Source of the DNA: a virus
Direction: 5' to 3' (one strand)
Virus record (IMG/VR): IMGVR_UViG_3300014323_000033
Location: 1 to 62,724 of that record
DNA length: 62,724 bases
Positions 1 through 62,724 of the stretch are shown piece after piece (position 1 is the stretch's first letter; every line of letters begins with the position of its first letter). The notes beneath the pieces were generated by a model. That model worked only from the letters and a program-made list of their open reading frames with translations. It had not been told where the DNA came from and did not search any database. The position numbers were made by a program, and so were the translations under genes.

Positions 1-123
1 CGAGCTCGAGAAGGACGCGGTCCTGTTTCTCTGGCGCGTGGCCGCAATGCAGGAGGAGGCGCTCGAGGTCGTGCGCGCGTGGGGCTTCACGCCGAAGGCT
101 GAGGTCGTGTGGGCCAAGACCAC
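1..123. repeat. Terminal direct repeat, copy 1 (pairs with 62602-62724)
   Basis: The first 123 bases are identical to the last 123 bases of the window. The reading frame of the methyltransferase gene continues correctly across the join, so the contig closes into a circle of about 62,601 bp. The repeat lies inside a gene and has no terminase-site features. It is most simply the overlap an assembler leaves on a circular or circularly permuted molecule, not a biological terminal repeat. Confidence 0.95.
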
Positions 124-418
124 CGACGACGGGAAGCGGCTTCGAATGGGCATGGGCCGCACCGTGCGCAACTGTCACGAGACGTGTCTCATCGCGGTCC
201 GCGGGAAACCCGTCTGCTTGAGCAAGCGCGAGCTCTCGATCTTCTACGCGCCGCGTGGCCCGCTTCACTCGGCGAAGCCGGACAAGTTTTTCAAGCTCGT
301 CCAGCGGCTGTACGCCGGTCCCTACGCCGAGCTCTTCGCGCGCGCCGAGCGCGCGGGCTGGGAGCAGTACGGCGACATGCTCGAGGACGAGACGCGCGCC
401 GCGCCGGTGCGGCCGTGA
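1..418 (+). CDS. MT-A70-type adenine DNA methyltransferase, C-terminal part
   Basis: This is the 3' part of a gene that starts with GTG at 62477; the frame enters the window at base 2. Joined, the protein has about 180 residues. The N-terminal part carries DPPW (residues 9-12), the catalytic motif of MT-A70-type N6-adenine methyltransferases. This part continues with VLFLWRV and a GF..KAEVVWAKT stretch typical of the family. It probably methylates adenines in phage DNA, either against host restriction or as a regulatory mark. It overlaps the next gene by GTGA and follows the RuvC-like gene, so it belongs to the rightward replication/recombination operon. No cognate nuclease is nearby, so it is an orphan methyltransferase. 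Confidence 0.88.
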   Translation, partial: ELEKDAVLFLWRVAAMQEEALEVVRAWGFTPKAEVVWAKTTDDGKRLRMGMGRTVRNCHETCLIAVRGKPVCLSKRELSIFYAPRGPLHSAKPDKFFKLVQRLYAGPYAELFARAERAGWEQYGDMLEDETRAAPVRP

Positions 419-690
419 GCGTGCCGGTCCCGCAGTGGCGGCGGCGCTTCAGCGCGGCCGTAGACATGACCGGGCAAGAGCGCGCGGGCTGGAAGGTGCA
501 CCGGCGCGGGGGCAACGTCGGCGGCTCGGCGACGTGGTGGGCGACGCACCACTGCGGCGGCCCCGAGCAGCTCGTGCTCGGCACGCAGCTACGCGCAGGG
601 CAGCCGAAGTACTGCAACGCGTGCCGGCCGAAGCCGCCGGGGACCGTGGTGCTCACCGGGCGTTTGAGGCCGAAGCGCAAAAAGCATTGA
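415..690 (+). CDS. Small basic protein with zinc-binding-like cysteines
   Basis: A 91-residue protein starting at a GTG that overlaps the methyltransferase stop (GTGA). No family is recognised. It contains HHCGG in the middle and YCNAC near residue 70, which could form one zinc site. The C-terminus is strongly basic (RLRPKRKKH), suggesting contact with nucleic acid. Coupled start and composition support a real gene; the function is unknown. Confidence 0.6.
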   Translation: MSVPVPQWRRRFSAAVDMTGQERAGWKVHRRGGNVGGSATWWATHHCGGPEQLVLGTQLRAGQPKYCNACRPKPPGTVVLTGRLRPKRKKH

Positions 691-719
691 CCCTGCGAGG
701 CGCCCGCCTACCCTAACGG
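687..719 (+). promoter_or_regulatory. Candidate promoter with CCCTAACGG motif
   Basis: The gap before the gene at 775 holds TTGACC (687-692), then after 16 bases TACCCT (709-714), a plausible -35/-10 pair in a very GC-rich genome. The -10 overlaps the nonamer CCCTAACGG (711-719), which recurs at several other gene starts in this genome. A GAAAGGAAAG ribosome site follows, upstream of the ATG at 775. Confidence 0.4.
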
Positions 720-774
720 AGAGCCCGCCCGGGTCAGTTGGCCCCGGCACGCCTCGAAAGGAAAGCAGGACCTC

Positions 775-1134
775 ATGCCCCAAGACCTCATCGACAACGT
801 CGCCCGTGCGGCGGCCGCTCCGGCGCCGACGATCACGGTGAACGACGAGCTCTCGATCGCGGCGAGCGCGATCTGCTCGCTCGCTGCTCGGCACGTCACG
901 CTCTACGAGAACATGGTCGCTCGCGCGCGCCGTGGCGACCGGGGCTTCCGCCTCGAGGAGAGCGAGAAGCTACTCGCGATCTGGAGTGACGCCGCGAAGC
1001 GCATCGACGAAGGCCGCCCGCTCTCGAGCGAGCAGGTGCGCGAGATTGAGGACGCCCTCGAATGCGGCGACTACGACCTCGTGCTCACTCCTGCCGAGCT
1101 CTCCGTCGTCCGACGGTGGCGCGGCTTCCACTAA
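775..1134 (+). CDS. Hypothetical protein (119 aa)
   Basis: ATG start with a good ribosome site (GAAAGGAAAG) about 12 bases upstream. The protein is mostly helical, acidic and unrecognised. It is the first gene of the recombination block after an 84-base gap that carries a candidate promoter, so it may be the first gene of a transcript leading into the exonuclease and RecT-like genes. No signal peptide or membrane segment is visible. Confidence 0.7.
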   Translation: MPQDLIDNVARAAAAPAPTITVNDELSIAASAICSLAARHVTLYENMVARARRGDRGFRLEESEKLLAIWSDAAKRIDEGRPLSSEQVREIEDALECGDYDLVLTPAELSVVRRWRGFH

Positions 1135-1143
1135 GAGACGCGG

Positions 1144-1193
1144 CGGCGGCACGCCTGGGCCCATGAGGTCCCGGGCCCCCTTGGGGGCCGCCG
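1144..1193 (+). terminator. GC-rich stem-loop between genes
   Basis: The 150-base gap 1135-1284 holds nested inverted repeats. CGGCGGC (1144-1150) pairs with GCCGCCG (1187-1193), followed by TGTTT. Inside lies GGCCCCC-tt-GGGGGCC (1174-1189). It may end or attenuate transcription before the exonuclease gene. There is no long T-run, so the role is uncertain. The rest of the gap shows only the ribosome site CGAAAGG before 1285. Confidence 0.35.
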
Positions 1194-1284
1194 TGTTTCC
1201 GAAGCCCTGCCCGCTCGCCGGCCCCCGAAGGCCGCCCCGGCGACCGCGCAGGCACGCGCGACGCTCACCACCGAAAGGCACCGA

Positions 1285-2253
1285 ATGCACGAGACGCTCG
1301 ACATCACGAAGATCCTCACCAAGGCGACGCCCACGGGCGTCGTTTCCACCGACCGCGAGAAATGGCTCAACGCCCGAATGCACGGGTTCTCCTCGAGCGA
1401 CACGGCGGCGCTCCTCGGCTTCGACCCGGACAAGTCGCCGCTCGCGGTCTATGCCGAGAAGCTCGGCAAACCGATCAAGGAGCCCACGCCCGAGCTGCAG
1501 GAGCTCATGGATTGGGGCTCCGATTTCGAGGCGCCGATCCTCGCACGCTACGGCCGCCGCACCGGGCACCGTGTCGTTCAGTCGGGCGCGCTCCTGCGCC
1601 ACACGGTGCACCCGTTCCTGCTGCAGACCGTGGACGGCTTCGACCTCGACGAAGGCCGGCAGCTCGAGGTCAAAACGTACGGCGACGGCTTCCGCGTGGT
1701 GCGCGACAAGTGGAAGGACGAGCAGGTGCCGCAGCGCGTGATCTGCCAAGTGCAGCACCAACTGCTCTTCGGGCAAAAGGACGTGAAGCTGCTCGCGCTG
1801 CCGCTGAACGAGCGCAAGCTCCGGATCCAGCTCATCACGCCGCACCCCGAGTTTCAGGCGTTCATGGTGGCGCAGCTCGCCGAGCACTGGGATCGGCTCA
1901 AGCGTGGGCACCTGCCCGAGCCCGACGGCAGCGAGAGCGCGCGCGACGCGCTGCAGGCGATCTACGCCGGCGCCGACGGGACGACCGTGCAGCTCCCCGA
2001 GGGCTGGCCCGAGCGCACCGACGAGTACTCGCAGCTCTCCAAGCTCCTGCGCCAGGGCGAGGAGCGGCGCGACGAAATCAAGAACGAGCTCCGCGCCGCG
2101 CTCGGCTCGGCGAGCTACGGCAAGGTCGGCGACGGCCGGCAATGGTCCCTGCTCGAGCAGGCCGGCCCCTCTCACAAGTGCAGCGAATGCGGTCACGTCG
2201 ACCGCGGAAAAGGGTTCCGTTCTCCCCGCCTCTCCGGAAAGGTCCGCAAATGA
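1285..2253 (+). CDS. YqaJ/lambda-exonuclease-type viral recombinase nuclease
   Basis: A 322-residue protein of the PD-(D/E)XK nuclease superfamily, YqaJ type. It degrades one strand of linear double-stranded DNA to give single strands for the annealing protein encoded next. Visible signatures are GSDFEAPI (E near residue 82), TVDGFDL (near 116-121), the catalytic LEVK (residues 127-130, E-x-K) and QVQHQL (155-160). The C-terminus has CSEC, perhaps half of a zinc site. Its stop overlaps the start of the RecT-like gene (ATGA), a standard exonuclease/annealase pair. ATG start with CGAAAGG upstream. Confidence 0.88.
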   Translation: MHETLDITKILTKATPTGVVSTDREKWLNARMHGFSSSDTAALLGFDPDKSPLAVYAEKLGKPIKEPTPELQELMDWGSDFEAPILARYGRRTGHRVVQSGALLRHTVHPFLLQTVDGFDLDEGRQLEVKTYGDGFRVVRDKWKDEQVPQRVICQVQHQLLFGQKDVKLLALPLNERKLRIQLITPHPEFQAFMVAQLAEHWDRLKRGHLPEPDGSESARDALQAIYAGADGTTVQLPEGWPERTDEYSQLSKLLRQGEERRDEIKNELRAALGSASYGKVGDGRQWSLLEQAGPSHKCSECGHVDRGKGFRSPRLSGKVRK

Positions 2254-3332
2254 GCACCAAGCAAACCCCACCCGCCCAGCAACCCACGAAGCCGAAACAC
2301 CCGCTGCAGCAACGCAAGGACGAGCTCCTGCGCATGCTGACGCGGACCGCCTTCTTGCACCTCGTCGAGCGCTCCGTGCCGGTCGGCGTCGCGCTCGATC
2401 CGCAGCGCCTGATCTACCAGGCCTTCCACGTCCTTTGCACGCCGGACGAACGTACGGGCGAGTTCAAGCTGCTCGCCTGCGACAACGCGTCGATCGCGCG
2501 CGCCGTGCTCAAGGCCGCGACGCTCGGGCTCGAGTTTCACGGGCAGGCGTTCCTGATCCCGTACGGCGCCACCTGCACGTTCATGTCGAGCGTGTGGGGC
2601 GAGCTCGCGCGCGTGCAGCGCACCGGGCAGCTCAAGCGTTGTTGGGCCGAGGTGGTGTACGAGGCCGACGAATTCGAGATCGTCGTCGGTGAGTTTCCGA
2701 AGCTCGTCCACGTCCTCACCAAATCGATCACGCTCCCCGGGGCCAACATCCCGATCGGTGACGTGAAGGCCGTCATCAAAAAGGAGAACGGCGGGCGCGG
2801 CGCGCCGCTCTTCGCCTACGCCTGCGGCGAGCTGCCGAACGGCGTGGTGATCTGGGATTACATGCTAGAGGCCGAGATGGCCGTCGCGCGCTCGCTCGCG
2901 GCGAGCAGCAACAGCCCGGCTCACCGGAATTGGGGCGACGAGATGCGGTCGAAGATGGCCCTTCGGCGCGCCATGAAAAAATGGCCGCACGGCGCCGAGC
3001 TCGCAAAGCAGCTCACCGAGCTCGAGGGCGGCGGGCGCCTCGACGAGACCGCCGAGCGCGACCTCGCTTCGGTGCTCGAGAGCACGGGCGAGGACGTGAC
3101 GCGCGGCCCGGTACCGGCGGCGGCCGAGCCCGCCCAGGGCGAGCAGCAGGGCCAGGCGCCGCCGGCGCCGAAGGCCCCCGCCGAGCTCCCCGCGCCGAGC
3201 CCCATGGGCGGCGTGACCTCGCAGCTCGACGCCATGCTCGCCGAGTCTCGCGCCCGCAGCGCCTCGGCGCGCACGGTGCCCGGTTTCGCTCCGAGCGACG
3301 CCGAAGACGATGTAGCCAACAACGACTCTTGA
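2250..3332 (+). CDS. RecT-like single-strand DNA annealing protein
   Basis: A 360-residue protein starting at an ATG overlapping the exonuclease stop, with GGAAAGG upstream. The core (about residues 25-260) matches RecT: an ARAVLKAATLGLE motif, LIPYG..C.F, and a GG.G.P..AYA segment, then a helical region ending near MRSKMALRRAMKKWP. The C-terminal 90 residues are a Pro/Ala/Glu-rich tail of low complexity. It pairs complementary single strands produced by the exonuclease. Together they form a Red-type recombination system that could also serve recombination-driven replication or concatemer formation. Confidence 0.85.
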   Translation: MSTKQTPPAQQPTKPKHPLQQRKDELLRMLTRTAFLHLVERSVPVGVALDPQRLIYQAFHVLCTPDERTGEFKLLACDNASIARAVLKAATLGLEFHGQAFLIPYGATCTFMSSVWGELARVQRTGQLKRCWAEVVYEADEFEIVVGEFPKLVHVLTKSITLPGANIPIGDVKAVIKKENGGRGAPLFAYACGELPNGVVIWDYMLEAEMAVARSLAASSNSPAHRNWGDEMRSKMALRRAMKKWPHGAELAKQLTELEGGGRLDETAERDLASVLESTGEDVTRGPVPAAAEPAQGEQQGQAPPAPKAPAELPAPSPMGGVTSQLDAMLAESRARSASARTVPGFAPSDAEDDVANNDS

Positions 3333-3345
3333 AAGGAACCGACCT

Positions 3346-4620
3346 GTGGACCAACCCCTCACGTTTACCAAGCTAGAAGTCTCGAACGTCCTCCGCATCA
3401 AGCTCGTCCGTGTGCGCCCCGACGGCTCCGTGTTCGTCGTCGGCGGCGCCAACGACCAGGGCAAGACGAGCCTCATCGACTCGATCGCCATGCTGCTCGG
3501 CGGCGCCGACGCGATCCCGAAAGTGCCGCTGCGCAAGGGCGCCAAGCGCGGGCATATCATCGGCCGGCTCGGCGGGCCCGAAGGCCACGAGCTCGAGATC
3601 GAACGCACGTTCACCGAGAAGAGCAGCGCGCTCGTGGTGCGCAACGCCGACGGGCAGGAGCAGAAGAGCCCGCAGAAGCTGCTCGCGACGCTCTACTCGT
3701 CGATCTCCTTCGACCCGCTCGAATTCATCAAGGTCAAGCCGCAGGCCCGCGCCGAGCTCGCCAAGCGCGCCATGGGCCTCGACTTCACCGAGCTCGAGAC
3801 GAAGCGCGCGCAGGCCTTCACGGACCGGCACGCCGCGAATAAGCGGGTGCGCGATCTCGAGGGCGAGCTGCGCGGCCTCGGGGAGTACGACGACGACGCG
3901 CCGAAGCAGGAGCAGAGCGCGGCCGAGCTCGCGGGCAAGGTGGCCGACGCCCGCAGCTACGGGACGCGCCTCGCGCTGCTCGAGGAGAGCGTCGCCGATC
4001 GCCGGCAAATGGCCGAGCGGGCCGCCGAGCGCGTCGAGCGGGCAAAGCGCGAGCTCGCGGCCGCCGACGCGGCGCTGCTCGAGGCCGGGCAGGCCTACCA
4101 GGGCGCGCAGGCCGCGCTCACCGAGGCCCAGGGCGCGGCGCCGGACGTGGCCGTGCTCGAGGCGAGCCTGCGCGACGTGGAAGCCGTCAACGCGCGGGTG
4201 CGGCAGAACCAGGCACGCGACGCCAAGGAGAGCGAGCTCGACCGGGCGCGGGGTGACGCCGAGCGGCTCGAGGGCGAGCTCAAGGCCTTCGACGAAGAAA
4301 AGGCGAAGCGGATCGCCGACACGAAGTTCCCCGTCGCCGGCGTGAGCTTCTCGCCCGAGGGGCTCGTGCTCCTCGACGAGCTGCCGTTCGAGCAGGCCGC
4401 ACACTCCAAGCAAATCCGTCTGAGCGCCGCGATCGGCTTCGCGCTCAACCCACGCCTGCGCGTGCTCCTGATTCGCGAGGGCTCCGACCTCGACTCCAAG
4501 GCGCGCAAGCTCCTCGCCGAGATCGCGACGGAGCAGGGCGGGCAGGTCTGGCTCGAGGTGGTGAGCGAGAGCGGCGAGGGCTGCTCGGTGGTGCTCGAGG
4601 ACGGCGAGGTGCAGTCATGA
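3346..4620 (+). CDS. SMC/RecF-like AAA ATPase
   Basis: A 424-residue ATPase, GTG start with GAAAGGA upstream. The N-terminus has a Walker A of SMC/Rad50/RecF type, GGANDQGKTSLID (about residues 33-45). Residues about 140-320 form a long Ala/Glu/Arg coiled coil. The C-terminal lobe begins near residue 335 and includes LRVLLIREGSDLDSKARKLL, in the Walker B/D-loop region. At this size it lacks a full-length SbcC arm. Such proteins are common beside phage exonuclease/RecT genes and probably help recombination or DNA end handling. It overlaps the next gene by ATGA. Confidence 0.75.
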   Translation: MDQPLTFTKLEVSNVLRIKLVRVRPDGSVFVVGGANDQGKTSLIDSIAMLLGGADAIPKVPLRKGAKRGHIIGRLGGPEGHELEIERTFTEKSSALVVRNADGQEQKSPQKLLATLYSSISFDPLEFIKVKPQARAELAKRAMGLDFTELETKRAQAFTDRHAANKRVRDLEGELRGLGEYDDDAPKQEQSAAELAGKVADARSYGTRLALLEESVADRRQMAERAAERVERAKRELAAADAALLEAGQAYQGAQAALTEAQGAAPDVAVLEASLRDVEAVNARVRQNQARDAKESELDRARGDAERLEGELKAFDEEKAKRIADTKFPVAGVSFSPEGLVLLDELPFEQAAHSKQIRLSAAIGFALNPRLRVLLIREGSDLDSKARKLLAEIATEQGGQVWLEVVSESGEGCSVVLEDGEVQS

Positions 4621-4916
4621 CGCGCGAGGAGCTGCTCGAGGTCGTCGAGAAGACGCTGCAGGAGCTCGACAAGCGCGGGGCCGAGGTGCGCCTCGAGCTC
4701 TGCAAGGTCGAGCCCGTGGTCGAGGGCTGGCTCACCCGGTTCGAACGGGCCGCGCAGCTCGAGGCCCTCGCGGCGCTTGTGAAGCTCGAGGCCACGGGGC
4801 TCGAGGCCGAGCGCTGGGCCTCCGACATCGGGTCGAGCTACCCGCAAGACCCGCGGAACACCGACACGTCGGCCGTCCTGCGCAAGCTGCTCGCCGCTGC
4901 CGGGGTGCTCACATGA
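4617..4916 (+). CDS. Hypothetical helical protein (99 aa)
   Basis: ATG overlaps the stop of the ATPase gene (ATGA), implying translational coupling. The product is helical and Glu/Leu-rich for most of its length, with a short loop near YPQDPRN. No family is recognised. Tight coupling suggests it works with, or is made in ratio to, the ATPase. Confidence 0.65.
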   Translation: MTREELLEVVEKTLQELDKRGAEVRLELCKVEPVVEGWLTRFERAAQLEALAALVKLEATGLEAERWASDIGSSYPQDPRNTDTSAVLRKLLAAAGVLT

Positions 4917-5218
4917 GCGCCGCCGGCGACGAGAAGCCCGAGCCCTGCCCGCACCGGCCGCGGTTCAACGCGGTCGGGCGCACGCTCTCGGCGGCGCTGC
5001 CCGATTTCCTAGCGTCGGTCGGCCTGCTCGAAAAGGCCGACCTCGTGATCGTGGTCTCGAGCCGCGTGTGCGGGTGCAACGTCGTCGTGGCGGACAGCCC
5101 GGAGGAGGCACGCGCCGCCGCCGGGCACCTGCTCGCGACCGCCGCCGCCGCCGAGGCGCGGCAGGCCACCACCGGCACGATCGACAACCCCACCGTCATC
5201 GAAGGGCGGCGCAAGTGA
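4913..5218 (+). CDS. Hypothetical protein (101 aa)
   Basis: ATG overlaps the previous stop. The protein has CPHRP near the N-terminus, a hydrophobic ADLVIVVSS strand and CGCNVVVADSPEEAR, suggesting a small alpha/beta fold. No family is recognised. It overlaps the next gene by GTGA and lies in the recombination operon. Confidence 0.65.
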   Translation: MSAAGDEKPEPCPHRPRFNAVGRTLSAALPDFLASVGLLEKADLVIVVSSRVCGCNVVVADSPEEARAAAGHLLATAAAAEARQATTGTIDNPTVIEGRRK

Positions 5219-5715
5219 AGCGCGAGATCATTTGCCCGGTTTGCGACCGCGATCTCGTGAAGGTCGTCGCGCCCACGTACCCGCTCTTGAACGCCGAATT
5301 CGAGGGCGTGCGCCGGCGCCGCGGGCGGGCCCGGCTGCCCATGCGTTGCGACCAATGCAACGGCGAAATCCCCCTGCTCGGGCTTTGCATGGCGTGGTCG
5401 ATCTACCGCGGCTCGCAGGCGGGCGCCGAGCTCGGGCCCCCGCGGCACGGCTCGGAGTACTTCGAATGGGAGGCCTCGCGCGTCGAGCTCATGCCGGCGC
5501 CGCTGCCGCTCGCGCCGTGGCACTGCGCGCATTGCAAGAGCGAGCTCGAGGTCGAGGACGCCGCGCAGTGCATCGTCCAAAAGGTCACCGACACCGGTGA
5601 GCCGCCCGAGCGATTGGCGCTGCCGGGTTCGTTTCACCGGTGGTGCATCGACGCGGCCACGAACGCGTTCGTCTCGGAGCGGCTCGCCGGAGCTGCGCGC
5701 GCGCCGGGCAGGTGA
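5215..5715 (+). CDS. Multi-zinc-ribbon protein (166 aa)
   Basis: GTG start inside the previous stop codon (GTGA). Three CxxC knuckles are visible: CPVC (about residues 7-10), CDQC (about 45-48) and CAHC (about 102-105), with further Cys/His downstream (FHRWC). This suggests two or more structural zinc sites. The protein is otherwise unknown. It is one of several short zinc-ribbon proteins in this genome. Confidence 0.65.
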   Translation: MKREIICPVCDRDLVKVVAPTYPLLNAEFEGVRRRRGRARLPMRCDQCNGEIPLLGLCMAWSIYRGSQAGAELGPPRHGSEYFEWEASRVELMPAPLPLAPWHCAHCKSELEVEDAAQCIVQKVTDTGEPPERLALPGSFHRWCIDAATNAFVSERLAGAARAPGR

Positions 5716-5718
5716 AGC

Positions 5719-7638
5719 GTGAGCCGCTCGATCGTCCTGGGCGAGGGCCTCGAGCTGCCGCCCGAGTACGTGACGGCGACGGGCGCACTGCTCGCCGTGC
5801 GCGGCGCCGGCAAGACCAACGGCGCGCGCGTGATGGCCGAGGGCATGTTCGACGCGGGCCTGCCCTTCGTCGCGATCGATCCCGTGGGAAGCTGGTACGG
5901 GCTTCGGTCGGGGCGCGACGGGAAGGCCGCCGGCGGGCTGGCGATCCCGATCTTCGGCGGGCGGCATGGCGACGTGCCGATCGACCGGGCCGAGGGCGCC
6001 GACGTGGCCGACATCATCGTGCGCGAAAACCTGAGCTGCTTGCTCGACCTCTCGCGGTTCGAGAGCGAGGCCGCAAAAAAGGATTTCCTGCTCGACTTCA
6101 CCAAGCGTCTGTACGAGCAGAACGAGACGGCGCGGCATCTTTTCCTCGAGGAGGCCGACGACTACATCCCGCAGCGGCCCATGCGCGACGAGGTGCGGCT
6201 CCTGCGCGCCTGGGAAAACATCGTCCGGCGCGGCCGGGGGCGCGGGCTCGGGATGACCATGGTCACGCAGCGAAGCGCGGCCATCAATAAGAACGTGCTC
6301 ACGCAGGTCGAGACCTTGTTCGTGCTACGCACCTCGAGCCCGCAGGACCGCAAGGCGATCGAGGGCTGGGTTCGGTCGAGCTCGGTGGAAGTGAGCAAGG
6401 AGGACCTCGCGACGGTGCCGCAGCTCAAGAGCGGCGAGGCCTTCTGCTGGTCGCCGCATTTCCTCGGCAGCGTGACGCGCTTCCGGTTCAAGCTCTCCCG
6501 CACGTGGGACAGCGGGGCCACGCCCAAGCCGGGCGAGAAGCGGGCGGCCACGCTCGCCCAGGTCGACGTCGCCAAACTGACCGAGGAGCTCGAGAAGCCC
6601 GCGCCGCCGCCGGCGCGCGACGCCGTGGCCGACGCCGATCACGAGGCGATGCTCGAGGCGCTGCGCGATCGGCTCGCCGACGCCGAGGGCGCGCGCGACA
6701 CCCTGCGCGCGCAGCTCACGCAGCTCGAGGTGCGCCTGCGCGTCGAGGACGGGCAGATCGCCCGGCTCGAAAAGGCGGCCCGCGACATCGAGCTCGCCGG
6801 GCTCTCCGTGGTGGAAGCGGCGCGCGATCTTTTCATTCGCCTCCCCGCGCCACATGGACGTCCGGATTCCAGCCTGGATTTATCCCCAGGGTTGGGGACG
6901 GAGCCGCGCATCCCGGCGGAAGGTAACGGGAAAGCGCCGGGGACTTTTCCCCAAGTGAGCGCGGCGCGCCTCGACGCGCTCCTGCAGATGCCCGACGAGG
7001 GCTTCGTCTCGGTGCCGGGCAAGCCGGGCCGGCTGCAGGTGCGCAAGGGGCAGCGGCTCTCGATTCAGACGCACGACGGCCGGCTGCCGGTCGACGTCGA
7101 GGTGAGCGACCTCCGGATCACGGACGTCAAGGAGGGCCGCGATTCGACCGAGGTGACCGTGCGCGCCGAGGGCACCGTGCAGCTCGAGGAGCGGGTGCGG
7201 CGCGTGCTCACCGTGCTCGCGCAGCACGGGCCCACCGACCTCGGGAAGCTCGCCATCCTGGCCGGCTACTCGCGCACCGGCGGGTCTTTCAAGAACGCCG
7301 TCGGGCGCTGCCGCACGGAGGCGTACGTCACCCCGGGGCCGATGCCGGCGCTCACCGACCGCGGGCGAGCCGTGCTCGGCAAGGTGCCCACGCTGCCGCG
7401 GTCGGCGATGGCGCTGCGGGAGTACTGGTACCTGCAGCTCGAGAGCAGGGCGCGGCGCGTGCTCGAGGCCGCGATCTCGGCGCACCCTCGCGCGCTGCAC
7501 CCCGCCGAGCTCGCCATTCGGGCGGGCTTCCCCGATCACACGGGCGGGTCGTTCAAGAACGGCCTGGGCTCGCTGCGCACGCTCGGGCTCGTGTCGAAGG
7601 GCAAGCCGGTCAAGGTGGCCGAGGAGCTCGTGCGATGA
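5719..7638 (+). CDS. HerA/FtsK-like ATPase with duplicated C-terminal winged-helix-like segments
   Basis: A 639-residue protein, GTG start. The N-terminal ATPase has a P-loop AVRGAGKTN (about residues 26-34), a VAIDP strand and a Walker B RHLFLEEADDY (about 139-149). A GLGMTMVTQRS segment follows, as in HerA/DUF87 ATPases where a conserved TQ/TQR motif senses nucleotide. A coiled coil covers about 300-355, then a Pro-rich linker. The C-terminal third holds two similar segments (about 510-545 and 605-635), each with L..LA..AG...GGSFKN.LG..RT.G, resembling a repeated winged helix. It may translocate or remodel DNA during recombination. It overlaps the next gene by four bases. Confidence 0.7.
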   Translation: MSRSIVLGEGLELPPEYVTATGALLAVRGAGKTNGARVMAEGMFDAGLPFVAIDPVGSWYGLRSGRDGKAAGGLAIPIFGGRHGDVPIDRAEGADVADIIVRENLSCLLDLSRFESEAAKKDFLLDFTKRLYEQNETARHLFLEEADDYIPQRPMRDEVRLLRAWENIVRRGRGRGLGMTMVTQRSAAINKNVLTQVETLFVLRTSSPQDRKAIEGWVRSSSVEVSKEDLATVPQLKSGEAFCWSPHFLGSVTRFRFKLSRTWDSGATPKPGEKRAATLAQVDVAKLTEELEKPAPPPARDAVADADHEAMLEALRDRLADAEGARDTLRAQLTQLEVRLRVEDGQIARLEKAARDIELAGLSVVEAARDLFIRLPAPHGRPDSSLDLSPGLGTEPRIPAEGNGKAPGTFPQVSAARLDALLQMPDEGFVSVPGKPGRLQVRKGQRLSIQTHDGRLPVDVEVSDLRITDVKEGRDSTEVTVRAEGTVQLEERVRRVLTVLAQHGPTDLGKLAILAGYSRTGGSFKNAVGRCRTEAYVTPGPMPALTDRGRAVLGKVPTLPRSAMALREYWYLQLESRARRVLEAAISAHPRALHPAELAIRAGFPDHTGGSFKNGLGSLRTLGLVSKGKPVKVAEELVR

Positions 7639-9506
7639 GGACGCGCAAGCCTGGGCTCGGCGTCTTCGGGGGCGCGCCGCCGCCCACGTTCGACACGTAC
7701 GAGCGCGCGAGCGTGATCGGGCAGGCGGCAGGACCACGCGCGATCACGCAGGAGCAGGCCGTACGGGCGGGCCTGCACGGGGCGACGAACCTGCCGCGCC
7801 TCGAGCACCGCGACCGGCAGCTCACGAGCAAGCGCCTCCCCGGGTGGAACTTTCACATTCCGCTCTCAACGTCCGACGGCGTGGTGACCGCCAAGGCGCT
7901 CGCCGGCGGCCCCGAGCAGCCGGGGACCGAGGAGCTCCGGGCGCTCGCGGCCCTGCTGCGCCTGCCCGAGGAGGAGCGGTTCACGGCCGAGCGGCTCACC
8001 GAGCTCGCGACGATGCTCAAGATCGACGTCGCCTGCTTCTTGGGGATCGCCAAGGCGCTCGCCGAGGTGCCGCCGGAAGCGCGCGCGCCGGCGCTGCAGC
8101 GCGCCGAGGCCCTGCTCAACGAGCGCGCGCGCCTCGAGCTCGAGGACACGTGTGCTCGGCTTTTCCTCGAGATCGCGCTGCCGCAGGCGACGTGCCCCGT
8201 GACGCTCCTGCTCTTCTCGTACCAACCGGGCCACGTCGCCTACAAGACCGCGCTCGATCGGGCCGCCCTCGGGCAGGCGCTGCACGAGCTCGTCGAGGGC
8301 TGGCGCACGGGCAAGCCCCGCGAGATCAGGACCGATCGCCCGCCCAACCTGCCGACCGCCGAGCAGGCGCAGCGGATCCTCGACGCCGTGCGCGCTGCCC
8401 TGCCCGACGACGTGGGGATCGGCTGCGCGCTGCTCTTCGGCGTGCCGCCGGCGACGCTCTACATTGCGAACGCGGACCGCGAGGGCATGACGCAAGTCCT
8501 CGGCGACCTCGCCGAAAACATCGCGCTCGACGACGCGATCGACATCGTGGGCCGCGCGCGCCGCGTGGTGAAGGACTGGCATTGTCCGCCGGGTGAAGCG
8601 AAGACCGCGCAGGCGTTCGAGCTCTTCGCAATGAACGCCGCGCATGCCTACGGCGTGCTCGGGTGGCGGCCGGGCATGGATCAGGACGCGACCTCGTCCT
8701 GGGAGGAGCGCGCGGTTCTGGCAGCGGGGAAGAACCCAGCCTTTGACGCCATCTTCCGGCGCGTGGCGACGTTCCTCGGCGGCTTTCCGGGTAACGGTTT
8801 CGAGCTCGAACGCGGGTTCCACGCGGAAGTCTACGCCCTGATGACCGGGTTCCTGCACACGTGGCGGCAGGCCTCGTACGCTCGGCTCGAGGTGGGCCAC
8901 AAGCTCGCGGCCGCGCTCTGCTTGACCGACGTGCCCGACGATCTCGAGGTGCGCGCGCCCTGGCCCGCGTGGTCGCTCGTGCTGCCCGACGGGCTCTTCG
9001 GCGACGTCGACGTGAAGGCGTTAGCGAACGGCGAGCGAGCGGCGCGCGTGTGGTGCCTTGGCACTGACGACGCCTACGTCGTCACTTCGCGCGGGGCGTT
9101 CTTCGTGCGCGATCCGGAGGAGGAGCGCGACGCGATCGGCGTCTCGCTGCGCAACCTGATCCGCGGCGCGTGCCTCGCGCTCTCGAACCCCGAAGCCAGC
9201 CGCAAGCCGGGCGGGCGCTCGCAGGCGAGCAAGGCCTCGAGCCGCAGGCACGGACCGCCGGAGCTTGAGCAGGCGCGGTACCTGCTCGCGGCGCCGGTCA
9301 AGATCGACCTGCGCGAGCACCTCCGCGGCGTGCTCGAGGGCCGCAAGGGCGCGAGCCCGACCGTGCAGTTTCTCGTGCGCGGCCATTGGCGGCAGCAGGC
9401 GTACGGCCCGCAGCACTCACTGCGGCGCGCCACCTGGATCGAACCGTTTTGGAAAGGCCCGGAGGAGGCGCGCGTCCTGCTCCGACAACACAAGGTCGAA
9501 GAATGA
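7635..9506 (+). CDS. Large unknown protein with C-terminal VRGHWR motif
   Basis: A 623-residue protein whose ATG overlaps the stop of the HerA-like gene, so the two are probably made together. No enzyme motif is recognised. The middle is helical; one strand-rich part has LLFGVPPATLYIAN. The C-terminal 50 residues carry VRGHWR.QAYGP followed by a WIEPFWKG signature, which I recall at the C-terminus of many phage and plasmid proteins of unknown function. Residues about 510-540 are a basic Ser/Arg/Lys linker. Pairing with the ATPase suggests a partner or regulator, but this is inference. Confidence 0.65.
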   Translation: MRTRKPGLGVFGGAPPPTFDTYERASVIGQAAGPRAITQEQAVRAGLHGATNLPRLEHRDRQLTSKRLPGWNFHIPLSTSDGVVTAKALAGGPEQPGTEELRALAALLRLPEEERFTAERLTELATMLKIDVACFLGIAKALAEVPPEARAPALQRAEALLNERARLELEDTCARLFLEIALPQATCPVTLLLFSYQPGHVAYKTALDRAALGQALHELVEGWRTGKPREIRTDRPPNLPTAEQAQRILDAVRAALPDDVGIGCALLFGVPPATLYIANADREGMTQVLGDLAENIALDDAIDIVGRARRVVKDWHCPPGEAKTAQAFELFAMNAAHAYGVLGWRPGMDQDATSSWEERAVLAAGKNPAFDAIFRRVATFLGGFPGNGFELERGFHAEVYALMTGFLHTWRQASYARLEVGHKLAAALCLTDVPDDLEVRAPWPAWSLVLPDGLFGDVDVKALANGERAARVWCLGTDDAYVVTSRGAFFVRDPEEERDAIGVSLRNLIRGACLALSNPEASRKPGGRSQASKASSRRHGPPELEQARYLLAAPVKIDLREHLRGVLEGRKGASPTVQFLVRGHWRQQAYGPQHSLRRATWIEPFWKGPEEARVLLRQHKVEE

Positions 9507-10099
9507 CGATTCCCCCGCCCCTTCCCACGCGGCCCGGCTACGAGCGCGTCACGCAGCGCGCCGCCGAGCTCTCGAGCGACCTCCGCTTCCGCTACCTGCT
9601 CGTGCGTCGCTGGGCCGAGCTCGGTCCCGCGCTGCCGGTGGTGCTGCTCAACCCGAGCAAGGCCGACGGCTCGCGCGACGACGCCACGGTGCGGATCCTC
9701 ATGCGGTACGCCTGGCGTTGGCAGCTCTCGGGGATCGAGCTCGCGAACCTGTACGCCATGCGCACCACGGACCCCCGCGGGCTGCGCGCCGGCGACCGCG
9801 TGGGCGTGCTCAACGACTTCCACCTCGAGCACCTCGTCGAGCGCGCGAAGCGCGGCCGCGGGTGGATCCTCGCCGGTTGGGGCGACCAGGGCGCCGAGCT
9901 CGAGGACTTCGGCGACCGCGTGCTCAAGCTCGTCCTGCTCGCCGTGAAGCACGGCGTCGAGCTCAAGGCGCTCGGCTTCACCAAGCGCGGGCGGCCGTGG
10001 CATCCACTGCGCAAGTCGTTGGACCTGCAGCCGCAGCCCTACATTTTCGAGCAGGAGATCGAGGGCTTCACCATGGACGTCCGGGGGCCGCGCAAATGA
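9503..10099 (+). CDS. DUF1643-family protein
   Basis: A 198-residue protein; ATG overlaps the previous stop. It has the DUF1643 pattern: RYLLVRRW near the N-terminus, VVLLNPSKAD, D.T...LM.YA..W...G...NLYA.R.TDP, and a later ILAGWGDQG. DUF1643 proteins are common in phages and plasmids; the biochemical role is not established. It lies in a run of short accessory genes after the ATPase pair. Confidence 0.75.
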   Translation: MTIPPPLPTRPGYERVTQRAAELSSDLRFRYLLVRRWAELGPALPVVLLNPSKADGSRDDATVRILMRYAWRWQLSGIELANLYAMRTTDPRGLRAGDRVGVLNDFHLEHLVERAKRGRGWILAGWGDQGAELEDFGDRVLKLVLLAVKHGVELKALGFTKRGRPWHPLRKSLDLQPQPYIFEQEIEGFTMDVRGPRK

Positions 10100-10443
10100 C
10101 CGCGCCGGCGCCGCTGCAGCTTTTCCTTTTCCCGTGGGAGCTGGCGTCCATGCCGGACTACTCGCGCTCAATGCCTTCGGGCGTGACGCTCGGCAAGTTT
10201 TGGCGGCGCGGCCGGTACGCCGAAGCCCCGCCGACTTCGGTTCACCGGCACGAGCTCGTCGGCTGGACGGTGGGCTGCTACGCCTGGCTCGAGCCCGATC
10301 CCTCGCCGCGCGCGCGTGAAGGGGACGCCCTCGTGCGCGTGCTCTGGTTCGATGTGGTGCTGCGCCAGGGCCCGGAGCCGCCGGGCTACAGCGCGCCCGA
10401 TTGGTCGAACCAGGCGCAGTACGACGGGCGGGGGTTGATGTGA
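10096..10443 (+). CDS. Hypothetical protein (115 aa)
   Basis: ATG overlaps the DUF1643 stop. The protein begins with LQLFLFPWEL and has several Trp/Tyr residues (GWTVGCYAWLEPD, VLWFDVVL) suggesting a small beta-rich fold. No family is recognised. It ends with ATGTGA, whose last bases hold the GTG of the next gene. Confidence 0.6.
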   Translation: MTAPAPLQLFLFPWELASMPDYSRSMPSGVTLGKFWRRGRYAEAPPTSVHRHELVGWTVGCYAWLEPDPSPRAREGDALVRVLWFDVVLRQGPEPPGYSAPDWSNQAQYDGRGLM

Positions 10444-10982
10444 GGCTCCCGCCCTACGAGCTCCTGCGGCGCTGCCGCAAGGGCATCATCTTTTCGGGCC
10501 CGCTGATCGCGCCGATCCTCGGCCGCTGGAAGACCGTCACCCGCCGGCTAGACCGCTCGTGGCTCACGCTCGAGGTCGGCGACCTGCTCTACCTACGTGA
10601 GTCGATCCGGCGCGGCGCGAACGAGATCGCGGCGGGCAAGCGGCCCGCCCGCTACATCGCGGACAACGTGTGGGTGCAGCGGCTCGAGGTCTGGCGTTGG
10701 CAGCGCGACGCGCTCCCCGCGATCCACCTGCCGCGCGAGCTCTCGCGCGCCGTGCTGCGCGTGACGGAGCGGCCGCGCCTCGAGCCGCTCTCAGCCCTCA
10801 CCGAGCTCGACGCCCGCGCCGAGGGCGTGCAGCCGATCGCCGACCTGAGCGACGAATTCGGCGAGGACGTGTACCGGCGTGGCTTCCGCGCCGTGTGGGA
10901 AAGCTTGCACACGAAACCCGGCGAGCGCTGGAACGACGACCCGCAGCCCGTCCGGATCCCTTTCGAGCTCGTCGAGGAGTGA
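10440..10982 (+). CDS. ASCH/PUA-like domain phage protein
   Basis: A 180-residue protein, GTG start overlapping the preceding stop. It follows the order seen in phage ASCH-domain proteins: IIFSGPLIAPILGRWKTVTRRL, then GDLLYLRES, then HLPRELSRAVLRVTERPRLEPL, then DA.AEGV and FRAVWESL near the end. ASCH domains resemble PUA domains and are thought to bind RNA or modified bases. In phages the role is unproved. Confidence 0.75.
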   Translation: MRLPPYELLRRCRKGIIFSGPLIAPILGRWKTVTRRLDRSWLTLEVGDLLYLRESIRRGANEIAAGKRPARYIADNVWVQRLEVWRWQRDALPAIHLPRELSRAVLRVTERPRLEPLSALTELDARAEGVQPIADLSDEFGEDVYRRGFRAVWESLHTKPGERWNDDPQPVRIPFELVEE

Positions 10983-10987
10983 CGTCC

Positions 10988-11239
10988 ATGGGAACGACCA
11001 GAGAGAAGCCGACCGAGCGCGGCAAGTGCACGAGCTGCGGCGCCGACATTTACTGGGTGGTGATGTACCCGAGCGGCAAACGGATGCCGCTCGACGTGAA
11101 GCCCGTCGCCGGCCTGATCAAGGTCGAGATCGGCGTGCCCGACACGGGCCACATGCGAGGCCAGGACGACGAGCTCCTGTACCTCTCACACTTCGCAACG
11201 TGCCCGAACGCGGCGCACCACCGAAAGGCGGGCAAGTGA
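10988..11239 (+). CDS. Small zinc-ribbon protein (83 aa)
   Basis: Starts six bases after the ASCH gene. It shows CTSCGADIYW near residues 14-23, then a beta-rich MYPSGKRMPLDVKP and a C-terminal HFATCPNA. The four ligands (CxxC and a later H/C pair) match the small zinc-ribbon proteins common in phages. A DNA- or protein-binding accessory role is possible. It overlaps the next gene by GTGA. Confidence 0.68.
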   Translation: MGTTREKPTERGKCTSCGADIYWVVMYPSGKRMPLDVKPVAGLIKVEIGVPDTGHMRGQDDELLYLSHFATCPNAAHHRKAGK

Positions 11240-11514
11240 GCGCGCCCGAGATCGAGCTGCCCACGCTCACGCTCAAGCCCACGCGCGAGCTCATCGAATT
11301 GCAGGGCGTGACCTTCCGAATCTGGGCGGGCAAGGACGCGCACGGCGTCGAGGTGCGCGCGCTCGTTTCGGCGCTCGTGGTCGAGAATCACGTCACGCTG
11401 CGCGGGCACGAGAACCTGATCGAGCAAGCGCGCCCGATGGCCCTCAAGGATTCCGAGCTCGCCCGGCTCTGCGCCGCCTGCACCCGGACCGGGCTTCGCC
11501 CCGACACCCTGTAG
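11236..11514 (+). CDS. Hypothetical protein (92 aa)
   Basis: GTG start overlapping the previous stop. Beta-rich N-terminal two thirds (LQGVTFRIWAGKDAHGVEVRALVSALVV), then a helical end with LCAAC. No family is recognised. It is the last gene of this overlapping series and is followed by a large inverted repeat. Confidence 0.6.
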   Translation: MSAPEIELPTLTLKPTRELIELQGVTFRIWAGKDAHGVEVRALVSALVVENHVTLRGHENLIEQARPMALKDSELARLCAACTRTGLRPDTL

Positions 11515-11520
11515 GCGCGC

Positions 11521-11578
11521 CGCCCACCGGGGTCGTCGCCGGGGTTTTTGCCCCTTAGTTGCGCGGCCCCGGTGGGCG
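11521..11578 (+). terminator. 12-bp perfect inverted repeat, probable terminator or insulator
   Basis: CGCCCACCGGGG (11521-11532) is exactly complementary to CCCCGGTGGGCG (11567-11578). The loop holds GGGG-TTTTTG-CCCC (11541-11554), with a run of five T after GGGG. It lies right after the stop of the gene ending at 11514 and before the lipoprotein gene, so it probably ends the early transcript or separates the accessory gene downstream. Confidence 0.55.
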
Positions 11579-11579
11579 T

Positions 11580-11597
11580 CTACCTTATTAGGTAACC
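11580..11597 (+). promoter_or_regulatory. AT-rich palindrome over the ribosome site of the lipoprotein gene
   Basis: TACCT-TATT-AGGTA (11581-11594) lies immediately before the ATG at 11598. AGGT within the right arm is the only Shine-Dalgarno-like sequence, four bases from the ATG. The palindrome could be a repressor site or a small hairpin hiding the ribosome site. It is markedly richer in A+T than its surroundings. Confidence 0.35.
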
Positions 11598-12323
11598 ATG
11601 AGCAAGCTCATCGCCCCCGCCCTCCTCGCTGCCCTTTCCCTCCTCGCCTGCGCCTCGCCCACGCGCGCGCCGGCGCCGATCGACGTCGAGCCCCCGGCCG
11701 CCGTCGAGCCCGCGCCCGAGCCCGTGGTGCTGCCCACGGCGACCGTCGTGGACGAGCCGCCGCCGGCGCCGAAGCTCCCCGCGATCCGCGTGTGGGTCTC
11801 GCCGCACGTGCAGGAGCAGGAGGGCGTGCGCGCCGCGATTGCGGCTTGGCAGGAGACGACCGCCGGCGTGCGCGATTGGGTCTTCGTGGACGCCACGGCC
11901 GAGGAGCTCGTCGATTCGGAGATCGCGCACAAGGGCCTAGCCGACGTCTCGATCTGGGAGAGCGGCCGGTACCACGCCTGCGGCGCCGAGGAGACCACGC
12001 AGGTCCTCGGCTGCACCATGGTCACCGGCGGGCTCTGGCGGAACGAGAGCGGCGAGTCGATGGCCGCCTGGATGATCAACAGCACCGTCGACGACGAGGG
12101 CCATTCGCAGGAGGGGTACCAGCGCAACCCGAAGCTCGTGGCGATGCACGAGATCGGGCACCTGCTCGGCCTGCGCCACGAGGACGGCGGCATCATGGCG
12201 GCCACGAGCGACGCCGAGCTCGACGCCGATTGGGAGTGCCCGGACGCCGAAGCGGTCGACGCCCTCGAGCGCAAGCTCAAGATCACGGGCCTGCACGCCT
12301 GCGAGCGCCCGGCGGGCTTGTAG
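11598..12323 (+). CDS. Secreted lipoprotein metalloprotease, metzincin type
   Basis: A 241-residue protein with a lipoprotein signal: MSK, a hydrophobic stretch, and lipobox LLAC with acylated Cys at 18. Residues 20-62 are a Pro/Ala linker. The catalytic domain has HEIGHLLGLRH (H184, E185, H188, H194), the HExxHxxGxxH zinc site of metzincins, and a Met turn GGIM (M200). Four Cys (128, 139, 214, 235) may form disulphides. It should be anchored in an envelope membrane and cleave proteins outside the cytoplasm. It is flanked by hairpins and appears to be an independently controlled accessory gene. Targets are unknown; surface remodelling of the infected host is a possibility. Confidence 0.85.
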   Translation: MSKLIAPALLAALSLLACASPTRAPAPIDVEPPAAVEPAPEPVVLPTATVVDEPPPAPKLPAIRVWVSPHVQEQEGVRAAIAAWQETTAGVRDWVFVDATAEELVDSEIAHKGLADVSIWESGRYHACGAEETTQVLGCTMVTGGLWRNESGESMAAWMINSTVDDEGHSQEGYQRNPKLVAMHEIGHLLGLRHEDGGIMAATSDAELDADWECPDAEAVDALERKLKITGLHACERPAGL

Positions 12324-12354
12324 GCTCCTCCCCGCGTGGGGCATCCTTCCGGGG

Positions 12355-13371
12355 ATGCGAACGCTACTTCTGACCGGAATCGGGGGGTTCATCGGCTCGC
12401 ACGTCCTCGAGGCCGTGCTGCGTGAGACCGATTGGAACGTGATCGGCGTGGCCTCGTGGCAGCACCGGGGGACGCCCGAGCGCGTGCTCGAGGTCTGCCG
12501 CGAGGTGGCGCCCGGCGACGCGCGCGCCCGGGTGACGATGCTCACTCACGACCTGAGCGTGCCGTTCGCGCCGCGCACCCGCGCGCGGATCCTCTCGGCC
12601 GCTCCCGACGTCGTCATCAACTGCGCCGCCGAGAGCCACGTCGACCGGAGCATCACGGACCCGGCCATGGTGATCGCCAACAACGTCGGCGTCGCCGTGA
12701 CCATGTTCGAGCTTGCCCGCGAGCTCAAGCTGCGCGCGTTCCTGCAGGTGAGCACGGACGAGGTCTACGGCGCGGCGCCGCCCGGCCGCGCTCACGCCGA
12801 ATGGGACGCGATCGTGCCGTCGAATCCCTACTCGGCGAGCAAGGCCGCGCAGGAGGCCGTCGCGATCTCGTACTGGCGCACCTACGGCGTCCCGCTCGTG
12901 CTCACGAACACGATGAACAACTTCGGCCCGCGCCAGGACCGCGAGAAGTACCCGGCCAAGATCGTCCGCTCGCTGCTCACCGGGGAGGAGCTCACGATCC
13001 ACGGGCGCGAGGGCTCGATCGGCTCGCGCTTCTACCTGCACGCGGCCTGCCACGCCGACGCGCTCCTCTGGCTCCTGCAGCACAAGCCCTTCCCCTCGAG
13101 CTACGCCGGCGGCGCCGAGCGGCCCGATCGGTGGAACGTGGTCGGGGACGCCGAGCTCGACAACCTCGCGTTCGCCGAGACGATCGCCGGCCTCATGGGG
13201 CGCCCGCTCCGGTACCGGCTCGTCGATTTCCACGAGACGCGGCCGGGCCACGACCGCCGCTACGCGCTCGACGGGCGGAAGCTCAAGGCCGCCGGGTGGC
13301 GCCCGCCGATGGACTTTGCGAGCTCGCTCTCGAGCTGGCTCGAATGGTCGCTCAGTCACCCCGAGTGGTGA
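12355..13371 (+). CDS. NAD-dependent nucleotide-sugar epimerase/dehydratase (RmlB-like)
   Basis: A 338-residue extended short-chain dehydrogenase. It shows TGIGGFIGS (residues 7-15) for NAD binding, CAAESHVDRSI (90-100), the dehydratase motif STDEVYG (133-139) and the catalytic YSASK (159-163). STDEVYG and SHVDRSI are characteristic of dTDP-glucose 4,6-dehydratases, so it likely makes a 4-keto-6-deoxy sugar nucleotide, though other 4,6-dehydratases or epimerases are possible. Two glycosyltransferase-type genes lie at 16.4-18.4 kb, suggesting a glycan-modifying set. It converges with the leftward arm; the stops overlap by 20 bases. Confidence 0.82.
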   Translation: MRTLLLTGIGGFIGSHVLEAVLRETDWNVIGVASWQHRGTPERVLEVCREVAPGDARARVTMLTHDLSVPFAPRTRARILSAAPDVVINCAAESHVDRSITDPAMVIANNVGVAVTMFELARELKLRAFLQVSTDEVYGAAPPGRAHAEWDAIVPSNPYSASKAAQEAVAISYWRTYGVPLVLTNTMNNFGPRQDREKYPAKIVRSLLTGEELTIHGREGSIGSRFYLHAACHADALLWLLQHKPFPSSYAGGAERPDRWNVVGDAELDNLAFAETIAGLMGRPLRYRLVDFHETRPGHDRRYALDGRKLKAAGWRPPMDFASSLSSWLEWSLSHPEW

Positions 13372-13825
13372 CGCGCGTCTTCTTGGGCAGCCGTTCCTCG
13401 AGCTCGCTCACGTCGCCGGCGACGGCATTGATCGACCGCTCGAGCCGCGCCTTAGCTTGAAAGCACTCGGCGGAATCGTCCTGCGCGTTCTTCGCTTTGA
13501 TCTCGGCGCGCTTGAGCCGCTGGCAAATGCCGTTCAGCGGTTCGTCCGGCGTGTCTTCCGGTGCGGGGCACTGCACGGCGACGGGCACGGAGGCCGGCCG
13601 CTTCCAGCTCGCCACGACGTCGAGGATCCCGTGCAGCACGGCCACGAGTGACACGAGCCCCGCGGCGACGGCGCCGATCTGTTTCGCGACCGTGGTGCGA
13701 TGCTCCCTGAGCATGGCCTTCTGCAGCCGGCGCAGGTCGCCGTCGTCCACGCGCACGGCGGGCGGCAGGCTCACCGGCTCGCCCGTCGACGCGGGCATGG
13801 TCGTCCGGTCAGACCTCGGGTCCAT
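13352..13825 (-). CDS. Single-pass membrane protein in the lysis region
   Basis: A 157-residue protein. The ATG at 13825 overlaps the end of the response-regulator gene. Residues 1-48 are polar; a hydrophobic helix covers about 50-72 (QIGAVAAGLVSLVAVLHGILDVV). The remainder is Cys-containing and helical (NGICQRLKRAEIKAKNA...) with coiled-coil character. The topology suits an inner spanin or an atypical holin, but no family is recognised. Its place at the end of the late arm beside the endolysin supports a lysis role. Confidence 0.65.
   Translation of the reverse strand: MDPRSDRTTMPASTGEPVSLPPAVRVDDGDLRRLQKAMLREHRTTVAKQIGAVAAGLVSLVAVLHGILDVVASWKRPASVPVAVQCPAPEDTPDEPLNGICQRLKRAEIKAKNAQDDSAECFQAKARLERSINAVAGDVSELEERLPKKTRVTTRGD
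13355..13372. terminator. Convergent-gene hairpin spanning both stop codons
   Basis: GTCACC-CCGAGT-GGTGAC is a perfect 6-bp inverted repeat across the end of the rightward dehydratase gene (TGA 13369-13371), abutting the leftward stop at 13352-13354. Its symmetry suits a two-way terminator where the two arms meet. No T-run follows, so termination strength cannot be judged by eye. Confidence 0.4.
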
Positions 13826-14222
13826 GCTGAAAGCTTCGGTGCAGGCCGACCAGCGTGTCAACGACGAGGCCGATGTCGAGGCTCTTGGAGAGCACGCGGA
13901 TCCCCTGCCCGTTCAGGATCAGGTCCGAATTCGCATGCCCGGTCCAGAGGACGCGCAGCGTGCGCGGCCACCGGCGGGCGACCTCGCCGAGCAGCGAAAG
14001 CCCGTCGCGGCCCGGCATGTCGAGGTCGGAGACGACGACGCTGATCGTGCGCGCCTCGAGCTGCAGCAGTGCCGCGCCGGCGTTCGCCACCTGCAGCGAC
14101 GGCACCTTGCGCCGCTCGAGCCATCGCACGAGCGCGCCCCCGAGCTCGACATAGTCCTCGACGACTAGGACGTGCGGCGCCCCGTCATCGGTCCCCGGCC
14201 CTTTGCTGTCGACGAGTTTCAT
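13809..14222 (-). CDS. Stand-alone response regulator receiver domain (CheY-like)
   Basis: A 137-residue single receiver domain. All hallmark positions are present: acidic pair E22-D23 (LVVEDY), phospho-acceptor D66 in SDLDMPGRDG, the Thr switch T94 (LWTGH) and the Lys K113 (LSKSLD). There is no output domain and no histidine kinase in the window, so it would have to be phosphorylated by, or compete for, a host kinase. It overlaps both neighbours and lies within the late/lysis region. Phage-encoded receivers are uncommon; it may divert host signalling, but this is inference. Confidence 0.85.
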   Translation of the reverse strand: MKLVDSKGPGTDDGAPHVLVVEDYVELGGALVRWLERRKVPSLQVANAGAALLQLEARTISVVVSDLDMPGRDGLSLLGEVARRWPRTLRVLWTGHANSDLILNGQGIRVLSKSLDIGLVVDTLVGLHRSFQHGPEV

Positions 14223-14625
14223 CTCCGTTGATTATGCCGGCCTGCTTGAGCTTTCGGGTGAGGCTCTCGCCAATATCGTAGGCGCTCGCGGCGAGCTCCT
14301 TCACCCCGCCGAGTTGCGTTCGAATCCCTGCGAGCTCGGTCCGAAGCGAGCTGTAGTCCTTGTCGATGAGCAGCCGGAGGCCCTTGATCCCCGCGTCGCA
14401 GGCGTCGACCTTGCCCTCGATCGAGACGACCATTTCCCGCAGCTCACCGTAACGAGTTGCCTCGATCTCCGTGTGCGCCCCGAGCTCGCCGCGCAGCATG
14501 CCGAGCTGCGTGGTGCAATCCTGGAATGCAGCGACGCAATCGGTGAGCGCCTTGAGGAGCTCGGGCGGCATGCGCGGGGTCTGGACCGCCGCGTCTTCCG
14601 GGTTCTCATCGCCCTCGCCGCTCAC
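14185..14625 (-). CDS. Coiled-coil protein of lysis region (146 aa)
   Basis: GTG start overlapping the endolysin stop (GTGA). After an acidic N-terminus the protein is helical, with heptad-like stretches through residues about 30-130 and two Cys in LTDCVAAFQDC. The C-terminus is basic (ETRRQQRAGDR). It overlaps the response-regulator gene by 38 bases. No signal or membrane segment is seen and no family is recognised. The overlap suggests co-expression with the receiver, perhaps as a partner. Confidence 0.6.
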   Translation of the reverse strand: MSGEGDENPEDAAVQTPRMPPELLKALTDCVAAFQDCTTQLGMLRGELGAHTEIEATRYGELREMVVSIEGKVDACDAGIKGLRLLIDKDYSSLRTELAGIRTQLGGVKELAASAYDIGESLTRKLKQAGIINGDETRRQQRAGDR

Positions 14626-15524
14626 GCAGCGCCCCGGGCGTTCTGCTCGGCCATCGGCGCGTCGAGCAGCAGGAGATCGAACGTGTGGCTCATGGTCGCG
14701 AGCAGCCGCACGTCGGCGAGGGGCGCGGTTAGGCATGCGATCGACGAGAATGCACGCCCCGTACCCGGCTTCTGCGTGTCCCACCCGGGGTGAATCAGGA
14801 CCGAGTTGGCGACCATGCCGACGCCCGGCTGCACCTGCGGGCCCTTGGTGGCCTGCTCGGAGCGCTCGGCCTCGGCCTCCGTGATGACGCCGTCGTGGTC
14901 CGTGTCGCGCCAGCAGGGCAGGTCGCCCGAGCCTGCCCACGTCTTCACGTGGAAGATCGGTACCGGGTCGCTTTGCAACAACGTGGCGCGGTAGAGCCCT
15001 GGGCGAATGCTGCCCACGTTGCCCCCCGGGCTCTCCGAGCTCGTGAGCTGGTAGGCGTGGGTCGCGCCGCGGAAAATCTGCGGGTGGCCGTCACGCCCGA
15101 CGACAACGAACGTGTCGTCGTAACGCGGCGCGTGGACCGCACGGTGCGAGCGGCGCGCGTTCGGGTACGACCCGCGCAGAGCTACGATCGTGGGCTCCTC
15201 GCCGAGCTTGAGCTCGAGGCCGCCGGGGCATGCCCGGACGAAGTCCCACGGCGCGCGCGAGAGCGCGGGCCAGAGATCGCCGAGCGGCTGCCCCTCGAGG
15301 TAGCGCTGCGCGGCGAGCTTCGCCTGCGTGCGCGGCCCCACGATCCCGTCGGCGAGCAGGCCCATGGACCGCTGCAGGTCGGCGCAGAGCTCGACGAGCG
15401 GCACGGAGTACTCGACGCCCGGGAAGCCGAAGACCGCCGCGAGGTCGGGCAGGAGCGCGCGGGCCTCGACGCTCGCGTTGTTGAGGTCGATCGCGCGGGT
15501 GACCTGTTGCGCAGTGAGGCTCAC
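14622..15524 (-). CDS. Probable endolysin: peptidoglycan-binding domain plus YkuD-like C-terminal domain with EF-hand loop
   Basis: A 300-residue protein. Residues about 40-70 resemble a peptidoglycan-binding repeat (LCADLQRSMGLLADGIVGPRT). The C-terminal domain has IHPGW (H245) followed by FSSIAC (C264), a spacing like the His...Ser/Cys catalytic region of L,D-transpeptidase folds. Inserted before it is DTDHDGVITEAE (207-218), a canonical 12-residue EF-hand loop, so calcium may control folding or activity. No signal peptide is seen. Its place between small membrane proteins supports a role in wall degradation; the exact bond cut is not predictable. Confidence 0.65.
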   Translation of the reverse strand: MSLTAQQVTRAIDLNNASVEARALLPDLAAVFGFPGVEYSVPLVELCADLQRSMGLLADGIVGPRTQAKLAAQRYLEGQPLGDLWPALSRAPWDFVRACPGGLELKLGEEPTIVALRGSYPNARRSHRAVHAPRYDDTFVVVGRDGHPQIFRGATHAYQLTSSESPGGNVGSIRPGLYRATLLQSDPVPIFHVKTWAGSGDLPCWRDTDHDGVITEAEAERSEQATKGPQVQPGVGMVANSVLIHPGWDTQKPGTGRAFSSIACLTAPLADVRLLATMSHTFDLLLLDAPMAEQNARGAA

Positions 15525-15527
15525 GGC

Positions 15528-15788
15528 TTACCCGCCTTGCAGGAGGTGCTCGAGGGCCTTGTCCGCGGCCTCGCTCGAGGCGACGGCGAGCAGCGCGCGC
15601 TTTGCGGTGTCGGCCGGCGCCGGGCTCTGGGCGATCTGCTCGACGAGCTTCTGCACGAGCGGCACCACCTCGGGCGGTACCGGCGCGCCGAGGCGCTTGA
15701 GGATTTCGACCGCGGGGGCGACGGCTTGGGGAGCGAGCGCGATGAGCGCCTGCTCGGCGGCTTGGACTACGGCGAGGGGGAGGGACAT
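15528..15788 (-). CDS. Small helical protein in lysis region (86 aa)
   Basis: An Ala/Leu/Val-rich helical protein with no clear signal peptide or true membrane helix. ATG at 15788 is chosen; a GTG at 15797 is an alternative. Either way it overlaps the end of the upstream membrane-protein gene. It lies directly before the endolysin gene. A holin or lysis-timing role is possible but unsupported by motif. Confidence 0.5.
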   Translation of the reverse strand: MSLPLAVVQAAEQALIALAPQAVAPAVEILKRLGAPVPPEVVPLVQKLVEQIAQSPAPADTAKRALLAVASSEAADKALEHLLQGG

Positions 15789-16345
15789 TGCACCCACTGC
15801 GCGACACGGGCGTCGCGCTCCTGCTTGAGGGCCGGCAGCGCGTCACACGTGGCGGGCGTCTTGCCCTTGCACGCGACGGCCGCCTTGGTGACGTACTCCC
15901 CCTGGATGGCCGCGAGGGCCTCCTGCGAGCATGGGTCGGGCGCCTTGGCGTCCTGGCAGGCGCGCAGCACCCCGAGCGCGAGGAGCATGAGCGCGAGCAG
16001 CGCCAGGGGCGGAACGCGCGGGTGCGGCGGGGGCACGCTCTGCTTTTTGACCTCGGCGAGGACCTTCTCGGGCACGCGGATCCCGCGCTCGGCCGCGTCC
16101 TGGGCCGCGAGGATCTTGGCCGCCTGCAGCTTCACGGGTAGGGCGCCCTTCACGATGAGCGCCACGCCCTGCACGATTTGCCACGGGTCGAGGCCGAAGC
16201 CACGGAGGAGCTTGAGCAGGCCGGCGACGCGCGGGCGAGCTTCGCACCAATGGTCGATCTGCGTGCGCTTGGCGAGCGCCGCCGAGAGGAACCCGGAGAG
16301 CAGCCACAAGGCGAGGGGCGTCACGTAAACGAGCGCGTGGGCCAT
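15767..16345 (-). CDS. Two-helix membrane protein, holin/spanin candidate
   Basis: A 192-residue protein, ATG at 16345. A hydrophobic N-terminal segment (about residues 4-25) and a second one (about 112-130, LALLALMLLALGVLRAC) flank a basic helical middle. A Cys-rich tail follows (CSQEALAAIQGEYVTKAAVACKG, then TCDALP and QWVQC). The second hydrophobic segment ends in GVLRAC, so the tail probably faces the periplasm or outside. It is the first gene of the lysis block after the island gene. Size and topology fit a holin-like protein; no family is recognised. Confidence 0.6.
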   Translation of the reverse strand: MAHALVYVTPLALWLLSGFLSAALAKRTQIDHWCEARPRVAGLLKLLRGFGLDPWQIVQGVALIVKGALPVKLQAAKILAAQDAAERGIRVPEKVLAEVKKQSVPPPHPRVPPLALLALMLLALGVLRACQDAKAPDPCSQEALAAIQGEYVTKAAVACKGKTPATCDALPALKQERDARVAQWVQCPSPSP

Positions 16346-16401
16346 GGCGGTCGATTCTCCTCGGCTGGACCCGGCCCGGCTAGTCCGGTATCCGTCCGGA
16401 G
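16346..16401. promoter_or_regulatory. Divergent start region of island gene and lysis block
   Basis: A 56-base gap between the leftward lysis-region gene (starts 16345) and the rightward glycosyltransferase fusion (starts 16402). It includes CGGCTAGTCCGGTATCCG, somewhat AT-richer than its surroundings, but no convincing -35/-10 pair. GGAG abuts the ATG at 16402, an unusually close ribosome site. Both genes should need a promoter here. Confidence 0.3.
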
Positions 16402-17727
16402 ATGCCCCGCTTCTCGATCCTCACGCCGCTCTACGCGAAAGCGAACCCCTTCGTGCTCGAGACCTACCGGACCCTACAGCGGCAGTCGGTGGCGGATTGG
16501 GAGTGGATCGTCCTGCTCAACAACGACGGGTGCCTGCCCGCCGAAGCTCTGCAAGACCCAAGGGTGAAGCCGGTCGGCCCCGTGCTCGTGCCCGAGAAGC
16601 AAGGGATCGGGTTCCTCAAGCATGCGGCCGCGAGCTACGCCGAGGGCGAGCACCTCGTCGAGCTTGACGCCGACGACCTGCTCGACGACGAATGCCTCGG
16701 GCACCTCGGGCGCGCGTTCGAGGGGGGCGCCGATTTCGTCTACAGCGACTTCGCCGAGTTTCATCACGAGACGTGGACGCCCGCCTGGTACGCCGCCGAC
16801 TTCGGCTGGCAGCAGTACGGCGTGATCCGCGACGGGCACCCGCTGATCGCGATGCGAGCACCGGAGGCCACGGCGCAGAACATGCGGTCCGTCATGTGGG
16901 CACCGAATCACGTGAGGGCCTGGCGCACGAGCGTGTACCGCGAGCTCGGCGGCCACGACCCGAAGCTCGCCGTCGCCGACGATCAGGACCTCATGCTGCG
17001 GCTCTACCTCGCGGGCCGCTCGATCGTGCACGTCCCGCGGTGCCTGTACTTCTACCGGGTGCACCCGCAAAACACGACGAAGAGCTCGAACGCGGAGATT
17101 CAGCGCGTCGAGGCCGGGGTCTACCAGCGGTACCGAATGCGGCTCGCCGAGACGTGGGCGCGCCGTGCGGGCCTGCGCTGCGTGGACCTCTGCGGCGGGA
17201 TCAACCCCTACCCGGGCTTCGACGTGCTCGACGCCGTGGGCCGCGACGATTGGGCGCAGCTCGGCACGCTCGAGGGAAACCTGCGCGGCGAGCAGCCGCT
17301 CAACCTGCGTTGCGATCTGAACGGGCCCTGGCCGCTGCCCGACAACTCCGTCGGCGTGCTGCGCGCGAGCGACGCCCTCGAGCACCTGCGGGATCCGGTG
17401 CACGTGATGAACGAGGCCTACCGCGTGCTCGCGCCCGGCGGCTGGCTCATGACGCACACGCCGTCGACGGACGGGCGCGGCGCCTTCTGCGACCCGACGC
17501 ACGTGTCGTTCTGGAACGAGCTCTCGTTCCGCTACTACACCGATCAGGCTTTCGCGCGCTTCGTGCCGCGCTTCGTGGGCCGCTTCCACGAGGCGCGCAA
17601 CGTCTCGACGTTCTTCCCGGACGACTGGCACCGGGATAACAAGCTCGCGTACGTGCAGGCCGACCTGATCGCGCTCAAGCCCGGCTACTGCCCGTTGGGC
17701 CCGGTTCGGTGGCCTTCCCGGTTGTGA
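16402..17727 (+). CDS. Fusion of family-2 glycosyltransferase and SAM-dependent methyltransferase
   Basis: A 441-residue protein on the strand opposite to its neighbours. Residues 1-240 are a GT-A glycosyltransferase: FSILTPLY at the start, ELDADDLLDDE with the DxD metal site (D89, D91), then HVRAWRTSVYRELGGHD and VADDQDLMLRL, typical of GT2. Residues about 250-425 form a class I methyltransferase: CVDLCGG for the SAM loop, then RASDALEHLRDPVHVMNEAYRVL..GG. Such fusions build O-methylated glycans. It is an island in the leftward arm and converges with the next gene, overlapping it by 53 bases, so it is probably a separately acquired gene. The acceptor is unknown. Confidence 0.85.
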   Translation: MPRFSILTPLYAKANPFVLETYRTLQRQSVADWEWIVLLNNDGCLPAEALQDPRVKPVGPVLVPEKQGIGFLKHAAASYAEGEHLVELDADDLLDDECLGHLGRAFEGGADFVYSDFAEFHHETWTPAWYAADFGWQQYGVIRDGHPLIAMRAPEATAQNMRSVMWAPNHVRAWRTSVYRELGGHDPKLAVADDQDLMLRLYLAGRSIVHVPRCLYFYRVHPQNTTKSSNAEIQRVEAGVYQRYRMRLAETWARRAGLRCVDLCGGINPYPGFDVLDAVGRDDWAQLGTLEGNLRGEQPLNLRCDLNGPWPLPDNSVGVLRASDALEHLRDPVHVMNEAYRVLAPGGWLMTHTPSTDGRGAFCDPTHVSFWNELSFRYYTDQAFARFVPRFVGRFHEARNVSTFFPDDWHRDNKLAYVQADLIALKPGYCPLGPVRWPSRL

Positions 17728-18403
17728 TCTGCAGCCGGAGCGTTCGCATGTCGGCCTCGACGCCGGCCGTGTCCTCGAGCCGGTACTCGTAGCGCCCGGC
17801 GTGGCGCGCTCGCACCCGCGTGTCGGCGAGCACGGCGACGCCGGCGGCCGTGGCGCGCTCGCAAAAGCAGGTGTCGTCGGTGGGGTACTCGTCGCCGATC
17901 GCGTAGGGCATCCAAGCGGGCCGCACCTCGAGCCCGTCCACCTTGAGGCGAGGGAGCTTGTTCATCTCGCACACGCGCAGGAAAACCGCCGCGCTGAACG
18001 CGACGAGGCCGAAGCCGACCGCGCGCACCGGCACAAGGTGCCCGCCTTCGTAGGCGATGAGCTTCTCGGGCAGGCCGCAGCCGACCACCTTCCCGCGCTT
18101 CTGCTTCGTCGAGTAAAGCGCGCCCACGACCGCGCGCCGTTCGATCGCGGCGTCTAGCATCCTGAGCGCCTCGGCCGCGTCGAAGATCATGTCGCTGTCG
18201 ACGCAAAGCATCGCCTCGCCGTTCACCCGCAGGGCGTGCGCCGCGCTGATGGCCCGGCCGCGATCCACGTTCGCGCAGCCGAGCACCGAGCAGTCGAAGA
18301 GCGTGTCGCCGCGCTCGTGCAGCGCGTGCCCGAGCAGGTCGATGCACCTTGAGTGCCCGGGGTCGAGGTAGTCACGGACCGGCCTGCAGAGAGCGACGCG
18401 CAT
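17675..18403 (-). CDS. Glycosyltransferase-like protein (GT-A fold)
   Basis: A 242-residue protein. LCVDSDM (residues 67-72) gives a DxD metal/nucleotide-sugar site, and RGRAISAAHAL precedes it as in phage glycosyltransferase-like proteins. Later come VVGALYSTK and GDEYPTDDTCFCERATAAG, resembling the D.FC..A..AG segment of these enzymes. It lies 10 bases downstream of the collagen-like fibre gene and is read with it, so the fibre or virion surface is a possible substrate. The end overlaps the convergent fusion gene. Confidence 0.75.
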   Translation of the reverse strand: MRVALCRPVRDYLDPGHSRCIDLLGHALHERGDTLFDCSVLGCANVDRGRAISAAHALRVNGEAMLCVDSDMIFDAAEALRMLDAAIERRAVVGALYSTKQKRGKVVGCGLPEKLIAYEGGHLVPVRAVGFGLVAFSAAVFLRVCEMNKLPRLKVDGLEVRPAWMPYAIGDEYPTDDTCFCERATAAGVAVLADTRVRARHAGRYEYRLEDTAGVEADMRTLRLQITTGKATEPGPTGSSRA

Positions 18404-18413
18404 GCGTCGCAGC

Positions 18414-21296
18414 CTAAACGAATCCGAGCCGCCCGTGGAATTGGTGTTGCCCCCAGCGGCGGTACTTGTTGAAGGTCGCCTGCGTCACCTTGCTCGGCAC
18501 GATGACGAGGTCGTGGACGACGCCGTGGAACTGCAGCGCGTTCCAGGTCAAAAACACGATCAGGCGGTCGATCGTGCTGAGCGCCGAGCCCTGGGAGCCG
18601 GAGAATTCCTCCGTCTTGCCCGCCCACATGTTGGCCGTGCCGCCGCCGACGGCCCACCCGAAGCAATTGGGCACGTCGCACACGTCGTTAGTTCCGACCG
18701 CGGGCGATCCGGAAGTGTCGACCCGCATCTTGTCGGACAGCTCCATTGAGAAGAACGCGGTTTCGCTGAGCGCCCCGTTGACCCAATCGCACACGGGCGG
18801 GTAGGTACTGCGGCCGCCGTCAACGGTCGCGGTCAGCAAGACCGAATAACTCGGGTTCGTTCCGTTCGGCAGCCCGCGCAGCGTCGCGGTCGTAGCGGCG
18901 TTCCCGTCGCTCGACTGGAATTGGTAGAACTGTACGCCGGTGAACGCGCCGCCGACGGAGTTGCCACCCCACGCCGGCGCATTCGCGCCCGTCGGCTGGA
19001 CGAGGTGGCACGAGTTGCCCGAGCGGTCGGTGACGCTCTTGATCGCGTCGCCCACCTCGCACGCATCGCTGAGCGCGGTGTCCTCGAAAACGAAGCCGTC
19101 GAGGAAGGACCACCAGGCGACCGGCGAGAGCTGCGCCGGGGTCCACTCGGCGGTGCCGCTCGGCGCGCGCGTGATGATCTCGATCGCGAGCCGCATGTCG
19201 CGGTCGGGCGCGTAGGCCGTGAGGATCTCGCCGCGGTAGACGTCGATCGCCGCGCGCTTCGGCATTGGCAGAAACCCGAGCAGCGACCACGCCGCGGTAT
19301 TCGACAGCGTCGCATTCCACGTGTTGGCCAGGCCCGCGTCCTGGATCGCGTTCCAGTACGCCTGCTCCAGCGCGATCCCGATGCCAGCGGCCGCACTGCC
19401 CGCTGCGCCCTGCTGCAGGATCTCCCAACGCCCGTCCGGATCGGGGAAGGCGTCGATCGTCCCGCCGCTATCGAACGCCACGAAGGCTAGCGCCACGGTG
19501 CGCCCGTCGAAGCGGCCGGTCCTCGTCTTGCTGGTGGCGTCCGTTTTGAGCCACCCGGGCGAGTGGACCGCCGTGCCCGTGTTCGTGAAGTTGCGCAACA
19601 GGACCACGTTGTTGGCGATCGTGGTGGAGTCCCACTCAAACAGGTTGCCGTTGTCGTCGGTCGTCGGCAGCGCGTAGACGGCCGCGATGCAGCGGCCGGT
19701 CGTTCCCGTAAGCGTCACGGTGACGCTGCCGCCCTCGGTGCCCGTCGAAACGCGCCCATAGAGCTTGTGCACGAAGGTCCCGACCGTCGCGCTGTCGATG
19801 AGCGTCCAGCCCGCCGGATCGGAGATCGCGCCATTCTCCGCGGCGATGTCGAGCAGCAGGAAGGAGCCGACGCCGTTGCTGGGAATGGTCGGTGCGATCG
19901 ACACCGCGTTCAGAATGTTCGCGATGGTGCCCAGCGTCACCGTGAAGATCGGGCCCTCGGGCGCGAGATAGTAAGCGCGGTTCGAGCCGTCGCCGCCGGC
20001 GTTGTAGACCGTCTGCGCCCAGAGCTCGACGCCGCCCACGCGGAAGTGGACGTCGTAGTTCCCAGCGCCGTCCGTGTCGGTGCTCGACTCGACGACGAGC
20101 ATGAATTCGGTCAGCAGCGCGTCCTGTTGGATGACGAGGCCCGAGTTGCGTTCGTCGGTGCCCGTCGGCCAGGACCCGATCCCGGGGGACGCGACCAGGA
20201 AGCCCGGCACGCCGAATTCGGCCTCGCTCGACAGCGTCAGCACCGGCAGCGGCCCGGTCGCGCCCTGCGTGCCCTGGGTCCCCTGCGTGCCCTGAGGACC
20301 GGCGTTGCCGACCGCCCCCTGCGTGCCCTGGCTCCCCTGCGCGCCGGCGGCGCCCTGGGCCCCCTGCGCGCCGGCGTTGCCCTGCGCGCCTTGCGCTCCG
20401 GCGGCGCCCTGAGCTCCTTGGGCCCCTGCCGCTCCTTGGGCCCCTGCCGCCCCCTGGGCGCCTTGTGCGCCGCTCGCGCCCTGCGCACCCGCCGCACCCT
20501 GCGCGCCGCCTGCGCCCTGCGCTCCTGCGGCGCCCTGGGCCCCCTGCGCCCCTTGGGGCCCGTCGACGCCGTCCTCGCCCTGCGGTCCCTGCACGCCGCC
20601 CACGCCGTCGTCGCCCGGGTCGCCCGGGTCGCCGTCCACGCCGAAGGCACCGAAGAACCCGCCGGCGCCGAGCGGCCCCTGCGCGCCCTGAGCTCCTTGC
20701 GGGCCCGGGTCACCGACGCGCCCCTGCGTGCCCTGCGGCCCCTCGCCGAGGCCGCCACCGACGCCGCCCGCCGAGATCGCGCGAATGATGTCGTTGACGA
20801 CCTTGGCCCACGAATCGACCGAGTACTCGTCGCGCTCGCCCTTCACCATGGGTCGCAACACGAGGCCGTCGGGGCCGTCGACGGTGACGGCGATCACGCG
20901 CTCGACCACGAGCGCCGGATCGATCCGCGGCGGCGTGCCGGAGCTGCCGCCGTTCACCACGGAGCGCACGACCCACGCGGCCACGAAGTCGAGGTCGGCG
21001 GGCACGGTGCAGGAGATCGAGCCACGCGGGCCCGCCGTCGGCGTTACGAGCGGCCCGCTCGAGCTGCCCACGAGCTCGAGGTTCGGCACGTCGGGCTGCG
21101 ATTTCCCGGGCGGGTTCGCCGTGAGCACGCTCTCGTTCGTGCGCGCGCCGCCGGCGACCTGGAGCTCCCACGCGAACACGCCCTCGGGATCGAGCAGCGT
21201 GAAAGTGAGCACGTCGCCGGGCAGAGCCACGAAGCCGCGTTCGTCGCTCTCGACGTCTCGAGCTTCACAACGGATCTTGAAATCGGGGCGGGCCAC
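18414..21296 (-). CDS. Large collagen-like tail fibre / receptor-binding protein
   Basis: A 960-residue protein, GTG start. Residues 1-183 are an N-terminal adaptor related to that of the fibre at 41916-43295 (shared GFVA.PG..LTFTL.DP.GV..W.L and later WVVRSV/WIVRSV). Residues about 184-348 are collagen-like Gly-X-Y triplets, mainly GAQ, GAA and GTQ, expected to form a trimeric shaft. Residues 349-700 are beta-rich. About 705-945 contains SVTDRSGNSCHLVQP and a jelly-roll pattern like LamG/concanavalin domains, a likely glycan-binding tip. It follows the baseplate genes in the leftward operon. Confidence 0.82.
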   Translation of the reverse strand: MARPDFKIRCEARDVESDERGFVALPGDVLTFTLLDPEGVFAWELQVAGGARTNESVLTANPPGKSQPDVPNLELVGSSSGPLVTPTAGPRGSISCTVPADLDFVAAWVVRSVVNGGSSGTPPRIDPALVVERVIAVTVDGPDGLVLRPMVKGERDEYSVDSWAKVVNDIIRAISAGGVGGGLGEGPQGTQGRVGDPGPQGAQGAQGPLGAGGFFGAFGVDGDPGDPGDDGVGGVQGPQGEDGVDGPQGAQGAQGAAGAQGAGGAQGAAGAQGASGAQGAQGAAGAQGAAGAQGAQGAAGAQGAQGNAGAQGAQGAAGAQGSQGTQGAVGNAGPQGTQGTQGTQGATGPLPVLTLSSEAEFGVPGFLVASPGIGSWPTGTDERNSGLVIQQDALLTEFMLVVESSTDTDGAGNYDVHFRVGGVELWAQTVYNAGGDGSNRAYYLAPEGPIFTVTLGTIANILNAVSIAPTIPSNGVGSFLLLDIAAENGAISDPAGWTLIDSATVGTFVHKLYGRVSTGTEGGSVTVTLTGTTGRCIAAVYALPTTDDNGNLFEWDSTTIANNVVLLRNFTNTGTAVHSPGWLKTDATSKTRTGRFDGRTVALAFVAFDSGGTIDAFPDPDGRWEILQQGAAGSAAAGIGIALEQAYWNAIQDAGLANTWNATLSNTAAWSLLGFLPMPKRAAIDVYRGEILTAYAPDRDMRLAIEIITRAPSGTAEWTPAQLSPVAWWSFLDGFVFEDTALSDACEVGDAIKSVTDRSGNSCHLVQPTGANAPAWGGNSVGGAFTGVQFYQFQSSDGNAATTATLRGLPNGTNPSYSVLLTATVDGGRSTYPPVCDWVNGALSETAFFSMELSDKMRVDTSGSPAVGTNDVCDVPNCFGWAVGGGTANMWAGKTEEFSGSQGSALSTIDRLIVFLTWNALQFHGVVHDLVIVPSKVTQATFNKYRRWGQHQFHGRLGFV
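20253..20747 (-). repeat. Collagen-like triplet repeat tract (tail fibre)
   Basis: A tract of 9-bp periodicity encoding about 165 residues of Gly-X-Y. The DNA is highly repetitive (GCCCCTGC / GCGCCCTG units), so slippage and recombination with the similar tract at 42294-42782 are likely. It is coding repeat, not a CRISPR array. Confidence 0.85.
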
Positions 21297-21328
21297 GCTC
21301 CGAAGCTACCCGCGCCGTGCCCGGCCGG

Positions 21329-21688
21329 TCACGCGTCGCGCTGATCGCCGACGACCGTGATGAGCAGCGAGCCCCACCACCGGTTGTGAAAAGCCTCGCC
21401 GATCCGCACCAAGTGATTCCCCGAGACCTCGGGCACGAAGTCCACGACGCTCGGCGGCACGAGCTCGAAAAGCCGTTCCACGAGCTTCGTCCCGTCCGGC
21501 TGCGTGACCGTGTAGACGAGCGGCAGCAGGACGCCGACCTGATCCCCGCCCGGCTCTAGCGCCGTGTTCGAGTAGTCGACGGTGAGCACGAGCACGAGGC
21601 CGACGCGCGGCTTGATGTCGGCGTCGCGCAGCGCGAGCGTGAGGCGCTGGTCACCGACGTAGGCGGGGGCGATCTTGTCGACGTCCAT
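21329..21688 (-). CDS. Tail-associated structural protein (119 aa)
   Basis: A beta-rich protein, ATG start, with strands such as LVLVLTVDYSN and WGSLLITVVGD. No family is recognised. It is in the operon between the propeller protein and the large fibre, so an adaptor or fibre-attachment role is plausible. Confidence 0.6.
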   Translation of the reverse strand: MDVDKIAPAYVGDQRLTLALRDADIKPRVGLVLVLTVDYSNTALEPGGDQVGVLLPLVYTVTQPDGTKLVERLFELVPPSVVDFVPEVSGNHLVRIGEAFHNRWWGSLLITVVGDQRDA

Positions 21689-21691
21689 GGC

Positions 21692-22111
21692 TCAGGAGGA
21701 GAGAACGTCGAAATGCATGATGACGCCGCCCCCGCTCCGGCCGCTCGCGAGCAGGTACCGGACGAGCAGCGTGTAGTGCCCGACGTTGCAGGGCGTGATC
21801 CGCATGTGGCTCGTCTTGCCGGCGACGCGCTCGATCGCCGGGGCGATGCCGGGCGCCTCGAGCCATTGCCAGTCGAAGCGCGCGCCGGCGAGCTCGGCCT
21901 CGCTCGGGGCCTCCGTGTCGCCCACCTTGCAGACGGCGCGAATCTCTCGGAAGCGCGTCGCGACGAAATGCCGGTGCTCGAGCCCGCTCTTGGCCGGTGC
22001 GCGATCGTCCTGCCATTCCTTGATCTGCAGGCTCATGGGCGGCACCTGCACCGTCGCGAGCAGCGGCACGCGCAGCGTCGGGTCCGTGAGGCGCGCGGAG
22101 AAGCTCGGCAC
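21692..22111 (-). CDS. Tail-associated structural protein (139 aa)
   Basis: GTG start at 22111, sharing one base with the TAG stop of the propeller gene. Beta-rich; the C-terminal half has TSHMRITPCNVGHYTLLVRYLLASG, which looks like an immunoglobulin- or jelly-roll-type strand pattern. No family is recognised. It is probably a small virion component near the tail tip. Confidence 0.55.
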   Translation of the reverse strand: MPSFSARLTDPTLRVPLLATVQVPPMSLQIKEWQDDRAPAKSGLEHRHFVATRFREIRAVCKVGDTEAPSEAELAGARFDWQWLEAPGIAPAIERVAGKTSHMRITPCNVGHYTLLVRYLLASGRSGGGVIMHFDVLSS

Positions 22112-23298
22112 TAGCCGGCCACCTGCGAGAAGAGCAGACCCGAGTCCGTGCCGTTGCCCGGCATCGACCCGGTCTGCAGGCCCGCCTGCCGCCCGTTGAA
22201 CCGGATCGTATTGTACGTGTCGAGGTCGAAGCCGCAGCGGAACCAGGTTTGCGCGCCGTCGATGCTCGCGACGACTTGCTGGTTCGTGTCGTCGCCGTTC
22301 GGGTCCATGATCGCGAGGAGCACGCGGCCGGAGGAGGCGCAATCCTTCACGGAGATGTTCGTCTCGGCGACGGTCCAATCGCCTTCGGCCCCGGTCGGGC
22401 TTGTGTAAACGAGGCCGGGCACGGAGTTGTTCATGAAAACGACGAAGAGCCCGAGGTGCGAGACGTAGGTCGCGCGCATGGCGGCACCGTGCACCCAAGG
22501 GAGGTCCATGACCTGCCACGTGTCCCCGCCGTCGTCGCTAAAGCCGTACTGCGCGAGCGTGCCCGAGTTGGTCGTGATGTACGTGCCCTCACCGTTGCCG
22601 ATGATGCGGCGCGGCCCGTTGGTGCCGTCGAAGACGCCCACGGCACGGTTCGTCCACGTGGCGAGGTCGGTGCTCGTCTTGATGCCACCGGCGCTCGCAA
22701 CGAAGCCGAGCATCCAACGGTTCATCTCCGGTTGCCAGAGCACGTCTTGAACCGTGAGGCCGACCATGAACCCGGGCGAAAAGCCCATGTCGATCGTCGA
22801 GTAGCCGGCGCCGATCTCGTCGTCGATCGTGCCCGCAGTGAGGAACGGCGGCGGCACGGTGAAGGAGAGCAAGCGCCAATTGTCGCTTGTGCCCGACGGG
22901 TTCATGAGGACGATCGTCTCGCCGGTGCTCTCCTTCGACGCCGCGAGCCACGGCTTGCGATCGAGCGAGGGGATCGGCAGCAGGCGGAAGTGAAAGCCGT
23001 TGTCGCGGCTCAAGAAGAGCGTCGGGTCGCCACCCGCGTCGGCCGCCGTGAGCCAGCAGTCGGGCCCCGGGATCCAGTGAATCAGCGTCATCGTCGTCAA
23101 GAAGCCCGGCGAGTAATAGACGCCGTTCTCGCCGTACGATCCGTGGTGCCAATTCATGAGGTGCGCGTAGTCGGTCCACCTCGAGCCGTCGGCGGCCGCT
23201 GCGGCGTTCGCGTTGATCTGCGTGATCTGCTCGGCCGTGACGGGCTGGATGCCCGACCACCCGCCGGGGTTTGGATTCGGGAAAGGGTACTGCGGCAC
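22111..23298 (-). CDS. Tail protein with BNR/sialidase-type beta-propeller
   Basis: A 395-residue protein, GTG start six bases after the gp48-like gene. At least four BNR-type motifs (S-x-D-x-G-x-x-W/F) are visible: SRDNGFHF, STDLATW, SDDGGDTW and SIDGAQTW. These repeats mark a beta-propeller as found in sialidases and phage tail spikes. The N-terminus (PQYPFPNPNPGG) looks like a linker. No catalytic set can be asserted, so it may bind rather than cut surface glycans. The place just after the baseplate genes suits a receptor-binding or depolymerase protein. Confidence 0.75.
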   Translation of the reverse strand: MPQYPFPNPNPGGWSGIQPVTAEQITQINANAAAAADGSRWTDYAHLMNWHHGSYGENGVYYSPGFLTTMTLIHWIPGPDCWLTAADAGGDPTLFLSRDNGFHFRLLPIPSLDRKPWLAASKESTGETIVLMNPSGTSDNWRLLSFTVPPPFLTAGTIDDEIGAGYSTIDMGFSPGFMVGLTVQDVLWQPEMNRWMLGFVASAGGIKTSTDLATWTNRAVGVFDGTNGPRRIIGNGEGTYITTNSGTLAQYGFSDDGGDTWQVMDLPWVHGAAMRATYVSHLGLFVVFMNNSVPGLVYTSPTGAEGDWTVAETNISVKDCASSGRVLLAIMDPNGDDTNQQVVASIDGAQTWFRCGFDLDTYNTIRFNGRQAGLQTGSMPGNGTDSGLLFSQVAG

Positions 23299-23303
23299 GC
23301 CCG

Positions 23304-23987
23304 TTAGGGTGTCACGTCGGGGACGGCCAGGTCTAGGAGCGAGAGGCCCGTCGAAAAGCCTTGGTGCGTCACGAGGTACCAGCTCATCCAAGCGGGCATC
23401 GCGCCCGAGAGGTACCGCCGCGCCGTGCCGAGGGCGCGCCGCTCGAGCTCGCCCGGCGCCTCGCCGTCGTCGAGCACGAGCACGAAAGCCACGTCGAAGG
23501 CGTCGGAGTAATTCGCCCAGGCCGTCTCGTTGTGCGGGCCGAGGTTGAACGGGTTCGTGCCGTCGGTGGGCGCGAAGAGCCGGCCCGCCTGCGTGACCGT
23601 GGTCTGCTCGGGCTCGACCGTGGCGAGCGCGAAGCGGCTGTCGATCGTCTTGAGGTGCGCGAGGATTTCGGAGAGCACGCCGTCGTAGGCGCCGAGCTCG
23701 TAGTCGTTCGCCTGCTCGCGCGCCTGCTGGTCGTTGTCCGTGTCGGGAATGTCGAAGAGCCGCCGGAAGAACGCCACGTTGACGGCGCTGCCCGGGTACA
23801 TCTGGTTCGCGGCGCGCTCGGCGAGGCCGGCGACCATGGCGAGCCCTTCGGCGCGTGCCTCGCGCCAACGCTGCTCGGCGCCGTCCTCGGCCGACGCGTG
23901 CCCACGGCCGACGAGCGTGCGCAGCGCGTCGAGGCTTTCCTCAACCGGCTCGGGCCCGCCGCCCCACTGCAGAGGCCAAGAAGGCAT
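23304..23987 (-). CDS. Baseplate protein, Mu gp48/YmfQ-like position
   Basis: A 227-residue protein. Residues 1-150 are helical (ALRTLVGRGHASAEDGAEQRWREARAEG...), then a mixed segment ends in SLLDLAVPDVTP. Sequence similarity to YmfQ/gp48 (DUF2313) is weak by eye. The call rests on order: gp45-like, gp46-like, gp47-like, a small protein, then this gene, then tail-tip proteins. It would link the baseplate to fibres. Confidence 0.5.
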   Translation of the reverse strand: MPSWPLQWGGGPEPVEESLDALRTLVGRGHASAEDGAEQRWREARAEGLAMVAGLAERAANQMYPGSAVNVAFFRRLFDIPDTDNDQQAREQANDYELGAYDGVLSEILAHLKTIDSRFALATVEPEQTTVTQAGRLFAPTDGTNPFNLGPHNETAWANYSDAFDVAFVLVLDDGEAPGELERRALGTARRYLSGAMPAWMSWYLVTHQGFSTGLSLLDLAVPDVTP

Positions 23988-23990
23988 CGG

Positions 23991-24497
23991 CTACCAGAGC
24001 GCGACGAAGAGCGGCGCGTCGAGCCCCGCGACCGCCGCGCCCGTGTCGAGGTACGTGCAGGTGACGCTCACGCCCGAGGAGAGCGGCGCCGTCGGTTTGA
24101 TGCCGGGCTGGAAGTACGATTTCGAATCGCTCTGCACGTTGGCCACGCCGCCGCGGAAGACGAGCGGCTGCCCCTCGCCGTTGCGGTCGGGCACCGTGGC
24201 CGGGTACGTGATGGTCACCACGCCGTCGGTCACGTCGATCTCGGGCGGCGCGTAGGGCCCGGTCGAGGAGCGCTCGCGGTTCCAAGCTTCCCACCGGAAG
24301 TCGAGCGAGCCGTCGGCGTTGATGATGAGCACGGCGAGCGCGGCGACCTGCCCGAGCCCCGTGAGTTGGTGGAACATGAGCCGCCCCGTGGTCTCGGCGT
24401 CGAGGTCCTTCTCGGGCGAGCGCACGGGCGTGCGGTTCACGGGCTCGGGCCCGAAGTCGGACCGAACCGGTTTGATCGGGAAGCCGCCGTCACTCAT
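23991..24497 (-). CDS. Baseplate-region structural protein (168 aa)
   Basis: A beta-rich protein with ALAVLIINADGSLDFRWEAWN and DVTDGVVTITYPATVPDRNG. It is between the gp47-like gene and the gp48-like gene. No family is recognised; the beta pattern suggests a small virion domain. It is expected to be part of the baseplate or fibre junction. Confidence 0.6.
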   Translation of the reverse strand: MSDGGFPIKPVRSDFGPEPVNRTPVRSPEKDLDAETTGRLMFHQLTGLGQVAALAVLIINADGSLDFRWEAWNRERSSTGPYAPPEIDVTDGVVTITYPATVPDRNGEGQPLVFRGGVANVQSDSKSYFQPGIKPTAPLSSGVSVTCTYLDTGAAVAGLDAPLFVALW

Positions 24498-24506
24498 GGG
24501 AGCACC

Positions 24507-26072
24507 TCAGAAATCGTACACGCCGACGTTGCGGGGAACCAGCATGTAGGGGCCGTCGCTCACGTTCACCGGCACGCGGGGCTCGCTCGGCGTCATGTCG
24601 AGGAGCGTGAAGCGGAAGAGCGACGCCCCGAGCGCGTCCTCGACGTACCGTTGGATGCCGCTGCCGCCGAAGTAGCTGGCGCGGATCGAGGGCTCGACGC
24701 GGCGGAAGGCCACCGGGCCCCGAATGTCGTTGGCGAGGTCCACCACCTCACCCGGGCCGAGCGAATCGAAGTAGTCGCGGATCGCCTTGCCGAGCTCGAC
24801 GAGCCGGCCCGAGTAGGGCGAGACGCGCGCGCCCACGGGCAAGGCCTCGCCACCGACCGAGAGCGCAACGTCGAATTGCCCCGGGTCGCCGGCGGCCACC
24901 ACGCTCGAGACCTGCAAGCGTTTGAAGATCGAGAGCGCGGGGTCCCACCACATGAGTTGCGGGATCACGTCGCCCGACGGCGTCGCCTCCTCCTGCGTTT
25001 GCATGCGGAAGCCGGAAGTACTCGGCGCCGGCGTGTCGAGCACGACCGCGGGCTGCTCGTCGCCGTGCGGCCACGCGATGGCGTCGAACCAACCGGCGTT
25101 CGTGTTGCGCCGCATGCCGAGCCGCAGCACGACGTCGGAGTACTCGGGCTGCCACGGCGTCACGATCGTTCGCACCTGCCCGGGGACCTCGCCGCTCACG
25201 GGCGGCGTGAGGAACCCGCGCACGACCGTCATGGTGCCGACGCTCGGCAGGCGGCCGAGCGGGCCCGTGCTCGTGCCGCGCTTCTGCACGACGGCCACGC
25301 CCACCGAGCCCGAATGATCGGCGGTCGGGTAGACGAACGCATCGCTCACGGCGTTCGAGGCCTGCCGCGCCCAGAGCCGGAAATGCGCCTCGTTGCCGGC
25401 GCCGGCGGGCCGAGCTCGGAGGTCGATCAGGCGCGCCGAAAACTCGGCGTCGGTCTCGCGGTTCGTTCCGCCGGTGAACGCGACCTCGACGGTGCACGTG
25501 GGCGCCGAGCCCGGCGGCGGGTTGACCCACTTGAGCACGGCGCCGACCTGCAGCTCCGTGTCGGGGCCGGTGCTCACGCCCTGCACGGCGAGGAGGACGC
25601 CCTCGTCCGGGTCGTCGACCTCGCCCGTGATGATGACCTGGTAGGTGAGGCCCTGCTCGTCGGTGGCCTGGATCGCGGTCTGGTCGGGGATCGCCGTCGA
25701 GCCCTGCCATTCCGTCCCGAGGACGCCGAGCGCGCGCACGTACCCGCTCGCGCCCGTCGCCGGCAGCGGCTGCGTTTTGCGCTGCGTGCCGTGGAAGGTG
25801 TAGAGGAACGGCGACGCGGCGCGGCCCGGGTCGATGTTCTGCGCCAGGAAGTCGCCGCGCTTCTGCACGACCTGCAGCACGATGTCGATCGCCTCGGCCT
25901 CGACCCAAAAGCGGCCGGGTTTCATGGTCGAGCGGCGGATCGTGGTCTCGTCGTAGAGCTGCCCCGTCACCGGATCGCGCTGCCCGCGCAGCGAGTTGCG
26001 GTAGGCCGTGAGCATGGCGTCGCGCGCTTCGCCTCGCGCGTAGGTGGGAAATTCGCGGTCGATTAGCGTCAT
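24507..26072 (-). CDS. Baseplate J-like protein (Mu gp47 / P2 gpJ family)
   Basis: A 521-residue protein. The middle has the baseplate-J pattern: VLKWVNPPPGSAPTCTVEVAFTGGTNRETDAEFSARLIDLRARPAGAGN, where GGTN/RETDAEFR.R and GN....FR.WA are hallmark strings. VSDAFVYP and a later beta domain follow. It forms the baseplate wedge that ties the hub to fibres in contractile tails. ATG overlaps the end of the gp46-like gene. Confidence 0.85.
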   Translation of the reverse strand: MTLIDREFPTYARGEARDAMLTAYRNSLRGQRDPVTGQLYDETTIRRSTMKPGRFWVEAEAIDIVLQVVQKRGDFLAQNIDPGRAASPFLYTFHGTQRKTQPLPATGASGYVRALGVLGTEWQGSTAIPDQTAIQATDEQGLTYQVIITGEVDDPDEGVLLAVQGVSTGPDTELQVGAVLKWVNPPPGSAPTCTVEVAFTGGTNRETDAEFSARLIDLRARPAGAGNEAHFRLWARQASNAVSDAFVYPTADHSGSVGVAVVQKRGTSTGPLGRLPSVGTMTVVRGFLTPPVSGEVPGQVRTIVTPWQPEYSDVVLRLGMRRNTNAGWFDAIAWPHGDEQPAVVLDTPAPSTSGFRMQTQEEATPSGDVIPQLMWWDPALSIFKRLQVSSVVAAGDPGQFDVALSVGGEALPVGARVSPYSGRLVELGKAIRDYFDSLGPGEVVDLANDIRGPVAFRRVEPSIRASYFGGSGIQRYVEDALGASLFRFTLLDMTPSEPRVPVNVSDGPYMLVPRNVGVYDF

Positions 26073-26527
26073 GTGCCGTCGCTCGCCAGGGGCTTAGTGA
26101 GGGGGATCGTCTTCACCTGCGGCCCCGCGCTCGGCGCCGTGAGGTCGCGGACCGTGATGTCGAGCTCGACCGTATCCTCGTCGACGGTGGGCTTCGCGTC
26201 GACGAGCGTGAGCATGCCGGCGGCCTCGAGCTCCTGCACGGGCACGCGGGATCGGGCCTTGAATTCGCCCACCGAAGACGGGTCCGTGTTGCGGACCTCT
26301 CGGAAGGTGTGCCCCACGGTCTCGACCGCGCCGCCGCTGTTGCGCTCGACCGAGTACGCCTCCTGCAGCATGCCGTCGAGCACCGTGGCGCTCGAGAGCA
26401 GGTCGGCGAAATCGTTCGTCGCCGGGTCGATCTTGTCGGCGAGGATCGGCACCACGGCGCGCGGGTCGCCGAGGTCGAGCGCCACGTACGCGCCGAGTTG
26501 GTGAGAGCCTGCAGCGGGGAGCGGCAC
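26069..26527 (-). CDS. Baseplate wedge protein, gp46/gp25-like position
   Basis: A 152-residue protein, GTG start. It has DLGDPRAVVPI near the N-terminus and a segment VPVQELEAAGMLTLVDAKPTVDEDTVELDITVRD, with the RVPVQEL..AGML...D......D.V...V.V pattern seen in baseplate gp46/gp25-type proteins. It overlaps the baseplate-J gene by four bases. Assignment is by pattern and place. Confidence 0.6.
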   Translation of the reverse strand: MPLPAAGSHQLGAYVALDLGDPRAVVPILADKIDPATNDFADLLSSATVLDGMLQEAYSVERNSGGAVETVGHTFREVRNTDPSSVGEFKARSRVPVQELEAAGMLTLVDAKPTVDEDTVELDITVRDLTAPSAGPQVKTIPLTKPLASDGT

Positions 26528-26560
26528 GAGCTCAAGCTAACCGACGGGCGACCCGCTGGG

Positions 26561-26878
26561 TCAGAGCGGGCACGGCGGCAGCGGCACGAGCGGCAGCGAC
26601 GGGAAGCCCGGCGACGGCAGCGTGGGTCCTGCAAAGCCCGGAAATCCCAACGCCGGCAATCCCGGAAAGCCGCCCGCCGGCAGGGGCACCTCGGGCAGCT
26701 CGGGAAAGCCAGGCGAGGGCAAGCTCGGGCCGGCGAACGCGGGCCAGGCGAGCGAGGGCATGCCGGGGAAGCCCGCGCCCGGCAGCACCGGCGCAAGCGG
26801 CAGCGTGGGGAAGCCTGGCGAGGGCAGGGAGGGCCCGCCGAACGCCGGCCAGTCGAGCTCAGGGCCCGCGCAGCTCAT
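26561..26878 (-). CDS. Pro/Gly-rich three-repeat protein next to the tail spike
   Basis: A 105-residue protein built from three near-identical units: residues 13-47, 48-81 and 82-105. Each begins F.GP.LPSPGFP.LP and the first two continue PLP..GFPG.P.L. Nearly every second or third residue is Pro, Gly or an aromatic/aliphatic residue. Cys is present only near each end (C3 and C103). It starts three bases after the stop of the gp45-like spike gene and is read with it. No family is certain; a spike-tip accessory, extended brace or linker is possible. The opposite strand is also open, but the operon favours this frame. Confidence 0.6.
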   Translation of the reverse strand: MSCAGPELDWPAFGGPSLPSPGFPTLPLAPVLPGAGFPGMPSLAWPAFAGPSLPSPGFPELPEVPLPAGGFPGLPALGFPGFAGPTLPSPGFPSLPLVPLPPCPL

Positions 26879-26881
26879 GCG

Positions 26882-27712
26882 CTAGAGCCCCTTGACGAAG
26901 CTCGCGGCGTAGGCCGTCGGCGGAACCCACGGCGAGACGGAGCCGGGCGCGAGCCCGTTGATTGCGGCGGTCACGGCGCCCGTCCAGGTCGTCATCGCGA
27001 GCACGTAGGCGTCGAGCGCCGGCGCGAGCACGAGCGGCACCGAGCCCACGCCGCCGAGGTCCGCGGCGCCCGTGGCCTTGAACGTGCCGACCGCATTCAC
27101 GCCGTCGTCCGTCACCTCGACGCGCTGCGTGCCGTCCTTGTTTGACAGGATGCCGGTGGTGCCGAGCATGGTGAGCCGCGGGCCCTCGCCGCTGATGAGG
27201 CCGACGAAGGGCTCGCCGTTGCCGTCCTTGCCGACGCTCAGCATGTGAGCCTTGGTCGGCACGCCCGAGCCGTCGCGCTCGTACGGAATGTAAAGCGTGA
27301 ACTGGTCGCGCGCCTCGCCCTCCTGAAACTCGAACGTCACGAGGCCGCCGCCGTACCCGCCCCAAAGCAGTTGGCCGATCTTCGGCACCTCCCCGCTTGC
27401 GCCCTTCGTGAGCACGTCGAGGATCCGCCGGTCGCGGAAGCCGAAGGCGAGGAGGCCGTCGCTCGTGCGCACGGCCAAGTACTCGGCCCACTGGTCTTGC
27501 TCCTTGCTCGCCTCGAGGGGGCGCCCAAACATGCCGAGCGGTCCGAGCACCTCCTGCCCTGGCTTCACCTCGGAGCGCAAGCCCTGCGGGTCGTCGTCGA
27601 AGCCCACGCCCTCGAGGTCGTACTTGACGACCTTCGTGTCGTCGGCGACCGAAGACCGCAGCACGCGGCCCATTGCGAAGACCGCGTCGAAGGCCGTCGC
27701 TAGAGGACCCAT
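26882..27712 (-). CDS. Baseplate spike protein, Mu gp45/P2 gpV-like
   Basis: A 276-residue protein starting with ATG at 27712, overlapping the hub stop by 13 bases. It contains EVKPGQEVLGPLGMFGRPL and VPKIGQLLWGGYGGGLVTFEF, fitting an OB-fold followed by beta-helical repeats (GNGEPFVGLISGEGPRLTMLGTTGIL...). The C-terminus has APALDAYVLAMTTWTGAVTAAINGLAPG, a pattern I know from gp45-type proteins. It forms the membrane-piercing tip under the hub. Confidence 0.72.
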   Translation of the reverse strand: MGPLATAFDAVFAMGRVLRSSVADDTKVVKYDLEGVGFDDDPQGLRSEVKPGQEVLGPLGMFGRPLEASKEQDQWAEYLAVRTSDGLLAFGFRDRRILDVLTKGASGEVPKIGQLLWGGYGGGLVTFEFQEGEARDQFTLYIPYERDGSGVPTKAHMLSVGKDGNGEPFVGLISGEGPRLTMLGTTGILSNKDGTQRVEVTDDGVNAVGTFKATGAADLGGVGSVPLVLAPALDAYVLAMTTWTGAVTAAINGLAPGSVSPWVPPTAYAASFVKGL

Positions 27713-28860
27713 GTGCCCGCCTTCGTCGCTTGCATGAACGTCCGAAAGCCGTCCTGCGGGCTGACGCGCATGGTGAGCTCTTCGATGTAGAACCGCCCCG
27801 TGGCGCCGCCGAGCGAATCGGCCACGGCGTCGCAGGTGGTGTCGACCACGTAGGGCGTGTCGTCCCCGGGCCGCTCGCGGTAGGCCAGGCCGTACGTCTC
27901 GATCGCCCACGCGTCTTGACGGCGCAGGCGCTCGGAGAGCTCACGCCCGACGACGCGCGCCGCGAGCTCCTTGGTGCGAATGCCCTCGTCGATGATGAGC
28001 ACGGGGCGGAACCCGATCGTGCTGTCCCCCTTGGCCGCGAAGCCCGCGTCGATGAGCGACTGGTTCGTGCGGCCCGCGCTCACCTTAGCCCGCTGGAAGC
28101 TCTGGCCGCCGCCGTACCCGAAGGCGTAGAGCGACGTCGGTGCGCCGCTCGTGTCCTCGACGCGCGCGATCCGAGTGACGTTGTTGGCGGCCCCGTCCTC
28201 GCCGCGGAAGCACCGGAAGTAGTAAAGCGGGTCCTGCTGGTCGTCGGGCGCCGCGATCACGATGCGGCCGTCCGGGCCATCCCAGAGCATGAGGCCGTGC
28301 CGCCGGAGGTGGCGCGCGAGCAGTTGGAACGTGGTCTCCCCGGGCTGGACGTTCGCTTCCTTTTCCTTGAGCGGCTCGAGGTCCTTCGGTGCTCGGCCCC
28401 CGCTCGAGCTCTTGCCGGTCATCACGTTGCGCGAAACGTCGCCGCGGAAAATCACGTCGCGCTCGGTCATGCCGTGCTGCTTGATGGCGCGCACGACGAG
28501 CTGCTTGAGCGTCATCCCGACGACGCGGATCGTGGCGTCGGCCGCGCCGATGTTCATGTCGGCGAGCTTCGTGCGGAAGACGCATCGAAGGCTCGAGCTC
28601 TGCGCGGCGTCGAACGGGCTCTCGCGCATGACGACCTGCCCGCGCATCTGCTGCCGGCCGTTGACGGCCAGGTCGAAGGGCGCGCCCGTGGCGACGATCT
28701 CCTTGAGATCGCGGTAGCTGCCGTTGTCGCCGATCTCGAACCCGGCCTCGCTCGGCTTGAGGATCGAGCGCGTGACGTGGCAGGAGGTGTACGCGTCGAA
28801 GCTGCCGCCGGCGCCGGTGGCGAGCGAGCGGAGCTCGACCTTGTCTTCGGGGGACTTCAC
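27700..28860 (-). CDS. Tail hub protein (Mu gp44 / P2 gpD-like)
   Basis: A 386-residue protein, GTG start overlapping the previous stop. Features of gpD/gp44 hub proteins: an N-terminal beta domain (CHVTRSILKPSEAGFEIG), GMTLKQLVVRAIKQHG, VQPGETTFQLLARHLRRHGLMLWDGPDGRIVI, where the Q.GET.F..L.R..R..GL. signature is typical, and a C-terminal YVVDTTCD domain. It forms the trimeric hub joining the tail tube to the spike. Confidence 0.82.
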   Translation of the reverse strand: MKSPEDKVELRSLATGAGGSFDAYTSCHVTRSILKPSEAGFEIGDNGSYRDLKEIVATGAPFDLAVNGRQQMRGQVVMRESPFDAAQSSSLRCVFRTKLADMNIGAADATIRVVGMTLKQLVVRAIKQHGMTERDVIFRGDVSRNVMTGKSSSGGRAPKDLEPLKEKEANVQPGETTFQLLARHLRRHGLMLWDGPDGRIVIAAPDDQQDPLYYFRCFRGEDGAANNVTRIARVEDTSGAPTSLYAFGYGGGQSFQRAKVSAGRTNQSLIDAGFAAKGDSTIGFRPVLIIDEGIRTKELAARVVGRELSERLRRQDAWAIETYGLAYRERPGDDTPYVVDTTCDAVADSLGGATGRFYIEELTMRVSPQDGFRTFMQATKAGTWVL

Positions 28861-29849
28861 GGCCAATGCTGGTACACCCGGTAAACGCCGGGCGGCACGT
28901 AGAACGGGTCCTCGATCCGCTCGCCGTTCAGGTCGAGCAGCACCTCGGCGGGTTGCTTCACGAGGGCCGCGATCTGGAAAATGGTCGTCTTCTGCTTCAC
29001 CTCGTACGGCTGCGTGGCGGGCAGCGAGCGCTGCCGCTCCTCGGCCGCGACCCACGTGAGGTCTCGGAGCTGCGCGAGGCGCTGCACGGCCACCGGGGCC
29101 GGCGGGCTCGTGCCGCCGTTGCGGGCGTTCGCCGTCACCTCCTCGGCCGTGCGCACGAGGTCCTCGATCGCGCCGTCGATCGCGCGGGCCTGCGCCTGGC
29201 AGTCTTCCACGTAGCGGCCGGGCGCCTGCAGGATGCCCTCGAGGTCGGCGCAGAGCACCTTGATCTCGGTCACGAGGTCCGACCAATTGTCCTCGTACTC
29301 CATCGAAAACGCCGTCTGCTCGGCGAGCCGCAGATGCCGCCCGAGCACCGTCGGGTTGGCGAACGCGGCCGCACCGATCGCGTCCTCGCTGTCTTCGATG
29401 AACACGAGGTCGAGCACGGCGAAATCGACGAGGTCCTCGGGCGTGCTCCGCTTGAACTTGTGTGCGCGCGCGCGGGCGAGGCCGTCGGTCGGCACGAAGA
29501 GATCGCCCGTCTCGTGCTTTGCGAAGAGCCGGAGCACCTTGAGCATCAGGTCCGGGTAGAGCGGCACGTTCGGGTCAAGGCCCTCCTCCCAGATCGCGTT
29601 CCCAAAGACCGCACGCGGGGTCCAACAACGCGCGTTCGCGCCCGTGTCGTCGAGCTTCTCGCCCTCGCGGTTCGGGCGCGGGATCCGGACGATGCGGTTG
29701 TCGCCCTCGACGTCGTCGTGCAGCACGGGGAAGGCCACGCGCTCGCCGGCGACGGTGAAGCTCATCACGGAGTACTGCCCCTGGACGGTGGCCTTCTCGG
29801 GGGCGAGCGTCTGCTGCGGGGTGACCTGGTTCGGGTCGATGACGGCCAT
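28857..29849 (-). CDS. Mu gpN/gp43-like protein (DNA circularization family), tail tip
   Basis: A 330-residue protein. Residues about 55-150 resemble the N-terminal domain of Mu gp43 family proteins: IVRIPRPNREGEKLDDTGANARC, then LYPDLMLKVLRLFAKHETGDLFVPTDGLARARAHKFKRST, then LDLVFIED. The C-terminal half includes QKTTIFQIAALVKQP.EVLLDLN, like a LysM-type or hub-connecting segment. Despite its database name, the family lies between tape measure and hub and is a tail-tip component. The gene order fits exactly. Confidence 0.68.
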   Translation of the reverse strand: MAVIDPNQVTPQQTLAPEKATVQGQYSVMSFTVAGERVAFPVLHDDVEGDNRIVRIPRPNREGEKLDDTGANARCWTPRAVFGNAIWEEGLDPNVPLYPDLMLKVLRLFAKHETGDLFVPTDGLARARAHKFKRSTPEDLVDFAVLDLVFIEDSEDAIGAAAFANPTVLGRHLRLAEQTAFSMEYEDNWSDLVTEIKVLCADLEGILQAPGRYVEDCQAQARAIDGAIEDLVRTAEEVTANARNGGTSPPAPVAVQRLAQLRDLTWVAAEERQRSLPATQPYEVKQKTTIFQIAALVKQPAEVLLDLNGERIEDPFYVPPGVYRVYQHWP

Positions 29850-29857
29850 GCTCTAGC

Positions 29858-31930
29858 CTAACCTCCTCCGGGCCGCGCCGGCGGCAGCACGGGCGCGCCG
29901 CGCGTGCCGATCGACCCGGGCGGGTTTGCCAGCTCGACCTTGAGCGTCGAGCCCTTGAGCGCGTTCGCGAGCGTCTGCGCGAACGACGCCGTGTTCTTGA
30001 TCTCGACCTCGGGCGGGCCGCCGGGCGTGACGCCGCCCTTGGCCGCTGCAGCGTTCAGGTTCGCGATCCCCGTGGGGACGATCTGCTTGATGTCCTTCAC
30101 TGCGTCGTCGCCCACGAGGCCGTCCTTGTGCATCTTCACGAGGTCGAGCGCGCTCATGGGGGCGTTCGCGCCGAGCTTCTGCGCGTCGAAGCCCATGGCT
30201 CGAGCCTGCGCCTCGTTCTCGAATTTGCGGCTCATCTTCCCGCCGATCTCCTGCGCGTCGAAATCGGTCTTCGCGTCCTGGACGGCGAGCTGTAGGCGCT
30301 CCTTGTCGGTGAGCTCGCCGCGCTTGTAGCGCCGCCCCTTCTCGCCAAACTTCTCGACGGCGCCCTGCTCGCTCATGCCCTGGGCCTCGTCGATTTGGGC
30401 CTGCAGGGCCGTCGCCTCCTGCTTGCGCTTGTCGGCGTGCTTCGCCTCGATCGCGTCTTCGATGGCGTTGCCGATGGCCTGCCCGACCGCGAACGCGGCC
30501 GCCGCGATCACGACGGGGCCGAAGGCCGCAGCGGCGAAGCCCGAGCCCGCTTTGCCCACGCCGCCGAACGCCTGCTCTGCGAACGAGGTGCCGGCCTTGC
30601 TGAGCGCGCCCTCGAGGAAACTCTTGCCGACGACGGCGCCGGCGACGCCTGCACCGGCGCTCATCGGATTCTCGGCGACCCACCCGATCACTTTCGAGAT
30701 CACGTCCGCAAACTTCGGCAGCGCGGCCGCGAGCTGGTTTATCGCCTTCACGATCTCGGGCCGGCCCATGGCGTTCTGCAGCGTGTTCAACGCCTGCTGG
30801 AACTTCACTTGCGGGTCCTCGGTCCGCTTCATGGCCTCGGCTTGCAGGTCCGCGGCCGAGAGCGTCTGCTTGCCCGCGTCCTGGATCGCGGCGTCGAAGG
30901 CCGCGAGGCCCGCCGCGGTCTTCGTCTTGATGTCGCCCTTCGTCTGCTCGAAAGCGCCGGCGTAGGTCTTGCCGAAATCGACGAGCAGCTTGAGTTGGTC
31001 GCCGGTGAAGACCTTGGCGAGCTCCTCGCGCTTGCCCCCGGTCTTGGTGAGCAGTTGCTGCAGGGCGTCCTTTTTGAGCGTGCCCTGCTTGTCGACGAGG
31101 TTGAGCTTTAGCTCCTTCTTGGCGCGCTCGACCGTGGCCGGATCGACCATCTTGTCGAATAGGCCGGTGACGCTCTTGATCGTCTTGCCGAGGTTGCCCG
31201 TCGCCGCGTCGGCGAGGTTGAGCATCCCCATCATGCGCTGAAACCCGTCCTTGCCCTCGAGGCCGGCGAGCTTCGCGGTCGCGCCCACGAGGCCGATCTT
31301 TTCGCCCACGTCCTCGATCCCGATCCCGCCCTTGGACGCGGCCGAGACCACGGCCGCGAGCGCGTCGGGGAGCTGCTCGGCCGTGATCCCAAACTTTTCG
31401 TTGAGCTGCCCCGCGATGACGGTGAGCGAGCCCACGCTCGCGCCCGTGGCCGTGGCCGCCTTGGCGATCTCGTTCGCGCCCTTCTTGGCGAAGTCGATGT
31501 CGCCAATGTCGTCGTAGAGGGCGCGGATCGTGCCGGCCACCTCCTCGTTCGAGCGGCCCCATTTCAGCGCGACGGCGTTGCCGTCGGCCATGAGGGCCTT
31601 GAACGACACGGCCTCGCCCTTGCCCGCCTTGAGCTGGAACGCGAGATTCTTGTACGAGGTCTCGAGCTGGATCGCGGCGTGCGCTGCGCTGCCGAGCGTG
31701 AAGGCGCCGCCGAGCGTGCCGGCCATCGACGCGAGGCGCTTGACCTCGGAGCCGAGCCCCTTGAGCGTGTCGCCGACCTTGGAGATGCCGGCGCCCCACA
31801 TTTGGGACGACTTGCTGGCCTTCTTGCTCTCCTTCTCGACGGTGTCGCCGACCTGGCGCATCGAGACGATGAACTGCCCGTTGTCGAGCGTGAGCTTGAC
31901 GCTCGCTTCACGAGACGCTGCGCCGGCCAT
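29858..31930 (-). CDS. Tail tape measure protein
   Basis: A 690-residue protein. The N-terminus (SVKLTLDNGQFIVSMRQVGDTVEKESKKASKS) and the long helical body are typical of tape measure proteins. A hydrophobic Ala/Gly-rich section (about 455-525, including AGAGVAGAVVGKSFL and FGPVVIAAAAFAVGQAIG) may insert into the membrane on DNA entry. From the usual 0.15 nm per residue, the tail would be about 100 nm. It follows the frameshifted chaperone gene directly. Confidence 0.88.
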   Translation of the reverse strand: MAGAASREASVKLTLDNGQFIVSMRQVGDTVEKESKKASKSSQMWGAGISKVGDTLKGLGSEVKRLASMAGTLGGAFTLGSAAHAAIQLETSYKNLAFQLKAGKGEAVSFKALMADGNAVALKWGRSNEEVAGTIRALYDDIGDIDFAKKGANEIAKAATATGASVGSLTVIAGQLNEKFGITAEQLPDALAAVVSAASKGGIGIEDVGEKIGLVGATAKLAGLEGKDGFQRMMGMLNLADAATGNLGKTIKSVTGLFDKMVDPATVERAKKELKLNLVDKQGTLKKDALQQLLTKTGGKREELAKVFTGDQLKLLVDFGKTYAGAFEQTKGDIKTKTAAGLAAFDAAIQDAGKQTLSAADLQAEAMKRTEDPQVKFQQALNTLQNAMGRPEIVKAINQLAAALPKFADVISKVIGWVAENPMSAGAGVAGAVVGKSFLEGALSKAGTSFAEQAFGGVGKAGSGFAAAAFGPVVIAAAAFAVGQAIGNAIEDAIEAKHADKRKQEATALQAQIDEAQGMSEQGAVEKFGEKGRRYKRGELTDKERLQLAVQDAKTDFDAQEIGGKMSRKFENEAQARAMGFDAQKLGANAPMSALDLVKMHKDGLVGDDAVKDIKQIVPTGIANLNAAAAKGGVTPGGPPEVEIKNTASFAQTLANALKGSTLKVELANPPGSIGTRGAPVLPPARPGGG

Positions 31931-31963
31931 GGCACGAGCGTACGGGCGGCGGTCCGGGCCGGC

Positions 31964-32676
31964 CTAGAACGGCTCCTCGCCCCGCTTGCGCGGCGGGATC
32001 ACTCCGAAGAGCGCGGCGAGCCTTCGGGCGCTGATTCCGTCGTCGGGGCTTCGGTGGGCGACCTCGAGCTCGAGGGCGGCTGCCAACGCGACGGTGTCAT
32101 CGCTGAGCAAAAAGCTGCCTCGACCGAAAGCATGATACAGGCGATCTGCTCGAGCCCACCTAAACGCCATAAAGGGCGTAGGTGGCCCGCCTTTCGGATT
32201 TCGGCGAGCGTTTGCCAGAGCTCGTCGGGCTCGAGGTCGGCCACGCGCGGGTCGTTCATGAGCTCCCAGTTGTCGAGCTCTTGGTAGAGGCCGGTGAGCA
32301 CGCGCTCCTGCGGCACGGCCTCGTAGAGCACGGAGCCGTTCGCGTACTTCTGATCGAACGGGGCCGCGGGCTCACGGATCGCGAACGCGAGCTTTTCGAC
32401 GCGCTCAAGCTCCTCGACGATGTCGGCGTCATGCGCGTCGTCGCCGATGCGGTCCGGCTTGATCTTGAGCTCCTGCGCCCACGCGCGCGCCCGCCGGCGC
32501 GCCTGCACCCGCTGCAGGTTCGTCGAGCACTGCAGCACGACGGGGACTTCCTTCACCTGCCCGCGCGCGTCGCGGCTCTTGATGGACGTGGGCAGCACCG
32601 GGCCGTTTGGCCCTTCTTGGACGCCGAGCTCCTGCCAGCGCTCGGCGAGCTTCGCGGCTCGCTCTACTGCATTCAT
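31964..32676 (-). CDS. Tail assembly chaperone, -1 frameshift product
   Basis: Predicted 237-residue product: the first 169 codons of the gene starting at 32676, then a -1 shift on C CCT TTA (32170-32176) into a frame that continues for 68 codons (MAFRWARADRLYHAFG... to RKRGEEPF) and stops at 31964. This is the gpG/gpGT layout of tailed phages: a gene between tube and tape measure that makes two proteins of different length to load the tape measure. The heptamer exactly fits X XXY YYZ in the right frame. Confidence 0.78.
31999..32676 (-). CDS. Tail assembly chaperone, unshifted product (225 aa)
   Basis: ATG at 32676. Helical and acidic protein (ERAAKLAERWQELGVQ..., EPDELWQTLAEIRKAG). Position between tube and tape measure identifies it. 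The last about 55 residues beyond the shift site are Ser/Pro-rich and low in complexity (WQPPSSSRSPTEAPTT), as expected of a tail that is only read when no shift occurs. A CCGTTAGGG motif lies just upstream of the ATG. Confidence 0.78.
   Translation of the reverse strand: MNAVERAAKLAERWQELGVQEGPNGPVLPTSIKSRDARGQVKEVPVVLQCSTNLQRVQARRRARAWAQELKIKPDRIGDDAHDADIVEELERVEKLAFAIREPAAPFDQKYANGSVLYEAVPQERVLTGLYQELDNWELMNDPRVADLEPDELWQTLAEIRKAGHLRPLWRLGGLEQIACIMLSVEAAFCSAMTPSRWQPPSSSRSPTEAPTTESAPEGSPRSSE
32170..32176 (-). promoter_or_regulatory. Programmed -1 frameshift site CCCTTTA
   Basis: On the minus strand the zero frame reads CGC CCT TTA TGG. The heptamer C CCT TTA matches X XXY YYZ, so both tRNAs can re-pair after slipping back one base. 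AAAGG lies about 20 bases upstream and may act as an internal Shine-Dalgarno stimulator. The -1 frame is open for 68 codons. No strong downstream stem is obvious by eye. Confidence 0.75.
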
Positions 32677-32710
32677 GCCGGGCTACCCTAACGGGGAACC
32701 CGGGCGGGCG
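32677..32710 (-). promoter_or_regulatory. CCGTTAGGG motif upstream of tail chaperone gene
   Basis: CCGTTAGGG on the minus strand (CCCTAACGG at 32686-32694 on plus) sits 10 bases from the ATG at 32676. The flanking GGGAACCCGGGCGGG on plus resembles the site at 711-735. It may be a shared promoter element or operator, or mRNA structure. No classic -35/-10 pair accompanies it here. Confidence 0.3.
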
Positions 32711-33088
32711 CTAGCGGCTGATCTTGCCGACGAAGGAGCAGGAGCCTTTGGTCGCGTCCTCGAGCGGGCCGTCGAGGTTGCAGTCGGTGTACATGCCGTC
32801 GATCGCGATCGTCTTCCCGCCGGGGAGCTTCGCCCGGAGCTGCCGGATCGTGCCGTCGAGCACGTCCTCGAGGTACGGCCGTTCGATGCCCTCCTCGTCG
32901 ATGACGAAGTTGAACGTCACCTTCGTCTCGGGCTTGCCCTTCACGACACCGGCCTGCGGGCGCCGCAGCGTGTGCTGCTGCTTGCCCTTGTTCGAGGTGC
33001 TGATCGTGAAGTCGGTCACCTGCATCAGGTCGCCGTTCCCCTGGGCGAGGTACGCCTGCGGGTACTTGAGCTGCTCTTTGGCTGCCAT
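32711..33088 (-). CDS. Tail tube protein (Mu gpM / P2 FII-like)
   Basis: A 125-residue protein directly downstream of the sheath gene. Beta-rich: GDLMQVTDFTISTSNKGKQQHTLRRPQAGVVKGKPETKVTFNFVIDEEG, where the V.DF....NKGK..HTLRRP.AG...GK.E......F.IDE pattern suits contractile tail tube proteins. It forms stacked hexameric rings inside the sheath. Confidence 0.82.
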   Translation of the reverse strand: MAAKEQLKYPQAYLAQGNGDLMQVTDFTISTSNKGKQQHTLRRPQAGVVKGKPETKVTFNFVIDEEGIERPYLEDVLDGTIRQLRAKLPGGKTIAIDGMYTDCNLDGPLEDATKGSCSFVGKISR

Positions 33089-33124
33089 GGTCGCGTGCTC
33101 CTAAGGGCCGGGGTGCTCGGGCGG

Positions 33125-34639
33125 TTAGCCCACCTTGTGGACGACGCCGCTGAACTTCGCGAGCGGCTTGAGGATCTTGAGCGGGACGAAGATGTTGACC
33201 TGGCTCTCGTCGCTCGCGTCGATCTCGACGATGACCTCGCCGCTCGTGATCGCGGCCTCGAGCACGGGCCCATTCGCGACGCCGAGCGGCACCCAAGCGC
33301 GCAAGCGCGAGTAGACGAAGGCCTCGACGTCGCGGCGCTCGACGACGCCGGCGGGCAAGGAGTCAGCACCCGCGGGCAGGTCGGGCGTGATCGAGCAGTT
33401 GGGGAACTGCTGCGGCGTGGCGATCCGGAGGTCGTCCGAGATCGCCATGACGCCGAACGTGTCGGTCTGGTAGTACGCGCGGAAATCCGGCTGACCGCTC
33501 GTGTCCTGCGACCGCGTGGTGATCGGATTCACGATCACGCAATCGGAGCCGTTCGGCACGAAGTCGAGCGGCGTGACGCCATGGTTGAGCAGGTCCTCGC
33601 GCTCGGTGCCCGAGAGCTTATCGCCCTTCGTGTCGTGGCTGCCGATCAGCCCGAGCAGGAGATTGCCGATCCGGTTCGTGTTCGGGCGCAGGCCGAACGC
33701 TTGGAGAGCGTTGCCCATGTCGGCGCCGCAGAGCTCGGCCGGCAGCGAGCGAGCGCCCTGCCAGAACGTGTAGCTCATCCATTCGTTGTTGCGCGCCACG
33801 GCCGCAGCCTTGACCGCCGTGATCGTGCTGCTCATGCCCACGAACCCGTACTGCAGGAGCGCGTCGAGCCCCTCGTTGTGGGTCATGATGTGCGTCTTGA
33901 GCTTGTGCGCGTTCGAGCTCGAGGTCGCGTCGGCGGCGTCCGTGTTGCCCGTCACGAGGCCGATCCCCGTGTACTGCTTCGCCGAGAGCGCGGAGAGCGC
34001 GTTCGTCGCGTCGAATTCCGTGGTGCCGCCCGAGAGCGCGGCGCCACCTGCAGCGACGGCGCCGCCCGAGCCGCGCACCTTGCGCACGGCCGTCAAGACG
34101 TCGTTGCCCCAAGTGCCGGGGCCCGCCGCGTCGATCACGATCTCGCCCGGGTCGCCGGTGCCGGCGACGGCAGGGAGCGGGCGCATCGCGTTGATCGCGC
34201 CGGCGACGCGCGGAATGAAGTCGTCGTCCGGATCCTCGCCCGGGTACCAATCGACTTGAGTGGTGCGGCCGGCCACGTCGAATTCGAACGTGTTCGTGTC
34301 GGTCGGCGTGCCGGTGACCGTGTGAGTGACGGTCGCGGTGCTGCCCGAGGGCGGCGTCGGCGACACCACGTCGAGCGGGATCGTTTTGACCTGCTGGAAG
34401 AACTGGATCGAGAAGAGATGCCCCGGCCCGTTCTGCCCGAGCGCCTGCGCGACGTCGTCGGGGCCGTAGCAGGTACGCACCTCCGTGTTCGCCGTGATGT
34501 CGCCGGACGCGAGCTTCGACGAAATCAGCGCGGCCGTGACGAGACCGCCGCCGACGGCGCTCGCCGCAGCGAGCAGGTTGACCTTGAGGTAGAAGCCCGG
34601 CGTTTTGACGCTCGAGCTCATCGCTTTCGGTGCGGGCAT
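33125..34639 (-). CDS. Contractile tail sheath protein (Mu gpL-like)
   Basis: A 504-residue protein. It has SSVKTPGFYLKVN near the N-terminus, the sheath-type VDVVSPTPPSGSTA.. segment and a surface domain, then the C-terminal sheath core: VNPITTRSQDTSGQPDFRAYYQTDTFGVMAISDDLRIATPQQFPN and RRDVEAFVYSRLRAWVPLG. This identifies a myovirus. The sheath contracts to drive the tube through the host envelope. It sits between the terminator/completion genes and the tube gene. Confidence 0.9.
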   Translation of the reverse strand: MPAPKAMSSSVKTPGFYLKVNLLAAASAVGGGLVTAALISSKLASGDITANTEVRTCYGPDDVAQALGQNGPGHLFSIQFFQQVKTIPLDVVSPTPPSGSTATVTHTVTGTPTDTNTFEFDVAGRTTQVDWYPGEDPDDDFIPRVAGAINAMRPLPAVAGTGDPGEIVIDAAGPGTWGNDVLTAVRKVRGSGGAVAAGGAALSGGTTEFDATNALSALSAKQYTGIGLVTGNTDAADATSSSNAHKLKTHIMTHNEGLDALLQYGFVGMSSTITAVKAAAVARNNEWMSYTFWQGARSLPAELCGADMGNALQAFGLRPNTNRIGNLLLGLIGSHDTKGDKLSGTEREDLLNHGVTPLDFVPNGSDCVIVNPITTRSQDTSGQPDFRAYYQTDTFGVMAISDDLRIATPQQFPNCSITPDLPAGADSLPAGVVERRDVEAFVYSRLRAWVPLGVANGPVLEAAITSGEVIVEIDASDESQVNIFVPLKILKPLAKFSGVVHKVG

Positions 34640-34644
34640 GGGGA

Positions 34645-35235
34645 TCAGCCTCCGGAGGTGGAATCAGCGGCGCCGCTCGGCGCCTCGCTCCCCGACGCGG
34701 CCAGCGCGACGGGCGTGCTCGGTTTGGTGGGCTCCTGCGGCGCGTCCTGCGCGGCCGCCACCTCGGCGCGCTTGCGCTCGCGGTCGGCCTTGGCGGCCTG
34801 CAGCTCCTCGACGCGCTTCTTGCGGTACGCGAGGTACTCGGCGCGCGTGCTCTTCGTGAGCGCGCCCTCGGCGAACACGCGCGTGTACTCGCGCGCGTAG
34901 CGGCGCACGTCGGCGCCGGGGATCAGCACCACGGCCTCGGGCAGGTACTCGATCCCGCCCTCGACCTTCGGGTTCCGGCGCGCGCCCACGTACGCCGCGC
35001 TGCCGCCGCCGTAGCGGGTGACGATGCCCTTGGCGGGCACGCAGCGCACGTAGAGGTCGTCCGGGTCGCTGCCCGGCTCGACGAGCTCGGCCTCCTCGCC
35101 TTCCTTGAGCGCGGGGCCCTGCTGCTCGGGCAGGCCCGCGTCGGGGCGCACACGAACGGGCGGCATGTCGTCGCTCAGGGGGCTCGCCGCAAGGTCCACG
35201 GCGGGGGAGGTGCGCGGGGGTCGTTTGGCAGCCAC
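34645..35235 (-). CDS. Hypothetical protein upstream of sheath (196 aa)
   Basis: GTG start. A folded middle (LYVRCVPAKGIVTRYGGGSAAYVGARRNPKVEGGIEYLPEAVVLIPGADVRRYAREY) lies between low-complexity ends. The C-terminal 60 residues are Lys/Glu/Ala-rich, then Pro/Ser/Ala. No family is recognised. In Mu-like phages a small protein is found at this place, so a tail or connector part is plausible. Confidence 0.6.
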   Translation of the reverse strand: MAAKRPPRTSPAVDLAASPLSDDMPPVRVRPDAGLPEQQGPALKEGEEAELVEPGSDPDDLYVRCVPAKGIVTRYGGGSAAYVGARRNPKVEGGIEYLPEAVVLIPGADVRRYAREYTRVFAEGALTKSTRAEYLAYRKKRVEELQAAKADRERKRAEVAAAQDAPQEPTKPSTPVALAASGSEAPSGAADSTSGG

Positions 35236-35268
35236 GCCCCGAGGCTATTGGGGCGCCGCCGCGCCGGG

Positions 35269-36291
35269 CTAGCCTTCGTCGTCGCGCGGCATGTTGGCGA
35301 TGATGCCCTCGGCGGGGAGCACGGGCAGCGGCGTCTTTTGGCTGTCCGGTGCGTCCTCCTCCGTGTTCGCCGGCAGGCTCGCGCCCAGCGTCATCTTGAG
35401 CCACGGCCGGAAGGTGCGGCCCTCGACCCGCTCGACCGTCGAGATCGTCCGCACGAGCACGCGCCCGATCGACGCGTTCGGGCTTTGCGCGATCCGCGGC
35501 GTGCGGTTCAAAATGTAGACGCCGGTACCCATGGTGGCGAGCGTCTCACCGTCGTCGTTCATGCTGCGATCGGTGAGCAGTTGCGACGCGGCCTCGAGCA
35601 GGCGCTGCGCCATCTTGCGGCGGCCGCGCCCCTCGGTGGACGAGCTCACCACGTAGATCCCGAAGCTCTCAAAGTACGTCGCGGCGACGCGGCTCTTGCG
35701 CGTGGCGCCCTGCGAGATACCCGCCGTGCGTCCCTCGACCGGCTCGCTGCCAAGCCACGCCACCACGATCGCGGGGAAGGCCGCGAGCTGCGCGTCGAGG
35801 AGCGAGCGCGCGCCGTTGTCGAGCTCCTCGAAGATCGTCCCGTACTTCGCCGGCCCCCCGCCGTCGGCGCCGGTGAAGCCCTCGGTCACCGTGGCGTACG
35901 GCTCGAGCCCGGCGAGCGGCGGATCGAGGCGCAGGCGCGAGCCAGCCACGACGGCCGCGCTCTGCGTGCTGCCGATCGCGCTCGTGAAATCGACCTCAGT
36001 GCCGGCCGCCGTGATGAGCCAATCCCCGCCCTGCTTGTGCGGCTCTTCGGTGGCCGGGTTGAACTTCGTCTTGAGCAGCAGGTCCGGGCGCTCGTTCTCG
36101 CCCGACGCGCTCACGATGAGCGGGACCGCGTAGCTATTGGGCGTGAGCAGCATATCGTCGCCCGTCGCCTTGACGATCGCTTTCCCGCTCGAGCGCGTGC
36201 CGAAGAGCACGGAGAGCTGCGAGAGCAGCCCGCGGGCGAGCAGCTCGAGCCCGCTACTGCCGTCGTCCACTTGCTCGAGAGTGACCGCCAT
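35269..36291 (-). CDS. Tail terminator/completion candidate (340 aa)
   Basis: Placed between the gpG-like gene and the sheath gene, as tail-terminator proteins (Mu gp37-type) are. The central part has FEELDNGARSLLDAQLAAFPAIVVAWLGSEP and SFGIYVVSSSTEGRGRRKMAQRLLEAASQLLTDRSM, an alpha/beta pattern consistent with a terminator fold. At 340 residues it is longer than usual, with an extra N-terminal beta-rich domain. Assignment is mostly by order. Confidence 0.5.
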   Translation of the reverse strand: MAVTLEQVDDGSSGLELLARGLLSQLSVLFGTRSSGKAIVKATGDDMLLTPNSYAVPLIVSASGENERPDLLLKTKFNPATEEPHKQGGDWLITAAGTEVDFTSAIGSTQSAAVVAGSRLRLDPPLAGLEPYATVTEGFTGADGGGPAKYGTIFEELDNGARSLLDAQLAAFPAIVVAWLGSEPVEGRTAGISQGATRKSRVAATYFESFGIYVVSSSTEGRGRRKMAQRLLEAASQLLTDRSMNDDGETLATMGTGVYILNRTPRIAQSPNASIGRVLVRTISTVERVEGRTFRPWLKMTLGASLPANTEEDAPDSQKTPLPVLPAEGIIANMPRDDEG

Positions 36292-36302
36292 GGCTTGCGA
36301 GC

Positions 36303-36779
36303 CTACGCGCGCACCGGGCCCGAGGCCATGAATTCGCCAAGGATGAGGTCGCTCGTGGTGTCGGCGATCCCCTCGAGGTCCACGTCTAGGAAGTCGCGCA
36401 GCGGGATCACGGTGCGCGGCTCTTCGCTCACGTGGAAGATCGCGTAGGGGACGTCCGTGAACGCCTGCGCCTCGAGGCCTTCGTGCGCCGGCGTGACCGA
36501 GCCCGCTAGATTGCCCGTGTCCTGCAGGAGCTTGCGGTTCTGGCCCTCGGCCGTGCCGGTGCGAATGCGCTCGACGAGCTGCCCGATCCGCCCGGCGCGC
36601 TTGGGCCAGGGCCCCTGCTCGAACCCGCGCTCGTCTTGGAAATTCTGCTCGACCGCGGCGACGAGCTCCTCGGCCACCACCTCGGCGACGCCCTGCAGGT
36701 TACCGCCGCGCGAGAGCGTCTCGTCGACGACCTTCCGGAGCTGCTCGGTCCCCCGGAGCTCGCTCTTGACGGCGACCAC
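36303..36779 (-). CDS. Virion morphogenesis protein (Mu gpG / P2 gpS-like)
   Basis: A 158-residue protein, GTG start. It has the tail-completion pattern ..AVEQNFQDERGFEQGPWPKRAGR......G.NRKLLQDTGNLAGSVTP, in which F....P.G..W..R followed by ILxDTGxLxxS is diagnostic of the family. The end has a YAIFHVSEEPRTVIPLRDFL strand region. It joins head to tail in contractile phages. Lies next to the gp36-like gene as in Mu. Confidence 0.82.
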   Translation of the reverse strand: MVAVKSELRGTEQLRKVVDETLSRGGNLQGVAEVVAEELVAAVEQNFQDERGFEQGPWPKRAGRIGQLVERIRTGTAEGQNRKLLQDTGNLAGSVTPAHEGLEAQAFTDVPYAIFHVSEEPRTVIPLRDFLDVDLEGIADTTSDLILGEFMASGPVRA

Positions 36780-37238
36780 TCAGAACCCGCCGTGCGGCGT
36801 CCCGTCGGGGTCCGTGACGACGTGTTTGGGTTGCGGCTGGATCGCGCGCGAGCGCGTGCCCATGTGGCGCCCGGCTTCGGTCTCGTCGGGCCGGAGCTCG
36901 GCGGTCGCGATGCGGGTGAGGTCGGCGCGCGCCTGCTTCGCTTCGACGGTGTAGAGCGTGGACCCGTCGGGCAGCTTGAATTCGGCGCGGCGCCCGGCAG
37001 CGCGGTCGGCCGCGATCGTGGTGGCGATCGAGCAAACGAAGTCGTCGATCTCGAGGCCCGAGAGCTTGTCTTCGGGCCAACCCTTCTGCCGCAGCGTCGC
37101 GCGCACCTCGCGATCGGCGGCGCGCACCACCTCGTCGACGGCCGCCGTGTCGGCCACGCCGTCGCGGTTGTCGTCGCAGTACTGCACGAGGCGCTCGGCG
37201 CCGATCTTGATTTCGAGCTTCGCCGCCGAGGTGAACAT
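36780..37238 (-). CDS. Mu gp36-like protein (DUF1320), head-tail joining
   Basis: A 152-residue protein. The N-terminal helical part AERLVQYCDDNRDGVADTAAVDEVVRAADREVRATL matches DUF1320 (gp36) proteins, where the L..L.D....G..D...V...I..A..EID.YL pattern is diagnostic. DDNRDGVAD is also EF-hand-like. The C-terminal 40 residues (TRSRAIQPQPKHVV) are unstructured. A connector-completion role between portal and tail is known for the class by position. Confidence 0.78.
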   Translation of the reverse strand: MFTSAAKLEIKIGAERLVQYCDDNRDGVADTAAVDEVVRAADREVRATLRQKGWPEDKLSGLEIDDFVCSIATTIAADRAAGRRAEFKLPDGSTLYTVEAKQARADLTRIATAELRPDETEAGRHMGTRSRAIQPQPKHVVTDPDGTPHGGF

Positions 37239-37247
37239 GGACCTAGT

Positions 37248-37802
37248 CTAACGCAGGTCCTCGAGGACGCCGCTTTCGATGAGCCGCCGTAGGTCGCGCG
37301 CCTTCCTGAGCCGGGCCACGAGCGCGTCGGGCAGGCGCATGAACGGCGGGCACTGGATGCGCTCCCCCTTCTCGTTGATCGTGGTGAGCGGCTGCGCCGT
37401 GTAGACGCCCGGCTTGCGCTTGAGCAGATGCCGGCGCCGGACCTTTTCCTTGGCGGCCTCGATCGCCTTGCGCACCTGCTCGGCGCTCGTGCGGTTGCCG
37501 CGTGCCTTGGCCTGCAGCGCGTCATGCGCGCGCAGCGCGGCGGCGTTCTCCTCCTTGAGCAGCGCCTCGGCGGCCTCGATCTCGACCTGGCTCTCGAGCT
37601 TCTCGACGGGCTCTTCGTCGTCCTCGACCTCGGGATCCGGATCGAGCGAGGGGTCGTGCTCGGGGTCCGGCTGCTCGTCGCCGTCGCCGTCGTCCCCTTC
37701 GTCGTCGTCGCTCTCGCGCGAGCTTCGGACCGGCTCGCTGCCGGCGACGGATTCAGTGCGGGGGGTCTGGGAGCGGGCGGGGGAGCGACGTCGTGCAGCC
37801 AT
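37248..37802 (-). CDS. Acidic/basic hypothetical protein (184 aa)
   Basis: A basic N-terminus is followed by a very acidic stretch (residues about 32-68: DDDEGDDGDGDEQPDPEHD...) and a basic helical C-terminal half (AIEAAKEKVRRRHLLKRKPG). It is between the capsid gene and the gp36-like gene, where Mu has gp35 (a small Lys/Ala-rich protein). Function unknown. A terminator-like hairpin separates it from the capsid gene. Confidence 0.6.
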   Translation of the reverse strand: MAARRRSPARSQTPRTESVAGSEPVRSSRESDDDEGDDGDGDEQPDPEHDPSLDPDPEVEDDEEPVEKLESQVEIEAAEALLKEENAAALRAHDALQAKARGNRTSAEQVRKAIEAAKEKVRRRHLLKRKPGVYTAQPLTTINEKGERIQCPPFMRLPDALVARLRKARDLRRLIESGVLEDLR

Positions 37803-37857
37803 GACCCGGGAAGATACACGGCCAGCCGTTCGGCAAACAAGCCCCCTGCCAAAAGCG

Positions 37858-37891
37858 AAGGGCGGCCACCGGGGTCACCGGCGCCGCCCTT
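37858..37891 (-). terminator. Rho-independent terminator-like hairpin after the capsid gene
   Basis: AAGGGCGGC and GCCGCCCTT form a perfect 9-bp stem around an inner CCGG...CCGG hairpin. On the minus strand it is followed by CGCTTTTGG. It lies between the stop of the capsid gene (37919) and the start of the next gene (37802), so it may uncouple high-level capsid mRNA from the tail genes. On the plus strand GGCGTCTTT follows, so it could act both ways. Confidence 0.65.
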
Positions 37892-37918
37892 GGCGTCTTT
37901 CTGGGCCCGGAGGCGAGC

Positions 37919-38998
37919 TCAGATGACGGCGTCTTTGATGAGGCCGCCGACCGTATTCGCGATGAACTGCACGTCTTCCGCGTGGCCCGCGACGAGCTTC
38001 CGGCCGCCCTCGAGGCCCCGGTTGTCGTCGAAGAATTCGCGGCTCACGTACCCCGTGCCGCTGCTGCCCTTCGTGCGGAAGGTTTGCAGGGTGCGAACGC
38101 CCGTGCCCGATTCGGCCGAGCCGAGGTCGCTCACGAGCACGACGTCGTTCGGCATGATCGGCACCACGAGACCGGTGTCTTCGTCGAGCACGCGCGCGCC
38201 CACGATGTGGAAGGGCGGGAAGCCCGGCAGGCGGAAGTCGAGCAGGCGCTGCAGCTCCTGCACGCTCATCCCCGAGAGGTCACCCGGCGCGACGGGGTTG
38301 TCGCCCATCATCTGCCGCATGTAATCGCGGGTCGCTGCGTGAGCGAGGAACGTGTCGCGCACCTCCTCGCCGAAGTAGATCCCCGTGACCGGCTGGTAGC
38401 TCGCGCGGCACCGGAGCTGCAGGTCGAGGATCGGGTTCGAGTTGACGCCGCCGTTCCACTTGGTGGACGAGTCGAGCGTCGTCTTTTGCCCGGTGGCCCA
38501 GTTGGCGGCCGTGGTGAGCAGGTCCCACACGCGCAGCTCACGGTCGAGGTCGAGGCCGAGCCGGATCCGGTTCGCGGCTTCGCGGCTCAGGTCGTACGCG
38601 GCCTGGGCCTCGGTGGCCGTGGGCAGGAACGTCCCGAGGGCACGCGGCACCACGAGGTAGCTGTCGAGCGCGGAAGCCGGGTCCACCTCACCAACGGGGC
38701 TCTGGTACGACGTCTCGACGTTCACGCGTCGGAAGACGTTGTTCAGGCTCATGTTGCGGAAGCGGTCCTGATCCTTGTCGACCAGCTTGATCGGAGCGAC
38801 CTCGTCGGCGCGCCACACGCTGTACGGCTGGAAGCTCGCGAGGAACTGATCGAGCTCCTCGACGCTCGCCACGTCGATCGGCGAGAGCGAAAGCAGATGC
38901 TTCGTGATCGACTGCAGCTCGGCGTCGGTCGCCATCGTGACGTTGCCGGCGCCGGCCGCCATGAGCGCCGCGAGGGAGGTGCGAAGATTTGCAGACAT
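37919..38998 (-). CDS. Major capsid protein
   Basis: A 359-residue protein, of usual length for a HK97-fold capsid protein. Position after protease/scaffold and decoration genes and before the connector genes is decisive. A central LDLDRELRVWDLLTTAANWATGQKTTLDSSTKWNG followed by NSNPILDLQ is a pattern typical of this class (L..S.KW....SNPI.D...). C-terminal half has GARVLDEDTGLVVPIMPNDVVLVSDLG. A good terminator follows, in line with high expression. Confidence 0.82.
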   Translation of the reverse strand: MSANLRTSLAALMAAGAGNVTMATDAELQSITKHLLSLSPIDVASVEELDQFLASFQPYSVWRADEVAPIKLVDKDQDRFRNMSLNNVFRRVNVETSYQSPVGEVDPASALDSYLVVPRALGTFLPTATEAQAAYDLSREAANRIRLGLDLDRELRVWDLLTTAANWATGQKTTLDSSTKWNGGVNSNPILDLQLRCRASYQPVTGIYFGEEVRDTFLAHAATRDYMRQMMGDNPVAPGDLSGMSVQELQRLLDFRLPGFPPFHIVGARVLDEDTGLVVPIMPNDVVLVSDLGSAESGTGVRTLQTFRTKGSSGTGYVSREFFDDNRGLEGGRKLVAGHAEDVQFIANTVGGLIKDAVI

Positions 38999-39055
38999 CG
39001 TGTGGGTTGCTCCGTGTGGGGGAAAACTCGATCAGCCTGGTTCGGACCGTGGCCC

Positions 39056-39526
39056 TTACGGCCCGGCCCCTTGCGGGCCCTGAGCGCCCTGAGCGCCCTG
39101 CGCACCCTGAGCACCTTGAGCGCCCTGAGCGCCTTGCGCGCCGCCCGAGAGGACCGCGACGCCGAAGTTGAATTCGCCCTCGCTCGTGTCGCCGTCCTCG
39201 GCGTCGAGGAGCGCCGTGCCGACGACCATGTCGCCGCCGGCCGCCGCCTTGAGCGCGCCCGTCGCCGTGGGCGCGAGCGGGTTGCCCGCGCTGATCGAGC
39301 CGCTCGCCTTGTAGTGCCAACGGCCCTCGCGCACGAGGTCGCCGTTGCCACCGTTCGGGATGACGCTGTGGGTGAGCCCCACGCAAACGTCGGTGTCGGC
39401 CGTGGGCAGCTTCACCGCGTCGACGCCGTTGGCGGTGTCGAAGATGACGGCGAGGAACGCACCGAGGTCGGCGCCGGTGCGGTTGCGGCCCGGTCGGAAC
39501 CGCTCGGGATACGTGGGTTGCTCCAT
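39056..39526 (-). CDS. Head decoration-like protein with collagen-like tail
   Basis: A 156-residue protein directly upstream of the capsid gene. Residues 1-124 are beta-rich (FLAVIFDTANGVDAVKL, GRWHYKASGSISAGNPLAPT, GTALLDAEDGDTSEGEFNFGVAVL), as in small decoration proteins encoded between protease and capsid. Residues about 125-156 are nine Gly-Ala-Gln/Gly-Pro-Gln triplets ending GAGP. A trimeric capsid-surface protein with a short collagen-like whisker is the likely structure. Confidence 0.68.
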   Translation of the reverse strand: MEQPTYPERFRPGRNRTGADLGAFLAVIFDTANGVDAVKLPTADTDVCVGLTHSVIPNGGNGDLVREGRWHYKASGSISAGNPLAPTATGALKAAAGGDMVVGTALLDAEDGDTSEGEFNFGVAVLSGGAQGAQGAQGAQGAQGAQGAQGPQGAGP

Positions 39527-39591
39527 TGGTCTTCGTCCTTCTAGGTGTCGATGCTCGATCGCTCGGAGGGGTGCGGGCTAGAGGCGCGTGC

Positions 39592-40437
39592 TCAGGAGGC
39601 GCGCGCCGTGGTGATGATCTCGACGCTCTGGTCGCGGCGCAGGTCGTGCGCGCGCTTGTCGATCTTGGTGAACGACGCCTTGGCCATCTCGGGCTCGTTC
39701 GCCTTGATCCAGTTGTGCAGCTTCTCGACCGGGTTGCGGCCCGAGACCGACGTGAGGTCGATCGTCTTCTTGCCACCGGGCGCAGCCGGCAGAGCGCCGG
39801 GCGTCATCTGCTGCCCGTTCGAGGGCGGCGGGACCGCCGTGAGGCGCGCGGGCGGCAGGTTCACCTGCCCACCGGGGCCGGCTGCGATCGTGGTGAGCAG
39901 GTGCGAAAGCGTCTGCTCGGCCACGCCGTACGTCGCGAGGAAGTCGCGGCGGCCGTCGAGGCGTGCCTGCGCCTTCTGCTTCCACGTGGCGTCCTTCGGC
40001 AGCGCCGCGAGCCGCGCCTCGATCTTCGACGTGCGCGCCGTGGTGAGCGCGAGGATCATGCCGTCGTCCTTCGGGTAGTTACGCGCAGCGACCGCCGCCG
40101 CAACGTCGCTGCCCGCGACCTGCTCGTCCTGCGTGGCCTGGCCGGCCATCATCTCGTCGAGCTGCGAGAGCGCGTCGGCGAGCTTCGTGCGAGCGGCCCG
40201 AATGTCGGGCGCGGCACTGATAGCGTCCTGCAGGTTCGGGAAGCCGAGCGCCTCGAGCAGCGTACCGAGGTCCGCGCTCTTGCCGACCGCTTCGTCGACG
40301 GCCGCGATGACGTCGGCCTCGCCGGCGAGCATGCGAGTAGAGAGGACCCGCGCGTGCTTCCCAGGGCGCGTGAAGATCGCGGCGAGCTTCGTGATGTCGA
40401 TCGTGACGGTGTTTTGAGAAGCAGCGGTAGCAGCCAT
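39592..40437 (-). CDS. Nested scaffold protein (internal start of protease gene)
   Basis: An in-frame ATG at 40437 is preceded on the minus strand by CGAAGGGAAC, a usable ribosome site, right after a low-complexity linker of the full protein. The predicted 281-residue product (MAATAASQNTVTIDITKLAAIF...) contains the helical scaffold section. Mu (I/Z) and lambda (C/Nu3) use the same arrangement, with scaffold made in excess from a nested start. Confidence 0.6.
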   Translation of the reverse strand: MAATAASQNTVTIDITKLAAIFTRPGKHARVLSTRMLAGEADVIAAVDEAVGKSADLGTLLEALGFPNLQDAISAAPDIRAARTKLADALSQLDEMMAGQATQDEQVAGSDVAAAVAARNYPKDDGMILALTTARTSKIEARLAALPKDATWKQKAQARLDGRRDFLATYGVAEQTLSHLLTTIAAGPGGQVNLPPARLTAVPPPSNGQQMTPGALPAAPGGKKTIDLTSVSGRNPVEKLHNWIKANEPEMAKASFTKIDKRAHDLRRDQSVEIITTARAS

Positions 40438-41427
40438 TGGTTGGTTCCCTTCGGAGGAGGCAGAGGCCCCGGGCGCCCCTTGAGGAGTAACGAGAGCGGC
40501 AGCGGCCTGGCTAGCCTGTTGGCTCACCTCGTCCGCCGTGGCCGTGATCGGCACGCCCCAGATTTTTCGTAGGTCGCTCAGGATCTGGTCGAGGTCCACG
40601 CCCGGCGGGGTCGTCCCCGGCGTGTTGGCCCACGACACGATCCGCGTGATTTGCCCGAGGACTTCGTCCACGGAGGTCGCCGCGGGCAGGTTCAAGCAAT
40701 CGCGCGTGTACTCGAACCCCTGCTGCGGCGAGCTCGCGGCGTCGCCGTACCAGTTGGAGAGGAGCGCGCGCGCACGCCGGCGGTCTCGCGCCGCGATCGG
40801 CGTGAGCATCTTCAGGAACGGATGGTTCGTGAAGGCGATCGACGTGAGCATGGGGCCCACCTCGGCGCCGGTGACCGGGTCGATTCCGTCGGTGAAAGCG
40901 ATCGAGACGAATTGGTAATTCTCGTTCGCGATCTGCTCTTGGATGACGGTGCCGAGCTTGGCGAGCGCCCAGAGCTCAAGCGTGCCGTCCTCGCCCGTGC
41001 GCTTCTCGAGCTCGAGGGCCCACGCCGGCGCGACGGCGCCAAACTGCGGGATGCTCCCCTCGGTGGGCATCATCTCCGACGCGTGCTCGTAGTCGAAGGG
41101 CAGGACCTTCGTTTCGCCGTGCCCGCTCTCGCCGAGCTTGTACTGCGGGTTCGCGTGAAAATTCTTGATGAACGAATCGAACACGGTCTCGTCGAGCGTG
41201 AACGGGTTCGTGTGGCCCTGGTACGTGCCCGCGCTCGCGACGTGGATCCACTTGAGCTCGGGCGTGGGCGCGGCTTCGTCGCCCTCGGGCTCGGGCTCTT
41301 CGGCCGTGAGCTGCCAACGCAGCGGCGCACCGAGACGCACCTCGAGCTCGTGCTCGTCCGACGCGCGGCGCGAGCGCGGCGGGGTGCGCCGCGTGGGCGG
41401 CGCTGCACTCTGTCCGCGGCGGCCCAT
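39592..41427 (-). CDS. Prohead protease fused in frame to scaffold (Mu gpI-like)
   Basis: A 611-residue protein, ATG overlapping the previous stop. Residues about 55-215 match Mu gpI-type protease: KWIHVASAGTYQGH...FTLDETVFDSFIKNFH, VLPFDYEHAS, EELWALAKLG and FVSIAFTDG..PVTGAEVGPMLTSIAFTNHPFLKMLTPI. DYEHAS, the S in FVSIAF and ALTNHPFL/AFTNHPFL are family signatures. Residues 330-611 are the scaffold part, also made alone from an internal start. It cleaves scaffold and capsid termini during head maturation. Confidence 0.85.
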   Translation of the reverse strand: MGRRGQSAAPPTRRTPPRSRRASDEHELEVRLGAPLRWQLTAEEPEPEGDEAAPTPELKWIHVASAGTYQGHTNPFTLDETVFDSFIKNFHANPQYKLGESGHGETKVLPFDYEHASEMMPTEGSIPQFGAVAPAWALELEKRTGEDGTLELWALAKLGTVIQEQIANENYQFVSIAFTDGIDPVTGAEVGPMLTSIAFTNHPFLKMLTPIAARDRRRARALLSNWYGDAASSPQQGFEYTRDCLNLPAATSVDEVLGQITRIVSWANTPGTTPPGVDLDQILSDLRKIWGVPITATADEVSQQASQAAAALVTPQGAPGASASSEGNQPMAATAASQNTVTIDITKLAAIFTRPGKHARVLSTRMLAGEADVIAAVDEAVGKSADLGTLLEALGFPNLQDAISAAPDIRAARTKLADALSQLDEMMAGQATQDEQVAGSDVAAAVAARNYPKDDGMILALTTARTSKIEARLAALPKDATWKQKAQARLDGRRDFLATYGVAEQTLSHLLTTIAAGPGGQVNLPPARLTAVPPPSNGQQMTPGALPAAPGGKKTIDLTSVSGRNPVEKLHNWIKANEPEMAKASFTKIDKRAHDLRRDQSVEIITTARAS

Positions 41428-41867
41428 CAGTCGCGCGTCCGGGCGTCGGCCTTGGCGACGTAGAGGTGCACCTTGACGACGCCCGCCGTGAGCGCCGAGA
41501 GCTTGTGACCGCCGTCGGGGTCGAAGTTGGCGACGAGTGACTCGCCCTCGTAGAGGCCGCGAGGACGAACGCCCGCGGTGCCCTTGTAGAGACCCGCGAC
41601 CGCCATGCCGTCGAGCGCGCTCGCGATCGAGTCCTTGTCGCCGCTCCTGCCGAGCGTGACAGCGAGCGAGCTCACGCTGCCGCCGCTGCCGGGCGTCACG
41701 ACCTCGAAGTCGTAGTCCATGAGCACCTCACCGTCGCCGAGCGTCACGAGCGCGGCGTCGCCATCGGTGCCGTTGGTGTCCGCCGAGCCGACGAGATCGG
41801 CCAGAGCGATCGTGATGATGATGTGGCGCAGGCGCGCCTCGAAGGACCGAATCTCCCGTTGGCTCAT
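41427..41867 (-). CDS. Head-region structural protein (146 aa)
   Basis: A beta-rich acidic protein (LVTLGDGEVLMDYDFEVVTPGSGGSVSSLAVTLGR..., GVVKVHLYVAKADAR). It overlaps the protease gene by ATGA and follows the collagen-like fibre gene in the same operon. No family is recognised. It may be a head-surface base or cap for the fibre. Confidence 0.58.
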   Translation of the reverse strand: MSQREIRSFEARLRHIIITIALADLVGSADTNGTDGDAALVTLGDGEVLMDYDFEVVTPGSGGSVSSLAVTLGRSGDKDSIASALDGMAVAGLYKGTAGVRPRGLYEGESLVANFDPDGGHKLSALTAGVVKVHLYVAKADARTRD

Positions 41868-41915
41868 GGCGCGATGCTCCCCCCCTCGAGCGCGGCCGGT
41901 CTAGCCCCCCTTGGG

Positions 41916-43295
41916 CTACGCGTACTTGATGCTCGCCCAAACCTCATGGGTCGGGCCGATCCCGCTGAAATTCGTTTTGACCGCGATCTTGTCCCCGCGC
42001 GAGACCGCGACCGTGTGGGTGTCGTCTGCGAGCGCGAGCTCGAACCCGGTGAACGAAACGGTGAGCGCCGTTGCGCTGCCGTTCTTGTAGACCGTGAAGG
42101 TCGGCCCGGAGTCGAGGCCGCTCTCGGCGCTCACATAGAAGTTCTTGAGCGTGCCGTCGCGGTTGAGCACCACCTGCCCGTCGGCCTCGGCGACGAAGGG
42201 CTGGCCCGCCGGCGATCCCACGTTGAAAAAGTCCTGGCCGGTGCCGGTCGCTCCGGCATCGACGCCGAAGTAAAGGCCGGGCTCGACGTTGCTGCCGGTG
42301 GGCCCCTGCGTGCCTTGCGTGCCTTGCGTGCCCTGCGTGCCTTGGGCGCCCTGGACGCCTTGGCTGCCCTGCGCGCCTTGAGCACCTTGGGCGCCGGCCG
42401 CACCCTGAGCACCTTGAGCACCCGCTGCGCCCTGAGCTCCTTGCGCGCCGGCGTTGCCTTGAGCACCCGCTGCGCCCTGCGCGCCTTGAGCGCCCGCTGC
42501 ACCTTGGGCACCCGGCGCGCCCTGCGCACCCGCCGCGCCCTGGGCTCCTTGCGCACCCGCCGCACCCTGAGCGCCGGCCGCACCTTGCACGCCCTGCGCG
42601 CCGGCAGCGCCGTCGTCGCCCTGCGGCCCGTCGATCCCGTCGTCGCCCTGCACGCCCTGCGGCCCTTGAACGCCGGGGTCACCCTGCGCGCCCTGCGGCC
42701 CGCCCGTGCCCTGCGCGCCTTGGTTCCCCTGGGCGCCGGCGGCACCTTGCGCACCCTGCGGCCCTTGCGGTCCCTGCGCGCCGCCGCCCCCGCCGCCGGC
42801 CTGCAGAATGCGCAGCGCCTTGTTGATGGCCTCCGCCCACGTGAGCGACGAGAACTGCTTGAGCTCGGTCGGCACCATGAGGCGCAGGCCCGAGCCGTTC
42901 GCGTACACGACCATGCGCTCGAAAATCTTCGTCGGGTCCGGGCGGCCGAGCGCGTCGGTGCCGGAGTCGATCACGCTGCGCACGATCCACGAATGCAGCT
43001 CGTCGCCGGTGTCGGGGAACGCACACGTGATCTCGCCGGCGGGCGAGCCGGGCGAGCGCACGTACTGCCCGGTGGTGGCGCCCACGAGATCGAGCACGGG
43101 CGCGCCGTCGGAGCACTCCGGAGGGTTGACCAGAATGTCGGCGCCAGGCGTGTACGCGCTCGGGTCGAAGACGCGCAGGCGCCAGGTCTTCACGCCGTCC
43201 GGATCGCGCAGCGTGAACGTGAGCGTCGCGCCAGGCGTGGCGACGAAGCCCGCGTCCTCGCCGTCGTCGTTGATGTCGAACCGAGGGCTGGTCAC
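41916..43295 (-). CDS. Collagen-like fibre encoded within the head genes
   Basis: A 459-residue protein, GTG start. Residues 1-170 are an adaptor domain related to the first 183 of the fibre at 18414-21296. Residues about 172-334 are Gly-X-Y collagen-like triplets (GAQ, GAA, then GTQGTQGTQG). Residues 335-459 are a beta-rich tip with DGQVVLNRDGTLKNFYVSAESG and FTVYKNGSATALTVSFTGFELAL, like a jelly-roll head. It lies between the gpF-like gene and the protease gene, which suggests a head fibre rather than a tail fibre. Confidence 0.75.
   Translation of the reverse strand: MTSPRFDINDDGEDAGFVATPGATLTFTLRDPDGVKTWRLRVFDPSAYTPGADILVNPPECSDGAPVLDLVGATTGQYVRSPGSPAGEITCAFPDTGDELHSWIVRSVIDSGTDALGRPDPTKIFERMVVYANGSGLRLMVPTELKQFSSLTWAEAINKALRILQAGGGGGGAQGPQGPQGAQGAAGAQGNQGAQGTGGPQGAQGDPGVQGPQGVQGDDGIDGPQGDDGAAGAQGVQGAAGAQGAAGAQGAQGAAGAQGAPGAQGAAGAQGAQGAAGAQGNAGAQGAQGAAGAQGAQGAAGAQGAQGAQGSQGVQGAQGTQGTQGTQGTQGPTGSNVEPGLYFGVDAGATGTGQDFFNVGSPAGQPFVAEADGQVVLNRDGTLKNFYVSAESGLDSGPTFTVYKNGSATALTVSFTGFELALADDTHTVAVSRGDKIAVKTNFSGIGPTHEVWASIKYA
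42294..42782 (-). repeat. Collagen-like triplet repeat tract (head-region fibre)
   Basis: Encodes about 163 residues of Gly-X-Y with 9-bp periodicity, similar in triplet choice to the tract at 20253-20747, including the GTQ run at the C-terminal end. High similarity between two tracts 21.5 kb apart on the same strand makes recombination between them possible. Confidence 0.85.
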
Positions 43296-43328
43296 GGAGC
43301 GAGGCTAGCGACCGCGCGCCCGGCCCCG

Positions 43329-44342
43329 CTAGAGCAGCCCGCCCACGGTCGAGACGAAACCCTTGTCGGGCACCTCGGCGAGGTCGCTCTCGACCGGGCC
43401 ATCGTAGCTCGCGGGCAGCGAGCGGAGCCGGTGCCGGCAGTTGAAACCCCACGGCGGGATCTTGCCCTTCCAATTGGGGTTGTCGGCCCGCATGACGGCG
43501 TTGTTGTGCTGCGCGTGCCATGGGCGCTCGCGCGGCGGCCCGTCGCCCACGCCGACGACCTGCCAGAACGGACGCACCTTGAGCACGCTCGGGCGCATCA
43601 TGTGCTCGAGGCGCCCGGCGCTGTACGCCTTCTGCACGTTGGTGCGGAAGATCGTTTCCACGTGCGACGGGCTCTTCGGCGTCCAGCCGTTCGAGACGAG
43701 CCGCTGCTCGACGAACGCGCGGAAGCTTCGGAGGTCCGCGCCCTCGGCGACCTGGCGCGCGAGCTCCTGCTGCGCGACCTTGAGCATGGACTTCTTTCCG
43801 AGGCCCGCGAGCGTGAACGCCTTCTCTTGCGCCTTGCTGTCGAGCGCGTCGAAGACGCGGCGCGTGACGGGCTTGAGCTCGAGGAACTTGGCGACCGCCG
43901 TCTGGTAGGGCAGCGAGTCGAAGCCGATGAACTTGAAAACGGTCCCCACGTCGACGAGCCGGCGCGCCGTGGCCTGCACGCTCGCGGGCTCCTCGAACGC
44001 CGGCGCCGCGATCTCGTTGTCGGTGCTCACCTCGTAGGCGCTGTCCATCGCGCCGAGCATGACGCCGTGAGTGAGCGACTGCTGCAGCGGGTCGGCGAAG
44101 AGCTTGACCGCGCTCGGCGGGATCGCGTCGGCGAGCGCCTGCAGGATCGCCTCGGGTGTCGAAAGCCCGTCGACGGCGAGGCCGATCATGCTCACCCAAT
44201 GACCAGTCACCACGGAGCCGTCGGCGACGCCCGTGTCGATGATCGTCTCGGGCGAGCCGTTGACGCGCTCGGCTTCCTTCTCGGTGAGCAGGTGCGGCGG
44301 CAGCGCCGCGCAGATGGCGCAGCTACTCGTCGCGGTGCTCAT
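43329..44342 (-). CDS. Minor head protein (Mu gpF / SPP1 gp7-like)
   Basis: A 337-residue protein starting at the ATG at 44342, overlapping the portal stop by 20 bases. The C-terminal half has the gpF hallmark: RSFRAFVEQRL....WTPKSPSHVETIFRTNVQKAYSAGR, VGVGDGPPRERPWHAQHNNAVMRADNPNWK and PPWGFNCRHRLRSL. The F.TN...AY..GR and P.G..CRC/CRH strings are diagnostic. It sits inside the head near the portal and is probably ejected or assembles the connector. Confidence 0.85.
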   Translation of the reverse strand: MSTATSSCAICAALPPHLLTEKEAERVNGSPETIIDTGVADGSVVTGHWVSMIGLAVDGLSTPEAILQALADAIPPSAVKLFADPLQQSLTHGVMLGAMDSAYEVSTDNEIAAPAFEEPASVQATARRLVDVGTVFKFIGFDSLPYQTAVAKFLELKPVTRRVFDALDSKAQEKAFTLAGLGKKSMLKVAQQELARQVAEGADLRSFRAFVEQRLVSNGWTPKSPSHVETIFRTNVQKAYSAGRLEHMMRPSVLKVRPFWQVVGVGDGPPRERPWHAQHNNAVMRADNPNWKGKIPPWGFNCRHRLRSLPASYDGPVESDLAEVPDKGFVSTVGGLL

Positions 44343-46074
44343 CGGCGAGCCCCGAGGGAGGATCGAACGCCGGCCTGATGAGCCCGCCCTCGGTCGCCGG
44401 CGTGGGGAGCTCGGAGGGCGGCACGGGCTGCCCGGGTGGTGGCGTGCCGGGTGGCGCAGGAGCGGGCGGCGGCGGCTGCGCGGGTGGCGCTCCGGGGTTC
44501 GTCGGCGGCGGCAGGACGCCGAGCGGCTCGGCCGGCGGCAGCTCAAGCTCGCCGGGCTTCGGCGTCTTGCCCTTCGGGTAGACGATGCGAACGCGCGGCG
44601 TGGGCTCGGGGAACCCGGGTTCGGCCTGCTCGGCGATCTCCTGCAGGAACGCCTCATGCGCCTCGTCGGGGATCCGGTAGCCCGCGCGCTCGTGCGCCTC
44701 CTCGAGCGCGATCTTTAGGCCGGCGCTCGTGGCCTCCTTGATCCGCGTGACCTCCTTGTCGCGGTCGACCATGGCCTCGAGCTTCGTCCGGTAGATCGGC
44801 GCGTAGGGCATGGCCTGCTCGCCGTAGTTCAGGAGGACGATCTCGTCGCACAACTGCTGCTCGATCGCTTCGTCTTCGTCCATGCAATCGGCCGCGATGA
44901 TGAGGTCCTCCTCCGAGAGGTGCGCGTCGCCGATGCTCGAGCCGAGGCCCGTGCTCACGGCGTCGGTCGTCCCCGTCGCGCCGAGGATCAGTTTCGAGAG
45001 CACGAAGCGCGCGTCGTCGATCGACTCCTTGTGCGTCTGCGAGCTGCCGGGGCCGGGCTGGAAGAACCCCGCTTTCACGCCGGGCGCGAGCCAGAACGCC
45101 TGCTTGCTGCTCATGTTCTGCAGCACCTCGAACGCGTCCTGGATCAGGTCCGCCGAGGCCGGGCGGTCGCCGTCGGAGTACGCCCAGCGCCACGGCTTGG
45201 CGAATTGCTCGAGGAGCTCGAGGCGCTCGCGCGTGCCGAGCCGTTGGAAGTACGACCAGTAGAGGCACCGGAGCTGCAGGCCCTCGAGCTCGGCGTAGTC
45301 GTCGAAGAGCTGCGGTTGGAACGCGAGGAACTTGCCCGGGAAGTCGTTGAGCCGGATCCCGTGCACGGTCGTGTTGAACCCGCCGTCACTCCAATCGTCC
45401 ACGAGCACGAGCTCACGCTGCGCCGTGAAGGACACGCGCCGCGGGTGCACCCAATGCAGGCCGACGAGCTTCCACGCCTCGGGGCGGGCGAGGCCGAGCT
45501 CGGGCCCGGGGACGACCTTCCATTCCTTCTCGAGCACGGCGCGGCCGTCCCACACACCCCAACGCAGGCGGCGCCGCGCGCGCCGGAAGTCCTTGAGCGA
45601 CATCAACTGCGAGCGGACGTGATCGGCGATCTCCTTGGCGAGCTCGGCGTCGAAGCCGCGCACGCCCTCGCCCGTGTTGGCGACGACCTCCCATTCGAAC
45701 ACGCTCGCGCGGTTGAGCCGCTTCTGCAGGAGCCCGGACGTGTGGCCGTCGAGCAGCAGTGACTCGCGGCCCATGTCCGTCACCTCGCGCATGCGGCCGC
45801 GCATGACGTTGCGGATCGAGAGGTCGATGCGGTCGAGGTCAAGCGAGCGCCCGAAGTAGGTCCGGGCCTGCTCGGTCTTCGGCAGCTTGCCCGTGAGGCG
45901 CTGCGCGAGCTCGAGACGGTTGAGCCCCGAGTAGAGCGCGCGCACCCCGGCCCGCTCGAGCTGGCGCGCCCGTCGTTCGTTGCGGCGCTCCTCGAGCTCG
46001 CGGCGGCGCTCGCTCCGGGCGTTGCCCTTGGTGACCTTGGGTGTGCGCTTCCCAGTGAGAGCGGCTCGGGCCAT
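44323..46074 (-). CDS. Portal protein (DUF935, Mu gp29-like)
   Basis: A 583-residue protein, ATG at 46074. It has the DUF935 portal pattern: DIDLSIRNV.RGRMREVTDMGRESLLLDGHTSGLLQKRLNRASVFEWEV, WDGRAVLEKEWK, HWVHPRRVSF, YWSYFQRLGTRERLELLEQFAKPWRWAYSD, and FVLSKLILGATGTTD. The C-terminal 90 residues are Pro-rich. It forms the dodecameric DNA entry/exit ring. The next gene is the gpF-like protein, as in Mu. Confidence 0.85.
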   Translation of the reverse strand: MARAALTGKRTPKVTKGNARSERRRELEERRNERRARQLERAGVRALYSGLNRLELAQRLTGKLPKTEQARTYFGRSLDLDRIDLSIRNVMRGRMREVTDMGRESLLLDGHTSGLLQKRLNRASVFEWEVVANTGEGVRGFDAELAKEIADHVRSQLMSLKDFRRARRRLRWGVWDGRAVLEKEWKVVPGPELGLARPEAWKLVGLHWVHPRRVSFTAQRELVLVDDWSDGGFNTTVHGIRLNDFPGKFLAFQPQLFDDYAELEGLQLRCLYWSYFQRLGTRERLELLEQFAKPWRWAYSDGDRPASADLIQDAFEVLQNMSSKQAFWLAPGVKAGFFQPGPGSSQTHKESIDDARFVLSKLILGATGTTDAVSTGLGSSIGDAHLSEEDLIIAADCMDEDEAIEQQLCDEIVLLNYGEQAMPYAPIYRTKLEAMVDRDKEVTRIKEATSAGLKIALEEAHERAGYRIPDEAHEAFLQEIAEQAEPGFPEPTPRVRIVYPKGKTPKPGELELPPAEPLGVLPPPTNPGAPPAQPPPPAPAPPGTPPPGQPVPPSELPTPATEGGLIRPAFDPPSGLADEHRDE

Positions 46075-46109
46075 GCGCCGCGAGCATCGCACGCCCCTAA
46101 CGGGGCCGG
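46075..46109 (-). promoter_or_regulatory. CCGTTAGGG-type motif before the portal gene
   Basis: CCCTAACGG occurs at 46095-46103 on plus (CCGTTAGGG on minus), in the 35-base gap before the portal start at 46074. CCCC-TAA-CGGGG gives partial dyad symmetry. This is one of five copies of the nonamer, four of them in gaps before genes. Confidence 0.3.
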
Positions 46110-46679
46110 CTACCTTGCGGCCGAGCGCGCCAGGCGCACGAGGTAGCGCGCGAAAAGGACCGGCGTTCGATTCCGCTGGGCTCGGCTGCAGACCTTCACG
46201 CCCGGCGGCACGAGCCCGCCGTCGCTCGAGGTGCCGCGCCGGCGACGCCCCGAGACCCAATGTGTGGGCGCGCGCCCGAAGAACGGAGGAGCCGCGAGCG
46301 CCGAGCGCGGCACGCCCACGAGGTAGAGCCAGGTCCGTTTACGCGCGGGGTGCCCCCATTCGCATTGGTCCACCTCGAGCGAGAAGCCGCCCCACCGATC
46401 GGGCCGCTCGCCGGGCTTGGGCAGGTAGGCGAAGAGCGCCGAGCGCGCGGGGTGCTCGAGGACGCCGCCCCAACGGCGCACCTGCCGGATCGCGAGCAGC
46501 GCGAGGTCGCGGTCCTCGGCTCGGTGCAGGTGCGAGTTACCGCCCCACGCCCCACAAGGCGGGTGGGCGACGATCGGGTGCGGGCCCGCGTAGGCGCGCG
46601 CGTCACGCTCGCGCGGCCAGGCGTCGACGCCGGCGAGCTCGGCGTACGGCCCGAGCGCGTCGACGTAGAGGGCCGCTAC
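46110..46679 (-). CDS. Methylase-like protein with PPC motif, start unclear
   Basis: About 190 residues. The product carries PIVAHPPCGAWGGN, then EDRDLALLAIRQVRRWGGVLEHPARSALF, and GHPARKRTWLYLVG, a set known from a phage protein family related to C5-cytosine methylases (PPC is the catalytic-loop-like motif). No normal start codon exists near the upstream stop: the frame has GTA at 46679 and the next GTG lies about 200 bases inside the previous gene. The 5' end is therefore uncertain. It may be an active base-modifying enzyme or a relic. Confidence 0.6.
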   Translation of the reverse strand, partial: VAALYVDALGPYAELAGVDAWPRERDARAYAGPHPIVAHPPCGAWGGNSHLHRAEDRDLALLAIRQVRRWGGVLEHPARSALFAYLPKPGERPDRWGGFSLEVDQCEWGHPARKRTWLYLVGVPRSALAAPPFFGRAPTHWVSGRRRRGTSSDGGLVPPGVKVCSRAQRNRTPVLFARYLVRLARSAAR

Positions 46680-47044
46680 CCGAGCAGCGCGAGCACGGCC
46701 GCGCGAGCTCGGGCGCGCAGGCTCGGCGGCGCCGGCGGCGGCATGCGCAGCTCGCTCGTGAGCTTGCGCGCGAGGCTCTCGGCCTGGGCCGCTTCCGCGC
46801 GCCGCACGGCCACCCGCTCGAGGATCGTGGGGCCCATGTCCCGCACGAGCTGCTCGGTCCGCATGAGGCGCTGCCACGGCTTCGCCTTGCCCGCCTGCGG
46901 CGCGAGCGTCTCGGTCAGTGCGCGCACCGTCCATTCGACGCCCTCGAGGAACCCGCGCAGCTTGCCCGCCGCGATCCACGCTTGCGCGAGCGCGTCGAGC
47001 TCTGCGTGCGCTCGCGCCTTTTCGTCGCAACCCTTACAGCTCAC
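46676..47044 (-). CDS. Hypothetical helical protein (122 aa)
   Basis: GTG start overlapping the previous stop. CKGC near the N-terminus, then an Arg/Glu/Ala-rich helical body (HAELDALAQAWIAAGKLRGFLEGVEWTVRALTETL) and a Pro-rich C-terminal segment. No family is recognised. It sits between terminase and portal genes. Confidence 0.6.
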   Translation of the reverse strand: MSCKGCDEKARAHAELDALAQAWIAAGKLRGFLEGVEWTVRALTETLAPQAGKAKPWQRLMRTEQLVRDMGPTILERVAVRRAEAAQAESLARKLTSELRMPPPAPPSLRARARAAVLALLG

Positions 47045-47382
47045 GGAGCGGGCGGCTCGGCGGGTGCGGGCGGAGCGGGTTCGATCGGCGCCGCCGGCGG
47101 GGTGTAGCGCACGAAGCCGTTGAAGTACTTCGCCTCGCCGTCGAGCACGGCCGCGATGAGGCCCTGGCCCTTGTCGTCGATCCCGCAAACGCCGTTGAGC
47201 AGCGAGAGGAACGACATCAGGCCGGTCTCACCGTCGAAGAGCTGCGCGTCTCGCGTGCCCGGCGACGCCTTGGTGCTCTTCTCGAGCAGGCGGCCGACGT
47301 CGCTCATGACGTCCGGATTTTGGCAAAGCTCGTTCAAGCGAGCGATCAGTGCGTCGGCGAGCTCGGGGTTCGGTTGCGGCAT
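47041..47382 (-). CDS. Hypothetical protein (113 aa)
   Basis: Acidic helical N-terminal part (ELADALIARLNELCQNPDVMSDVGRLLEKST) and GLMSFLSLLNGVCGIDDKGQGLIAAVLDG, followed by a Pro/Ala tail. No family is recognised. It overlaps the next gene by GTGA. Confidence 0.6.
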   Translation of the reverse strand: MPQPNPELADALIARLNELCQNPDVMSDVGRLLEKSTKASPGTRDAQLFDGETGLMSFLSLLNGVCGIDDKGQGLIAAVLDGEAKYFNGFVRYTPPAAPIEPAPPAPAEPPAP

Positions 47383-47396
47383 GGCGGGCGGGCCTC

Positions 47397-47882
47397 CTAG
47401 TCCTCGGGACCGTACATCATCTGGCGGTCACCGTCGCGCCGGTCGCCCTCGGCGCGGGCGGCCTGCTCGTCCTGGTACGGCCGTTTGCATTTCGGGCAGC
47501 GCGGCCGCTCGCGCCGGTGCGGCAGGTTCCCGCAAAGTATACAAATGGATACCCGCGGGCGGGTGCGAGCGCGGGGGCATTCGGCGGCCGTGTGCTCCGG
47601 CGAGCGGCAGAGCTTGCAGGACGGCGGCGGCCTGATCTCGCGCGCGCACGCCTCGCACGCTCCGACGGCCTCGAGGATCCGCGCCTTGCTCCGGCGGAAG
47701 GTCGCGCCGCAGCGCGTGCAGAAGCAGGCCCACATGCGGCGGTCGCTCCTGATCTCCTCGGTGGGCCCGAGCACGAGCAGGTAGTCCTTTCGGAAGCCCG
47801 AGAGGTTCTCGCCCGCCGGCGGCCGCTGCGTGAGCCGCGAGCGCGGCACGCCCGGCAGCGAGGAGCCGTCGGGGCGCGCCAT
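47397..47882 (-). CDS. Cys-rich multi-zinc-finger protein (161 aa)
   Basis: ATG overlaps the stop of the large terminase (ATGA). It carries three or four zinc modules: CFCTRCGATF with CEAC, CKLCRSPEHTAAEC (a retroviral-type CCHC-like knuckle), and CILCGNLPHRRERPRCPKCKRPY. A nucleic-acid-binding role in packaging or late expression is plausible from the coupling to terminase. Confidence 0.68.
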   Translation of the reverse strand: MARPDGSSLPGVPRSRLTQRPPAGENLSGFRKDYLLVLGPTEEIRSDRRMWACFCTRCGATFRRSKARILEAVGACEACAREIRPPPSCKLCRSPEHTAAECPRARTRPRVSICILCGNLPHRRERPRCPKCKRPYQDEQAARAEGDRRDGDRQMMYGPED

Positions 47883-49516
47883 CAGAAGCCCCCGAGCTTG
47901 CGCCGGTCGCGCCCGGTGCCGCTGCGCGTGCCCGCAAGTCGGCCCGTCTCGTAGGCCTTCCAGACGGCGAGCACGAACGCGGGCACTAGGTCCAAGTGTG
48001 ACCCGGGCGTGCGGGCCAGTACAATTTGAAAGTCCCCGCCCGGCTTCGGCTTGGCGACGACCTTCTCGAGCTGCTCGATCAGGCGCTTGTAGGCCAGGGG
48101 GACGCGCACCCGCCCGTCGTGAATGAGCGCCTTCACGATGCGGTACCGCTCGTTGTTGCCGTTGTGGCCGCCGGGCGCGGGGTCGAGCTGCACGTCGCCC
48201 TCGAGGTGCTCGCGCGCCGGTTCGAGCATCGCGCCGTCGCTCATGAGCTGCCGCTCGCCGTGGCGCCGCGCCATCTCCTCGCCGAGCGCGACCATGGCCG
48301 AAAGCTTGAGCGGCGCGCCTCGCTTCGGGTTCTCCTCGGCGAGGTCGGTCACCACGTACACGTCCTGCTCTGGCTTGTGGACCTTCCGGCCCTTCTCTTC
48401 GTGCCAAAGCATTTGGCGGTGCACGGCGACGAAGGCCGCCGCGTCGCGCACGAGGCCGAGGTCGGCGCCCACGCCGGCGACCCACCCGGGCCGGGGCGGG
48501 CGCGGGTTCGGCTTCACGTCTTGCCGCAGGCACGCCCGGAGCGCGGTCTTGTCGAAGAAGAGCAGCGTCCCGATCGGCATGAACCGCGCGCCGTACTCGC
48601 GCTCGGCGTTAGCCGGGTTGCGCGCCTGCTCCTTGGCGACGGTCTTCCGGTTGCGCTCCGTGTCGAGGAGCACGAGCGTCGGCGCCCACACGCCGATCGC
48701 GTCCTCGGGATGCTCGTAGTTTCTTTCCCACTGCTCGTGAAGCAGGCCGGCCTCGGCGAACGGCGTCGAGACCAGGACGGCCATCCCGTCGGGCAAGAGG
48801 CGCGGCGTGATGGCGTTGAACACGTCCTGGTCGTTGACGACCTTCGTGCTGTCCTGGAAGAACGCGCATTCGTCGAGGCACGCCCCGATCAGCGAGCGGC
48901 CACGGACCGCGCCGCCGCCGCGGGTGGCGGGCAGCACCTCGATCCGCACCTCGAGCTCGTCGCTCGGCCGTTTGAAGACCAGCACGTCGGCGCTCTCGGC
49001 GACGAGCAGGTCGGAGAGCACCGGGGTCCGCAGCGCCGCGCCGCGCGCGTACCTGAGCGCCTGGCGCGCGAGGCCCTTGTTCGGCGCCACGATGAGCGCG
49101 ACCGCTTGCTCGCCCGGCGCGAGCGTCGAGAGGTCGGCCACGAAACAGCGCCAAAGGCAGTAGAGCGCGACGAGTACTCGGGTCTTGCCACCACGCGCGC
49201 CGCACACGGCCACGAGCACGGCGCGCGCCTCGGCGGGGATGACGTCGACGTCGGCGCCGAAGAGCTCGGCCCGGTACCGCTGCAGCTCGGGCGGTAGGTC
49301 CTTCGGCTCGACGCCATCGAAGGCCACGAGCACGAGCGCCCGCTGCCCGTCGCTCAACTCGAATTGAACGATGCGGTCGCAGAAGCTCGTGAACGAATGC
49401 TTGTGCAGGCCGCGCCGCTCGAGCTCGACGCGGGCAAGCGCACGAGCGCGCGGATCCTCTACGAGGCGCTTGGCTCGGGGTCTTGGCTCTTGGAGTGCTG
49501 CAGCTCCTCGGGGCAT
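47882..49516 (-). CDS. Terminase large subunit
   Basis: A 544-residue packaging motor. ATPase: Walker A CGARGGKT (105-112), Walker B LIGACLDECAFF (209-220, D215/E216), then VLVSTPFAEAGLLHEQW, the coupling motif region. Nuclease: GVGADLGLVRDAAAFVAVH (near 355-375) with the first acidic residue of an RNase H-like fold, and later YVVTDLAEENPKRG and SDGAMLE. The gene overlaps the upstream small membrane-protein gene by 58 bases. Confidence 0.9.
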   Translation of the reverse strand: MPRGAAALQEPRPRAKRLVEDPRARALARVELERRGLHKHSFTSFCDRIVQFELSDGQRALVLVAFDGVEPKDLPPELQRYRAELFGADVDVIPAEARAVLVAVCGARGGKTRVLVALYCLWRCFVADLSTLAPGEQAVALIVAPNKGLARQALRYARGAALRTPVLSDLLVAESADVLVFKRPSDELEVRIEVLPATRGGGAVRGRSLIGACLDECAFFQDSTKVVNDQDVFNAITPRLLPDGMAVLVSTPFAEAGLLHEQWERNYEHPEDAIGVWAPTLVLLDTERNRKTVAKEQARNPANAEREYGARFMPIGTLLFFDKTALRACLRQDVKPNPRPPRPGWVAGVGADLGLVRDAAAFVAVHRQMLWHEEKGRKVHKPEQDVYVVTDLAEENPKRGAPLKLSAMVALGEEMARRHGERQLMSDGAMLEPAREHLEGDVQLDPAPGGHNGNNERYRIVKALIHDGRVRVPLAYKRLIEQLEKVVAKPKPGGDFQIVLARTPGSHLDLVPAFVLAVWKAYETGRLAGTRSGTGRDRRKLGGF

Positions 49517-49725
49517 TGCTCTTGCGCTAGCAACGTGGCGATGAGCGCCTTGGCCTCGTCGCGTTCTTCGCGCGCGATCGAGACCGCGCGAATCCAGCGA
49601 TCTTCAATGATCCCGGCCTTCGTGTCACGCACCACCCACCCGAAGGCGTAGCCGACGGCGAAGCCGAGCCCAGTGCAGACCGTCGCCGCACCGGCGCCCC
49701 ACAACGCCGCGAGCTCCGGGCTCAC
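49459..49725 (-). CDS. Small membrane protein before terminase (88 aa)
   Basis: GTG start overlapping the previous stop. One hydrophobic helix (residues about 8-30, GAGAATVCTGLGFAVGYAFGWVV), then a charged helical tail. No family is recognised. A holin-type or envelope-associated role is possible, but it is far from the endolysin. Its 3' end overlaps the terminase start. Confidence 0.55.
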   Translation of the reverse strand: MSPELAALWGAGAATVCTGLGFAVGYAFGWVVRDTKAGIIEDRWIRAVSIAREERDEAKALIATLLAQEQCPEELQHSKSQDPEPSAS

Positions 49726-49964
49726 GGCACGTAGCCGGCAGCGCGGGCGGCGTTGACGATTTTCGAGCTGGCTTGCGCACGGCCGCCGGTGCCCGAGAGC
49801 TGCACGGCCAGGGCGCGCAGGAGCTCGAGGTCGCATTCGTACTGCACGATGCGGGCGCGCACGATCCCGAGGGCGACGGCGCGCGGGCTCGCGGGCTTGC
49901 GCGGCGCCTTCGTAGTTTTCTGCGAACGGACGCGGGCTCGGCTACGGCTCTTCTTGGCTGCCAT
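49722..49964 (-). CDS. Small basic protein (80 aa)
   Basis: ATG with AAAGGAG upstream. Very basic N-terminal 30 residues (KKSRSRARVRSQKTTKAPRKP), then a helical part. DNA binding is possible. No family is recognised. It is overlapped by the end of the preceding gene. Confidence 0.58.
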   Translation of the reverse strand: MAAKKSRSRARVRSQKTTKAPRKPASPRAVALGIVRARIVQYECDLELLRALAVQLSGTGGRAQASSKIVNAARAAGYVP

Positions 49965-50214
49965 GGTCGGGGGCTCCTTTGCGGACGTCTGCCCGCACGG
50001 TTATCACGAAGCGCGAGGGGTCGGTGCGCAGGCCGTGCGGCGGCCGCGTCTCGAGCTCGACCACGGGCTGCCAATGGCGCGACCACTCATCGACGGTCAT
50101 CCCGGCTTGAGCGGCCCACGCGCGCACGGCCGTGTCGGTGAGCTCGCCCGCTTGCTCCTGCAGCCGCTCGGCCGCGAGCTGGTACGCATCAGCGTCGGGT
50201 TTGCGCTTTCCCAT
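49942..50214 (-). CDS. Hypothetical protein (90 aa)
   Basis: Helical N-terminus (DAYQLAAERLQEQAGELTDTAVRAWAAQAGMTVDEWSRHWQPVV), then a beta segment RFVITVRADVRKG. The first part could hold a helix-turn-helix, but this is weak. Overlaps both neighbours. Confidence 0.55.
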   Translation of the reverse strand: MGKRKPDADAYQLAAERLQEQAGELTDTAVRAWAAQAGMTVDEWSRHWQPVVELETRPPHGLRTDPSRFVITVRADVRKGAPDHGSQEEP

Positions 50215-50785
50215 GCTTGCCCTTGGCGATCTCCTTGAGCTCGTGCATCAGGCCGCCGCCCTCGAACGACGCGGCCTCGAGCGCGAGCGCGCCGGTCAAG
50301 GTGCTCAAGCGCGCGCGCTGCCCCGCGTGGAAGTTCTCGAGCAGCCGGAAGGCGACGAGCTCGTGCGTCTCGCAAAGCTCCGTGCCGGGGCCCGTGTGGA
50401 TCACTTCCGGGCGTGGCTGTCCGTAGAGCCGGTCGCCGTGGTGGTCCATTTCGACGGCGCCGCCGAGGCCGAGCGCGCCAGCCTGCGCCGTGCGGTTGCC
50501 TCGGCCGCTCGCCGGCATCATGCGCGTCGCGCGCGCCGGGCAGACCTGGCAGGGCTGCGGCGGCACCTTGAGCGCCGGCGCCGGCAGCGTGTCGCGCGCC
50601 ACGGCATCGAGCGCGGACCACTCACTGTCGGGCGCGAGCCCGCCGGGGCCGGGGTTCTCCGTGGGCACGCGGTGCAGGTCGAGCTCGACCGCTCGGCCGC
50701 GCCGGATCACGAAGAGCACCACGGCGAACACGAAGCCCGCCATTCCGAGGATTCCCCACACGGGCGACATAGCAGCGTCGTTCAT
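50189..50785 (-). CDS. Membrane-anchored protein (198 aa)
   Basis: An N-terminal hydrophobic helix (residues about 8-28, VWGILGMAGFVFAVVLFVIRRG) followed by a polar domain with CQVC and a late Cys (LCETHELVAFRLLENFHAGQR). The basic RRGR after the helix predicts the large domain faces the cytoplasm. No family is recognised. Confidence 0.58.
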   Translation of the reverse strand: MNDAAMSPVWGILGMAGFVFAVVLFVIRRGRAVELDLHRVPTENPGPGGLAPDSEWSALDAVARDTLPAPALKVPPQPCQVCPARATRMMPASGRGNRTAQAGALGLGGAVEMDHHGDRLYGQPRPEVIHTGPGTELCETHELVAFRLLENFHAGQRARLSTLTGALALEAASFEGGGLMHELKEIAKGKHGKAQTRR

Positions 50786-51312
50786 TCGGGCACCTTGGCG
50801 ATCATGAACCCCACCTTGAGGATCTTCGGCACGATGACGACGGCGCCGCGCTCGCTCACCACGAGGTCGAAGCCGCGCAGCCCGCGCGCCTCGAGGTGGC
50901 GGCGCAGCTCCTCGACCTCGACCGTCACCGTGAGCGGCTCAGCCGAGGGCCCGCGCACGTCCTGCTCGGCGGCCATGCGCAGCACGAAGTCGTCCCACAC
51001 GGCGCGCAGGTCGAGCTCGGGGGGCGCGGTCGGCTCGATCGTCTTGCCGAGCACGGTCACCGAAACGAGGTTGCCCTGGTCGCCACCGAAGACGTACCCG
51101 CCCACGATCGCCGGCATGCTCTGCCCGTTCGGGCCGACGAGCGTGCAGCCCTGGCCCACGTAGAACGGGAAGCGCACGCCGCCGAGCTTCGGGATCGCGC
51201 AGCTCTCGCAGAGCGGGTGCCGCGCGCCCTGCTGGATCGCGCGCACCACGTCCTCGGGCACGTCGGCGTTGAACGGCAGCGTGCACTGCGGGCAGACGAA
51301 GCCGACGTTCAT
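50782..51312 (-). CDS. Zinc-ribbon protein with beta domain (176 aa)
   Basis: CPQC (7-10) and CESC (about 36-39) make a likely N-terminal zinc ribbon. A beta-rich middle follows (GQGCTLVGPNGQSMPAIVGGYVFGG). The C-terminal half contains VTVTVEVEELRRHLEARGLRGFDLVVSERGAVVIVP. No family is recognised. It shows the same zinc-ribbon-plus-domain layout as the next gene. Confidence 0.6.
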   Translation of the reverse strand: MNVGFVCPQCTLPFNADVPEDVVRAIQQGARHPLCESCAIPKLGGVRFPFYVGQGCTLVGPNGQSMPAIVGGYVFGGDQGNLVSVTVLGKTIEPTAPPELDLRAVWDDFVLRMAAEQDVRGPSAEPLTVTVEVEELRRHLEARGLRGFDLVVSERGAVVIVPKILKVGFMIAKVPE

Positions 51313-51887
51313 TCGGGGCGGTCCTCGCCGGTGGCGACGCGGATCATGGCGGCCACCTGCTCGCCGCGCTCGCGACCCATGTCGAGCGGCGGGATCCGGC
51401 AGTCGAAGAGCTCGCGCTCGTGCACCATTTGCGAGTCCTCGATCCGGCGGCCGCCCGGAATGAAGCGGTTCGCCACGAGCTGCACCGAGTCGCCGCGCCG
51501 GCGCACCCGGACCTCGGCGCCCGTGGTGCCGTCGAGCACGGCCTCAACGTACCCGCCCACGAAGAGCGCCACGGCCGCGCGCTGCGCGCCGAGCGCGGTC
51601 ACGTCGACGGGGAGCGTCATGTTCACCGAGACGTACGGCGTGGCGCCCGGCGGCGGCAGCTCGGTCTCGGCGCCGCGCGATTCGGCGAGCTCGCGCGCTT
51701 CCGCGTTTACCTGCTCGAGGGCGCGCGCCACCTGCTCGGGCGGGATCGTGAGGTCGAGCTTGCCCATGGACGTCGGGCTCGGCAGCGTGAGCTCGGTCCC
51801 GCACATGGGGCAATCGACGTGCTCGCCGGCGGCGCCGATCGTTTCGAACCGGTGCTCGCAGCTCGTGCATTGAATGGGGGTCTGCAT
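51309..51887 (-). CDS. Zinc-ribbon protein (192 aa)
   Basis: N-terminal CTSC...CPMCG ribbon (about residues 7-29), a Glu/Ala helix, then a beta-rich part (YVSVNMTLPVDVTALGAQRAAVALFVGGYVEAVLDGTTGAEVRVRRRGDSVQLV). No family is recognised. It overlaps the zinc-ribbon gene downstream by four bases. Confidence 0.6.
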   Translation of the reverse strand: MQTPIQCTSCEHRFETIGAAGEHVDCPMCGTELTLPSPTSMGKLDLTIPPEQVARALEQVNAEARELAESRGAETELPPPGATPYVSVNMTLPVDVTALGAQRAAVALFVGGYVEAVLDGTTGAEVRVRRRGDSVQLVANRFIPGGRRIEDSQMVHERELFDCRIPPLDMGRERGEQVAAMIRVATGEDRPE

Positions 51888-52241
51888 TCAGGCCTCTCCG
51901 ACCGTGGTCTTCCACGATCCCGACGTGGTGAGCATGGCGAGCAGGCGCTGCTCGCGCGAGAGCGCCAGGCCGTCGCCAATGTACCGGAGCGTGCGCACCT
52001 GCTTGCGGCGCTTCGGCTGCCGCTTCCGACCGGGCGGCAGCGGCGGAACGTCGCCCTCGCGCGGCACGCGGTCGATCGGCACGGCCTCGAGCTCCTCGGG
52101 CTTCGCGGCGCCGAGCTCGCCCACGTGGCGCAGCGTCGCGTCGTTGATGGCGACGGCCTCGGTGCGGCCGATCGCGAGCACGCGGATCGCCGGCACGTCG
52201 CGCCGCCGGACCCACCAACGGGTCACGAGCTGCGGCGTCAT
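51888..52241 (-). CDS. Hypothetical basic protein (117 aa)
   Basis: ATG overlaps the stop of the preceding gene. Trp/Arg-rich start (RWWVRRRDVPAIRVLAIGRTEAVAINDATLRHVGEL), a basic middle (GRKRQPKRRKQVRTLRYIG), and a C-terminal helix. No family is recognised. Confidence 0.55.
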   Translation of the reverse strand: MTPQLVTRWWVRRRDVPAIRVLAIGRTEAVAINDATLRHVGELGAAKPEELEAVPIDRVPREGDVPPLPPGRKRQPKRRKQVRTLRYIGDGLALSREQRLLAMLTTSGSWKTTVGEA

Positions 52242-52543
52242 GGCGGCGGCCTCGGCAGGTTGACGCCCTGGCTCGCGAACGCGATCCGCAGGGCCGCGAG
52301 CTCGGTCGAGTTGTTGAGGTCGAGCTCGCTCGCGCGCTCGGTGAAGACGGGGCCGGTGAGACGGCATGGCGTGCCGCAGGCCGTGCAAAAGGTGAGCGAG
52401 CCGGGGCCGCCGGGCGGGATCACGACGCTCTGACCGATCACGCCCCCGCACGTGCAGCAGAAGAGCGGCGGGTGCTTCACGACCGCGGCCGTGTGCGGCG
52501 AGGGCGGCGTCGCGCCGCGCATGATGGACCGGCGCAGGCTCAT
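52238..52543 (-). CDS. Zinc-ribbon protein (101 aa)
   Basis: CCTCGG and FCTACGTPC form a two-knuckle zinc ribbon (about residues 29-60). The C-terminus is helical, then Pro-rich. No family is recognised. Belongs to the cluster of small Cys-rich proteins between terminase and control region. Confidence 0.58.
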   Translation of the reverse strand: MSLRRSIMRGATPPSPHTAAVVKHPPLFCCTCGGVIGQSVVIPPGGPGSLTFCTACGTPCRLTGPVFTERASELDLNNSTELAALRIAFASQGVNLPRPPP

Positions 52544-52836
52544 CGCTTCCCCTTTTTGCCCTTCGATTCTGTAGGTCTTTCCTCGGCCTTTCGCGGCATG
52601 GTGCCGAAGGCGAGGTAGCCCGGGGTGACGCCGAAGGCCGTGGCGAGCCCCTCGACGATCGTGATGCCCGGCTCGACGGTGCCCGCGCAGAGCCGCGCGA
52701 AGTAGCCCCCGGTCTTGCCGGCGGCCGTCGCTGCAGCCGAGCGGCTCGGGTGCCCGGCATCGCGCCAGGCCTCGTTCAGCCGAGCGGCGAACGCGGCGAG
52801 CTTCGGGTCACGGGTGTCGGGTGCAGGGGCTTCCAC
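52540..52836 (-). CDS. Helix-turn-helix (Cro/CI-type) regulator
   Basis: A 98-residue protein; GTG at 52836 is chosen because it lies after the hairpin and the stop of the upstream gene. Residues about 12-75 (LAAFAARLNEAWRDAGHPSRSAAATAAGKTGGYFARLCAGTVEPGITIVEGLATAFGVTPGYLAFG) show the five-helix XRE-type DNA-binding fold. The C-terminus is a basic tail. It could repress early or late transcription and is the only clear small repressor-type protein here. Confidence 0.68.
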   Translation of the reverse strand: MEAPAPDTRDPKLAAFAARLNEAWRDAGHPSRSAAATAAGKTGGYFARLCAGTVEPGITIVEGLATAFGVTPGYLAFGTMPRKAEERPTESKGKKGKR

Positions 52837-52862
52837 GCGCGGCAGGGTATCCGCCGGCGCGT

Positions 52863-52878
52863 CTCCCCGCAAGGGGAG
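52863..52878. promoter_or_regulatory. CTCCCC-GCAA-GGGGAG hairpin before HTH gene
   Basis: A perfect 6-bp inverted repeat with a four-base loop lies in the 46-base gap between the membrane-protein stop (52883) and the HTH start (52836). A related motif CCGTTAGGA (52880-52888) is next to it. It may be an operator for the HTH product, a weak terminator, or an mRNA structure controlling the start. Confidence 0.35.
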
Positions 52879-52882
52879 CCCG

Positions 52883-53221
52883 TTAGGAGCGGCGCCGGTG
52901 GAAGTGCACGCGCGCGATCCGCGGCGGCTCACCGACGGGCGCGGTCGCGGTCGGCGCCGGCGCGGGCGAGGAGCACGGGCGCGGCGGGTGAGGCGTGGCG
53001 CTCGGCACCTCCGGGGCGATCTTCCGCACGCCCTGATCGGGGCTCCCCTTCGGCGGGCCGAGCGAGCGCCCGAGGATCAGCGCGAGGCCGAGCAGCGCGA
53101 GGATCAGCGCGGTCACGGGCAACGCGACGTGAAGCCGTCGAATGCTCCGGTCTTCGTCGGCGGGCGGGGGCGGCATGGGCGGGGGCTCGGGTTTCATGGG
53201 CACGCGGTCGCTCCAATGCAT
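52883..53221 (-). CDS. Single-pass membrane protein, Pro-rich (112 aa)
   Basis: A Pro-rich N-terminus (KPEPPPMPPPPADEDRSIRRL) precedes one strong hydrophobic helix (residues about 32-52, ALPVTALILALLGLALILG), then a Pro/Ala-rich tail. No family is recognised. Envelope location is likely. Confidence 0.58.
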   Translation of the reverse strand: MHWSDRVPMKPEPPPMPPPPADEDRSIRRLHVALPVTALILALLGLALILGRSLGPPKGSPDQGVRKIAPEVPSATPHPPRPCSSPAPAPTATAPVGEPPRIARVHFHRRRS

Positions 53222-53225
53222 GGGG

Positions 53226-53789
53226 TCAATCCTCGTCGCGCTGCTCGTGCTTCGGCAGCTTTCCGGTTTCAGCGTACACGCGCATGTCCTCCTCGGTCCA
53301 CCGTTCGAAGCTCTTCGACCCGCCGAAGGCGTGCAGGTGTTTCTCGACGGCGACCGTGGGCGCGAGGTGGCCCTCGAGCCGCGCGCGCAGGTTCGAGATT
53401 CGAATGCACTGTCGCTGCGCGGTCATGTCCGGATCGCGCGGCGTCGGTGGCGTGCCCGGTGGTGACGTCGCCGGCGCGGGCTTGGGCATGCCGACCGCGA
53501 GTGGGTAGGCCGCGCGCCACAACGCGTCGAGCCGCTCGAGCTCGAGGGTCTTCGCGCGCTTGGCGTTTTCTCGCGGGATTTCGTCGATGGCCGCCCAGGC
53601 GAGCGCGTGCAGGTAGCCGATCCCTGGGCGCGCGAGCGCCTTGGCGATCTGCCGGTACGAGAGCCCGGCGACGCGCAGCTCGACGATCTGCGCCTTGAGC
53701 TCGGCCTTGGCGACCTCGCGCGCGCTCGTGCCGATGTGGCGCCCCTCGCGCGCCGCGCTGCCCTTGGGCCTCTTGCGCTTGGCGGTCAC
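53226..53789 (-). CDS. Terminase small subunit-like protein
   Basis: A 187-residue protein, GTG start overlapping the stop of the methyltransferase. Residues about 30-60 form an HTH (VAGLSYRQIAKAL), followed by IPRENAKRAKTLELERLDALWRAAYPLAVG, a pattern typical of small-terminase/phage HTH proteins (E..ELERLDAL..A.WP.A..G). The later IRISNLRARLEGHLAPT resembles the RI...RA.L.GL.AP ending of that class. It would recognise packaging sites. Distance to the large subunit gene (4 kb) is unusual. Confidence 0.62.
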   Translation of the reverse strand: MTAKRKRPKGSAAREGRHIGTSAREVAKAELKAQIVELRVAGLSYRQIAKALARPGIGYLHALAWAAIDEIPRENAKRAKTLELERLDALWRAAYPLAVGMPKPAPATSPPGTPPTPRDPDMTAQRQCIRISNLRARLEGHLAPTVAVEKHLHAFGGSKSFERWTEEDMRVYAETGKLPKHEQRDED

Positions 53790-55120
53790 GCGGCCCGCTT
53801 GGCCTTCTGCCCGGTGGCCGCTTCCCAGCGAGCGAGCACGGCGTCGACGCACCGGGGATCGAGGTCCATGGCAAAGCAGCGGCGCTCGAGGGCCTGCGCC
53901 GCCATGAGCGTCGCACCTGCACCGACGAAGGGCTCGTAGACGTCGCCGGCGTGGTTTCGAATGCTGCGCGCCATGAGCTCGATCGGCTTCTGCGAGGCCG
54001 GGCCGCCCTCGACCGTGGCGTCGAGCGGAATGTCGTCCCACAACGTGTTTTGCTTGCGGCCGCCGATCCACGCGCCGTTCTCGCCCTTGCGCACGGCGTA
54101 CCAACAGAGCTCGTGCCGGTGGTGGTAGTGCCCGCGCCCGATCGGGTGGTGCTGCTTGGCCCACACGATCATCACGCGCAGCTCGTAGCCGGCGCGCTCG
54201 AGGTCGTGGCCCGTCGTCGGGCTGCCGAGGTCGGCGTGCCACACGTAGATCACGTCCCCCGGGCACTGCTGCCAGGTCTCGAGCCAGCTCACGGTATCGT
54301 CGTTCTTGATCTCCTGCCCGCGCCGCGCCGCGACCGAGAGCTTCTCGCGCCACATGGGGTCGTAGGCCACGCCGTAGGGCGGGTCGGTGACCGTGAGCTT
54401 CGGCTTGGCGCCGTCGAGCAGGCGCGCCACGAGCTCGGGCCGCCGGTTGTCGCCGCAGAGGATCCGGTGCGGGCCGAGCACCCAAAGGTCGCCGAGCTTC
54501 GCCCGCTTCGGCACGTTCACCGGCGGCGCCGGCGCGGGCGGGTTCGTCGCATAATTCACGCTCGCCACCAAGGCCGCGAGGTCGTGCGCCTCGTAGCCGA
54601 CGAGCACCTGCTGCTCGGGCTGGAAGTGCCGGAGGAGCTCGAGGAGCGGCGCGTCATCCCAGAGCGAGAATTCACCGAGCCGGTTGTCGGCCACGGTGAG
54701 CGCCTCGGCCTCGGCGTCGGTCATCTCCCGCAGGCGCACCGGCACGAGCCCCGTCGCGGCCGTGTGCTTCGCCTCCGGGTGCCACTTGGCCCGCTCCTTC
54801 GGCGTCGCCTTATCCCACCGGGGCGCGAGCTCGCGGGCAGCGCGCAGCGCCGTGTGCCCCACGACCAGGCGCCGGTCCCCCTGCCGAGCTACGAGGGCGC
54901 GGCCCCACCCGAAGGCGATGAGGCTCTCGAGCACCCGCGGCACGGCGGCGTCGTTCTTCCGCGGGTTCCCCGTCCAGGGCACGAGCGAGGTGAGCGGCTC
55001 CCAGGTCGCGGCGGCGGCGCCTTCCCCCGGGCCGGGCCGTTCCGTCGCGATCGGGGTTCTCGCCGGGGGCCGGTCGGTCTTCCCCCTGGGCGCGGGCGAT
55101 TTCGGCGTCGCTGCAGCCAT
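53786..55120 (-). CDS. ParB-like domain fused to DNA methyltransferase
   Basis: A 444-residue protein, ATG at 55120. Residues about 38-150 are ParB-N-like: LTSLVPWTGNPRKND and RLVVGHTALRAARELA (ParB box variant), then VPVRLREMTDAEAEALTVADNR. Residues 205-440 are an N6/N4-type methylase with TDPPYG (245-250) before YEPFVGAGAT (396-404), so motif IV precedes motif I (beta-type order). Such fusions are common in phages and protect DNA or regulate genes. It is the first gene of the leftward arm. Confidence 0.85.
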   Translation of the reverse strand: MAAATPKSPAPRGKTDRPPARTPIATERPGPGEGAAAATWEPLTSLVPWTGNPRKNDAAVPRVLESLIAFGWGRALVARQGDRRLVVGHTALRAARELAPRWDKATPKERAKWHPEAKHTAATGLVPVRLREMTDAEAEALTVADNRLGEFSLWDDAPLLELLRHFQPEQQVLVGYEAHDLAALVASVNYATNPPAPAPPVNVPKRAKLGDLWVLGPHRILCGDNRRPELVARLLDGAKPKLTVTDPPYGVAYDPMWREKLSVAARRGQEIKNDDTVSWLETWQQCPGDVIYVWHADLGSPTTGHDLERAGYELRVMIVWAKQHHPIGRGHYHHRHELCWYAVRKGENGAWIGGRKQNTLWDDIPLDATVEGGPASQKPIELMARSIRNHAGDVYEPFVGAGATLMAAQALERRCFAMDLDPRCVDAVLARWEAATGQKAKRAA

Positions 55121-55330
55121 GTTCCCCCGGAAGGTGCTCCTTTCGGAACGGGGAGGTCAAGCGCCGGGGTGCTGAACGGCCGTCCCGCTCGAGCCGGCGC
55201 GCCCACCTGAACGGCCGTCTGAAAACCTGCCAGGGAGGTCTGAACGTCGTTGGCAGGTTACCCGTTAGGGTCCATAGTGAATGGACGGCGCGCGCCCTGG
55301 AAAGCGCGGCGCCGCGGAAAAGGACCTCAA
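55121..55330. promoter_or_regulatory. Bidirectional control region between the two arms
   Basis: This 210-base gap separates the divergent arms. TTGGCA (55250-55255), 17 bases, CATAGT (55273-55278) make a good sigma70-type promoter to the right. CCGTTAGGG (55262-55270) lies in its spacer. AACCTGCCA (55224-55232) and TGGCAGGTT (55251-55259) form a perfect 9-bp inverted repeat covering the -35. TGAACGGCCGTC occurs at 55173-55184 and 55208-55219, with a partial copy TGAACGTCGT at 55241. TTGACC on minus (55155-55160) could be the leftward -35. This looks like the master switch. Confidence 0.62.
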
Positions 55331-55624
55331 ATGCTCTCAACGAAGCTTGAAACGGAACGCGGCGGGTGGCGGGTGGTGGTCTTCTGCCAGGGTACGATTC
55401 GCCAGGCTCGCGCAGCGGCGCTCACCCTGGCAGCTCACCTCGAGCAGGCGAGCGAGGGCCACGACTGGCTAGTGCACGTCCCCGGCGGCGTGCTCTCTGC
55501 CGGCAAGGCCGGGTTCGCGGTCAACGTGCAGGTCGAGCTCAGCACCGGCAGCGCCGAAGAGACGCGCGCCGCCCGTGAGCTCGTGCTCGACGTGCTCGAA
55601 CGTGGGTTCGCGGTGCCGCAATGA
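55331..55624 (+). CDS. First gene of rightward arm, hypothetical (97 aa)
   Basis: ATG with GGAAAAGGAC upstream. A compact alpha/beta protein: WRVVVFCQGTIRQARAAALTLAAHLEQ, HDWLVHVPGG and VELSTGSAEETRAARELVLDVLERG. No family is recognised. As the first gene after the strong candidate promoter it should be made early and may act in takeover or control. Confidence 0.65.
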   Translation: MLSTKLETERGGWRVVVFCQGTIRQARAAALTLAAHLEQASEGHDWLVHVPGGVLSAGKAGFAVNVQVELSTGSAEETRAARELVLDVLERGFAVPQ

Positions 55625-55803
55625 GCGCCACGGTCCCCGCCCCGACGTGCCTGCCCGCCGCGCCGATCCCCACGGGGGTCGAGCGCGGCCGCTCCGAGCT
55701 CGCGGTCGCTGCCGAGCTCGCCGGCGTGCGCCCCGAAGACGTGCGCGCCTACCTCGAATGGGCGCTCGCGAACGCGCGGCGGCTCGAGGAGCGCCGGCCC
55801 TGA
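55621..55803 (+). CDS. Small hypothetical protein (60 aa)
   Basis: ATG overlaps the previous stop (ATGA). Short helical product with GVRPEDVRAYLEWALANARRLEERRP at the C-terminus. No family is recognised. The overlap supports expression. Confidence 0.5.
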   Translation: MSATVPAPTCLPAAPIPTGVERGRSELAVAAELAGVRPEDVRAYLEWALANARRLEERRP

Positions 55804-55880
55804 CCTCCGGTTCGGGGCCGCATGCCGGCCTCGACCCGGGCGCCACGCCCGATCCAACCCCAACCGAAAGGCCCCTCACC

Positions 55881-57035
55881 ATGACCCAACCGACCCCCTT
55901 CAACATTCACCAGAGCCCCGCTTCCGCCCTCCGTGCCGGCGCCGACCCGGCCATGGTGCGCGGGATCGCCGAGAAGAACCTGCAGCGCGCGCTCACCGTG
56001 GGGCGCCAGGGCGCCGCCGCCGTCGTCGAGCGCGTGATGCGCGAGGTGCCGCACGACCAGCTCGCGCCCGCCGCGAAGCTGCGCGTCACGATCAGCGACG
56101 ACGACCGCGTGGCGCACCTCCTCCTGCCCACCGAGACCCGCCCGATGCACCCGCACGCCTTCGACCAGATCGCCGAGCGGGCCGGCGTGCCGCGCGCCTA
56201 CGCGCACGCCCTCCTCGAGCAGGCCGACGCGATCAAGGACGGCGAGCGCCCCGACGCGTGGCGGCACCGGCTCCTCGAGCACACGTTCCAACAGCACCTG
56301 CAGCATTCGCGCGATCGGTTTCTCGTGCGCTCGGTCGACGGCACGGCCAAGGGCATCCTGAGCGACCGGTTCAAGCGCTACGACTCCCGCCCGCTGCTCG
56401 AGGCGTTCGTCGCCGACTGCGACGCCGTGGGCGCCGTGCCCGTGGACGGCGTCGGTGGGGAGGTGCGGCTCGCCATGCGGGCCATCGTGCCGACCATGCT
56501 CGAGCCGGTGCCCGGCGAGTTCATCGTCCTCGGCCTCGAATGGCGCAACAGCGATTTCGGCGCCGGCGCGTACTCGGTGAACGCCTACCTCCTCCGCTGC
56601 GCGTGCCTGAACGGCGTCGTCCAGAGCCGCGAAATCCGCGCCGTGCACGTGGGCGGGCGGCTCGACGAATCGACGCTCTGGTCGGACCGCACCCGCGATC
56701 TCGACCTCAAGACGCTCGTGAGCCAGACGAGCGACGCGGTCAAAGGCCTCCTCGGCGAGAAGGGCCGGCAGAGCATTTTCGAGGCGATCCAGGCCGCGCA
56801 CGCCGCGCCCATGACGCCCGAGGGCGCGACCCGCACGCTCGCCAAGCGCCTCACCAAGGCCGAGACGGGCTCGGTCGTCGAGGCTTTCAAGAGCGACGAC
56901 GTGGTGAACCTGCCGCCCGTGCAGAGCCGGTACCGCCTCTCGCAGGCGATCTCATGGCTCGCGAACCGCGAGGGCACGAGCGAGGAGCGGCGCCTCGAGC
57001 TGCAGACCGTGGCCGGCGACGTGATGGCCGCCTGA
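55881..57035 (+). CDS. DUF932-like protein
   Basis: A 384-residue protein with CGAAAGG upstream. The middle carries AKGILSDRFKRYDSRPLLEAF, and later FIVLGLEWRNSDFGAGAYSVNAYLLRCACLNGVV, matching the DUF932/TIGR03299 type of phage/plasmid proteins (AxxSDRYxxxDN; C.NG). The activity of this family is not settled. C-terminal third is helical (KGLLGEKGRQSIFEAIQAAH). It sits early in the rightward arm. Confidence 0.62.
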   Translation: MTQPTPFNIHQSPASALRAGADPAMVRGIAEKNLQRALTVGRQGAAAVVERVMREVPHDQLAPAAKLRVTISDDDRVAHLLLPTETRPMHPHAFDQIAERAGVPRAYAHALLEQADAIKDGERPDAWRHRLLEHTFQQHLQHSRDRFLVRSVDGTAKGILSDRFKRYDSRPLLEAFVADCDAVGAVPVDGVGGEVRLAMRAIVPTMLEPVPGEFIVLGLEWRNSDFGAGAYSVNAYLLRCACLNGVVQSREIRAVHVGGRLDESTLWSDRTRDLDLKTLVSQTSDAVKGLLGEKGRQSIFEAIQAAHAAPMTPEGATRTLAKRLTKAETGSVVEAFKSDDVVNLPPVQSRYRLSQAISWLANREGTSEERRLELQTVAGDVMAA

Positions 57036-57082
57036 TCGTCCTCCGGTGCGGGGCCCGCAGCTACGGCTCGGGCCTCGCGCCG

Positions 57083-57101
57083 GGGGCGCATCTCGCGCCC
57101 C
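57083..57101 (+). terminator. GGGGCGC/GCGCCCC hairpin between genes
   Basis: A perfect 7-bp stem with loop ATCTC in the 89-base gap between 57035 and 57125. No T-run follows. It precedes AAGGAG (ribosome site) by about 10 bases. It may be a weak terminator or translation control. The gap start, CCTCCGGTGCGGGGCCCGCA (57040-57059), resembles 55804-55822. Confidence 0.35.
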
Positions 57102-57124
57102 TTGGAAAACAAGGAGTCCACGTC

Positions 57125-57664
57125 ATGCCCTCACCGTCGTCCGTTCCCCCAGTGCTAAAACCCGGCCGCGCGCCGAAGCTCGATCCCGGGCTCGCCGAAG
57201 CGCGGTTCGCCATGGCCGAGATCATCAACGTCATCGAAAAGGGCGCCACCGTCGAGGAGCTCGCCGGCGCCCTGCGCGAGCTTGGGCGCGGGTGCTTCAT
57301 GCTCGTCGCGGGCCGCAGCGAGGACCGCTTTTGCTCCAAGTGCCAGGCGCGGATCAACGCGTGGGACCTCCTGCCGCTCGTGGGCTACCAGCTCGACGAA
57401 GACCGCGTCCTCGAGCTCAGGAACTGCCGCCACTGCGGGTCCACCCTGAGCGCCGAGGTGCCCGAGCACGAGCGCGCCGACGCGCGGCTCAAGGCGCTCG
57501 AGGGCTACCTGCGCCAGGGCGAGACGATCGACCGCGTGGTCGAGCTCGCGAGCATCGGCGGCCGCCTGGTCATCAACGCGCGCCACCGGCACGGCACCGA
57601 CCGCACGCTCACGGGCGTCGAAACCCTGGGATTCGGCTTGCAAACGCTGCTCGGTGGCCGGTGA
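57125..57664 (+). CDS. Zinc-ribbon protein (179 aa)
   Basis: ATG with AAGGAG upstream. Middle has FCSKCQARINAWDLLPLVGYQLDEDRVLELRNCRHCGSTLS: two CxxC knuckles about 30 residues apart. N-terminal part is helical (EIINVIEKGATVEELAGALREL). No family is recognised. Overlaps the next gene by GTGA. Confidence 0.62.
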   Translation: MPSPSSVPPVLKPGRAPKLDPGLAEARFAMAEIINVIEKGATVEELAGALRELGRGCFMLVAGRSEDRFCSKCQARINAWDLLPLVGYQLDEDRVLELRNCRHCGSTLSAEVPEHERADARLKALEGYLRQGETIDRVVELASIGGRLVINARHRHGTDRTLTGVETLGFGLQTLLGGR

Positions 57665-58131
57665 CGCCGACGGCCGGCGTTGCGGGGTGCGAACGCTACC
57701 TCGCGGTCGTGATCGAGAACGACCAGGCGATCGGCGCGTGGCTGCTCGAGGCGCCCGAGGCCGTGCCCTCGGGCGGCGCTGCCGAGGCGATGATGCTGAC
57801 CCGCATGTGGGCCACCGTCGAAGACTGGAACGCGCGGTTCGGCGGGACGACCATGCGGCTGCTCTTCTGCGCGCCGCACGACATGAACCAGCAGAACCGC
57901 GTTTTCCAACGGCGCACGGCGCAGGCCCAGGCCGTCACCGGTGAGCGGCTGCAGGAGATGCTCGCCCTCGAGCGCGCGCAGCAGGAGCGCCGGCGCCTGC
58001 TCGCTCACGCCGTCGTCCGCAAGACCTGGCAGGGGCTCGGGGCCGCGCCGCCGGCGGCCCTGCGCGCCTTCGACGTGGCGATCTCCTGCTTCGCCGCAGC
58101 GCTCGCCACGGAGCCAGCCGGCAGCGCGTAG
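57661..58131 (+). CDS. Hypothetical protein (156 aa)
   Basis: GTG start overlapping the previous stop. An alpha/beta N-terminal half (YLAVVIENDQAIGAWLLEAPEAVP..., TTMRLLFCAPHDMNQQNRVFQRRTA) and helical C-terminal half with a coiled coil (LQEMLALERAQQERRRLLAHAV). No family is recognised. Confidence 0.6.
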   Translation: MTPTAGVAGCERYLAVVIENDQAIGAWLLEAPEAVPSGGAAEAMMLTRMWATVEDWNARFGGTTMRLLFCAPHDMNQQNRVFQRRTAQAQAVTGERLQEMLALERAQQERRRLLAHAVVRKTWQGLGAAPPAALRAFDVAISCFAAALATEPAGSA

Positions 58132-58138
58132 CGCGCGC

Positions 58139-58339
58139 GTGGTGCGAACGCCGGGCTCGGGTGGTGGTGCCCCTTCCAAGCCGAGCCCGGCGCTGCGCCT
58201 CGTGCGTCGCCTCTACGCCGCTGCGCGTCAACGCGGCGAATGGTCCCCTCAAGTGCTGCGTGAGGTCTCGCGGCGCAAGGCCTCGACGCGCGGCGGCTCT
58301 CCCCGAGGGGTGAGACACGAACGCCCCGAGAGCCGTTGA
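58139..58339 (+). CDS. Small basic protein (66 aa)
   Basis: Tandem GTG codons at 58139 and 58142 begin an open frame ending in the loop of a hairpin at 58339. The product is strongly basic (LRLVRRLYAAARQRGEWSPQVLREVSRRKASTRGG). No ribosome site is obvious. The gap would otherwise be 277 bases long in a compact genome, which favours a gene, but only moderately. Confidence 0.4.
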   Translation: MVRTPGSGGGAPSKPSPALRLVRRLYAAARQRGEWSPQVLREVSRRKASTRGGSPRGVRHERPESR

Positions 58340-58375
58340 CTTCGGGGCGTCCGTGTGGCGGTCTCGTGGACCGCC
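58297..58375 (+). terminator. Array of three consecutive hairpins
   Basis: Hairpin 1: CTC-t-CCCC-ga-GGGG-t-GAG (58297-58314). Hairpin 2: ACACG-a-ACGCCCCGA pairs with TCGGGGCGT-c-CGTGT (58315-58356), 14 pairs and one mismatch. Hairpin 3: GGCGGTC-tcgtg-GACCGCC (58357-58375). The three are adjacent without gaps. They lie before the gene at 58408, upstream of the initiator operon. No T-run. A strong terminator, an RNA-stabilising end or a small structured RNA is possible. Confidence 0.55.
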
Positions 58376-58407
58376 CGCCTGTGGTTAGGTGGGCAGCCTA
58401 GCTGCGC

Positions 58408-58824
58408 ATGCCCCAGCAATCAAGCCCGGTTCTCGTGCCGGTCGATCTCCTTCGGCTTTTTTTCGGCGCTGAACGAGTGTCCGGCGTGATCGCACGCCTC
58501 ACCGTGAGCTGGTTCGTGCTCACGGGCGGTTGGGAAGCCGACTTTTCGGACGAGCGCGCGAACCTGATCGCCGTCCGGATGGCCTCGTGGATCTGGCCGC
58601 CGCAGCTCTGGCGCGTGGAAGGCCGGATCCCGCCCACCACGACGGCCGTGCTCCTCGAGCTGCAGGGCCTCGGGCTCGTGAAGCTCGGCGAACGCATGGG
58701 CGGCTCGATCCCGGTGCAGGTGCTCAAGCTCTACGGCCTGCCCGACCGGATCCTCGCCGAGCTCGACGCCCTGATCGCCAAACGCCACGCCGGCAGCGCC
58801 GGCGCCTCGGAGGACGCCGAATGA
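58408..58824 (+). CDS. Hypothetical protein in replication operon (138 aa)
   Basis: First gene after the hairpin array. Residues about 40-80 have several Trp (ASWIWPPQLWRVEGRIPPTTTAVLLELQGLGLVKL), and this part may form a winged helix. The C-terminus is helical. It overlaps the initiator gene by ATGA, so it may be co-translated with it. Not recognised. Confidence 0.62.
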   Translation: MPQQSSPVLVPVDLLRLFFGAERVSGVIARLTVSWFVLTGGWEADFSDERANLIAVRMASWIWPPQLWRVEGRIPPTTTAVLLELQGLGLVKLGERMGGSIPVQVLKLYGLPDRILAELDALIAKRHAGSAGASEDAE

Positions 58825-59756
58825 CCTCACACGAGCTAGCCGACCTGCTCGAGGCCCTCGCCGCGCGCCTGCGCCTCGAGCCCCCGCGCACGAGCGCCCA
58901 CGAGCGCCGGTTCGAGATCGACCCGGGCCTCACTTTCGACGTGCCGAACGCGGCCACCCTGCGCCAAAGGAGGCGCCGCGCAGGCGTGACGGTTGGCGTG
59001 ACATCTGGCGTGACATCGCCACCAAATGTCACGCCTCCCGAACCGCCTAAGGCCGGCCCGCTCGAGCCGCCGCTCGAGCCCTCAACCCCCGCGCGCGCCG
59101 TCCGGTTAGATCCTTCCGAGTCTCCGGAATCAGAGAAGAAATCCGGACATTCTTCTGATCTCCGGATCCAAAGACCTGACAGCGAGCCCGCGCGATCGAG
59201 CCTCCCAAATGTGCCCGTCGAGGGCGTGACACCGCGCCGATCTGTCACGCCTCTCCGTGGGCGTGACACCGAGGCGTTCGCCATGGACGCCGACTGGCCC
59301 CTGCCCGACGAGCTCGTGGCCTCCCTCGGGATCGCGCCGGGCATCCCGGCACGCGCTGCTCGCTGGATCCTCCGGCAGGCGACCGGCTACTACGCCCAGG
59401 ACGCCGCCGACCTCCGTGCCGCGCCCGTGTGGCGCAAGGCCCTGCACGTTTGGGCGTGCAAGGTTTGGAGCGACCCCAAGAAGCGCGCCGAGGCCATGGC
59501 CGCGAGCGCCCCCTCGCAGCAGGTCGGCGGGCACCACGAGGGGCCGGTCGAGCGCATCGACCCGCCGAAGGAGTGGACCGAGGCCGTGCGCCGCCCGGTC
59601 GAGCCGGCGCCCAAGGAGGCGTTCGAGCTCCTCGCCCGCCTGGACGCGGCGCGCGTTCGGGACGGTCTGCCCCCCATCGCGAGCGCCGATCGGCCCGCTC
59701 CGGGCAGCGTGGCGCGGCCGCGGGGGCAAAACGGCGGGGGCGGCGGCCATGGTTGA
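58821..59756 (+). CDS. Probable replication initiator with embedded origin
   Basis: A 311-residue protein. The N-terminal helix region (residues 1-55) leads into a low-complexity linker (about 55-150) encoded by repeated GGCGTGACA units. Residues about 155-225 form the folded part (WPLPDELVASLGIAPGIPARAARWILRQATGYYAQD..., WRKALHVWACKVWSDPKKR). It is followed by a small winged-helix gene and a DnaB-like helicase, as lambda O is followed by P. The iterons in its own gene strongly suggest it binds them. The fold is not certain. Confidence 0.62.
   Translation: MTSHELADLLEALAARLRLEPPRTSAHERRFEIDPGLTFDVPNAATLRQRRRRAGVTVGVTSGVTSPPNVTPPEPPKAGPLEPPLEPSTPARAVRLDPSESPESEKKSGHSSDLRIQRPDSEPARSSLPNVPVEGVTPRRSVTPLRGRDTEAFAMDADWPLPDELVASLGIAPGIPARAARWILRQATGYYAQDAADLRAAPVWRKALHVWACKVWSDPKKRAEAMAASAPSQQVGGHHEGPVERIDPPKEWTEAVRRPVEPAPKEAFELLARLDAARVRDGLPPIASADRPAPGSVARPRGQNGGGGGHG
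58983..59267 (+). other. Candidate replication origin: iterons flanking a dyad
   Basis: GGCGTGAC occurs as direct copies at 58983, 58995, 59007, 59223 and 59260, and inverted (GTCACGCC) at 59028 and 59244; six of the seven extend to GGCGTGACA. The first three are spaced exactly 12 bp. Between the two clusters is the most AT-rich stretch of the area (59101-59180), with TCCGGA at 59123, 59142 and 59161 (19-bp steps). These are joined by ATCAGAGAAGAA and TTCTTCTGAT, a 44-bp imperfect palindrome. The layout parallels lambda-type origins inside the initiator gene. Confidence 0.68.
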
Positions 59757-59940
59757 CGAAAAGGCGGCGGGTGAGGGCGTGCTGCGCCTCATGCGTTCCA
59801 ACCCTGGTTCAACGACGCGGCAGCTCGCGGCCAAGGGCCGGCTCGACCTGCCTTGGCTCCGTGACCGCCTGCTCGTGCTCGTGAAGGACGGCCGGGCGCT
59901 CTGCACCGGCGGTCGCTGGTTCGTGCGGGGTGCGAAGTGA
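59749..59940 (+). CDS. Small winged-helix protein (63 aa)
   Basis: ATG overlaps the initiator stop. EGVLRLMRSNPGSTTRQLAAKGRLDLPWLRDRLLVLVKDGRALCTGGRWFV fits a minimal winged helix (helix-helix-helix-wing). It sits between initiator and helicase and overlaps the helicase start by GTGA. A helicase-loading or DNA-binding role is plausible by place. Confidence 0.6.
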   Translation: MVDEKAAGEGVLRLMRSNPGSTTRQLAAKGRLDLPWLRDRLLVLVKDGRALCTGGRWFVRGAK

Positions 59941-61289
59941 GCACCGACAACCGTGGCGCCGAGCTCGTGGTCGCCGAGCTGCAGTGCTCGGCGCGCGTGG
60001 TGAGCGCGCTCTACCTCGACCGGGACTTCCGCCGCGCCGCCCGCCCGCTCGTGAGCGCCGACCTTTTCCCCGGCCGGTTCGAGGGCATGCTCGCGGTCCT
60101 GCTCTGCGAGCTCGGCGACGACGTCGACGACGCCCGGGTGCTGCTCGAGATCGACCGGCGCGAGCTGCAGCGGTACGCGAAGACCGAGGGCGGCGTCGTT
60201 TCGCAGGGCTGGATCCTCGAGCAGCTCATGGCCGGGCAGTACACGGCCGACCCGCTGCGCGAGCTCGCCCGGCTCAAGGAGCTCAAGGCGCTCCGGAACC
60301 TGCGCTACGGCCTGATCGAGCTCGAACGCGAGATCGGCGCGGCGCAAACGAATCTCGGGCAGGCGTCGACGCGCGTGTCGGCCCTGCTCACGAGCGCGAG
60401 CGCCCATGCCGGCGTGCAGGTGCGGCGGCTCGGCGAGGCCCTGCACGCGGCGTTCGAGCGCGCCGCGAACGCGACGCATGGCGTGGCGACGCGCGCGCTG
60501 CAGACCGGGTTCCCCGAGCTCGACGCCAACACGGGCGGGATCCTGCTTGGGTACTCGTGGGTCATGGGGGCGTCGACGAATTGGGGCAAGAGCACGTCCC
60601 TCGTCGCGCTCTACCTCGCCGGCGTGGCCCAGGGCTTCCGCCCGCTCATCGTCTCGGGCGAGGACGCCGAGGAGCTCTACGCCCGCCGCGTGCTCGGCCG
60701 GATCGCGGCCGTGAACCCCGCGCGCCTGCGCGACGGGAAGCTCGAACGCGAAGCGTGGCCCCGGCTCACCGAAGCCGTCGCGCGGTTCGCGAGCGCGGCC
60801 TCGCTGCCGTTCTTCCTAGACTGCCGGGGCAAGCCGAGCGAGCAGGTGCTGCGTGAGACGCGCGGCGCCGTGGCGGCCGAGGGGATCGACCTCCTGCTCG
60901 TGGACTACCTGCAGGTCTGGCGCCCCGAGCAGAGGAACGACCGGCGCCACGAGGTGGCCGACATCGCCTCGGGCTTCACCGACATCATCAAGAGCGCGGC
61001 GCACGGGTGCGCCGGCGTGCTCTTCTCGCAGCTCACCGTCGAGCAGGGCGAGGAGCCCAACAAGGAATCGATTCGCGAGAGCAAAGACGTCGGGCACCGT
61101 GCCGAGGCCATCGTGCTCGGCTGGACCGACAAGCAAAAGCAGCGGTGGTTTTTGCTGGATAAAAACAAGGACGGCCCGTGCCCGGTGCGCGTCCCCGTTT
61201 GGTGGGACCCGGTGAGCGCCGCGATCGTGGCGTACGAGCCGGGCCACGAGCCCGCGCATCAGGAGGGCTTCGGCTTTGCCGCACCCTGA
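59937..61289 (+). CDS. DnaB-like replicative helicase
   Basis: A 450-residue protein, GTG start. N-terminal helical domain (residues 1-155) with VVSALYLDRDFRRAARPLVSADLF, like DnaB-N. RecA-like core: TGFPELDANTGGILLGYSWVMGASTNWGKST (Walker A 212-220), IVSGEDAEELYARRVLGRI, Walker B DLLLVDYLQVW (318-328), and FSQLTVEQGEEP with ESKDVGHRAEAIVLG near the end, as in DnaB motif H4. It unwinds phage DNA at the fork. RuvC-like gene follows within the same operon. Confidence 0.88.
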   Translation: MSTDNRGAELVVAELQCSARVVSALYLDRDFRRAARPLVSADLFPGRFEGMLAVLLCELGDDVDDARVLLEIDRRELQRYAKTEGGVVSQGWILEQLMAGQYTADPLRELARLKELKALRNLRYGLIELEREIGAAQTNLGQASTRVSALLTSASAHAGVQVRRLGEALHAAFERAANATHGVATRALQTGFPELDANTGGILLGYSWVMGASTNWGKSTSLVALYLAGVAQGFRPLIVSGEDAEELYARRVLGRIAAVNPARLRDGKLEREAWPRLTEAVARFASAASLPFFLDCRGKPSEQVLRETRGAVAAEGIDLLLVDYLQVWRPEQRNDRRHEVADIASGFTDIIKSAAHGCAGVLFSQLTVEQGEEPNKESIRESKDVGHRAEAIVLGWTDKQKQRWFLLDKNKDGPCPVRVPVWWDPVSAAIVAYEPGHEPAHQEGFGFAAP

Positions 61290-61500
61290 GAGCGACGCCG
61301 AGGTCTACGCGCACCTGCTCGAGGCCGCGCGCATCTTGCGGGCGCTCGCCCGCGGCTCGCTCGGGCTGAACGCCGAGCAGGTGCCCGAGGTGAGCGCGTG
61401 GCTCGCGCGCGACGGCGTCTACGTCGACTCGGGCAAACTCCCCGCGCGAAAGCGCAACAGCAAGAAAGGACGCCCTCATGGCGAAAAGCAAACCCGATAA
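61276..61500 (+). CDS. Hypothetical protein with TTG start (74 aa)
   Basis: A TTG at 61276 is chosen because AGGAGG lies about 8 bases upstream, inside the end of the helicase gene, and no ATG/GTG gives a better start. Helical first part (ESDAEVYAHLLEAARILRALARGS), basic C-terminus. It overlaps the helicase stop by 14 bases and the next gene by 23. Confidence 0.55.
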   Translation: MPHPESDAEVYAHLLEAARILRALARGSLGLNAEQVPEVSAWLARDGVYVDSGKLPARKRNSKKGRPHGEKQTR

Positions 61501-61909
61501 AAAGAAGCCGTACCCGAAGGACCTCGAGCGCCAGATCAGCAAGGCCGAGGCCGCCGAGCTCGGCCCGAAAATGGGCGCCGCGCTCGAGACGATCAACACG
61601 CTCAAGGAGCGCAAGGCCGCGAGCGCGAAAGACTGGCAGTCGAAGATCGACGCGGCCGAGCTCGAGCTCGAACGCTTCGGCGAAGCGATCCGCACCGGCC
61701 GGATCGAGGAAAGCGTGCTCGTGTACGACGAGCCCGACGAGCGCCGGCTCGAGGTCGTCACCAAGCGCCACGACAACGACAAGGTCGTCGATCGCCGGCC
61801 CATGACGGCCGCCGAGCGGCAGGGCTCGCTGCCCGGCACCACGGACGACGACTCCGAGGAGGACCCGGACGACGGTGACGGCGAGGATCCGCCGGAGGAC
61901 GCGAACTAA
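61478..61909 (+). CDS. Hypothetical protein (143 aa)
   Basis: ATG with AGAAAGGAC upstream. A Lys-rich start (KSKPDKKKPYPKDLERQISKAEAAEL), a helical middle with DWQSKIDAAELELERFGEAI, a beta segment and a very acidic end (DDDSEEDPDDGDGEDPPEDAN). No family is recognised. Its opposite charged ends suggest a scaffold-like or DNA-mimic tail, but this is guesswork. Confidence 0.6.
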   Translation: MAKSKPDKKKPYPKDLERQISKAEAAELGPKMGAALETINTLKERKAASAKDWQSKIDAAELELERFGEAIRTGRIEESVLVYDEPDERRLEVVTKRHDNDKVVDRRPMTAAERQGSLPGTTDDDSEEDPDDGDGEDPPEDAN

Positions 61910-61910
61910 G

Positions 61911-62480
61911 ATGCTCGTCCTCGGCGTTGACCCCGGGATCGCAAACCTGGGCGCGAGCGTCGTGGAAGCGACAGGGGCGGCCGCGCCGCCCCTGCTCTCT
62001 TACTGCAAGAGCTTCCACACGGAGCCCGACAAGACGCTGCAGGCGCAGCGCGATCTCGAGCGCCGGCTCGGCCTCGTGGTGCAGCACGTCGTCGCCGTGG
62101 CCGCGAAGTACCACGTCCAGATCGCCGGCGTGGAAGACCAGGCCGACGTCGGCTGGGCCAAGGAGCTCGAGGGCAAGATGGACCACAACAGCCGGCGCGC
62201 GCGCGACGTGGCGTTCGTCGTCGCCGGCGCGCTCATGGCGATCGGCGTCGAGGTGTTTCTCATTCGGCCGCAGACGGCGCGCGTGGCGCTGCTCGGCAAG
62301 GGCTCGGGCCGCGCGAGCAAGGGCGACATCAAACTGCGCGTCGAGCACATGAGCCGCGCCGTGAACGCCGATATCCGTTTCAGTGAGCACGCCTGCGATT
62401 CGGTCGCGATCGGCGCCGGCGCGTACCGCGCGCACGTCGAGCTGCGCGCACGGCCTCGCATGCTCGGGGGCCGAGCGTGA
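61911..62480 (+). CDS. RuvC-like Holliday junction resolvase
   Basis: A 189-residue protein, ATG just after the previous stop. RNase H-fold active-site residues are visible: D7 in GVDPGIANLG, E75 in AGVEDQAD, and the final HACDSVAIG (H160, D163). These match RuvC-type resolvases of phages. It would resolve branched DNA before packaging. The C-terminal GTGA links it to the MT-A70 gene. Confidence 0.82.
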   Translation: MLVLGVDPGIANLGASVVEATGAAAPPLLSYCKSFHTEPDKTLQAQRDLERRLGLVVQHVVAVAAKYHVQIAGVEDQADVGWAKELEGKMDHNSRRARDVAFVVAGALMAIGVEVFLIRPQTARVALLGKGSGRASKGDIKLRVEHMSRAVNADIRFSEHACDSVAIGAGAYRAHVELRARPRMLGGRA

Positions 62481-62724
62481 CCGCGCGCGTCGTTGTGGCC
62501 GACCCGCCGTGGCCGTTCGAGGACCGCCTGCCGGGCGGGCGCGGCGCGGCGCAGCACTACCGGACGCTCGCGCTCGAACGCATCAAGCGGTTCCCCCTGC
62601 CCGAGCTCGAGAAGGACGCGGTCCTGTTTCTCTGGCGCGTGGCCGCAATGCAGGAGGAGGCGCTCGAGGTCGTGCGCGCGTGGGGCTTCACGCCGAAGGC
62701 TGAGGTCGTGTGGGCCAAGACCAC
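62477..62724 (+). CDS. MT-A70-type adenine methyltransferase, N-terminal part
   Basis: GTG start inside the RuvC-like stop. Begins VTARVVVADPPWPFEDR with the DPPW catalytic motif at residues 9-12, then GAAQHYRTL.LERIKRFPLPELEKDAVLFLWRV. The gene runs off the end and continues at base 2 of the window, since the last 123 bases equal the first 123. Full length is about 180 residues. Confidence 0.88.
   Translation, partial: MTARVVVADPPWPFEDRLPGGRGAAQHYRTLALERIKRFPLPELEKDAVLFLWRVAAMQEEALEVVRAWGFTPKAEVVWAKT
62602..62724. repeat. Terminal direct repeat, copy 2
   Basis: Identical to bases 1-123; see that entry. It shows the contig closes in frame through a gene. Confidence 0.95.

Follow-up and report, generated by a model that had tools for sequence, protein, structure and literature searches.

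The virus analysed here encodes two fibres, P0002 in its tail module and P0003 in its head module, which have a homologous N-terminal anchor and a homologous collagen-like shaft. Both gene positions are conserved in a second virus, and the outgroup has a single copy of the anchor, at the tail position. The duplication of an adaptor-plus-shaft module, which the original prediction had suggested from the first virus alone, is well supported because these three observations coincide and the seven outgroup members are free of collagen. With moderate confidence we propose that P0003 is carried on the head side of the virion.

Two fibre genes with a common anchor and shaft

The window, that is, the whole stretch of DNA that was analysed, corresponds to one IMG/VR virus record and is 62,724 bases long, with a GC content of 70.6%; a tRNA search found none. 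Its gene set is that of a contractile-tailed phage and comprises sheath, baseplate J, tape measure, a Mu-like portal, a Mu-F-like protein, capsid protein and terminase. P0002 (960 aa; 18414..21296) and P0003 (459 aa; 41916..43295) are both encoded on the minus strand, and each GTG start codon is supported by other members of the family, whose proteins start at the same residue. A -10-like element is located at -12 to -7 of each start codon on the same strand, TAGCTT (21303..21308) in front of P0002 and TAGCCT (43302..43307) in front of P0003; the P0002 orthologue in the second virus has TAGCCT. The tail-module gene lies downstream of baseplate J (24507..26072, minus strand; PF04865, E 2.5e-23). 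On its upstream side the head-module gene is next to the Mu-F-like minor head gene (43329..44657, minus strand; PF04233, E 1e-9; phrog_220). On the other side follow P0006, an unknown protein of 146 aa (41427..41867, minus strand) with a 54% identical counterpart in the second virus, then P0004 (39592..41427), P0005 and the major capsid protein (37919..38998, minus strand; phrog_1005, E 2e-17). Pfam and PHROG searches gave no family match for P0004, which reads as protease-like from its own sequence and the place of its gene. The family matches of these neighbours agree with the earlier assignment of one fibre gene to the baseplate/fibre region and of the other to a position between head genes.

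The adaptors comprise residues 1-178 of P0002 (20763..21296), with a predicted helix at the end before the shaft, and residues 1-168 of P0003 (42792..43295). They align from end to end over 179 columns with 37% identity. Unfiltered blastp gave an E value of 3e-32, the local alignment score of 266 was 42 s.d. above the shuffles (mean 33.3 and maximum 58 in 2000 shuffles), and the profile-profile comparison had a probability of 100 and an E value of 2e-68. Default blastp with the complete P0002 and P0003 sequences returned nothing significant and missed this match. The original prediction of a common N-terminal adaptor was to fall if no similarity between the two domains could be detected; the similarity is present, so this refutation failed at the sequence level.

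Next to the adaptors are uninterrupted GXY repeats, 55 triplets in P0002 (residues 186-350, 165 residues; 20247..20741) and 56 triplets in P0003 (residues 169-336, 168 residues; 42288..42791). Both match the Pfam Collagen family (PF01391; E 6e-21 and 1e-24, respectively), and GAQ/GAA triplets dominate in both. At 2.9 A per residue, a value used in PMC3368898, each shaft would be about 48 nm long. The shaft-shaft alignment scored 551, compared with 469.5 (sd 15.7) after triplet shuffling in one shaft, and none of 1000 shuffles reached the observed value. Judged from this alignment, the shafts are homologous, with a common triplet order, an observation beyond the original prediction, in addition to the near-equal length that had been predicted. 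The tips differ, as had also been claimed. That of P0002 (610 residues; 18417..20246) and that of P0003 (123 residues; 41919..42287) are without detectable similarity to each other (165/1000 shuffles reach the observed score), and searches of Pfam and PHROG assigned neither to a family, the lone Pfam match being insignificant (E 0.15). P0006 was also compared with either tip and with P0005, and a similarity was rejected in each case.

A structure model of the adaptor from seven sequences (mean pLDDT 53.8, with the first ~40 residues and residues ~101-132 as the better parts) contains seven strands followed by a C-terminal helix towards the shaft. A model from a two-row alignment was useless (pLDDT 38). 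After re-alignment of the fold matches, PKD and Ig-like sandwiches were best, with Z up to 7.9, where values below 8 may reflect only a common arrangement. Foldseek with the adaptor model found nothing at E 0.001 (best E 2e-3). The adaptor profile, compared with solved structures, gave 12 sequences at E up to 10, of which the best (0.045) was the Ig domain of LAIR1, and no phage fibre match. The model suggests that the adaptor may be an Ig/PKD-like sandwich, the kind of anchor present in XM1 gp40, 80-alpha FibL/FibU and BppU.

Relatives and history of the duplication

Relatives were reached from the sheath, via Myxococcota genomes, to the prophage G296 with a weak full-length adaptor match. 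A looser hand-made DNA pattern in IMG/VR then yielded 13 stretches, six of them true family members; the adaptors of L029 and L039 are near-identical. The other seven stretches had little in common beyond the pattern and were dropped, among them L033 (E 5e-5) and L035 (E 2e-4) in the 13-sequence test. The first hand-made pattern had given one stretch, which was unrelated. For the adaptor, tblastn in 50,697 phage records, automatic peptide patterns in IMG/VR and the genome contigs gave nothing, misses that are a limit of the methods because the looser pattern found true members. Full P0002, portal and sheath in the phage records, and portal and terminase alone in IMG/VR, also gave nothing. With a two-row profile, 4 of 377 Myxococcota genomes matched at E 0.01, all judged chance after their frames were read. 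With a three-row profile there were three matches in 377, of which G296 and G376 were judged real; the third, G068, was judged chance, as only 63 residues matched within an unrelated frame, though it reached E 1.3e-5 among the loci with the window profile. Absences in Myxococcota are weak evidence because the two-row profile had missed both G296 and G376. The terminase relatives Rctr16k and L005-L010 were dropped as outgroups, as they have essentially the terminase alone in common, apart from two matches that are short and weak. The adaptor also matched weakly in G006 (E 0.9), which was rejected on reading. Members of the adaptor family, which was defined in this analysis with invariant columns from a nine-row alignment, match over the full length from residue 1, contain a T-x-x-L-x-D-x-x-G-V-x-x-W block and have a C-terminal W/N/R. 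The terminase relatives and the outgroup adaptors give a hint, and only a hint, that the host belongs to Myxococcota and related groups.

The only relative with both copies is the IMG/VR contig 3300021174_000038 (24,209 bases), whose two ends are called L040 and L049. The L040 end is syntenic with the window from the tail hub to Mu-F, the individual proteins being 44-87% identical except in the fibre tip. Its head fibre is encoded between gpF and P6, the same place as P0003. Identity between the two head fibres is 64% in the adaptor (106/166), 75% in the shaft (112/150) and 34% in the tip (40/116), and the contrast between adaptor and tip fits a fibre with an anchored base and an exposed end. 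The shaft of the L040 copy has 50 triplets, so that shaft length is not fixed. At the L049 end there is a tail module with an adaptor like that of P0002, followed by collagen. This copy is crossed by a short stretch of N and a shift of frame, and the record stops within the shaft; its adaptor is 58% identical to P0002 over all comparable columns and 64.5% over the best 124-residue piece. The orthologues (head 64%, tail 58-64%) are therefore closer to each other than the paralogues are (36-42%).

The outgroup consists of five IMG/VR records (G385, G386, G387, G388 and G389, of which G388 and G389 are near copies of each other at the adaptor locus) and the two Myxococcota genomes G296 and G376. 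Each has one adaptor match, and in 7/7 the gene follows a baseplate J relative of the same orientation, 1.8-3.6 kb downstream, the spacing in G376 being read across two adjoining loci. The longest GXY run in these genes is at most three triplets in 7/7, three of the genes being read only in part. All outgroup records may be fragments. G389 has genes for portal and terminase, and the G296 contig for these two and the capsid; although head genes are thus present, neither has a second adaptor match. The tail position of the family, defined as 2-4 kb past baseplate J and on its strand, is that of P0002, the L049 copy and all seven outgroup genes, whereas P0003 and its L040 orthologue are located in the head module instead.

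Comparison of the window adaptors with those of the Myxococcota prophages by hhalign gave a probability of 87 and an E value of 4e-6. A tree of ten adaptors grouped the four of the window lineage (100/100) and, within these, the two head copies (95/94); the tree carries a long-branch warning and does not settle whether the head pair is nested among tail copies. At 158 comparable columns, the four lineage adaptors are identical in 46 and fixed differently between head and tail pairs in 27. At identical residues the synonymous codons match in 46 of 66 cases in the adaptors (expected 41.4, sd 2.4) and in 52 of 116 cases in the shafts (expected 46.5, sd 4.2). Codon matching is about as predicted, so there is no clear sign of recent copying; recent gene conversion between the shafts is unsupported, and the duplication is old. 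The near-equal shaft length is either a kept feature or a coincidence. Taken together, a tail-fibre anchor probably gained a collagen shaft first, the gene was then duplicated, and one copy entered the head module before the divergence of the two viruses.

The probable site of P0003

In the proposed scheme P0002 and P0003 would be paralogous fibres, presumably trimeric. A tail-fibre anchor, probably a beta-sandwich with a trimer-starting helix, would have gained a collagen triple-helix shaft of ~48 nm, and its gene would have been duplicated in the ancestor of the window virus and the relative with both copies. P0002 would have remained the tail fibre of the baseplate, with its large tip. P0003 would have moved to the head module and may be a head-side component of the particle, on the capsid surface, at a vertex or at the neck. 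There its shaft might present a tip that is smaller, evolves faster and helps the particle to meet or hold a host surface. For the scheme as a whole our confidence is moderate, and it is similar for its central point, a site of P0003 on the head side including the neck, with gene position as the proxy. Retargeting to different virion sites, as originally predicted, is accordingly upheld in part: it agrees with gene positions that are conserved and with copies that evolved separately, and the site itself is read from the genes.

A third structural gene with collagen, in addition to the two noted originally, is present in the same genome. P0005 (39056..39526, minus strand; 156 residues; phrog_673, E 1e-6) is a small protein encoded between the protease-like and capsid genes, at the position of a capsid decoration protein, and has nine GXY triplets in a C-terminal tail (39062-39142). 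Its orthologue in L040 is 59% identical and ends in seven triplets. P0005 might be a DUF2190-type decoration protein, but 'decoration' is here a label from position and size only; the Pfam search gave no DUF2190, and its one non-collagen PHROG match bears the name 'head scaffolding'. The N-terminal domain found no match at E 5 by tblastn against the 50,697 phage records. Because P0005 has collagen in both viruses, and because the gene of the collagen-like capsid protein gp12 of SPP1 is similarly placed (PMC6316719, PMC7602432), head collagen is likely for the window virus, and with it a head site for P0003 gains in plausibility.

A narrower form of the proposal would place P0003 at the neck, as a collar fibre on head-completion or tail-terminator proteins and not on the capsid shell. 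In Vibrio phage XM1, the Ig-like N-terminal domain of gp40 binds the neck proteins gp4 and gp5 (PMC10457771), and an Ig/PKD-like sandwich would be in keeping with the adaptor model. We nevertheless regard this form as rather unlikely, as the adaptor profile has no sequence match to any solved phage fibre and the P0003 gene adjoins gpF and the protease gene instead of the neck gene at 36303-36779. Since the XM1 neck spike is a fibre at the head-tail junction, the head side in our proposal cannot be narrowed.

Somewhat less likely still, both fibres could sit at one place on the tail, in adjacent rings or a mixed fibre set, and the head-module position of P0003 would reflect a mere gene translocation. 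FibL and FibU of phage 80-alpha have paralogous N-terminal domains of Ig-like type, which stack as rings on the same baseplate (PMC7048315); the tail position of all seven outgroup adaptors implies an ancestral docking site at the tail, and the 46 columns identical across the lineage would suit a common site as well. These points are countered by the location of P0003 among head genes in both viruses, by synonymous codon matching near the expected rate, without sign of recent exchange, and by the 27 columns fixed differently between head and tail pairs. The XM1 and 80-alpha precedents support opposite answers on the place of P0003.

The two fibres may also attach to a common partner, the alternative offered in the original prediction. 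When 34 profiles of structural proteins and fibre pieces were compared all against all, the adaptors (probability 100) were the sole paralogous pair among the best 15 matches; tip pieces that overlap by construction came next, followed by a probability of 12. No duplicated docking partner is therefore visible. The idea that unrelated fibres are alike only through low-complexity collagen shafts, which could draw on the empty default blastp search and on the GAQ/GAA triplets dominating both shafts, is refuted at the sequence level by non-collagen N-terminal domains that score far above shuffles and by their profile-profile match, and we give it practically no credence.

Significance and comparison with known systems

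Phage anchors are generally treated as specific for a single docking site. The pair described here is dated, with a duplication older than the split of two viruses and a single-copy outgroup at the tail, and thus offers a clean system for a change of docking partner by an anchor, for which the 27 differently fixed columns are the first candidates. A further, likely instance of head-side collagen in a tailed phage is added as well, and a single genome here has three structural genes that encode collagen. Should both fibres be on the tail, the virus would instead be a second system like 80-alpha with an odd gene order. As a more tentative picture, which we hold to be possible but somewhat doubtful, the virion would have collagen fibres of matched length (~48 nm) at either end and a capsid-lattice protein with a collagen tail. 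In such a 'collagen-coated' phage the baseplate anchor would have been copied and re-specialised for docking on the head or capsid, and fibres of single origin would serve host contact from the head side and the tail side.

A paralogous pair of head and tail collagen fibres was not recognised in the literature (open PMC full text; titles and beginnings of abstracts), which is not proof of absence. Several known systems are partial counterparts. The gp8.5 protein of phi29 is a head-mounted trimeric fibre that is dispensable for infectivity and may aid attachment (PMC7602432). Like P0003 as proposed, it is a head fibre on an N-terminal base domain; unlike it, gp8.5 has a beta-tulip base and a helical supercoil, and the passages mention no tail paralogue. 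XM1 gp40 is a trimeric collar spike at the head-tail junction, held by an Ig-like N-terminal domain of ~100 residues, as might be the case for P0003 (PMC10457771). It differs in its coiled-coil shaft and tailspike-like end and has no sequence match here, and the passages on gp40 mention no paralogous tail copy.

The gene of SPP1 gp12 lies between the scaffold and major capsid genes (PMC6316719, PMC7602432), comparable to the position of P0005, which also carries a collagen repeat. The 64 residues of gp12 have a central collagen-like fold, whereas P0005 has its collagen at the C-terminus and not between short ends; a sequence relation between the two was not detectable.

FibL and FibU of 80-alpha resemble the window pair in that there are two fibres per virion with related anchors and different distal parts, and FibU has a collagen-like stretch (PMC7048315). 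In contrast to the window pair, both occupy one baseplate as two stacked rings, FibU alone is collagen-like, the N-terminal domains are 21% identical compared with 37%, and it is the window genes that lie in different modules. A match in architecture comes from the collagen-like fibres EPclA-D of E. coli O157:H7 prophages (PMC3368898). Their N-terminal domain belongs to the PfN family (PF08400), which neither window adaptor matches. The order of their parts, an N-terminal domain, a helical piece, a collagen rod and a C-terminal tip, with EPclA forming a trimeric dumb-bell, is like that of P0002 and P0003.

Sequence elements upstream of the fibre genes

Inspection of the gene starts revealed that five structural genes on the minus strand carry the motif TAGNNT at positions -12 to -7 relative to the start codon. 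These are the collagen-like fibre genes of the tail and head modules (motif at 21303-21308 and 43302-43307, respectively) and three further structural genes with starts at 26527, 35235 and 37238. The pattern TAGNNTN6RTG has five matches in the window, compared with 1.25 expected, and all five are located at predicted starts. TAGNNT looks like a -10 element that would drive leaderless transcripts. In a scan of its minus strand, the record end of a syntenic relative that contains the tail fibre (L049) retains the motif in two places, before the tail fibre gene and before the gene orthologous to the one starting at 26527.

The upstream regions of the two fibre genes have in addition an extended block in common, GGCCGGGC..CG..TAGC.TCG, in which 20 of 30 bases are identical (21301-21326 and 43300-43325, minus strand). 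The same block is present with two mismatches upstream of the gene for the 146-residue protein next to the head fibre (41872-41897, minus strand), resulting in three matches versus 0.09 expected.

Genes adjoining the fibres and their relatives

The tail fibre gene is adjoined by two glycosyltransferase-like genes, one with a GT2 match (16402-17727, E 5e-7) and one with a weak assignment (17675-18403, phrog_34859, E 0.009). A GDP-mannose-dehydratase-like gene is located at 12355-13371. The products of these genes might serve to modify the fibres or glycans of the host. Separately, the window contains a gene for a Matrixin-like metalloprotease (11598-12323, Pfam Peptidase_M10, E 2e-5) and a fused gene combining an N6/N4 DNA methyltransferase domain with a ParB-like domain (53786-55120).

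The small protein encoded at the decoration position (39056-39526) has a C-terminal collagen tail, which is retained in the head-fibre end of the relative's record (L040). The tail adaptor of this relative (L049:415-941) is interrupted by a short run of N accompanied by a frame change. In the outgroup record G389 two adjacent fibre-like genes are located towards the head module (L055:344-1663 and 1774-3873); their PHROG matches are 'head decoration' and 'tail fiber'.

Relationship of the terminase

The terminase (47882-49516; compared loci L004-L010) shows 39-49% identity to the enzymes encoded by Virus Rctr16k and by phages and prophages, while the remaining genes fetched from these relatives have hardly any match to the window. 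By this comparison the packaging gene seems to have moved independently of the structural genes.

Follow-up and report, generated by a model that had tools for sequence, protein, structure and literature searches.

The window analysed here is the whole of virus record IMGVR_UViG_3300014323_000033 (62,724 bp), a complete phage genome of 62.7 kb with a 123-bp terminal direct repeat. Four overlapping genes, P0002, P0001, P0004 and P0003, follow one another on the + strand. P0001 (58821–59756, + strand) encodes a protein of 311 aa and holds an entire array of short repeats. It is an orphan with no match in Pfam, PHROG, named phages or a PDB sequence search, its AF2 model is unusable, and no close relatives of P0001 or P0003 were found in IMG/VR. 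In the absence of a detectable relative, its assignment as an initiator, which we consider likely, rests on its position before a DnaB-like helicase gene, an arginine-rich motif and the array itself. Directly upstream, P0002 (58408–58824, + strand) encodes a second orphan of 138 aa, whose stop codon overlaps the start codon of P0001 (ATGA). P0002 has no Pfam, PHROG or PDB match, no relatives were found among named phages, and its AF2 model is too poor for use (pLDDT 42); it is possibly a partner of the initiator.

P0004 (59749–59940, + strand), which overlaps both P0001 and P0003, encodes a probable winged-helix protein of 63 aa, whose match to HTH_24 is weak and below the cut-off (E = 0.08). 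This tiny gene, wedged between P0001 and the helicase gene, could conceivably encode a DNA-binding partner or a helicase loader. P0003 (59937–61289, + strand) encodes the DnaB-like replicative helicase (PF03796, 5e-20; phrog_19, 3.4e-33), and its match to phrog_239 is confined to the helicase part. The claim of an earlier note, made from the sequence alone, that a DnaB-like helicase comes next after the initiator gene holds only in part, as the 63-aa gene intervenes. Beyond P0003, across the record ends, lie genes for a RecT-like annealing protein and an SbcC-like protein, and one whose match to terminase is weak.

Seven copies of GGCGTGAC lie within positions 58983–59268 of P0001, six of them as GGCGTGACA and one as GGCGTGACG. 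The first cluster consists of iteron 1 (GGCGTGACG, 58983–58991, + strand), iterons 2 and 3 (GGCGTGACA, 58995–59003 and 59007–59015, both + strand) and the inverted iteron 4 (GGCGTGACA, 59027–59035, − strand). The second comprises iteron 5 (GGCGTGACA, 59223–59231, + strand), the inverted iteron 6 (GGCGTGACA, 59243–59251, − strand) and iteron 7 (GGCGTGACA, 59260–59268, + strand). The first three copies start at exact 12-bp steps, and each cluster has one inverted copy. The six GGCGTGACA copies, which span 274 bp (58995–59268), are the only exact copies of this 9-mer in the entire genome. GC-rich repeats of 9, 18 and 27 bp were also observed at 20263–20555 and 42307–42778; since the first set lies inside a collagen-like tail fibre gene (18414–21296, − strand), these are probably coding.

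As a null model for the array, we generated 20,000 synonymous recodings of the gene (58821–59756) with the genome's own codon usage. The recoded genes contain 0.14 copies on average and never more than 3, compared with the 6 observed. The iteron copies use ACA, which is rarer than any other Thr codon and accounts for only 24 of 735, and iteron 7 lies in a different reading frame from the other direct copies, encoding GRDT rather than GVT. Taken together, these three observations mean that the repeats are constrained as DNA, and the iteron words are kept at this level and not as a by-product of the protein.

Between the two clusters lies an AT-rich stretch (59106–59181, no strand assigned), which we propose as the unwinding element. 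With 52.6% AT in a genome of 29% AT, it ranks first among all 76-bp windows, and TCCGGA occurs in it three times, at 59123, 59142 and 59161, that is, at 19-bp steps. A 44-bp dyad folds no better than shuffled sequence (z = −1.34; 15 of 200 shuffles as good), and we rejected it as a structural element. The GC skew has no turning point at 59.1 kb, with cumulative extremes at 21.6 and 55.6 kb, and the AT-skew minimum is at 55.1 kb; neither skew is informative on the position of the origin. Most of what the earlier note had claimed for this region held in our scan, namely the seven copies in two clusters, the 12-bp steps, the single inverted copy per cluster, the spacing of TCCGGA and the local AT-rich stretch, which is in fact the maximum of the genome. 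The near-palindrome that it had listed is weaker than claimed and carries no weight. Of the checks it had named, the density of the 9-mer elsewhere in the genome came out in favour of the origin reading, and GC skew was uninformative.

An arginine-rich motif, N-AATLRQRRRR (residues 43–53; 58947–58979, + strand), ends 3 bases upstream of iteron 1. It belongs to what we term the Q class and is the proposed iteron-reading helix; missed by the earlier note, it gives the strongest hint of what recognises the array. The consensus AxxR[QK]RxxR is found just before the array in many host genes, and MAFFT, run unguided, aligned the motif in seven otherwise dissimilar hosts including P0001. Using a profile from which the tested sequence was left out, we obtained at least 14 bits at 16 of 81 array loci, compared with 0.43% of 2,999 random positions. 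The P0001 motif scores 18.0 bits in this PSSM, the top score in its genome, and none of the 2,999 background positions scores as high. The profile was seeded with hosts in which the motif had already been seen (P0001 was never a seed), so that the share of 16/81 is descriptive and should not be taken as a blind estimate. A stricter profile, trained on DUF1376 motifs only, reaches at least 12 bits at 9 of 82 non-DUF1376 loci, compared with 1.1% of background, and gives P0001 just 6.8 bits. That the iterons are read by the arginine motif is likely but unproven; it is inferred without binding data.

Arrays of the same type are present in other phages. A search for GGCGTGACA-N3-GGCGTGACA yielded 20 viral loci, and in several of these the array uses another reading frame. 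At least 120 viral stretches contain GCGTGACA three times with no gap longer than 30 bases, compared with 40 for the reversed pattern. Once near-copies and simple tandem repeats are taken out, 71 dispersed GCGTGACA arrays remain, compared with 13 for the reversed pattern. The array word is found in all frames and between genes. The hosts of GCGTGACA arrays carry DUF1376 in 12 of 39 cases and Prim-Pol, DnaB_2, Phage_rep_org_N and RP-C in one case each, and their PHROG names include replication initiation O-like, replisome organizer, DnaD-like loader and primosomal protein. Among the neighbours of the arrays are genes for a primase/helicase, a DnaB-like helicase and a P-like loader, and in named phages DUF1376 genes lie directly upstream of replicative helicases. 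Eight named phages with DUF1376 genes fit the motif classes, yet supply no named example, with neither the RQ motif (0/8) nor a CGTGAC array (0/8). The earlier note had proposed a comparison of relatives, for which P0001 yielded no close relative; arrays of the same type do lie at the replication modules of other phages, which favours the origin reading.

These loci were picked by the iteron word, and a control word also yields some arrays near helicases. Other iteron types therefore exist, and the frequency of the GCGTGACA type is undetermined. The arginine motif accompanies only about a third of the GCGTGACA arrays; many of those without it are intergenic, beside primase-helicases, and there we infer that another reader must act. 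We observed GCGTGACA arrays without the motif, often in 9–10-bp steps, between or beside genes near primase-helicases at L027, L073, L102, L116, L118, L125, L135 and L141, where a different reader would have to recognise nearly the same word. Arrays in bacterial genomes were considered as origins and rejected: 86 of 116 are tandem, and because most are tandem or chromosomal repeats, GGCGTGACA repeats in chromosomes are not origins by themselves. Repeats of CTACTCGGCGTGACA on several bacterial MAG contigs (L300, L330, L366) are apparently chromosomal and unrelated to phage origins.

To relate motif to iteron, we gathered 62 non-redundant DUF1376 genes by protein similarity. In this set, RQxRxR occurs with CGTGAC in 18 of 24 genes and RxKRHR with CGTT[GT]C in 16 of 18, and GGRP occurs with neither (19 of 19). 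Among pairs with at least 75% domain identity, the iteron class is shared by 97 of 114 pairs of the same motif class, compared with none of 88 pairs of different class. DUF1376 domains that are 88–95% identical carry different iterons together with different motifs; the domains of L193 and L223 are 94% identical, whereas both motif and iteron differ. As separate observations, the GGRPKK-type genes (L223, L224, L229, L235, L251 and others) lack a CGT-type iteron and contain repeated AGTCTGG/GACTCCA-like words, and CCAGACACC-type repeats, which encode QTPDT, recur across motif classes.

In the phrog_2509 family, R[QK]xxxR is paired with CGTGAC and RVxKxR with CGTTAC, while GCGGAC is the partner of most RKRxxR motifs, the exception being two RKR-class hosts that keep the CGTGAC of their N-terminal relatives and not the iteron of their motif class. 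For an out-of-sample test, we chose arrays by GCGTTACA, in which one base is changed from GCGTGACA. These show the V class, RV[RK][RK]xR, in 29 of 78 cases and the Q class, R[QK]xxxR, in 2 of 78, whereas the GCGTGACA arrays show the V class in 4 of 85 and the Q class in 27 of 85 (Fisher p = 7e-11; background approximately 5% per class). Since related members are not independent events, this p-value suggests more independent cases than there are, and counts by family are the safer figure. Four N-terminal families hold both pairings, with 32 of 33 members concordant. The by-family pairs are V/GTTAC (17), Q/GTGAC (13), Q/GTTAC (1) and V/GTGAC (3); on inspection, the 3 V/GTGAC cases (L051, L061 and L086) appear to be artefacts of the regex or to be read in a wrong frame. 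Across families of phage initiators, motif and iteron switch class in step, and P0001, a Q-class protein with GGCGTGACA iterons starting three bases past its motif, matches the predicted pattern. The motif is co-inherited with the remaining linker and the C-terminus and is thus not separated from other C-terminal residues; that the covarying loci (L186–L265, L394–L473 and L474–L593) reflect a residue–base code is a possibility.

In lambda O/ori-lambda and in the O genes of Stx phages, the initiator gene is known to carry iterons and an AT-rich tract at its middle (PMC7466680). The P0001 locus shares with lambda the in-gene iterons, the AT-rich tract and a helicase-recruiting gene next to them. 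The lambda iterons, however, have a greater length and are found to one side of the AT tract, whereas those of P0001 are 8–9 bp long and form two flanking clusters with inverted copies; and the P0001 phage encodes its own DnaB-like helicase where lambda has the P loader. We found no similarity of P0001 to the lambda O family or O-like initiators in PHROG or Pfam. The locus nonetheless shows three of the features that define a lambda-type in-gene origin: an array unique in the genome lies inside a replication gene (whose role is inferred from position and motif), an AT-rich element adjoins the iterons (its unwinding is inferred) and a DnaB-like helicase gene is found downstream, with the 63-aa gene between. 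The locus is of the lambda O/ori type by layout and not by sequence. This layout supports the earlier note's reading of lambda O/ori logic with unrelated sequence, with origin function itself inferred.

A parallel to the motif is provided by phage replication genes with a DUF1376 domain (PF07120; PHROG 'primosomal protein'), which carry CGTGAC iterons in the gene right after RQRRxR and often lie upstream of a replicative helicase. P0001 has its motif in frame just before the array and so meets the criterion of a Q-class motif plus GCGTGACA cassette, but it has no DUF1376 domain in a Pfam search, and its N-terminus is only 42 aa long and unrelated in sequence. Origins of the satellite phage P4 type have short repeated octamers near a primase-helicase, and many of the surveyed GCGTGACA arrays adjoin phrog_239 genes; the P0001 array, in contrast, has no P4-type primase-helicase there, its neighbour being DnaB-like. 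The basic regions of eukaryotic bZIP and bHLH proteins likewise combine an arginine-rich helix with a TGAC-like half-site. DUF1376 motifs give sub-threshold HLH and BES1_N matches (E 0.005–1.5), no bZIP or HLH Pfam model matches above its curated cut-off, P0001 has no such match, and there is no zipper. This likeness is a resemblance only and at most a possible lead.

We consider it likely that the array is the phage replication origin, located inside its own initiator gene and read by P0001 through the arginine motif, with both origin function and binding inferred. Origin function taken alone is also likely, in the absence of replication data. In the proposed mechanism, P0001, possibly with P0002 or P0004, whose genes overlap its own, would bind the seven iterons, and the arginine-rich helix AATLRQRRRR is inferred to read GCGTGACA. 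Filling of both clusters would strain the intervening AT-rich stretch (59106–59181) until it opens, and the opened complex would then recruit the phage's own DnaB-like helicase. Iteron binding, unwinding and helicase loading are all inferred.

The most serious alternative accepts the array as the origin and assigns its reading to a conventional winged-helix domain (in P0002, P0004 or the N-terminus of P0001), with the arginine motif giving only non-specific DNA affinity. Lambda-type initiators use their N-terminal domain for iteron binding, P0004 is winged-helix-like at the weak level given above, and the two RKR-class hosts keep the iteron of their relatives. Against it, nearly identical DUF1376 domains (88–95%) occur with different iterons and motifs, and unrelated N-terminal families have a common iteron when they share a motif class. 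We regard this alternative as unlikely.

The array might instead be an operator or a parS-like partition site for a regulator and no origin at all, as short-spaced direct and inverted copies are also typical of such sites. This is very unlikely: the same arrays lie in or beside initiators, primases and replicative helicases of many other contigs, the AT peak of the genome falls between the clusters, and the array lies within a coding gene, with no promoter-like site nearby (our search misses other promoter types). It might also be argued that the DNA repeats merely follow from a need of the protein for a GVT-rich linker, since GVT is encoded in a single frame by four of the five direct copies, and VT by the inverted ones. 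The recoding limit, the rare ACA codons, the out-of-frame seventh copy and the occurrence of the word in all frames and between genes of other phages all but exclude this.

Returning to an origin read through the arginine motif, a bolder reading is that one short arginine-rich helix serves for iteron recognition in many unrelated phage initiators, with its own binding sites following it directly within the gene. The motif together with its iterons would then be a portable origin cassette, able to pass from one initiator backbone to another, with a readable residue–base code. We lean towards this reading by a narrow margin; it is inferred, and there are no binding data. As part of it, we propose the code R[QK]xxxR/GCGTGACA, RV[RK][RK]xR/GCGTTACA, R[LTM]KRHR/CGTT[GT]C and, with exceptions, ERKRxxR/TGCGGAC. 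The in-gene origin layout is already known from lambda, and the motif-plus-iteron cassette is newly described here; we found no reports on DUF1376 initiators or the GCGTGACA-type iteron in the open-access literature searched, which is no proof of novelty.

If the bolder reading is true, a short arginine-rich helix with a residue–base code, found in viruses of bacteria, would represent a new DNA-recognition module. Origin and specificity would be readable from sequence in many phages, even where, as for P0001, no relative of the initiator is known. Changes of origin specificity would be explained as well: phages would swap a segment that contains both the reader and its sites, and the pair would stay in step.
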